A stretch of DNA of 28,433 nt from a virus: positions 1 to 28,433 of the IMG/VR virus record IMGVR_UViG_3300032282_006264; one strand, given 5' to 3'. The stretch's first letter is position 1. Each line of letters opens with the position of its first letter. Below, in pieces: positions 1 to 28,433 of the stretch. The notes under the pieces are model-generated. The model saw only the letters and a list, made by a program, of their open reading frames with translations. It did not search any database and was not told where the DNA came from. The position numbers and the translations under genes were made by a program.

Positions 1-440
1 AAGCCCAGAGGTTGCATTAGACGGAGCAATCGTGCTGCTACCAGAGAGTATATAGCTGAAAGTTTTGTAGTTTCTTGCAGTTGATGATCCATAGGGAGAT
101 ATGGCAACTGGAGCTATGAATCCAGAGGTTCCAGTTGCATACCTGAATGTCTTGTAGTTGTCTGAGGTTCCAGATGCCGATGTTCTTGGGATTGCAGAAG
201 AGGAAACGACATACTTGAATATTTTTCCGTTTGTCACCGCTCCGTCAAGAGGGCGAGCTGCTTTTGCTATATATCCGCTTGATCCAGTGGTTGTAAAGCT
301 GAAAATTTTTCCGCTGTTCGCAGAGCCTGCGGATGCAACAGTGTATGAAAGCGTTGTTGCCCCACCTCTTATTCTAAAAACCTTTCCATTTGATGCCGAC
401 GCATCAGTTGGCGTTATTGTTTGCGTTTGAGCGTTTCCAG
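1..440 (-). repeat. Short C-terminal repeats of the giant tail protein
   Basis: After the last FCCH-like unit the protein switches to units of about 25-35 residues. Each has a core NGKVF, SGKIF, NGKIF, NYKTF or NYKTF followed by an aromatic/Ser-Thr stretch and then a GxIAP or GYIAK element (residues about 2085-2220). The pattern continues to the window edge, so the total number of units is unknown. It is probably a fibrous beta-structure at the distal end; this is inferred from the repeat pattern only. Confidence 0.55.
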
Positions 441-3400
441 ATTTTATCACTGTGAAAACGTCTGGATTTCCAGTTCCGGAAACTTGCGAAATCGACTGTA
501 TCTGATAATCTCCATCAAGGTTAAATCCAACTCCCGCAAGGGTGACGTATTCATTTTGCTGAAATCCATGTGGCGATCCGCATGTGACAAGAATGGTTCC
601 TAGGGTATTTTGAACTGTGCCGATACGTATGCCGTCTCGCGCAACAGAAAAAATTCCGTTGAGCGAAGATCCAGTTCCGGTAATTCCAGAAATTGTGATT
701 GTATCCCCCTGCAAAAACCCATGCGGGATAGAGGTGGCTATGGTGCTTTCGTTGGCGGCAACTGTTCCAGTTGATGTTGCCCAGTTAACTGTTGTGCTTG
801 CGGTTGTTTGATAACTGAATGACTTTCCAGAGGTTGCTCTTCCGGTTAGGCCCGTCAAGTCTTCCCCAATAAAATCAACAGTAATTGATGAAAACTTTAC
901 CCAAAAATTAAAAGAGGGAATTGTGGAAGATTCTATCTTGGTGACATTATATGTTCCATTGTATTGCGTGCTTATGCCTGAAATCGTTACGGAGTCGCCA
1001 AGAATAAATCCGTGAGGATTAGTGCAGACAAATTGTATTAGACCATTTGCGACGGTTGCATATGATGCTATGTTTGTTAGAAGCTCTCCAGATATCGTAT
1101 CGCTATAAACACCTGTCAATCGGTTAATTGTAATTTTATATGTAAATGTTGTAGTAGTCGGAACTGAAACTACCGCGAAGAGCCCATTATACTGGCTTTG
1201 CCCATCTACATTTGCAACATTTATAGTATCGCCGACGGAAAGCCCATGAGCGGGCCCAGTTGTCAGCTGAACTGCGCCATTAGTCACTTTTGCAGTTTGT
1301 GACGTAAGGTTTATAAAATTTGTTCCGGCCGGAAGAGAAACGAAAAATCCTGCAGATGTAACACCTGATATTGGTGAAACAGTTGTAAGTATATTAAATC
1401 TTGAATCATTAAATCCGCTTAACTTTATAGCCTGATTTATTGAAAGTGCCCCAAACCCAGCGTTTATTCCTGCGCATGCTGCCCAGGCGACAGAGTTGCT
1501 AATAGAACCATTTAGTCCGGATGCAAATCCGTTAGTGAGGCTCGTGGCGTTCCCATTAAATTCGTACACGGGGTATGTTGCGGTTACCCCTGCGGATGTC
1601 GCTGCAGTTGATGGTGCAATCCCGATAGATGGAAGCGTGACGTTTGCAACATGTATTCTGATTACATTATTTGATTGCTGCGCGGCGACAGTACTGTTCA
1701 ATGACGGAAGATAAAATTTATTTGTTGGAGTTGCGCTATCCCAAGAGTCGTAATTTGGACCAACGTTTTTTATAATTAAAGCGTTGGTGTCAAATGCCGT
1801 AACGTTTGTACTTGTTGGAAAATTTGAAGATCCACTCAGTATGACTTCTGCATATTCCCCAACGACACAAGCGGTAAGCTTCGTGGTATTTCTCGTTGAT
1901 GCAACCGTTGCTGTGACCGGAACTTGATACGTAAATGCTGTAGAAGTAACGGTAAGAATTGTCCAAAGGCCGTCAAACGGAGCGCCCATATTTCTTACGG
2001 AAATTTTTTCGCCAGGCTGCATGTAGTGTGCAAATGTTCTGCTGGCATTGTATTGCCCAGTCGTAAGCGTTACCGTTGAGGCTGTCTGCCCGTTAATCGG
2101 AACACACTGATAGTTCTGTATTGATCTTCCCGTAGCCCTGGCAATAACCGTTCCTCCAGCAGCATACGGCGCTCCGGTGGGCCCGCCATTCATTGAAATT
2201 GCAGTTACGTTTGCAGTGCCACCATTCTGTCTTTTTGTTATCTGAATGCCTGATATATACTCATTAACCTCTGCGCCAATTTCTAAAACGACTGCATTTG
2301 CTTGATTTACTGTGCTTCCCGTGATTGTGACGGCATCTCCTGCGGCAATGGTTTGAACTGCGGACGTCCTCACTACTGCGCGGTTGCCGATGCGACCAGC
2401 ATAAGATAGCGCATAAGACCTTCCTGTAGATTGATAGGAATAGACTGGGGCGCTGGTTGATGAAACGGTAGCAACCCCGTCATATGGTGACCCAAGGCCG
2501 CTTATCAATACTGAATCTCCAGATGCTATTGGATTCTCAGCAGCTGTTCTTAGGGTTGCCACATCTCCGTAGCGAGAAGGATAGTTTACGCCTTCGGAAA
2601 TATCAGAAACTGAAAAAGTGCCACTAAATGGAGCGCCAACGCCAGATGAAACAACAACAGAGTCTCCGGGCTGATATCCGTGAGCGTATTCGGTTGTAAG
2701 CGTTGCCTTTGTGCCATCGTGTTGCTTGAACCGCACATTTGCAAATGTTCCCTCGACTATTGCTTGTGCCTGATCGCTAGCATCAAACGGTACATCTGCC
2801 CCTAAGATTGTAATACGATCTTGCACATTGAAACCATGCGCATTATGAGTGGAGAGCGTAGCCATATTCGCAACGCGCTGCTTATACGTGACGTTTGAGT
2901 GCACGGTGTCTACTGGGTATGGGCCGCCGTTGAAAGTTCCATCAATGCCAGAAATAGTTACGTTTTCGCCAGCAACAAGTGCATGTCTTTTTGCTGTTCT
3001 CAACGTTGCAATATTAGAAACTTTTTGCTTCTGAGCAATTTTTATTTTGCTGTCTACATAATTTTTAGATCCATCGAATGTGCCGCCAAGCCCAGCAACA
3101 GTAAAAAGCCCAGAACTGATCCCATGCGCGCCTTGCGTGTAAATAGTCGCGTTGGTGCCATCTCCGCCATACGCAATAACTTCTTTGCTTATTCCAGAAA
3201 GTCCAAATCGGTCATCTATTGTCAGCTGTCCGGATTTTATAACCGCTGCATCAAGACCAACTGTAGAAATTTTTTCACTTGTGATCGCATTAGTAAGTAT
3301 GTCGGCATTGCCGACTGCATTTTGCCAAGACCACTGTGATCCCGACGGCAAAGATGCATCCTTATAAACTCTTCTCAGCCCCGGAGGCGTGCCGCCAAGA

Positions 3401-6400
3401 TGGTACACAACCATTCCTTCCGGGTAATCGGCAAGGCCTGAAGGGTTGAGGTCGGGAAGGACTTCCTCTGATATGATTTCTATAGGCCTCAACGTGGATT
3501 GAAGCTTTTGAAGAGTTACAGATCCGTCTGCAACGGTTGCTTCGGTAAAGGATGGCTGGATTGGCTGGGTCGGGGTAGTAAATAAGCTAGAAGTTCCTTC
3601 CGAGCTTAAGGCCCGCACCTTATAGCGATATTGCAGCGCTGGGGAAAGGCCGGAGTCGACCATGTAGGTAGATTTCGAATTTTGTATTGTTCTGTATTCT
3701 CCGAAATTGTAATAAACCCAACCATCAATAGAAGTAGCAGAAATTGTCCCGGAATCAACTCCAACAAAGGTAAATGAAGTCGTGGTAGTTGATGCAACCT
3801 TCCATTGCCCCTCCAGCTTTAGTAGGCCGGAATCTGACGTGTTAAGATCTATCCTAATAATGTCGTTAATGACAAGCCCGTGCGACTCAGATGTTGTTAC
3901 CGTAACGTTTTGGCCGGACCTTGAAACATCTGATATCGACTTGTAGATTGCCTCTTGTCTTTGAATCTCAAAAGAGGAAATTTTCTTGTTTACTTCGCTG
4001 GTCTCATTATATTTCCAATTAATGCTTATGGACTTATCGTTAGATACGGCAGAGAGCTCCTCGGGACTATCTGGAATCTTTGGTATTGGATTTACTGCAG
4101 TAAGTTGCTTTATCTTCTCGCTTAAGCGAATAAATGAGCTTCTTTGAAGTCTAACATCTCCGCCAACAGTGATTGAGTAAATAACCTCCGTGCCCTGAAT
4201 GCTCCCCTGGACGGCCTTTACAATGAGCGGCTTCGCAACACCCATGACGCTCCACACAAATGGGACAACGTCGCCAACTGCCGGAACCGGATATACAGCA
4301 TCATAAGCATCCCTTGGCCGCATTTTGAACGTGTAGGATTCAATTGGGAGTCCATTTTGCTTCCAGTATGCGGCGGCAGCAAGCTCCGCGTCGGCCAGGG
4401 TCTCAACCCTTTCGTCAGTAATTGCCGCCTCTACTATTTTTCCATTTGTAGACCAGATTCCTGGCGTGAAATCATAATCGACGTACTGAACTGGATTTCC
4501 ATCTGAGTCGAGCAGGGCGACCTTGTCTCCAGTTGAATTTTTTGTGCGGAAAACCGCGTAGAGATGAAGTCTATTTGCAGTGTTTCCAGACTCTACTGGG
4601 CTATTGGGTATTTCCATTTCGTAAATAGGTACTGGCTGCCCCAGGTCCTCCGAGTCTCCGTATCCCATTTGCCCAGTGATAAGCACCATGCTCCAGTCAG
4701 TGAAATAAGCGTATCCCGACTGTTGATCGGTGCAAAGTCCCCTAACGGATGCTTTGGTAGCTCCGGTTGGAACGGTGATAATTTTCCATATCTTTTCCCA
4801 GTTTCCTGCCTGCGAAAGATTCCCAAGGAGATCAGATTGAATCTCATTACCCGATGAGTCATACCAGTCGATGTATGCAAGCCACCTGTCCTGGTGCTCC
4901 GATGCTTTTCCCCTAACAGAGATAAAATATTTTTCTCCATGTACCACTGTTGCGCGCGCAGACGGCGCTTGTTCTATGTACGAATTTTCAATTGCAGAAT
5001 ATGCAGCATAGCCCGAACCGTACGGGCCTGAGGTTGGGCCGGAAATAGAAAATCCGCCAGCGGATATCCAGTGATCAAGAGTTCCGTCATAAATTCCGTT
5101 TGAGACAAGTTCTTCAGTGGTTTTGGGGCGATAGTTTAGTCGGCACCTATATTCCCCTCCGGTGTCGTAGTACCCCTTATCTACCCAGTACTCAGCACCG
5201 GTTTTTTCAGAGATGTAGTCTAATATATTTCTAAGTGTTCTTCCGCCAAATTGCTCTGCATTTGGGGTGTCGCTTTCGTTGAAGTACGGGCTGAATCTAT
5301 ACTGAGTGTCAATTGCCTGCACTTTTTCTCGTATGTCTAAATTGACAGAATCCAGCCATGCCGTATCGAACAAAGACCCAAAAATATTTGCTGGGTATTG
5401 CCATCCGCGTATGTTGTCTTTTCCTATTCCAAGCCTAAAGTATGATCCTTCATAGTACCCGTTATGGGCCTCTGAAACTCCAACCTGCTGTTCCCCTGGG
5501 TTTTCGCCGGAAATCTCGTATACCTCCCCATCCGCCCATCCCCTTGCCGACCCAAAGGAAATAGCAAGCGGGGATCCAGAGGCAGCGAGTGATGAGATGT
5601 AGGAAAAAGATCCAGCTGAAACAGTAGCGTTGGTTATTGATGCGGCACCATTGTCGCCTGATTTCTTATAGGTAAATTTAGTGTTGCTTATTTTTGTTTC
5701 CACGGAAACAAAATCTGTGTTTTCAACAGAGAAACCAGAAGATTGCGGTATAGAAACAACAACTGGATCCCCGGCCACAAGGCCGTGGTTTGTTTTTGTT
5801 TCAACTGTTACTAAATTGCTTGATCGTGTTGCGCTTATTATGACTACCGGGTCCGGTATGGTGTTTATTGATTTGCCAAGGTACTCTAGGGATGAAAGCG
5901 AATCTTTCCTCACGTAAATTCTGTGAGCTGTTGCAAGCTGAGCGTTTTTCCAATAAACTTTCATTCTTTGCGTTGCGGTTCCAGCGCTTAGAATGATAGA
6001 GATTTCTTTTGTTGCCGGTCCGTATTGTGGCGAAATCCCGTCTCTGCCAACAAGCGAAGTAGAAAGCGATTGCATTCTTACGTAGTAAGTTCCGTCTGAC
6101 AAGTTTCCGCCAGTGGATTCCGAAACAACGCTAAGAGAATCTATTTGCCCAATAACTTTCGGAAGCGTTGCTGCAACCGTATAGTAGTCTGTGCCGCCAT
6201 TTATTATGTCTATATCCCTTGCGTCTCTTGGGGCATAGTAGTCCGCAATAATGTGTTCTTCAAGCAGCGCAGTGTTGTCTGCGCACTCTACGTCTTGCGT
6301 TATTGTGTTTCCAGATCTGTTAGTCGAAACTCTTGTAATGATCCCCGCAAAAAGAATTTCATTTGGGCTTATTTCTGTATCAACAACCCTAACTTCTGTT

Positions 6401-6660
6401 CTGTTAGGAATTTCTATAACAAATGATTCATCAAGTATCGCATTGTTTATTTTTTCCTGATCCGTGTCGCCAGGATAGTCCTTATATGAGTTTATGGATT
6501 TTGGAAGGATGGTCCACGCTTGGATACTGCAGTTTGCGCTTGTTCCCTCGCTATTGCCTTCCCACGAAAGGTTTTCGTAGTTTACGCGTGGGCTGATATC
6601 ATAAAAATCTGGTGTTACGCCATCGTATCTAAGCTTTACAAAAATCCTAACGTTTGCCAT
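1..6660 (-). CDS. Giant tail hub / tip protein with many FCCH-like repeats (C-terminus off the left edge)
   Basis: One frame stays open from ATG at 6660 to base 1 (2220 codons); I checked every triplet for stops. The start follows the tape measure stop directly (TAA then ATG) with a GGAAGG ribosome site 6 bases upstream. Residues about 1-150 look like a siphovirus tail hub, with an LFAGIITRV stretch near residue 103. Residues about 517-657 resemble a CBM4/9-type carbohydrate-binding beta-sandwich. Residues about 660-835 resemble the hub segment found before fibre regions. Residues about 861-1020 resemble a fibronectin type III domain. From residue about 1179 to 2060 there are repeated units of the form HGxxxGDxVxIxG...NG, like the E1 FCCH-like domains annotated in phage tail proteins. 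After residue 2074 come shorter repeats ending in GKxF or YKTF. By position and content this is the tail tip/baseplate hub with receptor-binding extensions. The structural role is fairly secure; the domain names rest on sequence resemblance read by eye. Confidence 0.85.
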   Translation of the reverse strand, partial: MANVRIFVKLRYDGVTPDFYDISPRVNYENLSWEGNSEGTSANCSIQAWTILPKSINSYKDYPGDTDQEKINNAILDESFVIEIPNRTEVRVVDTEISPNEILFAGIITRVSTNRSGNTITQDVECADNTALLEEHIIADYYAPRDARDIDIINGGTDYYTVAATLPKVIGQIDSLSVVSESTGGNLSDGTYYVRMQSLSTSLVGRDGISPQYGPATKEISIILSAGTATQRMKVYWKNAQLATAHRIYVRKDSLSSLEYLGKSINTIPDPVVIISATRSSNLVTVETKTNHGLVAGDPVVVSIPQSSGFSVENTDFVSVETKISNTKFTYKKSGDNGAASITNATVSAGSFSYISSLAASGSPLAISFGSARGWADGEVYEISGENPGEQQVGVSEAHNGYYEGSYFRLGIGKDNIRGWQYPANIFGSLFDTAWLDSVNLDIREKVQAIDTQYRFSPYFNESDTPNAEQFGGRTLRNILDYISEKTGAEYWVDKGYYDTGGEYRCRLNYRPKTTEELVSNGIYDGTLDHWISAGGFSISGPTSGPYGSGYAAYSAIENSYIEQAPSARATVVHGEKYFISVRGKASEHQDRWLAYIDWYDSSGNEIQSDLLGNLSQAGNWEKIWKIITVPTGATKASVRGLCTDQQSGYAYFTDWSMVLITGQMGYGDSEDLGQPVPIYEMEIPNSPVESGNTANRLHLYAVFRTKNSTGDKVALLDSDGNPVQYVDYDFTPGIWSTNGKIVEAAITDERVETLADAELAAAAYWKQNGLPIESYTFKMRPRDAYDAVYPVPAVGDVVPFVWSVMGVAKPLIVKAVQGSIQGTEVIYSITVGGDVRLQRSSFIRLSEKIKQLTAVNPIPKIPDSPEELSAVSNDKSISINWKYNETSEVNKKISSFEIQRQEAIYKSISDVSRSGQNVTVTTSESHGLVINDIIRIDLNTSDSGLLKLEGQWKVASTTTTSFTFVGVDSGTISATSIDGWVYYNFGEYRTIQNSKSTYMVDSGLSPALQYRYKVRALSSEGTSSLFTTPTQPIQPSFTEATVADGSVTLQKLQSTLRPIEIISEEVLPDLNPSGLADYPEGMVVYHLGGTPPGLRRVYKDASLPSGSQWSWQNAVGNADILTNAITSEKISTVGLDAAVIKSGQLTIDDRFGLSGISKEVIAYGGDGTNATIYTQGAHGISSGLFTVAGLGGTFDGSKNYVDSKIKIAQKQKVSNIATLRTAKRHALVAGENVTISGIDGTFNGGPYPVDTVHSNVTYKQRVANMATLSTHNAHGFNVQDRITILGADVPFDASDQAQAIVEGTFANVRFKQHDGTKATLTTEYAHGYQPGDSVVVSSGVGAPFSGTFSVSDISEGVNYPSRYGDVATLRTAAENPIASGDSVLISGLGSPYDGVATVSSTSAPVYSYQSTGRSYALSYAGRIGNRAVVRTSAVQTIAAGDAVTITGSTVNQANAVVLEIGAEVNEYISGIQITKRQNGGTANVTAISMNGGPTGAPYAAGGTVIARATGRSIQNYQCVPINGQTASTVTLTTGQYNASRTFAHYMQPGEKISVRNMGAPFDGLWTILTVTSTAFTYQVPVTATVASTRNTTKLTACVVGEYAEVILSGSSNFPTSTNVTAFDTNALIIKNVGPNYDSWDSATPTNKFYLPSLNSTVAAQQSNNVIRIHVANVTLPSIGIAPSTAATSAGVTATYPVYEFNGNATSLTNGFASGLNGSISNSVAWAACAGINAGFGALSINQAIKLSGFNDSRFNILTTVSPISGVTSAGFFVSLPAGTNFINLTSQTAKVTNGAVQLTTGPAHGLSVGDTINVANVDGQSQYNGLFAVVSVPTTTTFTYKITINRLTGVYSDTISGELLTNIASYATVANGLIQFVCTNPHGFILGDSVTISGISTQYNGTYNVTKIESSTIPSFNFWVKFSSITVDFIGEDLTGLTGRATSGKSFSYQTTASTTVNWATSTGTVAANESTIATSIPHGFLQGDTITISGITGTGSSLNGIFSVARDGIRIGTVQNTLGTILVTCGSPHGFQQNEYVTLAGVGFNLDGDYQIQSISQVSGTGNPDVFTVIKSGNAQTQTITPTDASASNGKVFRIRGGATTLSYTVASAGSANSGKIFSFTTTGSSGYIAKAARPLDGAVTNGKIFKYVVSSSAIPRTSASGTSDNYKTFRYATGTSGFIAPVAISPYGSSTARNYKTFSYILSGSSTIAPSNATSGL
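520..3150 (-). repeat. FCCH-like repeat array inside the giant tail protein
   Basis: These coding repeats share the pattern [HG][LFY]xxGDxVxIxG, then about 8 residues, then [NF][ND]G. The H-position falls near residues 1179, 1226, 1275, 1327, 1376 and 1436 (first cluster, about 47-60 residues apart), then about 1805, 1883, 1980 and 2031 (second cluster). Degenerate copies lie near 1545 and 1602, and isolated copies near residues 291 and 927 of the same protein. Some copies lose the His (Asn at 1376, Gln at 1436). The DNA copies are diverged, so this is an old protein-level repeat rather than a recent DNA duplication. Confidence 0.7.
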
Positions 6661-9600
6661 TTACAGCCTTCCAACCCCTGCTGATCGAAGCAGCGAGGAC
6701 TGGGCCCTCGACACTTCTTCTGCGAGCTTCCTTATATCATGGTCATTTCTTACGCTTGGATTGTTGATTATAACACTTGCGTTGATCTCGCCAGAATGCC
6801 CGCCGCCATAAGCAGGGCCGCCAAGCTTCCTAACCTCACTATTTGGCATCACCCTGCCAATTCCGCGCGGAAGTATAATCTCCGGGCCTCTTTCCCCCAC
6901 AAGAGTAGGAACATTCGGGATCGTCATGCCGCCGTCCGCCATCGCAATCATCTTTGTGCCAGCCACCCCAGAGAATGGCGTGGCAATCTTCTTTGGGACG
7001 GCAACTCCTGTGCTTACTACTTTTGGCATTGAGACAATTGGCTTTGAGGATGTTGTTGATCCGTATGGGCTATAAGATGAAGACGACGATATTGGAATGT
7101 TGTACGAGCTTCTTCCCGCCGCAAGCGGTATTGATTTTGTATTGCTTGATTTATTTATAAAGTTTGTATATACAAAGTCCCCGGCCATTTGACCCAAGAT
7201 GCTTCCAAGAAGCGTACCTATTCCCGGAATCGGTATGAGGGATCCAAGGCTTCCGCCTATGATTGATCCAACTGTACCTGCCGCAGCCCTTCCCATATCC
7301 CCGCCGCTGACTGCGGTTGCGATAAGGCCTGCTGCAGAAGCAAGGGGACCGCCAATTTTTGGAATTGCCCCAAGTGCGTTCATGCCAAGAGACATGGCCA
7401 TGTTTGGCAAATTTAGATTCCCGCTTGCGAACATTGACGCAGCATCAACGGCAATAGATGCAAGCGTTCCGCCAAATCTTGTTCCAAGTTTTGCATCAAT
7501 TGAACGTATTGTTGATGTTTTGCCGGTATTCCATTTTTGCTGCCCAGCAAGGCTGGAAACAAAGTTTTTTATTTTTGGATTATTTGAAGGAATAGACCCT
7601 TTATGCTCGGAAAAAACTCTATATATTTCTGCGTATAGCTCTCTTGGGTTTGTTGTTCCGTACGGCGTCGGGGATGCCCACTCTTTCCCGCCAAGCATCG
7701 ACCATTCATTATTGGGCGAGAATAGCTTTTCTCCCGCTGCCTTGCTAAGCGCGCTTGCGGCAAATTTTGATGTCTCTACTCCCGTTCCTATTTTACGTCC
7801 GGAAACAAGGGAAAGTAGTGCGTCAAGGGGAGAGGATGCAATTGATGAAGTTCTGTTTGTCCAATATTCAACAAGGTGACCAATTTCATGTGCGATATAA
7901 CCCGAAATATCATTGTTAGTCTGCGACAGTAAGAAGTTACCGGGTGCGTGTATGGATCTTGCTTCTGGCCTAGCAAGCGCGGCCGTTTTGCTTGTAGGCC
8001 TCAGTGAAACTTCTTCGCGAGCAGTATCGACAAATGCATCATCGGAATCTATATATATAACAGGCTTCTTGCCTTTTCCAAACATTCCCTTTGGAGCAAA
8101 AGAAATGGCTCTTTCTGCACCCTTCGCAACAGCTGAAAGATCTACTGGCCCGGGAATCGAAGAGTCGATGATAATATCGCCCCACGGGTAAGATATTCTG
8201 CTTCCAGTTCCTGATTTCGCTCTTGTTTCGCCAGCTGGAAGCGAAACATCTCCGACATACCCACCCTCAGCTCTGTGCTGAGCCCCAATAGAGGCAACAT
8301 TTGGTGGAAGCTTGTGGTTGGGTATTACGTACCCGCCGCCACCTGGGAACATTTTGAGAATTTCTGGACCGTTTTCGCCAACAAGATATGTTCCCTTGCT
8401 TGGAACGGCTCCGCCCTTTGCGTACTTGGAATTTATTGGCGCGTACTTAGTTAGGTCTACTTTCGATGTTATATATCCACCGAACCCAGCGGGAATTTCC
8501 GCGTTGGTGAAAAGTCCCCTAACCTTTGCAAATGCTGCCTTTTGAACGTTATATGCATTTGCCATTGCGGCGGGGTTATTAAAGCTTGCGCTTGTTTCTG
8601 CGGTTTTCTGGGCCTTAAACATCTCTCCGCCGGGGGCAAACATCGTAATTGCGTTTGCCCTTGCGCCTTGCCATGCGTAGTATCTTCCATCGCCCTTGCC
8701 GAACGGATTCTTTGCAGCGCTCAGCGCGGCTGCAGTTTCAGTAAATTTATTCTTCAGGTTTGCAATAAGCGCAACCGATGCCTCGGTCATAGACCTCTGC
8801 GCAAGATTTTGCAATGATGCAGCATACTCCTGTGCAAGCTGCGCATATTCCGGAGTTCCTATGCCGCGCCAATTGTCATATGGCCTTCCACCAAGCATAC
8901 TCTGGCTATTACTGGAGTTTGGATCGCTGGTGTTAGTGTTTGTTTTATCATCCTGAGCTGCCTTAAGCTGATTTCCAAGATCTTTAACTTTTTTAAGTTG
9001 CTCTTTAAGTTTATCGATCTGCTTGCCAAATTTCTCTAGAGTCGAATCCCATGTTCCAAGGAATCCGTCGCCAAAGTTTCTTGCATCTTCTGTGAGATTT
9101 GCATCGAGAACTCCAACCTCGGAAAGGGTAACGCTGTAAAGGTCGGCAATCATTTTTACCGCCTGGTCCCCTGTGATCTTGCCCTCTTCAATAAGGCGCA
9201 TGATCTCCGCCATTCCTTCTTGGAATTTCATCTTTGCAGCTTGGAATAGCTCGTCAATATGCTGCAAGCCAAGCTTCACTGGCTCGCTAGACATTGCCTC
9301 ATCTAGGGATATTTTCTTCCTCTCAAGAGCTGCCCTTTTAAGTTCTTCAGTCTTTGCGTCCTCTGCATCTCTCATCCTTGCGGCAGCATCAAGTGGGTCT
9401 ATCGAAGCATCGTATTGCGCAAGTCTAGCCATTTCAACATTTCTAGTTGCGCTCTTAATGCTTTTTTCTATTTCAAGCAGTCTATTTTTCTTATCTTGCA
9501 GCTCGATTTCTTTCTTTAGGGCAAGAAGGTTCCATTCAGTTCCGTCAACCATAACTTTCTGAGTAGAAAGGAATGCATCTTTAGCTTTTTCGAGAGCTTC

Positions 9601-12600
9601 CGCCATTTTCTTTTCAAATACAGCAGTTACCCTTGCCTCGAATGCGGACTGAACCGCGCTCATCGTTTTCTGTATGGCAGATAGTTTTTCATTTGCCTTT
9701 TGCAGCGCATCAGAAAGCGCCGTGGTGTCTGTGGCTGCTCCGCCAATAACAATTCCAAGAGACGCAAGGGCTTCTTTTGTCAGGCCCCACTTCCCTGCAG
9801 CCTGGTCAAGAATTGAATTAAGCTGTTCTGTGCTTGTAACAAGCTCTGACTGCGACATGATGAGCGCAATTTCTGCTTTTGCGTATTGCATTGCTTTCTG
9901 TGCAGCGTCTACGTCCCCAGCCTGTCTAAATTTATTAGTATAGAAAGCAGCAGCTTGGTTTTGTATTGCAGTTATATAATCTTGATACTCTTTCATGCCT
10001 TTCTTGGTAAGATTCAGCCCGCTTGTGAAGCTTGTAAACATTTGACCGAGATCAATGCTATTGGAGTACTTAACAAGATCTTCTACGCTAATGGCAAATT
10101 GACCTGAGAGCTTCATCAGGTCTGCATACGAGAGCGAAGCTATTCTTGCATTTTCTCCGAGAACGGAAGTATTCACGCCTCCGGTCTTTATCGCCTCCGC
10201 AAACGCGCGTGACTTTTCGTCCATTTGAGTAAGATCTTGCTCTACGTTTGTTGCCTCTTTTTGAACTCCGGCAAGATCAGATGCAATATCCCCAGCGCTG
10301 CTGCCCACCAGGCTTCCAAGTATTCCGCCTATTGCGGTGCCGATCCCGGGGAGCACCAATGATCCAATCGTTGCTCCGGCTACGCCGCCCGCAAGCCCGC
10401 CACCAGCCCTCGCCCCGGCCCTTAGCGGATCTACTCCAGACATTACGTCTGCGCCAAATCCAAGTGCAGCAAATAGGCCGCCCAGTTTTCCAACTGACTT
10501 GATTCCGCTCTTTAGCGCTCCGCCGATTCCACCTGCGTTCTTAAGATTAGCTCCAATCTTCATGAAGCCGCCAGCACCCTTTGCTGCAGATGCACCAGCG
10601 CCAAGGAACCCAGAGCCAGGAAGGAAGCTTCCGCCCTTCATTAAGCTGATATACGAACCAAGTCTAAATATTGCCTGGCCGAATAACTTTACTCCCGAAA
10701 GAAAATTACCCGAAGCTCTGCTGATCCCGGCTGCTGAGATTTTCAACTCTCCAAAAAGAGATCTCAGTCTGACAAGAGATCCCGTTTCGGACGTTGACTT
10801 TGCAACTATTGCCGCCCCCCTGGTTGCCGTTACTGCTTCTCCAAGAATGTTCCCGCCACTTACTGCTCCGCGGAGCTCTCCAACGTTTTTGGCGCTGCCT
10901 GCAAGCGTTTCAAGCTTGAGCTTAAAGGCGTTTAGGGCAGTGGCAGACTGCTCTGCCGTGAGGGCAGTTTCTTCAACCGCCCTAGCAAGAACATCTTTTG
11001 CTGCTTTTGTCTGTATGCGAACATAAGATGATATAGATTTAGCGCCAGCACCCTTCTTCCCAATTGTTTGAAAGATGTCATCTGTTGCAATTTTTCCGGC
11101 GGCTCTTGAGTTGAATCCGCCAACTGCACGAAGTGCTCCGCCAACTGCACCCCCGCTTGCGGCCTTAACAAGCTGCCCAGTATTTTTATCAAAAACTGCT
11201 GACTTTCCAAAAAGCATTCCGCCAAAAAGCTTTTTCCCTGCCATGAGCGCAAGGGCTACACCTGCAAGATTTGCCGCCCCTGGTATTGCATTGATAACCT
11301 GAAGAAGAGAGTTCAATAGCTTCAACATCAAGTTTAGCGCAGGAATAATCAACTGGAGAGAGATAAGGAAAGTTGCGCCAAATGTCTCGCTCATTGACGA
11401 TACGAGCTTTGCGATTATAGGTATAAGATTATTTTGTATAGTCTTAACAACTTGTTGCAGCGGTGCCGCATATTTATTAACAAAATCCCTAAATCCGAAC
11501 TCGTTAGAAGAATATATTTCGGAAAGTTTTCCGATTCCGATAATAATTGCTGCTATGGTGAATAGAAGTGGGTTTGCATCAAGCGCTATCGTCATTGCCT
11601 GGAGGGCTATCGTGGCTACGACTATTCCGCGAACAAGGTTTGTGCGCATCATTTCGGCAACTGCGTGCACACCCTCTAGGAAGTAATCGACTACGTCGCC
11701 AACGGCACCTGCCTGCTTCCCAAACTCCCCAAGCGTTCTTCCTACTTCAACAAATCCGTATACTACCTTCTCTCCAATTGTAGAAAGATCAGAAAGAGCG
11801 CCCCCTATTGCTGGGAGCGCAGACTGAAACGTTGCTGCAAACCCTTCTGCCATTTTTCTGGCAGCTCTGGATTGCATGAATAGTCCAGCCTGGTACATCG
11901 CGTCCCTGATTCCGTCGTAGATCGGCTTGGTGATAAGCGCAACGAAGTATTGACTTGTATCCTCAAGAGTTGAAAGCGCACCCTTAAACGTTTTAGAAAG
12001 CGCCTCCATTCCGCCCCTAAACTCAATCCCAAGCTCCTGAATAATTGCATTCGCCGCAGCCTTGCCCTCGAGCCTTCCTCGCTTTGCAAGGATTCTCATT
12101 GCTTGTACTGGTCCTTCGTTCTGGATTAAGTCAACAACTTGCTTAAACTCTGCCTTTGTGACTTTCCCAAATTGAATTCCGTATTGACCAAGCTCGTTTC
12201 CCTTTAGGCCTTTCTTGGCAATGATCGTTGCAGCTTTGGTAAGGTCTGCCATTGCGTTCAATGCGTTTTCAGTCGATTTCCCCATAGCGTCTTTTTGATT
12301 TATGATTGCGGCGTCAATGACTTTACCGTTAAATTTAATAGAGACGCCACCGGCCTTAACCATGTCCTTGATGACTGCCCTAGAGAGAAGCTCATATCCA
12401 GCAATACCGGCATTTGCTAATTGCATCATGTCGTTCTGATACACGCGACCAGATTGTTTCATTTGGCCAAGCGCGTATGTAATTCTGTTTAGCTTGTCGT
12501 CTTCCCCGCCGAGCGCTGCAACCGCGTCTCCGATTGCCTGAAGATTTGGAAGTATTTGTTTAGTTTCAAATCCAAACGCCCGCATTCTTCTTGCTGATTC

Positions 12601-15600
12601 GACAAGCTCTGGGAATCTAAACGGGGTAACGTTTGCAAAATTTTGAATTTCTTTAATGAGAATTGCAGCTTTTTCTTTTGCACTTCCAAGGTCGCCAGAT
12701 AGAGAGCCAAGCGCATCTTGCTCATTTCTGAACAGCGTTTCGAAAGCTACTTGTGAATTCTCAAGTTGCTGATTGAATCCAATGACTCCACCCTGAAGGT
12801 GTCCAAGAAGTGCCCCGACCCCTTGGCTTATCTGCCCAACTACTTGTTGGCTGAATCCAAATTTTATCTGATCTGCAAATTTTCCGAGTATCCCAGAAGT
12901 TTTCTGCGTGCTCTGCTGCATGTTCTGCATCTGTTGGTCGTATTCCTGAGAGCCTGGAACGACAAACCCCTTGGGGAGATTGATTTTTGTGCCGCCTCCG
13001 CTCCCGCCTGATCCGCCAGAGGCAACAGCCCCAGCTTTTGCCTGCGCTGTAATTGCAGATGCAAGACCCTTAGCATTTATCTTTCCGCCAGATACGGCAG
13101 AAAGCTCCCCCATCATCTGGGCGATTCCCTTTATTGCGGATTTAATTTCTGCAATTTTCTTTTGCGGAACGGGTTGAACTGATCCAAGCGCTGCCATGAT
13201 TGCCGCAACCCCAACTGCGGTTGCCTGCATCTTTTTAATATTGGGACCACCGGCGCTTGGAACGCCAAAGTCTCCTGACCCACCAGCCGGAGCAGTATTT
13301 CTCCTTCCCCCACCACCTCCGCCAGATCCACCAGACCCACCGGCAGCTGCAGCAACTGTTCTTCTTACCCTTGGGGTAGCGGAAGCAACTACTTCATCAG
13401 CAACTGCGGCAACAGCCTGTGCCGTCCTAGTGCTTGATCTTCCCCCACGACCGGACGCCCTTGCTTCTGTTTTTACATTTTCGGATGCTGCAGAAGCAAC
13501 CGCATCGGTGGCTTCCTCAATCTTATCTTTTACCGATCCTTTTCCGGAAATTTTTGCAGCCTGAGCTCTCCGTTGTGCCATTCCAAGATCTGTGGCGCCT
13601 GTTGGCGCTGCAGAGCGACCAAGCAGCGCCTGCAGCGCAAGATGCGGACTATTGGCCGCTCCATCGGGATTAACAAACGAGCCCAGCCCCATTTTCGTTG
13701 CGGCTGTGCTCAGGTGGCTCATCGCGCCCCAGGCGGTGTCTCCCTTTTTGGTATTCCACCAATTCGGAGAGATTGGCTTTACCCCTCCCTTTGTTCCAAC
13801 TTTTGCTTTTGCAGAAAGCTCAGAAATTGCCTCGTCGCTCATTGATGAAACAAGACTCCTTGCAAAGCCCTTTGTGATTCCGCTCATTCCAAGGGATTTT
13901 GCCGAAGTGCCATTTGCAATTTTTTCAAATTCTGACCTTAGGCTTGTCAGCGCGCTCTTAATGTATCCACTTGCAACCGATGGGTTTTGGGCGGCCCCAA
14001 TCATTCCAAGAAGGGTTTGATTGTCTGCAGATGCAGCTATGCCAAGCTTTCTTGCTTTTTCTGGGTCATGAAGGGCGGCGGCAAGAGCTTGCCTTCTAGA
14101 AAGCCCCTGAATTCTGCCCCCCTTAAGGTCTGCCGCCTCATAAACTTTCAGTTTCCCCATTTCCTTTTCGAGATTTTTAAGCTCTCTTTCGGCAGCAGAG
14201 GACCTGATAGACATTCTAAGGAATCTAATCCTTGCAACGCGTTCCTCTATGCTTGCATCTGCCCCCACTGGCTTTTTCCCGTCAGATTTTCCAAGTTCCC
14301 TATTTAGACTTACCGCCCTTTCCTGAGCTTCCTTTGCTGCTTTTTGCAGTTTGTCGTAAGCGGCCTGATCTTTAATCGCAAATTTTCCAGCGCCGCCAGA
14401 AGAGTATTCGCTAACCCTTACAGCCTTAAGGCCAACTGCTTCCATGAAAAATGGGGAATAGCTAAACCAGGTTCCTCTTGTTGCGCTCTTTAGCCTTGCC
14501 CTGAAATTAGCTTTTATCTGCTTGTTTTTTGTTCCCGAAAGTATGTCACCAGAAGATCCCCCAAGATGCATGTATATCCCGTGCATAATTGTAAGCTCTC
14601 TGGACATAAACTCGGAAAGCGATACAACCTTATCTACGTTCTCCTTAGAGGGGTTGGTTTGTGCATTTCTTATTGCCGATCCCAGGTCTTTCCATCTTGC
14701 ATCCGCAGCAAGTTTAATTTTTTCCCTTAGGCCTGCTGGGGCTTCGCTCTGGCGCATGAAGTTGCTAAAACCACCAGCTCCCCTACGTATTCTATTTTGT
14801 TTAAACGCATTAATGTGATTAATTAGGTCGTTATAGTTTGAAGTTTGAGCATTTTTACCAACCCTTACAGAGTACGTCGAGTCGGCTGCGATTCCGCCTT
14901 TGATAAGGTTAGTTATCGCGGGCCCAAATCTTTTCTTCAGGTCGGCATAATACTTATTGAAGTTTTTTCTTTGCTCTGCTGAAACCTCATCTGGATTTCT
15001 GGTAATTCTTGGTTTCGCAAACCCTATTTCCCCCTTGCTTGTTTTGTTCGCGCGATCAACCGCTGCCTTAAGGGTTCGTGGGTCAATTCTGAACGGGAAC
15101 ATGGCAGACCCGCCATTCTTTTTTGAAGCCCTTAGCAATCTTGATCTGTGCTCATCCGGCAGTCCGGAAATTACTTTTGCGAAGGCCTCAAGGCTATTTC
15201 CAAGAAGCTCTACCTGCGTTCTTACAATGACGCTTCCGGCACCGTCAAAATTTGATTTTCCCTGGCTTGCTATAAATGATTTTCCGTCGCTAATTGTTTT
15301 ATCTATCCACTTGATTGCTTCATGCGCATTTTCAAATTTATGAGTTTTTCCGCCAACGGTAATTTTGGATAAATGTTGAACAAAAGCCGCCTCGGCTTTT
15401 GCCCTCGACGCGACAAAAGCAATTTCTTTTGCTGCCTTAGCCTCCTTGATTGCAGCTGTCTTAAGTGAGTTTTCTATTTTTCTTTGCGCCCTAGAAGAAG
15501 CCTCTGTTCTCATCCTCGGCGTAATTTGAGCAGCTATCGATCTGGCTTTTACGTAATTGGCAACAAGTCCAGATGCGTCAGATTCTATTTTTGCAATTAC

Positions 15601-16572
15601 TGCTTCTACTTTTGCAAGATCAATTTTTCCGTTTTTGTCAACAAGCCTTATTGGGGCCTTCTCGCTTTGGAATGCCGTTGGCCGCGCCCCAAGCTTTGGA
15701 TCTGCGTATTTTCCCTTTGCCCTGCTAGCAATGACTCCACCTTTTCTATAATCCTCAATCGCTTGAGAGATTAACTGCGCTGGCGTTTTGCCCTTGTTCT
15801 TTGGCATTGATTTAAGGGTTGCAACATGCCGACCGATTATCGCAAGATCCTCAGAGAGGCTGGTAAGCTTCCCTACGTTTTTGTCGGAAAGCTTTGCGTT
15901 CCTAAGTTCCTGTCGAAGATTTGTTGGCTTTCCACTTGCGTCAAACTTAAGTCCTGCCCCATGGTTGCTCAGGAACATTGAAAGAAGTATCGCGGCTTCC
16001 GAGCGAGCTCCAGCCTTTCGAAGCTGAACAAGGGCTTTGTCAAGCGCCATGGACTTAAAGTCCGCGGCAGTTCTTTGCTTATTAAGCGGCCCCCTGCCAA
16101 TCATTGAAAGTATTTTTGCCTGAGATCCTATTGGTATCCCAAGAGATCTCATTGCGGCTCGGTACAGGTTATCTACATAAGAATCGCTTCCCTTATCCCA
16201 TCCCTTTTGGCTGATGATTCTTTTAGCAAGCGACTCCGCAAGCCTATCTACTTTTCCGCCTTTTACTGCCTTGCTTACAATATCTTCTATCTTTTTAATA
16301 TTTGCAGAAATCCCAACTACGTCTTTGCTTTCTATGAAATTCTTTATTGGCTTTTTGAGATGGTCGGGTATATCTCTTACGTTGCCTGAAATAAGTGCTT
16401 GGATTCTTTTATTTTGCTCTTTTAAGCTTGCGCCTTCTTCAATCCCGGCGTACTTGACAAGCCAGTTATATATTTCCTTTTTATCTTTTCCGCCCAGCTT
16501 GAATGTAACTTGAGTCCAAAATTCTTCAGAGAAATCTTCGTTAAAAATAAGTTCTGGGTTATTACTTGCCAT
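6661..16572 (-). CDS. Tape measure protein (3303 residues) with metallopeptidase-like domain
   Basis: This protein sets tail length and occupies the tail lumen. ATG at 16572 has GGAG 4 bases upstream and overlaps the end of the chaperone reading frame by 11 bases. Residues 1-1070 are Ala/Lys-rich with no recognised domain. Gly/Ser linkers lie near 1075-1100 and 1183-1196. A classic tape-measure N-terminal domain (FETLF, then SARRMRAFGF) covers about 1270-1395. Hydrophobic segments lie near 1643-1679 and 1735-1755, with Gly-rich hydrophobic stretches near 2055-2103 and 3095-3141. A long charged coiled coil spans about 2280-2480. The LVGExGPEI motif typical of tape measure proteins occurs twice, near 2730 and 3228. 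Residues 2895-2899 are HEIGH, followed about 80 residues later by ELYAE (E2978 and E2982), the layout of a gluzincin-type zinc peptidase. At about 0.15 nm per residue the tail could approach 0.5 micrometre if the whole chain acts as the ruler. Confidence 0.95.
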   Translation of the reverse strand: MASNNPELIFNEDFSEEFWTQVTFKLGGKDKKEIYNWLVKYAGIEEGASLKEQNKRIQALISGNVRDIPDHLKKPIKNFIESKDVVGISANIKKIEDIVSKAVKGGKVDRLAESLAKRIISQKGWDKGSDSYVDNLYRAAMRSLGIPIGSQAKILSMIGRGPLNKQRTAADFKSMALDKALVQLRKAGARSEAAILLSMFLSNHGAGLKFDASGKPTNLRQELRNAKLSDKNVGKLTSLSEDLAIIGRHVATLKSMPKNKGKTPAQLISQAIEDYRKGGVIASRAKGKYADPKLGARPTAFQSEKAPIRLVDKNGKIDLAKVEAVIAKIESDASGLVANYVKARSIAAQITPRMRTEASSRAQRKIENSLKTAAIKEAKAAKEIAFVASRAKAEAAFVQHLSKITVGGKTHKFENAHEAIKWIDKTISDGKSFIASQGKSNFDGAGSVIVRTQVELLGNSLEAFAKVISGLPDEHRSRLLRASKKNGGSAMFPFRIDPRTLKAAVDRANKTSKGEIGFAKPRITRNPDEVSAEQRKNFNKYYADLKKRFGPAITNLIKGGIAADSTYSVRVGKNAQTSNYNDLINHINAFKQNRIRRGAGGFSNFMRQSEAPAGLREKIKLAADARWKDLGSAIRNAQTNPSKENVDKVVSLSEFMSRELTIMHGIYMHLGGSSGDILSGTKNKQIKANFRARLKSATRGTWFSYSPFFMEAVGLKAVRVSEYSSGGAGKFAIKDQAAYDKLQKAAKEAQERAVSLNRELGKSDGKKPVGADASIEERVARIRFLRMSIRSSAAERELKNLEKEMGKLKVYEAADLKGGRIQGLSRRQALAAALHDPEKARKLGIAASADNQTLLGMIGAAQNPSVASGYIKSALTSLRSEFEKIANGTSAKSLGMSGITKGFARSLVSSMSDEAISELSAKAKVGTKGGVKPISPNWWNTKKGDTAWGAMSHLSTAATKMGLGSFVNPDGAANSPHLALQALLGRSAAPTGATDLGMAQRRAQAAKISGKGSVKDKIEEATDAVASAASENVKTEARASGRGGRSSTRTAQAVAAVADEVVASATPRVRRTVAAAAGGSGGSGGGGGGRRNTAPAGGSGDFGVPSAGGPNIKKMQATAVGVAAIMAALGSVQPVPQKKIAEIKSAIKGIAQMMGELSAVSGGKINAKGLASAITAQAKAGAVASGGSGGSGGGTKINLPKGFVVPGSQEYDQQMQNMQQSTQKTSGILGKFADQIKFGFSQQVVGQISQGVGALLGHLQGGVIGFNQQLENSQVAFETLFRNEQDALGSLSGDLGSAKEKAAILIKEIQNFANVTPFRFPELVESARRMRAFGFETKQILPNLQAIGDAVAALGGEDDKLNRITYALGQMKQSGRVYQNDMMQLANAGIAGYELLSRAVIKDMVKAGGVSIKFNGKVIDAAIINQKDAMGKSTENALNAMADLTKAATIIAKKGLKGNELGQYGIQFGKVTKAEFKQVVDLIQNEGPVQAMRILAKRGRLEGKAAANAIIQELGIEFRGGMEALSKTFKGALSTLEDTSQYFVALITKPIYDGIRDAMYQAGLFMQSRAARKMAEGFAATFQSALPAIGGALSDLSTIGEKVVYGFVEVGRTLGEFGKQAGAVGDVVDYFLEGVHAVAEMMRTNLVRGIVVATIALQAMTIALDANPLLFTIAAIIIGIGKLSEIYSSNEFGFRDFVNKYAAPLQQVVKTIQNNLIPIIAKLVSSMSETFGATFLISLQLIIPALNLMLKLLNSLLQVINAIPGAANLAGVALALMAGKKLFGGMLFGKSAVFDKNTGQLVKAASGGAVGGALRAVGGFNSRAAGKIATDDIFQTIGKKGAGAKSISSYVRIQTKAAKDVLARAVEETALTAEQSATALNAFKLKLETLAGSAKNVGELRGAVSGGNILGEAVTATRGAAIVAKSTSETGSLVRLRSLFGELKISAAGISRASGNFLSGVKLFGQAIFRLGSYISLMKGGSFLPGSGFLGAGASAAKGAGGFMKIGANLKNAGGIGGALKSGIKSVGKLGGLFAALGFGADVMSGVDPLRAGARAGGGLAGGVAGATIGSLVLPGIGTAIGGILGSLVGSSAGDIASDLAGVQKEATNVEQDLTQMDEKSRAFAEAIKTGGVNTSVLGENARIASLSYADLMKLSGQFAISVEDLVKYSNSIDLGQMFTSFTSGLNLTKKGMKEYQDYITAIQNQAAAFYTNKFRQAGDVDAAQKAMQYAKAEIALIMSQSELVTSTEQLNSILDQAAGKWGLTKEALASLGIVIGGAATDTTALSDALQKANEKLSAIQKTMSAVQSAFEARVTAVFEKKMAEALEKAKDAFLSTQKVMVDGTEWNLLALKKEIELQDKKNRLLEIEKSIKSATRNVEMARLAQYDASIDPLDAAARMRDAEDAKTEELKRAALERKKISLDEAMSSEPVKLGLQHIDELFQAAKMKFQEGMAEIMRLIEEGKITGDQAVKMIADLYSVTLSEVGVLDANLTEDARNFGDGFLGTWDSTLEKFGKQIDKLKEQLKKVKDLGNQLKAAQDDKTNTNTSDPNSSNSQSMLGGRPYDNWRGIGTPEYAQLAQEYAASLQNLAQRSMTEASVALIANLKNKFTETAAALSAAKNPFGKGDGRYYAWQGARANAITMFAPGGEMFKAQKTAETSASFNNPAAMANAYNVQKAAFAKVRGLFTNAEIPAGFGGYITSKVDLTKYAPINSKYAKGGAVPSKGTYLVGENGPEILKMFPGGGGYVIPNHKLPPNVASIGAQHRAEGGYVGDVSLPAGETRAKSGTGSRISYPWGDIIIDSSIPGPVDLSAVAKGAERAISFAPKGMFGKGKKPVIYIDSDDAFVDTAREEVSLRPTSKTAALARPEARSIHAPGNFLLSQTNNDISGYIAHEIGHLVEYWTNRTSSIASSPLDALLSLVSGRKIGTGVETSKFAASALSKAAGEKLFSPNNEWSMLGGKEWASPTPYGTTNPRELYAEIYRVFSEHKGSIPSNNPKIKNFVSSLAGQQKWNTGKTSTIRSIDAKLGTRFGGTLASIAVDAASMFASGNLNLPNMAMSLGMNALGAIPKIGGPLASAAGLIATAVSGGDMGRAAAGTVGSIIGGSLGSLIPIPGIGTLLGSILGQMAGDFVYTNFINKSSNTKSIPLAAGRSSYNIPISSSSSYSPYGSTTSSKPIVSMPKVVSTGVAVPKKIATPFSGVAGTKMIAMADGGMTIPNVPTLVGERGPEIILPRGIGRVMPNSEVRKLGGPAYGGGHSGEINASVIINNPSVRNDHDIRKLAEEVSRAQSSLLRSAGVGRL

Positions 16573-16897
16573 TTTGCTCCGCCCCGCGCTTTCTCATGTT
16601 GTCAATTCTGTCGCGCATGAGCTTGTTTTTAGCCTCTGAAGATCCAAATTGCATAACAAGGGCATCGATTGACGACTCTTTGTCGGGGGCCTCAAGAATT
16701 TTCTTGCCGCCAGCGGATCGATCTCCACTGGAAGACTTGAACTTCTTGTCCCGGTCTTCCATATACCGACTGTATGCGGCAATTTGGGGAAGGGTCATAC
16801 GCATGAAGTCATCCGGCGTATATCCGAAAGCATCAGCGTATGAGCCCATAATCACTCCCCAATCTATGTCGGACCATCCGGTTCCCGACTTTACGCT
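16562..16897 (-). CDS. Tail assembly chaperone, -1 frameshift extension (lambda GT-like)
   Basis: This frame has no convincing start of its own but continues exactly in the -1 frame from the slippery site at 16897-16903. The fused product starts at GTG 17178 and would have 94 + 111 = 205 residues. The extension reads SVKSGTGWSDIDWG and then continues past an in-frame GTG at 16855. Phrases such as DWGVIMGSYADAFGYTPDDF and MTLPQIAAY are typical of the second part of siphovirus tail chaperones. The product binds tape measure and major tail proteins during tail assembly. It ends 11 bases inside the tape measure gene, so the two are translationally linked. Confidence 0.85.
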   Translation of the reverse strand, partial: SVKSGTGWSDIDWGVIMGSYADAFGYTPDDFMRMTLPQIAAYSRYMEDRDKKFKSSSGDRSAGGKKILEAPDKESSIDALVMQFGSSEAKNKLMRDRIDNMRKRGAEQNGK

Positions 16898-17178
16898 TTT
16901 CCCACCTGCTCACCGGCCTCCGGCTCTTCCGGAAGAAGGCCGCTGTCACGAAGAACCTTAGTAACGGTTTCCTGCATGCTCTTGATGTCAAAGCGCTCGC
17001 CGACTTCCCTCTCATCGACCTCTGGCTCATTCTTCTTAATTGCAAGCCAAAGCACATAGCGAAGCACTGAAAACTTATTAAAATCAATCTTATCTATCGC
17101 GCCGTATCGCTCCTCAAGGTCGGCAAGATCGTTAAGGCTGAGTGCCTTCTTCGGGCTAATTTCTACGAGGTTTGCCAC
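16891..17178 (-). CDS. Tail assembly chaperone, short form (lambda G-like)
   Basis: The 95-residue product is translated from GTG at 17178, chosen because AGGAG lies 8 bases upstream. A farther ATG at 17235 is in frame but would place the ribosome site and two hairpins inside the gene. The protein is acidic and mostly helical: SLNDLADLEERYGAIDK, a segment FSVLRYVLWLAIKK, then a charged C-terminus rich in Glu. This size and charge fit the short tail chaperone that, with its frameshifted long form, coats the tape measure protein during assembly. It lies between the major tail protein and tape measure genes, which is diagnostic. It is probably made in large excess over the frameshift product. 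Family assignment is by context and frameshift rather than by strong sequence similarity. Confidence 0.85.
   Translation of the reverse strand: MANLVEISPKKALSLNDLADLEERYGAIDKIDFNKFSVLRYVLWLAIKKNEPEVDEREVGERFDIKSMQETVTKVLRDSGLLPEEPEAGEQVGKA
16897..16903 (-). promoter_or_regulatory. Programmed -1 ribosomal frameshift slippery site G_GGA_AAA
   Basis: On the minus strand the chaperone frame reads GTG GGA AAA GCG TAA. The heptamer GGGAAAA is in the X_XXY_YYZ phase required for simultaneous -1 slippage, two codons before the stop at 16891. Slippage gives AGC GTA AAG and enters the downstream chaperone frame without meeting a stop. The site sits between the two chaperone reading frames and just before the tape measure gene, as in lambda G/GT and most siphoviruses. 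Confidence 0.9.
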
Positions 17179-17201
17179 GTTAAATCTCCTATCTTTCCAA
17201 T

Positions 17202-17245
17202 CACGGCAAGTCGCCGTGTGGATATCATAGCGCAACCAGCGCTAT
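17202..17245 (-). promoter_or_regulatory. Two small hairpins in the leader of the chaperone gene
   Basis: Two perfect inverted repeats lie between the terminator and the chaperone ribosome site: CACGGC/GCCGTG (17202-17218, 5-base loop) and ATAGCGC/GCGCTAT (17227-17245, 5-base loop). They are separated by 8 bases. They could be mRNA structures controlling chaperone translation, a processing site, or operator-like sites. The sequence alone does not decide. Confidence 0.45.
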
Positions 17246-17251
17246 ATGTAT

Positions 17252-17291
17252 TTATAAAACATAAAACCCCTGGGGACAAGCCCCAGGGGTT
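17252..17291 (-). terminator. Rho-independent terminator after the major tail protein gene
   Basis: A perfect 11-bp stem AACCCCTGGGG/CCCCAGGGGTT (17265-17291) closes a 5-base loop and is followed on the minus strand by TTTTATGTTTTAT. It begins 23 bases after the major tail protein stop. This is the usual way to make the major tail protein mRNA abundant while reducing read-through into the chaperone and tape measure genes. Confidence 0.9.
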
Positions 17292-17314
17292 CTATATTGT
17301 CTAAATCGACAGGA

Positions 17315-17866
17315 TTAGCTCTCGATCTCCACGCGGATGATCTGATCGGTCGTGCTGAGGGTTGTGTCGACAATGGCATTGAAATCAATGTCCATCGTCG
17401 AGATCGCCTCACGCATGAACGGGAAGTTCAGCGCGGTCGAGAATGCCTTGAAGAGGTGAACAATCACCTTCTTGTCCGGGTCATCCGTTCGGGTGTGGAC
17501 AAACTTCACATACATGGCCGAAGGCTTGTCGTCGTACTCCGTCGTGAAGACGTTGTGCGTGCCGGTAATGCCGTTCGTGCCGGTCGAAAGCGTGGTCTTC
17601 GCTGCGGTGAAGAAGCGAGCCAGGTTCTCGAAATTGATTTCGACCGATCGGGCCGAAGCGGTGACGTTGCCACCGTAGTACCCGCGGGCGATAACAAAGT
17701 TTGACTGGCCACGGAATTCAGCCTCCTGGAACTCAACCTTGAACTCCACGTCGCCACCGACCTCACCAATGGTGTAAAGGGTCGTGTAAGTCGTCGGGAG
17801 AGAGGCTGGGTTCGCACCGGCAACCCAAGGCGCAATAGAGAGCGTACCAGAACCAAGTGTCAGCAT
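17315..17866 (-). CDS. Major tail protein (tail tube subunit)
   Basis: The 183-residue product starts at ATG 17866 with AGGAG about 9 bases upstream, right after the stop of the tail completion gene. It polymerises into the tail tube around the tape measure protein. I see no named motif. The evidence is its size, beta-rich Gly/Thr/Val-rich composition (VEFKVEFQEAEF, ITGTHNVFTTEYDDKPSAMYVKF), and its position between the tail completion protein and the chaperone pair, followed by a strong terminator. Codon use looks more C/G-ending than in the tape measure and giant tail genes, which fits a highly expressed structural gene. The C-terminus ends DQIIRVEIES. Confidence 0.8.
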   Translation of the reverse strand: MLTLGSGTLSIAPWVAGANPASLPTTYTTLYTIGEVGGDVEFKVEFQEAEFRGQSNFVIARGYYGGNVTASARSVEINFENLARFFTAAKTTLSTGTNGITGTHNVFTTEYDDKPSAMYVKFVHTRTDDPDKKVIVHLFKAFSTALNFPFMREAISTMDIDFNAIVDTTLSTTDQIIRVEIES

Positions 17867-17879
17867 GCTGCTTTACTCC

Positions 17880-18275
17880 TCATATAACTATCATGTCGTA
17901 CCGAAGGCGCCTTCGATACTCCAACGCCGCTTCATCATACTCATCTCGTTCCGCGACTTTCTTAACGAGATGGACCTTAATACCCGATCCGGCAAAGCTC
18001 TTGATGTTTAGCAAGGTGTCGATTCGGTTTGAAATTTGTCCTAACTCAGTTGTTCCGGCAGAGGAAACTACCAAAACTTCTATGCTGGGCTTGTTAATCC
18101 CAAATCCTACTTCCGTCACCCCTGCTTCTACCGAGATCTTCACGGCTGGCAAGGCAGTTCGAACTGTTGCGGTGATCGGGTAAATCTTCTTGTCGCCGCT
18201 AGTTCCCCCAAGCAGGTTTTGCAATGAAGCATCCCCGCCCAGTCGACCAAACAACGTTTCGTAGATTCCGTTCAC
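17880..18275 (-). CDS. Tail completion / head-tail joining protein (DUF3168-like)
   Basis: The 131-residue product begins at GTG 18275. No ATG is available in frame upstream before the stop of the previous gene. The N-terminus NGIYETLFGRLGGDASLQNLLGG, then IYPITATVRTALPAVKIS, and the C-terminal RRLRYDMIVI follow the layout of DUF3168-type tail terminator proteins (lambda U-like/gp17-like). These cap the tail and join it to the head. The next gene is the major tail protein, as expected. There is no Shine-Dalgarno sequence; instead a TAATAT hexamer lies 7 bases before the start, suggesting a leaderless transcript. The stop overlaps the region carrying the major tail protein ribosome site. The assignment rests on sequence pattern and position. 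Confidence 0.65.
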   Translation of the reverse strand: MNGIYETLFGRLGGDASLQNLLGGTSGDKKIYPITATVRTALPAVKISVEAGVTEVGFGINKPSIEVLVVSSAGTTELGQISNRIDTLLNIKSFAGSGIKVHLVKKVAERDEYDEAALEYRRRLRYDMIVI

Positions 18276-18282
18276 GTAATTG

Positions 18283-18288
18283 ATATTA
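18283..18288 (-). promoter_or_regulatory. Possible -10 element of a leaderless promoter for the tail completion gene
   Basis: TAATAT on the minus strand is followed by CAATTAC and then the GTG start at 18275. Transcription from this -10 would begin at or next to the start codon. The gene has no Shine-Dalgarno sequence. No good -35 is seen, as is common for such promoters. Confidence 0.35.
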
Positions 18289-18317
18289 CTCGAGATGCAT
18301 GCTGAGGCAAGTGGATA

Positions 18318-18776
18318 CTATTCTACGGGGTTTCCATCATCCTCCCAGGAGCCGTACATAACCGCTCGAGGATGGAGCGGCAGTGGGCTAAATTCCCTGA
18401 GTGCGCAGTCCCTTATGCGGCAAAAACGATCCCCGAGGCTGCAGCTACCGCACATCCTGTCGATTGCCTTTTGACGCACCTTTAGTTGTCGCAGCGTATT
18501 TGAATCGCTCTTCATAGTGGTTGCATTTTTGCAAGAATCACAAGTGCAACCAAGCTCGTCAGTGGAAATCCCAACGGACTCTAGAGCCTTTTGCGGGATT
18601 GTCCTTGTTCCCGCCATCCAGTGGGAAACCGAAGATACGCTGTAGCCAGTTCGCTTTGACCACGTGTGAGCAAAGGCAATCATGCTCATGTTTCCAGACT
18701 CTTTTTCAAGCTTGAGCTGGAACTCTCTCCGCGGTCCGTCTGGCGATAGCTTTACCCAGTACATAGAATCCTTCAT
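18318..18776 (-). CDS. Small protein with HTH-like N-terminus and C-terminal cysteine cluster
   Basis: The 152-residue product starts at ATG 18776 with a strong AAGGAGG ribosome site. Residues about 34-70 (AFAHTWSKRTGYSVSSVSHW and on to a GIS) look like a Cro-type helix-turn-helix. Seven cysteines follow: C77, C79, C82, then C109, C112, C119 and C124 in CGSCSLGDRFCRIRDC. The second cluster resembles the zinc-binding CxxCxxG..CxxxxC motif seen in small phage proteins of unknown role. It is probably a DNA-binding regulator, but I do not recognise a named family. It lies next to an HNH endonuclease and before the tail block, away from any early-gene region. Confidence 0.6.
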   Translation of the reverse strand: MKDSMYWVKLSPDGPRREFQLKLEKESGNMSMIAFAHTWSKRTGYSVSSVSHWMAGTRTIPQKALESVGISTDELGCTCDSCKNATTMKSDSNTLRQLKVRQKAIDRMCGSCSLGDRFCRIRDCALREFSPLPLHPRAVMYGSWEDDGNPVE

Positions 18777-18799
18777 GGACCCTCCTTCTGGGGGAGATT

Positions 18800-19252
18800 C
18801 TAAGGCCTAGCGCCTGGATTTGCAACTGGATCCATGCGTCCGCCATAGTACTTGCAAGTGCGGCATTCTCGGTCGCCGTTCTTTCTCCAGTAAGTGTTGC
18901 CCCAAGTATACTCATGTCCGTGATTGCAATGGGTAGCTCGCAATTTTCCAGCGTCGCCACGACGGGTGTTCATTCTTGGGGTGACAACTTCCAAGTGCTG
19001 TAGGTTGACACACTTCCTATTTCTACACAAGTGGTCAATCTGAAGACCTTTTGGAACTGCCTCGCGGGCGGTCTCGTAATGCCAACGGTGGGCATTGATC
19101 TTTTTTCCAGTTTCAGACTTAAATGCGCCGTAGCCCGATGGGTCAAGCGCTCCGGTCCATTCCCAGCAGCCAGATTCAACCTGATTTACGTAGCGCATAA
19201 AGCGCATCAGTGGGTCAGTCTTCGGCCTACCTCTTTTTGTAACTTGTTCCAT
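18800..19252 (-). CDS. HNH homing-type endonuclease
   Basis: The 150-residue product carries an HNH core: CWEWTG at 29-34, an AHRWHYE segment at 54-60, then IDHLCRNRKCVN at 72-83 with catalytic-type D73-H74, C76, C81 and N83, followed by H86. A second zinc-ribbon-like part has H108-C109, H113, C130 and C133 (RECRTC), common in phage free-standing HNH endonucleases (HNH_3 type). Such enzymes cut or nick DNA and mostly act as mobile homing genes, or occasionally help packaging. There is no intein or intron sign around it. It lacks a Shine-Dalgarno sequence but has TATGAT six bases before the ATG. Its place between lysis-type and tail genes fits a mobile insertion. Confidence 0.9.
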   Translation of the reverse strand: MEQVTKRGRPKTDPLMRFMRYVNQVESGCWEWTGALDPSGYGAFKSETGKKINAHRWHYETAREAVPKGLQIDHLCRNRKCVNLQHLEVVTPRMNTRRGDAGKLRATHCNHGHEYTWGNTYWRKNGDRECRTCKYYGGRMDPVANPGARP

Positions 19253-19258
19253 AAGAGC

Positions 19259-19264
19259 ATCATA
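19259..19264 (-). promoter_or_regulatory. Possible extended -10 element of a leaderless promoter for the HNH gene
   Basis: The minus strand reads TGC TATGAT, then GCTCTT, then the ATG at 19252. TGnTATGAT is close to an extended -10 consensus, and the distance puts transcription start at the initiation codon. No convincing -35 or ribosome site is present. Confidence 0.4.
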
Positions 19265-19300
19265 GCAGGCAGGTCAAGCAGATTGGTTCTACGAACCTCT

Positions 19301-19528
19301 CTACTCTTCGCGAAGTCGAATTGGCATAGTGACAAGCCAAGCAATCGTTAGCCACATTAATATAGAGCCAACAAAGTTTCTAGTATCTCCATCCGGCAAG
19401 ACAATCCAACCAACCAAAAGTCCAAATATTGTCCACGATTGAGATACCAGCTCGTTGATAACATCCCTGACGCTTGGGCGCCACTTAATAATGTTTTTTG
19501 CGATTGCCACAACAGCTTCTCTATTCAT
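19301..19528 (-). CDS. Holin candidate, small two-TM protein
   Basis: The 75-residue product starts at ATG 19528. I chose this start because GAGGAG lies 5 bases upstream; it overlaps the end of the preceding gene by 8 bases. The N-terminal 30 residues are charged and amphipathic, followed by two hydrophobic segments, about 33-45 (TIFGLLVGWIVLP) and 52-68 (FVGSILMWLTIAWLVTM), with a short DGDTR turn between them and a basic/acidic tail RLREE. This is the layout of class II holins, which permeabilise the membrane at lysis. The neighbouring XhlA-like one-TM protein supports a lysis role. No endolysin is visible nearby, so the name remains tentative. Confidence 0.55.
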   Translation of the reverse strand: MNREAVVAIAKNIIKWRPSVRDVINELVSQSWTIFGLLVGWIVLPDGDTRNFVGSILMWLTIAWLVTMPIRLREE

Positions 19529-20786
19529 CTTTGCTCCTCGGCCCCTTTGGGCCATTATTACTTCCTTCCGGACCCTTTGGCCCGTTATTATTTCCGCCAG
19601 ACCTCGCTCCCGCAACCATGGATGCCATAGCTGCAGATTGAGCAATCTGAGAAAGAATTACTGACGCTACAATTGTCTGTCGCGATTCTTGCCTCTGTTC
19701 TTCGCTTATATCGTTTCCAAGATTCCCAACAAAGGCCGCCGCCCTGCCGGGCGCCTCAAAGACAGCTTGTGCCGTTTCGGCAACTGCCTGAGCGGCCTCA
19801 CCAATTGCTCCAGATACGACCTCTAATGCCTGTCCAACAGTTTCCGCAACTGCCATTACGGCAGACTGCACAGGGGACTCCGTTGACTCAGGAGAAGGAA
19901 CAGAGCTGGGATCAGGAGATACGGCAGGATTCTCAGAAGGAATTGGCTCCACGGTTGCTTCGGGCGACGGCTGTGGTGCGGTAGTCGGGTTTGGCGTTGG
20001 TTCATTTGTTACCTCTGGGCTTGGGGTCGGCTCGATTGTCGACTCCGGGCTTTGGGTTGCGATGGGATACGGTGGCGTGTCGGTTGGCGATGGGCTTGGG
20101 GTTGGCATTGGGGTTTGTGTTGGCTCGGGCGTTGGGGATGGCTCTATAGAAGGCCCTGGGGTAGGGCTAGGAGCAACGCTGGGGCTGGGGGTTGGCTCTG
20201 GCGTGGGGCTGGGGGTTGGCTCTGGCGTGGGGCTGGGGGTTGGCTCTGGATTGCAATTAGGATTATTGCTAGTAGGGGGGCATACCACAGGCGGGCCAAC
20301 AATCCAAGAAGTGTTTGTAATTGTAAGGATTCCTACCCCGCAGCATGAATCTACTGACATGATCCGAAACCCAAACGCGCCGCCGGATGTTACGTAAACC
20401 TCAACCACACCGTTTTGCTGGTGCGGATCTGCCTGCACCTTCCATTGAGCAAGATCAACCCATTCGCCACCAAGAAGCATTTGCGCTTGATCGTAATAAA
20501 CTCCGTCAGTTGTAAAGTATGACCAGTTAAACGAAACAGATTCACCCAAAGAGGAATCTGTTGTAATTCCGGTAACGGTGTTTTCCCATGGCTGACCTGG
20601 CCCTGGGTTATCAGATCCGTAGATGACAATTGACCCATCCCCAAGCTCTATTGAGCCGTTAGAGTCAATCTGTTGATCCCACTGCCCCGCATCGTCAAGG
20701 GCAAATACGGGCGAGATCAAATAAGAAAAAAGTATTGCGTATATGAAAGCAATGAAAATGAGTGGAGCTATGGCAAGCTTATTCAT
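19521..20786 (-). CDS. Secreted protein: beta-sandwich, Pro/Thr-rich stalk, hydrophobic C-terminal region
   Basis: The 421-residue product starts at ATG 20786, which overlaps the previous stop (TAATG). An upstream in-frame ATG at 20810 would bury the signal peptide. Residues 1-29 form a clear signal peptide ending VFA. Residues about 30-165 look like an extracellular beta-sandwich (VSFNWSYFTTDG, GFRIMSVDSCCGVG). Residues about 175-310 are a stalk of PEPTPSPT repeats and looser Pro/Ser/Thr/Glu-rich sequence. Residues about 315-390 are Ala-rich and hydrophobic to amphipathic, with a segment TIVASVILSQIAQSAAMASM. The tail is Gly/Asn/Pro-rich, with NNGPKGP present twice. I do not recognise a family. 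It is likely exported through or onto the host envelope. Coupling to a lysis-like gene on each side suggests an envelope function at lysis or superinfection exclusion, or a host-derived surface protein. Confidence 0.7.
   Translation of the reverse strand: MNKLAIAPLIFIAFIYAILFSYLISPVFALDDAGQWDQQIDSNGSIELGDGSIVIYGSDNPGPGQPWENTVTGITTDSSLGESVSFNWSYFTTDGVYYDQAQMLLGGEWVDLAQWKVQADPHQQNGVVEVYVTSGGAFGFRIMSVDSCCGVGILTITNTSWIVGPPVVCPPTSNNPNCNPEPTPSPTPEPTPSPTPEPTPSPSVAPSPTPGPSIEPSPTPEPTQTPMPTPSPSPTDTPPYPIATQSPESTIEPTPSPEVTNEPTPNPTTAPQPSPEATVEPIPSENPAVSPDPSSVPSPESTESPVQSAVMAVAETVGQALEVVSGAIGEAAQAVAETAQAVFEAPGRAAAFVGNLGNDISEEQRQESRQTIVASVILSQIAQSAAMASMVAGARSGGNNNGPKGPEGSNNGPKGPRSKDE
20179..20250 (-). repeat. 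24-bp tandem repeat encoding PEPTPSPT
   Basis: Three nearly identical 24-base units (20179-20202, 20203-20226, 20227-20250) differ only at the ends. On the plus strand the unit is GGGGCTGGGGGTTGGCTCTG plus flanking bases. They encode the regular part of the Pro/Thr-rich stalk and are a likely site of copy-number change by slippage. Confidence 0.9.
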
Positions 20787-20971
20787 TACTTTCCTTGATT
20801 GGAAAGCCAAACGATCAGGCTGCTTATTCCGGTGATGCCAAAAATACCAATAACAAATTTTGCCAGTCGGTACGCGCCGCGAGTTTCTGCCATTTCTATG
20901 CGCATTGCAGAAAGATCGTCGTCAATTTTATCAAGGCGCTGAAGAATCTGATCGATGTTGTTTGCGGTCAT
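20786..20971 (-). CDS. XhlA-like one-TM protein with N-terminal coiled coil
   Basis: The 61-residue product has a heptad-like N-terminal half (IDQILQRLDKIDDDLSAMRIEMAETR) and one hydrophobic helix (FVIGIFGITGISSLIVWL) near the C-terminus. This is the layout of XhlA/hemolysin-type phage proteins that assist holins at the membrane. ATG 20971 has AAAGGA about 9 bases upstream. Its stop TAA shares a base with the start of the secreted protein gene, so the two are translationally coupled. The family name is by architecture only. Confidence 0.55.
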   Translation of the reverse strand: MTANNIDQILQRLDKIDDDLSAMRIEMAETRGAYRLAKFVIGIFGITGISSLIVWLSNQGK

Positions 20972-21054
20972 GCAGCACCATCCTTTATGTGGATGAATTT
21001 ACAGCTGCACTATATGTTGTGTAATGATTTAACGCAACAGATTATCGATCTACG

Positions 21055-21225
21055 TTATCCTTTTCGCGCCCAGCCTTCTCCACGATAAAAAATCTCGGAA
21101 GCGGAAACGATTTTTCGTAATTCCCCGCCGCATTTTTCATGAAATTTCTTTGAGTCATCTGACATTGAATGCATAATCTCAATAAGCTTTGAGCATTCCT
21201 TGCAAATGTATTCGTATACTGGCAT
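21055..21225 (-). CDS. FmdB-like zinc-ribbon protein (56 residues)
   Basis: This short gene starts at ATG 21225, overlapping the previous stop TAA by one base. MPVYEYICKECSKLIEI is the characteristic N-terminus of FmdB-type putative regulatory proteins. C8 and C11 form the first zinc knuckle. The second pair, normally CxxC, is here HEKC (H29 and C32), followed by GGELRKIVSAS and a GEGW ending, as in the family. The function of phage copies is unknown; a small metal-binding regulator or adaptor is likely. It belongs to the same tight gene run as the 46-residue protein and glycosyltransferase upstream. Confidence 0.75.
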   Translation of the reverse strand: MPVYEYICKECSKLIEIMHSMSDDSKKFHEKCGGELRKIVSASEIFYRGEGWARKG

Positions 21226-21365
21226 TATTTTTCTTTTGAAGCTGAAAGCTCTTCGATCTGCGTCTTTTGCTTTTCTATTTTTTCACGCAAAATATCAACT
21301 TGCAAAACAAGAGATCCTATTTTCTTTAAAAGGTCGTCTATGGTAATATTTTCGCCGTCGTTCAC
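21225..21365 (-). CDS. 46-residue coiled-coil protein
   Basis: This short gene begins at GTG 21365 with a perfect GGAGG 7 bases upstream, inside the last codons of the glycosyltransferase gene. Its TAA overlaps the ATG of the FmdB-like gene. The protein (start MNDGENITIDDLLKKIG, end SASKEK) is one charged heptad-type helix with Leu/Ile every 3-4 residues. The function is not recognisable. The strong ribosome site and the coupling on both sides support it as a real gene. Confidence 0.7.
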   Translation of the reverse strand: MNDGENITIDDLLKKIGSLVLQVDILREKIEKQKTQIEELSASKEK

Positions 21366-21368
21366 TTT

Positions 21369-22574
21369 TTAACCTCCTTTATTGCTCTTCGTAATTTCTG
21401 AAATACGATTCCCGATCTCTTCAAGGGTCGGCTTCCAGTGATTCTGAAATACATACTCAGTAGTATACCCCTTGGCAAATTCAATCGCCTTACTCCTCAG
21501 CATATCTCTGCTGGTTTTGCTGCCCTTGGAAAAGTATGATTTATTAAGGGCATCAATAATACCATCTACACTGGGCACTTTCCACCACCCGGTCTGGTAC
21601 TCATCCCACTCCTCTTGCCCCTCCACAACCCATCCTGATCCAACTAGCTCTGGCTGGGCAGTCCAGTTTGTCACAATAATGGGGACGCCACATGCTTGTG
21701 CTTCTATTACCGGAATCCCAAATCCTTCTCCTCGAGAGGTCATAAGCAACACGTCTGAGGCTGAATACATCTTCGCAAGGGCTGTTGCCTCAAGCCCCTG
21801 GCGGAATGCAAACTGATCAACAACCCTGATGCGGTCCTGGGGGGCACCAAATGATTCTACCAGTCGTGCAATATTGACCCCGTCAGCAATTCCGCTTGTA
21901 TCGGAGTGGATGTAAAGATACGCGTCTGTGCGCTTCTTGGCAAACTCCGACCATGCAAGAATCATCTCTGGCCAGCACTTGCGTATTGGTGTCCTGCCCT
22001 TGTTGGCCGAGTTAATAATCGTCAAGTGTGCATCTTCAGGGACCCCAATCTGACTTCTGATATCCTCCTCAATTGGGCGGAAAATATCAGGGTTGAATGA
22101 GTGCGGAGCGTAAAAGATGCGATCCCTCTCAATGCCAGCCTCAAGCATTTGCTGTTCCCCAAACTTGCTCATAGCAAGGGCCCATCGGAAATCCTTGGCG
22201 CGATCAAACCATGCCTTAACGCCACTCGGAATCACGCGATGGTCAATGGGAACCCACGAGAGTATCGGGAATGTATCCCACTCTGGTGATGTATATACCC
22301 AGACGTCGTAAAGCGTAATGCCAAGTCCAGGGATATCTGTATTTTGATTAATCCACGATCTGATCTGTATCGGAGTCATATCATTGCTATACGTCTCCAT
22401 GCCCGAGCCCATGATCGTAATTCCTTCAAACTGGACACTTGATCCAGCAAGGCCATAGTTCGCCATGATGGCAACTTCGTGGCCGTCCTTCGCGAGGCGG
22501 TAGGCAACCTCCTTTGTCTGAACGCCATATCCACTTGGTGTCCAGGGAGCATTAGATGTCCAGCCGATTCTCAT
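21369..22574 (-). CDS. Glycosyltransferase, GT4 family (GT-B fold)
   Basis: The 401-residue product starts at ATG 22574 with GGGGG just upstream. It begins MRIGWTSNAPWTPSGYGVQT, with the Gly-rich acceptor-side loop and a following helix (VAYRLAKDGHEVAIM). The C-terminal half carries SRGEGFGIPVIEAQACGVP, with the family's E-x7-E pair at E283 and E291, and an earlier NKGRTPIRK phosphate-binding segment. It would transfer a sugar from a nucleotide-activated donor in the cytoplasm. The target is unknown: it might glycosylate a phage fibre, the Ser/Thr-rich secreted protein, or a host surface polymer to change adsorption. Length and motifs are complete, so it should be active. The stop overlaps the next gene's ribosome site. 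Confidence 0.9.
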   Translation of the reverse strand: MRIGWTSNAPWTPSGYGVQTKEVAYRLAKDGHEVAIMANYGLAGSSVQFEGITIMGSGMETYSNDMTPIQIRSWINQNTDIPGLGITLYDVWVYTSPEWDTFPILSWVPIDHRVIPSGVKAWFDRAKDFRWALAMSKFGEQQMLEAGIERDRIFYAPHSFNPDIFRPIEEDIRSQIGVPEDAHLTIINSANKGRTPIRKCWPEMILAWSEFAKKRTDAYLYIHSDTSGIADGVNIARLVESFGAPQDRIRVVDQFAFRQGLEATALAKMYSASDVLLMTSRGEGFGIPVIEAQACGVPIIVTNWTAQPELVGSGWVVEGQEEWDEYQTGWWKVPSVDGIIDALNKSYFSKGSKTSRDMLRSKAIEFAKGYTTEYVFQNHWKPTLEEIGNRISEITKSNKGG

Positions 22575-22582
22575 AGCACCCC

Positions 22583-23038
22583 CTACGCCTGCTTGCCAAA
22601 CTTTGCCAACATTGCCTCGTTGAACTCAGCGCTACCAACCCAATGCATTCCACCCTCAATCTTCCACATGATATTTCGGTTGTTTGCAACTGCATACTTT
22701 ATTGCCCAGCTGAGGATTTCGGATGGCAGCTTGTTTCCGGCTTCGTTTACTCTGATCGCTGACATCCCAGCAACCTGGGAGTCATCAATAATAACCCCAG
22801 AAAGAGATGGCTTGATCCATTCTGGGGTTTCAGGGTCGCTCATCCATAGGCATTTGTAGGTCTGACATGGCTCCTTAGGGCGATCATTATAGATAGAACA
22901 ACCTACTCCTGGCTTAGCAAAGTGGCACGGAGATCCTGCGAACATGCTCTTCCCGTAGATCGTTGCCTCAAGGTAACCCTCGCAGCACTTAGTGCAGTCG
23001 CCGCAAGAACGCTCTTGGAGCATTGGGATCTCAATCAT
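22583..23038 (-). CDS. CxxCxxCC-domain metal-binding protein (YkgJ-like)
   Basis: The 151-residue product starts at ATG 23038, sharing a base with the stop of the gene before it (TAATG). Cysteines at 12, 15, 18 and 19 form CGDCTKCC, followed by C38, C47, C58 and C63 (CxxxxC at the end), with YNDRP between. This is the zinc/iron-chelating CxxCxxCC domain family (YkgJ, related to flagellin lysine methylase FliB). The biochemical role of stand-alone members is unknown. The C-terminal half (about 70-151) is an unrecognised extension containing GGMHWVGSAEFNEAM. It sits between a DUF6065-like gene and the glycosyltransferase, so a role in modifying virion proteins is possible but unproven. Confidence 0.8.
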   Translation of the reverse strand: MIEIPMLQERSCGDCTKCCEGYLEATIYGKSMFAGSPCHFAKPGVGCSIYNDRPKEPCQTYKCLWMSDPETPEWIKPSLSGVIIDDSQVAGMSAIRVNEAGNKLPSEILSWAIKYAVANNRNIMWKIEGGMHWVGSAEFNEAMLAKFGKQA

Positions 23039-23730
23039 TACTTAAACTTCTTTTTTATCCAGAATGCATGCCGATATGCAAGAAATAGCCGCGAGGAGAT
23101 TTTTGCCATTGCGGCAGATAGAAGTCCTTGGTCGGGATTGACTACTGACATCTCCCAGTCCTCGCGCTTAAACGGTACTGCTTGCAGAATTGGCGTCCCA
23201 GCGGGAATAGTTCCAGTAAAGTCCTGATCTTTCAAAACAAATGGAAGTGCTACTCGGTGATAGAAAGTGTCAGTATCCAAAATAAATGGCAACGCCGTGA
23301 AGTATTCATTTGGGTGCTGCATGGGCGGAATAAATAGCGTGGAGTAACCAAGAGGGGTTTTAAATATCCATGGGCACTCAAACTTCAGAAAGTCTCCGTG
23401 GGGCGGCTTATTGGGATGAAGTGGCGCGTGAGCTGCTGGCTGCGTGATTATTGACGGAGATCCGTCCTTCTTTGTGAAGTAACTGCCCTTTTCTCCATCG
23501 CGCTCAACAACATTATGAAAATAGTCTGTGGGTGTCGGAATGATATACCCAGCAGTGAGCGCGTCATATGTTGGCATGCACCATCGGATACTTGCAGAGA
23601 GTTCCCCGTCTGCTGGATTGCCTGTGCCTACTGGGGTTTTCATGTACCACTCTGGAAGCTTCTCAGAAGCAGGATACGGATAAAACTCGTCACTAACTTC
23701 TAAGATCTTAACGAATTCAATGTTTTTCAT
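23038..23730 (-). CDS. DUF6065-like phage protein of unknown function
   Basis: The 230-residue product starts at ATG 23730 with a strong GAGGAGG site. The mid-region FECPWIFKTPLGYSTLF (about residue 116) and later DTDTFYHRVALPFVL and IPAGTPILQAVPFKRE (about 174-190) match the pattern I associate with DUF6065, a soluble family recurrent in tailed phages. The N-terminus contains LPEWY and an IRWCMPTYDAL segment. No catalytic motif is certain. The repeated P-x-L-F and AGTPxxQxxPF phrases suggest a beta-rich fold. It is translationally coupled to the CxxCxxCC gene, implying a shared role. The family name is moderately certain; the function is unknown. Confidence 0.6.
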   Translation of the reverse strand: MKNIEFVKILEVSDEFYPYPASEKLPEWYMKTPVGTGNPADGELSASIRWCMPTYDALTAGYIIPTPTDYFHNVVERDGEKGSYFTKKDGSPSIITQPAAHAPLHPNKPPHGDFLKFECPWIFKTPLGYSTLFIPPMQHPNEYFTALPFILDTDTFYHRVALPFVLKDQDFTGTIPAGTPILQAVPFKREDWEMSVVNPDQGLLSAAMAKISSRLFLAYRHAFWIKKKFK

Positions 23731-23778
23731 TATTCCTCCTCATCGGAGGATAGTTCATTCTTGGCTGCTCGTCAAACC

Positions 23779-24048
23779 CTACTCCCAGATTGTTACAAAC
23801 CCTTCTTCAGTAGGGTCGTAGCCTGCGCATGGGGAGATATGCTCAGCCCAAGAGCCATTGTAGAAGCATCCAATATGAACCTTTTCTCCGTCAAGTTTAA
23901 TCTCATTTTCCAGATAGGCATGCTCTCCATTTGGAAGCGTTTTTGCTATTGCGTTTAGGTAACCCCATGGGTACGGTGGCTCCCCGTCAGCAACAAGCCT
24001 AGCCAGAACGATGTGGTCAATATCGCAAATTATAACTATGTCAGACAT
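23779..24048 (-). CDS. Hypothetical small acidic protein
   Basis: The 89-residue product starts at ATG 24048, overlapping the stop of the third glycine-rich gene by one base (TGATG), so translation is coupled. Visible features are an N-terminal beta-like run (IVIICDIDHIVLARLV), a PPYPWGY turn, two isolated cysteines, and an acidic C-terminus (DPTEEGFVTIWE). No signal peptide or membrane segment is present. I do not recognise a family. Its place directly after the adhesin array could mean a small chaperone or accessory for the fibres, but this is only context. Confidence 0.6.
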   Translation of the reverse strand: MSDIVIICDIDHIVLARLVADGEPPYPWGYLNAIAKTLPNGEHAYLENEIKLDGEKVHIGCFYNGSWAEHISPCAGYDPTEEGFVTIWE

Positions 24049-25064
24049 CAGCCGTAATACCTTATGACACAGATCCCAGATCCGCCATTCCCGCCCGCAG
24101 AGTCGCCGCCCCCGCCCCCAGATCCGGTATTGGCAGTTGCGTTTCCGCCAGTTGTCTCGTTTCCGTACTGCAGTGAGTTCGGGGCGCCAAATTGGCTTGT
24201 CTGTGAAACTGTTCCTGAGTTATTTACCCCTGGCCCACCGCCAGCAAGAGCGCGCCCGAATATTGCTACACCCTGTCCCCCTTGGGGGCTTCCCCAGCCA
24301 AGGGCATCTGGAGCAAATGTTGAATGACCTAGACCGGTGGAGGCAGTTGATCGCGGATATGTATATGGTACCGAGGCTGTCGCGTAAGCAAAGGCATTTG
24401 AAAATGCCAAATTTGATCCACCCGCACCGCTTCCCCCAGTTGCGTAATTTGGGATAGTGGTGCACCCAGAGACGCTCCCCACAATTGCCAAGCCGCCAGA
24501 AGATCCACCCGGAACCCCGACAACAGATAGAGCGACTACGGTCAGCCCGCTAGGGACGTACGCCCACGCAGCCCTTCCGCCACCGAGCGCCGTTACGGTT
24601 CCTATTGGTGCAGATAACGAATTGGTCACTAGAGTTGTCGGAGATCCATCAGAATGATTTCCAGTTGCGCTGCTCGTGGTTTGTCCCGCACCGCCAGCAC
24701 CGACGGTAACTGTCAGGTATGAAACACTTGACATGTCTATAATCTTTTCAACAACTTCTCCAGCCCCGCCCCCAGCTCCTAAGGTGTACGACCCACCGCA
24801 TATGCACGTCGTCACGCTACAGGTGACCCTTGAAGCGCCACGAGAGCCGCCGCCACCTCCGCCAACCAACAGAACATGAATTGCGGATACGTTGGCTGGG
24901 AGCTCATACTCTCCAGAGTTTGCCGGAGCTTTCCTTACGATATAGCTAATTCCTGGAGTTGTAATAACCACTTCCTTCAAGATGGCAGCAGTTGGAGCAA
25001 CTGTGGCGACGTTAGCCCAGCTGCTTGTAATTGAGTCCCATACTTGCGTAATATTTGTTGGCAT
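24048..25064 (-). CDS. Glycine-rich tail adhesin paralogue 3
   Basis: The 338-residue product starts at ATG 25064 with AAGGAG 5 bases upstream, placed inside the last codons of the preceding paralogue. It starts MPTNITQVWDSITSSW, then has a conserved core (HVLLVGGGGGG, then SSVSYLTVTVGAGGAG) and ends GGSGICVIRYYG, all shared with the next two genes upstream. The middle is Gly/Ser/Ala/Thr-rich and differs most. It uniquely has C82, C87 and C89 in TCSVTTCICGG and another Cys near residue 205. It is likely a distal tail-fibre adhesin; Gly-rich sandwich folds of this sort are used for receptor binding in some phages. The fold assignment is inferred. Confidence 0.75.
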   Translation of the reverse strand: MPTNITQVWDSITSSWANVATVAPTAAILKEVVITTPGISYIVRKAPANSGEYELPANVSAIHVLLVGGGGGGSRGASRVTCSVTTCICGGSYTLGAGGGAGEVVEKIIDMSSVSYLTVTVGAGGAGQTTSSATGNHSDGSPTTLVTNSLSAPIGTVTALGGGRAAWAYVPSGLTVVALSVVGVPGGSSGGLAIVGSVSGCTTIPNYATGGSGAGGSNLAFSNAFAYATASVPYTYPRSTASTGLGHSTFAPDALGWGSPQGGQGVAIFGRALAGGGPGVNNSGTVSQTSQFGAPNSLQYGNETTGGNATANTGSGGGGGDSAGGNGGSGICVIRYYG

Positions 25065-25065
25065 G

Positions 25066-26175
25066 CTAACTCCTTGATAGGTATCGTATCACGCAGATCC
25101 CAGATCCACCCGAAGAGCCAGGAACCATAGTGAATGTTGTGTTGGCATTATACGCAGCTCCGCCAATGCCACCAGCGCCAGTTGCCGAAGCCGAGTTTGC
25201 TCGAGTTACGTTCTTTGGCGTTAGAATTGATTGAGTCGGTACACCGTATTGCGCAGGCAATGCGTCAAGGCCTCCAGGAATTACTGTGCTACCGCCAGTA
25301 AATACATTGTTATCACCCGTGTCGTTAACTTGTCCACCATGGCCACCTCCAGCAACCATTCTTCCCATAATGATTACACCTTTGCCGCCAAGGCCTGGGA
25401 CACCATCGTTGGTAGTGCTTCCACCACTAGAAGTTGGATGTCCAGGATTTCCAGCACCGTTAGATGATGTGAATGTTCCACCAGTTGTGGCAGTAGCGCT
25501 TTTAGTAGACGCATGGATACCTCCTGGGCCGCCTGCCCCGCCTCCTGCGCCAGCAAAGTATCCTTTAGTTTGCCCTTCGCTCATTAGCATCCCAGATTTA
25601 TCTACGCCGCTACCAGAATATCCTCCGCTTGATGCACCTGTTGATCCAGCGTAGCTTCCACTCACCGTCCCAGCCGTGCCCGCTGGCCCTCCGCCGCCGC
25701 CGCCGCCAGCAGTTGTGACCGCTGCCCCAATAGTGATAGTGCTTGCGTTTCCAGTCGCCCCGGTTCCAGTTGCCGTCCCTGGGTATGCCGTACCAGATGC
25801 AGAGCCTCCGGCACCTCCAGATCCGACTAAAACGGTAAATGAAGATACTGAAGAAATATCAAAAAGGTTATAGATTACTCCCCCAGCTCCGCCACCACCG
25901 CCGCCGCCCCAGGCAGTGGATCTCCCTCCCCCTAGTCCGCCGCCTCCTCCTCCGCCGACAAGCAGTACTTCAATTTGTTCAGTATCTTGTGGAATAAATG
26001 CAGCAGTAGAAGTGTTAGTGCCTGTTCCTCTCGTAACGGTAATATTGGTATTTAGAGAAAAACCTGTAGTTGAACTTATTTCAATTTCGCGCAGCCCTAT
26101 ATTTGCTGGCTGGGGATCAACAGTAAACTCATTCCATGAAGAACCGCCCCAAACGTATGCTTTATGCGCTGGCAT
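25066..26175 (-). CDS. Glycine-rich tail adhesin paralogue 2
   Basis: The 369-residue product is taken from ATG 26175, two bases after the stop of the preceding gene. This gives an MPAHKAYVWGGSSW start that lines up with its neighbours (MPNRGYVYDGSSW and MPTNITQVWDSITSSW). An in-frame GTG at 26187 would add four residues inside the previous gene. The core IEVLLVGGGGGGG and the SSVSSFTVLVGSGGAGG segment match the paralogues, and the end is GGSGICVIRYLSRS. The middle is long Gly/Ser/Thr-rich sequence with GGAGG and ATGGT runs. It is likely a receptor-binding fibre tip or decoration protein. There is no strong ribosome site of its own, so it is probably translated by coupling. Confidence 0.75.
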   Translation of the reverse strand: MPAHKAYVWGGSSWNEFTVDPQPANIGLREIEISSTTGFSLNTNITVTRGTGTNTSTAAFIPQDTEQIEVLLVGGGGGGGLGGGRSTAWGGGGGGGAGGVIYNLFDISSVSSFTVLVGSGGAGGSASGTAYPGTATGTGATGNASTITIGAAVTTAGGGGGGGPAGTAGTVSGSYAGSTGASSGGYSGSGVDKSGMLMSEGQTKGYFAGAGGGAGGPGGIHASTKSATATTGGTFTSSNGAGNPGHPTSSGGSTTNDGVPGLGGKGVIIMGRMVAGGGHGGQVNDTGDNNVFTGGSTVIPGGLDALPAQYGVPTQSILTPKNVTRANSASATGAGGIGGAAYNANTTFTMVPGSSGGSGICVIRYLSRS

Positions 26176-26177
26176 AC

Positions 26178-27125
26178 CTATGACCACACATATCTAATAA
26201 CGCAGATTCCCGATCCGCCATCTCCGCCAATCCCAGACGAATAATCATCGCCCCCTCCGCCACCTGCTCCGGTATTTGCTGAACCTGATTTATTTGATGC
26301 TGATCCAGACGCCGCGCCGAAGCGGGCCTCCGCAATGTTGCCACCTGCAACCCCTCCACTACCTCCTCCTGCTATTGCCCTACCGAATACGGTGACCCCT
26401 GGGCCGCCATGGTTGGTTAGGGATTGAGAGTAAACATCTGTGGCTGTTGCTACGATACTTCCTGCCCCCATGTATCCAAGACCAAGTCCTGTAGTTGTCA
26501 CAACCCCAGGGCCCGCTGGACCGCCTGCTCCGCCTCCGCCAAATCCGACAAATGTACCGCGCGAGCTTCCGCCAGAAGAGGCTCCAGTCAAGCCTGTTTC
26601 AGAGTAGATATACCCAGCCGTTCCGCCGTTCATTGACCTTGCTCCACCGCCGCCGCCTCCAGCAATTGTTGTTCCAGAATTAGGTATAACGATAGTGCTA
26701 TTAGATCCTGAAGACCCAGAAGTTGCAGTGACAGTTGTTTGGGTAGCGGTATAGGTTCCACCTGCACCGCCAGCACCGATTGTAACGGTGAAGGAAGATA
26801 CCCCAGAGATGTCGTATGAAATAAGTTGAACTCCGCCAGCGCCACCTCCACCACCGTAGGTCCTGCTTCCGCCGCTAGTAATCTTTCCGCCAGAACCACC
26901 CCCACCGCCTCCCCCAACAAGCAAAACTTCCATGCTTGATGCGCTGAACGGTATGTATTTTGATGTAGCGTTGGACCCATTATTAGGGTCTTCACCCTTT
27001 GTTATCGTAATAGTTCCTGCCGTGCTGGTGAGAACAAGTTCTGATATCTCTGGCTGACGAACAACTTTTCCGCCCTGAAGCGCTACCCACGAAGATCCGT
27101 CATAAACATAACCTCTGTTGGGCAT
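26178..27125 (-). CDS. Glycine-rich tail adhesin paralogue 1
   Basis: The 315-residue product is taken from ATG 27125, three bases after the stop of the fibre gene. It begins MPNRGYVYDGSSWVAL, followed by a beta-rich stretch (VLTSTAGTITITKG), the shared core MEVLLVGGGGGGGSGG, and SGVSSFTVTIGAGGAGG. The middle is variable and Gly-rich, and the end is GGDGGSGICVIRYVWS. It is the shortest of the three paralogues and has no insertion comparable to the Cys-rich part of paralogue 3. Function is as for the others: probable tail adhesin, inferred from Gly-rich architecture, position beside a fibre gene and the tail-fibre-type N-terminus. Confidence 0.75.
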   Translation of the reverse strand: MPNRGYVYDGSSWVALQGGKVVRQPEISELVLTSTAGTITITKGEDPNNGSNATSKYIPFSASSMEVLLVGGGGGGGSGGKITSGGSRTYGGGGGAGGVQLISYDISGVSSFTVTIGAGGAGGTYTATQTTVTATSGSSGSNSTIVIPNSGTTIAGGGGGGARSMNGGTAGYIYSETGLTGASSGGSSRGTFVGFGGGGAGGPAGPGVVTTTGLGLGYMGAGSIVATATDVYSQSLTNHGGPGVTVFGRAIAGGGSGGVAGGNIAEARFGAASGSASNKSGSANTGAGGGGGDDYSSGIGGDGGSGICVIRYVWS

Positions 27126-27128
27126 GGT

Positions 27129-27725
27129 TTAGCTCGCGCTCAGATCGCCAATAGCAACCCAGGTATTGGCTGATCGCTTAATGATTGTTGCAAAAGACCA
27201 TTGAGCGCGCAGATATGACCCTGGGGTAGAGTTTAATGTGACGCCAGTTCCTGCAACTATTTGCGTCTTTCCTGCACCGACCTGAAGAATGCGGATCTGG
27301 CAACCAATAGGGTATGGCGTTGTGAGTGCTGAGTCTTGCTGAATCGTGACTGTGTTTGCGCTAGCGACATTCATCTCAATCAAGCGGTCATAGATATCTG
27401 AAAGGTCGGTTGCAAGCGTATAGCTTGATGTCTTTGAAGCTATCGCAAAAACAGATGGATTTGCTACCGATGTGTCATCGGAGTCAATCCAGATGTCACC
27501 AGCTCTTGGTGACGACGGAGCGGAGGTAGCATATGTGACTTTGTTGTTATTTAAGTAAGCGTTATACGCCGCAGTTTGAGTTGCTGCTTTTGTGGAGTCC
27601 GATGACGTGTACGTATCGCTTAGTTGAACAAGACCTTTTTGCGCCGTCGTTCCATCTTGAAATCCAACGGCGCTTCCTACCTCAACCCAAGCAGTTCCGC
27701 TCCATGAGTACTGACGCACGCCCAT
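27129..27725 (-). CDS. Short tail fibre protein (Phage_fiber_2-type repeat)
   Basis: The 198-residue product starts at ATG 27725 with AGGAG 5 bases upstream, embedded in the end of the preceding gene. Residues 4-15 are RQYSWSGTAWVEV, a variant of the [YVW]xxGxxW tag at the start of the next three proteins. Residues about 29-57 (QKGLVQLSDTYTSSDSTKAA and on) match the GLVQLS...ATpxA fibre repeat seen in many tail fibres. A following NNNKVTYATSAPSSPRAGDIW and SGVTLNS-like beta stretches suggest a trimeric fibre/tip shaft. It probably links fibre parts or binds the receptor. Confidence 0.8.
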   Translation of the reverse strand: MGVRQYSWSGTAWVEVGSAVGFQDGTTAQKGLVQLSDTYTSSDSTKAATQTAAYNAYLNNNKVTYATSAPSSPRAGDIWIDSDDTSVANPSVFAIASKTSSYTLATDLSDIYDRLIEMNVASANTVTIQQDSALTTPYPIGCQIRILQVGAGKTQIVAGTGVTLNSTPGSYLRAQWSFATIIKRSANTWVAIGDLSAS

Positions 27726-27733
27726 ATAAACTC

Positions 27734-28433
27734 CTAAATAGACAAGATATATACGATGCCGTCGCCACCTGCGCCACCGGCACCACCGCGAACAGTTGCA
27801 ATTGTCGTTCCGTTTGCAGCACCACCACCACCACCGCCACCGCCAGCGTATCCAGCACCACCAGGGCCACCATTAGCAGACCCTCCAGAGGCCCCTCCGC
27901 CGCCGCCGTTGCCCCATCCGATGGTTCCCCCAGCAGAACCAGTTCCGCCGACCACTCCAGAGCCGAATGCTGCGCCACCAGATGCAGGCGCATCAAACGT
28001 AAATCCAAATCCGCGGCCACCGTTTCCGCCCTTCATTGCGGTAGCAAGAGACGCGCTCTTCCCGCCGCCAGAAGCACCACCCGCTGGTCCAACTGGGTTA
28101 TCTACCGAGTAAAGGCCGGTGTTTGGAGTCAAGCCAGAAGATGCGCCGATTACTCCCCACCCGCCCCAAGACGGAAGCGGCACATTGCTGGCGGCTATAG
28201 CCTGTGCATAAGTAACGGTTGTCAGGGCCGGAGCTGGGGAAGTAGTTGTCCAAGAGGGCACCCCAGTAAGGCCATAGCCGTTTCCGACACCAGGTGCGGT
28301 GAGAGTTCCCGCAGCTGTGCCCGTGCTATTTATGAGCCCGCCGCCTCCTCCAAAGCCGCCAGTGGCCGTCGCGAATGTGCCAAACGTGCTTGCCGCCCCA
28401 GTACCGCCAGCATTTCCAGCAGTAAGAGTTGCC
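27734..28433 (-). CDS. Glycine-rich fibre/adhesin protein, 5' part cut by the window edge
   Basis: The frame is open from the stop at 27734 to the right edge (233 codons) with Gly/Ala/Thr-rich sequence throughout. The in-frame GTG at 28261 is therefore not the real start: the upstream codons read a GGFGGGG stretch and then GVGNGYGLTG, in the same style. The visible part has a PSWGGWGVIGASSG segment, GGASGGGKSASLA, and a C-terminal GGPGGAGYAGGGGGGGGAANG ending in GGDGIVYILSI. The tail resembles the GGSGICVIRY ending of the following paralogues but is not identical. It is probably a fourth, larger member of the glycine-rich adhesin group. Confidence 0.7.
   Translation of the reverse strand, partial: ATLTAGNAGGTGAASTFGTFATATGGFGGGGGLINSTGTAAGTLTAPGVGNGYGLTGVPSWTTTSPAPALTTVTYAQAIAASNVPLPSWGGWGVIGASSGLTPNTGLYSVDNPVGPAGGASGGGKSASLATAMKGGNGGRGFGFTFDAPASGGAAFGSGVVGGTGSAGGTIGWGNGGGGGASGGSANGGPGGAGYAGGGGGGGGAANGTTIATVRGGAGGAGGDGIVYILSI

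What the first reader, a model, noticed from the sequence alone, without database searches (positions are those of the whole stretch)
7560..8120. HEIGH metallopeptidase-like domain within the tape measure protein
H2895-E-I-G-H2899 followed by E2978/E2982 in RELYAE is the gluzincin zinc-site layout, inside a domain that starts near a YIDSDDAF segment. Tape measure proteins more often carry M23 or lysozyme-type wall hydrolases. A gluzincin here could process tail proteins, cut host proteins on injection, or attack cell-wall peptides.
Basis: partly seen in the sequence, partly recalled or inferred. Interest (0 to 1): 0.65.

Follow-up and report, generated by a model that had tools for sequence, protein, structure and literature searches.

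The report
Swappable protease cassette in phage tape-measure
An uncultivated phage carries a zinc-protease-like domain built into the protein that sets its tail length; related phages swap this domain between otherwise near-identical tail proteins, as if the tail delivered interchangeable enzymes into the host.

Summary
The motif is real. H2895-E-I-G-H2899 and E2978/E2982 lie at the stated place in a 3303-aa tape measure protein (TMP; window 6661-16572, minus strand). Chance is excluded: the combined motif appeared in 0 of 20,000 shuffles. The layout Y2971-x6-E2978-x3-E2982 has the spacing of the anthrax-lethal-factor class, and eight divergent TMP homologues (20-30% identical) keep HExxH and an E-x-Y/F-A-E-like motif. 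AlphaFold models are of moderate confidence. Their weak fold matches are mostly HExxH zincins, but none is significant, and zinc-site distances could not be measured.

The main result is the context. The domain lies in a ~490-aa cassette (zincin, then a glycine-rich segment) between two LVGExGPE motifs. The TMPs closest in the core lack it. In relatives the cassette is exchanged: L062 and L065 are 97-99% identical in the modules around it but 47% within it. It also evolves faster than its flanks (28 amino-acid-changing to 5 silent changes, against 8 to 24; p = 1e-6).

Best explanation: an accessory, injected zinc protease acting on host (or co-injected) proteins during entry. Self-cleavage and wall hydrolysis remain possible. 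A new variant of known phage-borne zincins; no target or activity is shown.

The parts
6661..16572 (-). tape measure protein, 3303 aa
   Evidence: ORF; TMP_3 E 4.4e-11; PHROG tape-measure families
12229..12687 (-). TMP_3 core (residues 1296-1448)
8305..8424 (-). first LVGExGPE motif (residues 2717-2756), left border of the cassette
   Evidence: 59-65% identical to the first motif of most cassette-bearing TMPs (48% in L074), only 32-39% to the single motif of the two closest core relatives L003/L006
6901..8382 (-). inserted cassette, residues 2731-3224
   Evidence: absent from L003, L006, L011 and L018, whose sequence continues across it
7543..8202 (-). zincin-like domain, residues 2791-3010
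   Evidence: alignments A1, A4, A7; model pTM 0.67
7876..7890 (-). HEIGH, residues 2895-2899
   Evidence: H, E and H invariant in the family
7627..7662 (-). YGTTNPRELYAE, residues 2971-2982; E2978 is the likely third zinc ligand
   Evidence: E2978 column at least 90% conserved
7093..7497 (-). glycine-rich, charge-poor segment, residues 3026-3160
   Evidence: 39-52% identical in zincin-bearing TMPs
6829..6948 (-). second LVGExGPE motif (residues 3209-3248), right border of the cassette
6664..6837 (-). conserved TMP C-terminus (last 58 aa)
   Evidence: 70-72% identical to L003/L006

Best explanation
A zinc-metalloprotease (gluzincin/zincin-like) domain sits as an exchangeable cassette near the C-terminus of a giant phage tape measure protein. 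The cassette consists of the zincin plus a glycine-rich segment and lies between two LVGExGPE motifs. Proposed working: the TMP is threaded unfolded in the tail tube; at infection its C-terminal end leaves first; the glycine-rich segment associates with or helps cross the cytoplasmic membrane; the zincin folds in or at the host envelope or cytoplasm and cleaves a host protein (a surface, membrane or defence factor) or a co-injected protein. Shown here: the motif, its conservation, the insertion and exchange of the cassette, and its faster evolution. Inferred: zinc binding, proteolysis, delivery, membrane role and a host target.
For: HEIGH plus Y-x6-E-x3-E, 0 of 20,000 shuffles. Eight homologous domains at 20-30% identity keep W-G, F, HExxH and E/A of ExYAE. 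Marginal collinear match to the lethal-factor catalytic domain over both motifs. Fold-search hits mostly HExxH zincins: M1, M34, M9, selecase, M61, M30, MMPs. The closest TMPs lack the cassette, so it is accessory. Cassette border motif resembles cassette-bearing TMPs while the C-terminus resembles the cassette-less ones. L062 vs L065: 99% core, 47% zincin, 98% glycine-rich segment, 97% C-terminus; L059 vs L070: 88/30/63/100%. Zincin 28 nonsynonymous:5 synonymous against 8:24 next to it in L062/L072, p 1.3e-6; L038/L041 p 1.3e-4. Precedents: TMP-fused virion RNA polymerase with a metallopeptidase (PMC10770324), TMP-related CIS effectors with exchangeable functional domains (PMC13277306, PMC11126660), zincins in injected polyvalent proteins (PMC5512222).
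Against: No activity, zinc binding, target or delivery is shown. No fold match reaches E 0.001; model pLDDT is 63-68. Pfam does not recognise the domain. Other TMP segments are mosaic too, so exchange is not unique to the zincin. The N:S ratio of 1.6 alone is not significantly above 1. The glycine-rich segment passes neither a hydropathy cut-off nor a GxxxG enrichment test. Host unknown.
Confidence: 0.5

Rival explanations
1. Self-processing protease: the zincin cleaves the TMP itself (or another tail protein) during assembly or after injection, for example releasing the C-terminus as in T5 pb2 and lambda gpH.
For: [quoted passage not shown] Iyer et al. propose autoprocessing for zincins of polyvalent proteins (PMC5512222). 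In the window the zincin likewise lies beside a glycine-rich segment.
Against: The nearest TMPs do without the domain. Near-identical TMPs carry zincins only 30-47% alike while the flanks, where a cut site would lie, barely change; a protease with a fixed substrate in its own chain should not need this.
Confidence: 0.22
2. Cell-wall peptidase: the domain cuts peptidoglycan cross-links or wall-bound protein during entry.
For: Tape measure wall hydrolases are known, and T5 pb2 carries a muralytic metallopeptidase motif (PMC10038345). No Peptidase_M23 was found in the window or in 18 related records, so another wall enzyme is needed somewhere.
Against: HExxH-type gluzincins are rarely wall hydrolases (own knowledge). 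Relatives without the cassette presumably enter too. Other wall-hydrolase families were not searched. The records may be fragments.
Confidence: 0.16
3. A degenerate or structural zincin fold without catalysis, kept as a tail-tube filler or length spacer.
For: Fast evolution; low-confidence loops.
Against: H, E and H are invariant, and the third-ligand motif nearly so, across domains otherwise 20-30% identical. L038/L041 and L038/L039 show purifying selection (pN/pS about 0.2-0.3).
Confidence: 0.08

Closest known systems
Zincin-like MPTase domains of polyvalent proteins and N4-like virion RNA polymerases (Iyer et al. 2017, PMC5512222)
   Same: HExxH domain with a C-terminal glutamate, inside a very large phage protein; one of them was matched to lethal factor by HHpred in that paper; L062's N-terminus also gives a weak ddrB-ParB match
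   Different: Here the carrier is a tape measure protein and the domain is an exchangeable C-terminal cassette between paired LVGExGPE motifs; that paper's text does not mention 'tape'
Lethal-factor-type gluzincins (MEROPS M34, Pfam ATLF; PPEP relatives)
   Same: HE[IFV]GH; Y then E seven residues on, then E four further (Y2971/E2978/E2982); collinear phmmer match over both motifs
   Different: E only 0.08; no Pfam ATLF match at E up to 1 in any of nine members; extra conserved [FY]-x-W-G start
Phage T5 tape measure pb2 and Thermus phage P23-45 gp96
   Same: Tape measure proteins with a metallopeptidase domain and hydrophobic stretches (PMC10038345, PMC10770324)
   Different: The papers read do not describe those domains as HExxH gluzincins or as exchangeable; in T5 the metallopeptidase lies after the hydrophobic stretch, here before the glycine-rich segment
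TMP-related effectors of actinobacterial contractile injection systems (Tme, Sle1)
   Same: TMP-like scaffold with exchangeable functional domains (PMC11126660, PMC13277306)
   Different: Those are bacterial devices whose domains include an endonuclease and a toxin; here a phage TMP with a zincin
Mycobacteriophage Omega gp18 family (BAKA gp17)
   Same: Phage HExxH...EALAEAF protein, matched by HHpred to lethal factor in PMC3706429
   Different: Stand-alone protein; profile comparison with this family aligned only the HExxH helix (probability 6%)

Membership tests
Gluzincin (zincin) metallopeptidase | HExxH on a helix | tested here: met
   HEIGH 2895-2899; predicted helix 96-116 of the 2791-3027 model
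Gluzincin (zincin) metallopeptidase | third ligand glutamate downstream, conserved | tested here: met
   E2978 at least 90% conserved and E2982 is D/E in nearly all members
Gluzincin (zincin) metallopeptidase | two His and Glu brought together in the fold | tested here: inconclusive
   pTM 0.67 and 0.70, pLDDT 63 and 68; coordinates not available
Gluzincin (zincin) metallopeptidase | fold match to solved gluzincins | tested here: inconclusive
   Top hits are mostly HExxH zincins, but best E is 0.95 for the window model and 0.027 for the L074 model
Anthrax lethal factor family (M34 / Pfam ATLF) | Pfam ATLF match | tested here: not met
   none of nine members matches at E up to 1
Anthrax lethal factor family (M34 / Pfam ATLF) | collinear HEFGH and YG-T-N-x-x-E-x-x-A-E motifs | tested here: met
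   phmmer alignment over both motifs, total E 0.076
Phage polyvalent protein zincin | zincin inside a giant phage protein delivered at infection | tested here: inconclusive
   the protein is a TMP; delivery of this domain not testable
Polymorphic-toxin-like exchangeable effector | constant scaffold with swapped functional domain | tested here: met
   L062/L065 and L059/L070; module provenance in the window
Polymorphic-toxin-like exchangeable effector | toxicity and immunity gene | not testable with these tools
   no assay; no immunity-gene search was made
TMP wall hydrolase (M23 type) | M23 or similar wall-hydrolase domain | tested here: not met
   no Peptidase_M23 in the window or 18 related records; TMP Pfam scan shows only TMP_3 above cut-off

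The most novel reading that the evidence does not exclude
The tape measure proteins of this uncultivated phage group are polymorphic effector-delivery scaffolds: a fixed slot near the tail tip, framed by paired LVGExGPE motifs, holds interchangeable, fast-evolving cassettes (mostly lethal-factor-like proteases) that are injected ahead of the DNA to cleave strain-specific host proteins. This would be a phage counterpart of bacterial polymorphic toxins.
Probability: 0.33. Interest if true: 0.8.

Novelty: new variant of a known kind. Interest (0 to 1): 0.6.

Why it matters
Phages are known to inject enzymes, but tape measure proteins are usually seen as rulers, channels and at most wall hydrolases. 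A defined slot with exchanged zincins would make the tail itself a programmable protein injector and would predict rapid co-evolution with host targets. It also bears on an open point: a survey of protein mosaicism in phages found mosaic signals in tape measure proteins but could not confirm any genuine recent case (PMC10684548). L062 against L065 (97-99% identical modules around a 47% identical zincin) is a clear candidate. If the target were found, it would show which host proteins limit phage entry in abundant uncultivated bacteria.

Tried and rejected
Searches that found nothing: direct search of IMG/VR with the window domain; cultured phages with the window, L062, L070 and L074 domains and with the glycine-rich segment; GTDB genomes with the TMP core and with alignment A3. 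Alignment A1 was too divergent for a pattern search. The search with A6 returned only the known L074 contig. Pfam and PHROGs do not know the domain. Alternative cargo between the GPE motifs in L025, L030 and L035 has no Pfam match. Host: no WhiB gene in 19 records and only loose glycosyltransferase similarity to Pontimonas and Microcystis phages, so the host stays unassigned. Considered and dropped: calling the domain an M34/ATLF member (Pfam test not met; profile comparison with the mycobacteriophage lethal-factor-like family aligned only HExxH); calling the glycine-rich segment a proven transmembrane zipper (hydropathy and GxxxG tests not passed); positive selection as such (ratio 1.6 not significantly above 1). 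A first slice was in the wrong frame and discarded.

Full report
OBSERVATION. Window 6661-16572 (minus strand) encodes a 3303-aa protein that is a tape measure protein by Pfam TMP_3 (residues 1296-1448, E 4.4e-11) and by three tape-measure PHROGs. It is the only HExxH in the protein, against 0.009 expected by composition and 0.0055 per shuffle. The combined pattern HE-x-[GA]-H ... Y-x(5,6)-E-x-[YF]-[AGS]-[ED] was found in 0 of 20,000 shuffles. The window is a 28.4-kb IMG/VR virus record, probably a fragment.

RELATIVES. A single-sequence search with the domain found nothing in IMG/VR, cultured phages or, with a family alignment, GTDB genomes. The TMP core, however, brought 76 TMP loci. Many of these TMPs are giants of 3000-5600 aa and carry one to three HExxH motifs on the N-side or the C-side of the core. 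The C-side ones are homologous to the window domain. Alignment of twelve such domains (20-30% identity to the window) leaves W2797, G2798, F2831, H2895, E2896 and H2899 invariant, and G2898, E2978 and A2981 at 90% or more. E2978 is therefore the likely third zinc ligand and E2982 (D or E in nearly all members) a second-shell residue. In L059 the motif is shifted by one helical turn, so this assignment is not absolute.

FOLD. Two AlphaFold models were made from the 12-sequence alignments: window 2791-3027 (pLDDT 63, pTM 0.67) and L074 (pLDDT 68, pTM 0.70). Both place HExxH in a long helix and ExYAE in a later helix, after a beta-strand region, with a disordered loop between. Foldseek against the PDB gave insulin-regulated aminopeptidase, lethal factor, collagenase H, selecase and an M61 peptidase among the window model's hits (best E 0.95), and M61, YbeY, lugdulysin, leukotriene A4 hydrolase and MMPs for L074 (best E 0.027). 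Against viral models, rank 3 was a phage protein named 'Lethal factor' (E 0.31). The hits are mostly HExxH zincins, but none is significant on its own.

LETHAL-FACTOR RESEMBLANCE. By sequence, the best solved-structure match is the lethal-factor catalytic domain: HEIGH on HEFGH and YGTTNPRELYAEIYRVF on YGRTNEAEFFAEAFRLM (phmmer E 0.076, total over two collinear pieces). The family profile ranks it first too, at E 0.076. Pfam ATLF does not match any of nine members at E up to 1. A profile comparison with the mycobacteriophage gp18 family, which PMC3706429 reports as lethal-factor-like, aligned only the HExxH helix (probability 6%); an unrelated control gave 0.1%. So 'works like a gluzincin' is well supported by sequence, and 'is a member of M34' is not.

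THE CASSETTE. The closest TMPs by core (L003, L006; 62-65% identical) align with the window up to about residue 2756-2773 and again from about 3172-3225, skipping the region between. The skipped block is bounded by two copies of an LVGExGPE motif (2731 and 3225), whereas L003 and L006 have one. The window's first copy is 59-65% identical to the first copy of most cassette-bearing TMPs (48% in L074) but 32-39% to L003/L006, while its last 58 residues are 70-72% identical to L003/L006 and 54-58% to the others. The simplest reading is that a cassette-less TMP acquired the block from another TMP lineage. Among 16 distinct two-motif TMPs that I counted hold a zincin in this slot and 4 (L025, L028, L030, L035) hold other sequence without a Pfam match. 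No TMP with a single motif has an HExxH on the C-side.

EXCHANGE AND RATE. L062 and L065 are 99% identical in the core, 98% in the glycine-rich segment and 97% at the C-terminus, but 47% in the zincin; L059 and L070 are 88, 63, 100 and 30%. Sliding comparisons show the drop confined to the slot at the C-side in these pairs, although other TMP segments are mosaic too, including an N-side zincin between L038 and L035. DNA alignment gives the same picture. In L062 against L072 the core has pS 0.42 but the zincin only 0.025, which itself suggests recent exchange of the block. Within it there are 28 nonsynonymous and 5 synonymous changes, against 8 and 24 in the sequence just downstream (p 1.3e-6). 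L038 against L041 shows the same contrast (p 1.3e-4), with pN/pS of 0.31 in the zincin and 0.04-0.09 in the glycine-rich segment and C-terminus. The ratio of 1.6 alone is not significantly above 1, so I claim faster evolution, not proven positive selection.

GLYCINE-RICH SEGMENT. Residues 3026-3160 have homologues in all zincin-bearing slots compared (34-98% identity). The segment is 19% glycine with six charged residues in 110, but it passes neither a 1.6 hydropathy cut-off nor a GxxxG enrichment test (6 against 3.7 expected, p 0.14). A membrane role is by analogy with the glycine-zipper effector Tde1, whose N-terminus resembles C-terminal regions of some TMPs (PMC10240207).

MECHANISM. Established: TMPs lie in the tail tube and leave it at infection; in T5 the C-terminal residues sit at the tail tip, and the T5 TMP is cleaved between a hydrophobic stretch and a muralytic metallopeptidase motif (PMC10038345). 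The giant TMP of Thermus phage P23-45 carries a working RNA polymerase and a metallopeptidase domain (PMC10770324). Contractile injection systems use TMP-like effectors with exchangeable functional domains (PMC11126660, PMC13277306). Inferred here: the zincin is delivered early and acts on a host or co-injected protein. In favour of a host target over self-cleavage is that the domain is dispensable in sister TMPs and varies while the rest of its own chain stays nearly constant. A wall role cannot be excluded: no M23 was found in the window or in 18 related records, some of them fragments, and other wall-hydrolase families were not searched.

NOVELTY. Zincins in large injected phage proteins are known (PMC5512222), and so are metallopeptidases in TMPs. 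What I did not find described is a gluzincin-type domain as an exchangeable cassette in a TMP slot; full-text searches for tape measure with zincin, lethal factor or metallopeptidase gave no such case, in an open-access library only. PMC10684548 saw mosaic signals in TMPs but could confirm no genuine recent case. I therefore rate this a new variant of a known kind.

Noticed in passing
L031, L034, L035, L038, L046, L049, L062 and others, N-side of the TMP core: Further HExxH domains upstream of the TMP core, some with an E-x3-E motif like L046 'YGATDYRELLAESY' and L034 'SPYEAMAEAYRIM'; Pfam does not recognise them.
   Followed up: partly
L025, L028, L030, L035, between the two LVGExGPE motifs: Non-zincin cargo of 700-800 aa in the same slot, with a shared 'KPGP...GGTGW' region and no Pfam match.
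   Followed up: partly
L062 TMP residues 236-348: Weak ddrB-like ParB match (PF18763, E 1.8e-4, below the curated cut-off), a domain typical of polyvalent proteins.
   Followed up: no
window 1-6660 (-): Open-ended tail protein of at least 2220 aa with many 'HGF..GD.V.I.G' repeats; Pfam calls them E1_FCCH (E 2e-13).
   Followed up: no
window 24048-28433 (-): Run of glycine-rich proteins ending in 'GICVIRY' or similar (Gly_rich_2), likely tail-fibre components, several in tandem.
   Followed up: no
window 18800-19252 (-): HNH endonuclease (HNH_3, E 1e-9) among the tail genes.
   Followed up: no
window 19521-20810 (-): Protein with an apparent signal peptide and a long Pro/Ser/Glu/Thr repeat (PSPTPEPTPSP).
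   Followed up: no
window 21369-22574 (-): Family-4-like glycosyltransferase, 34-36% identical to those of Pontimonas phage phiPsal1 and Microcystis phage Mae-JY09.
   Followed up: partly
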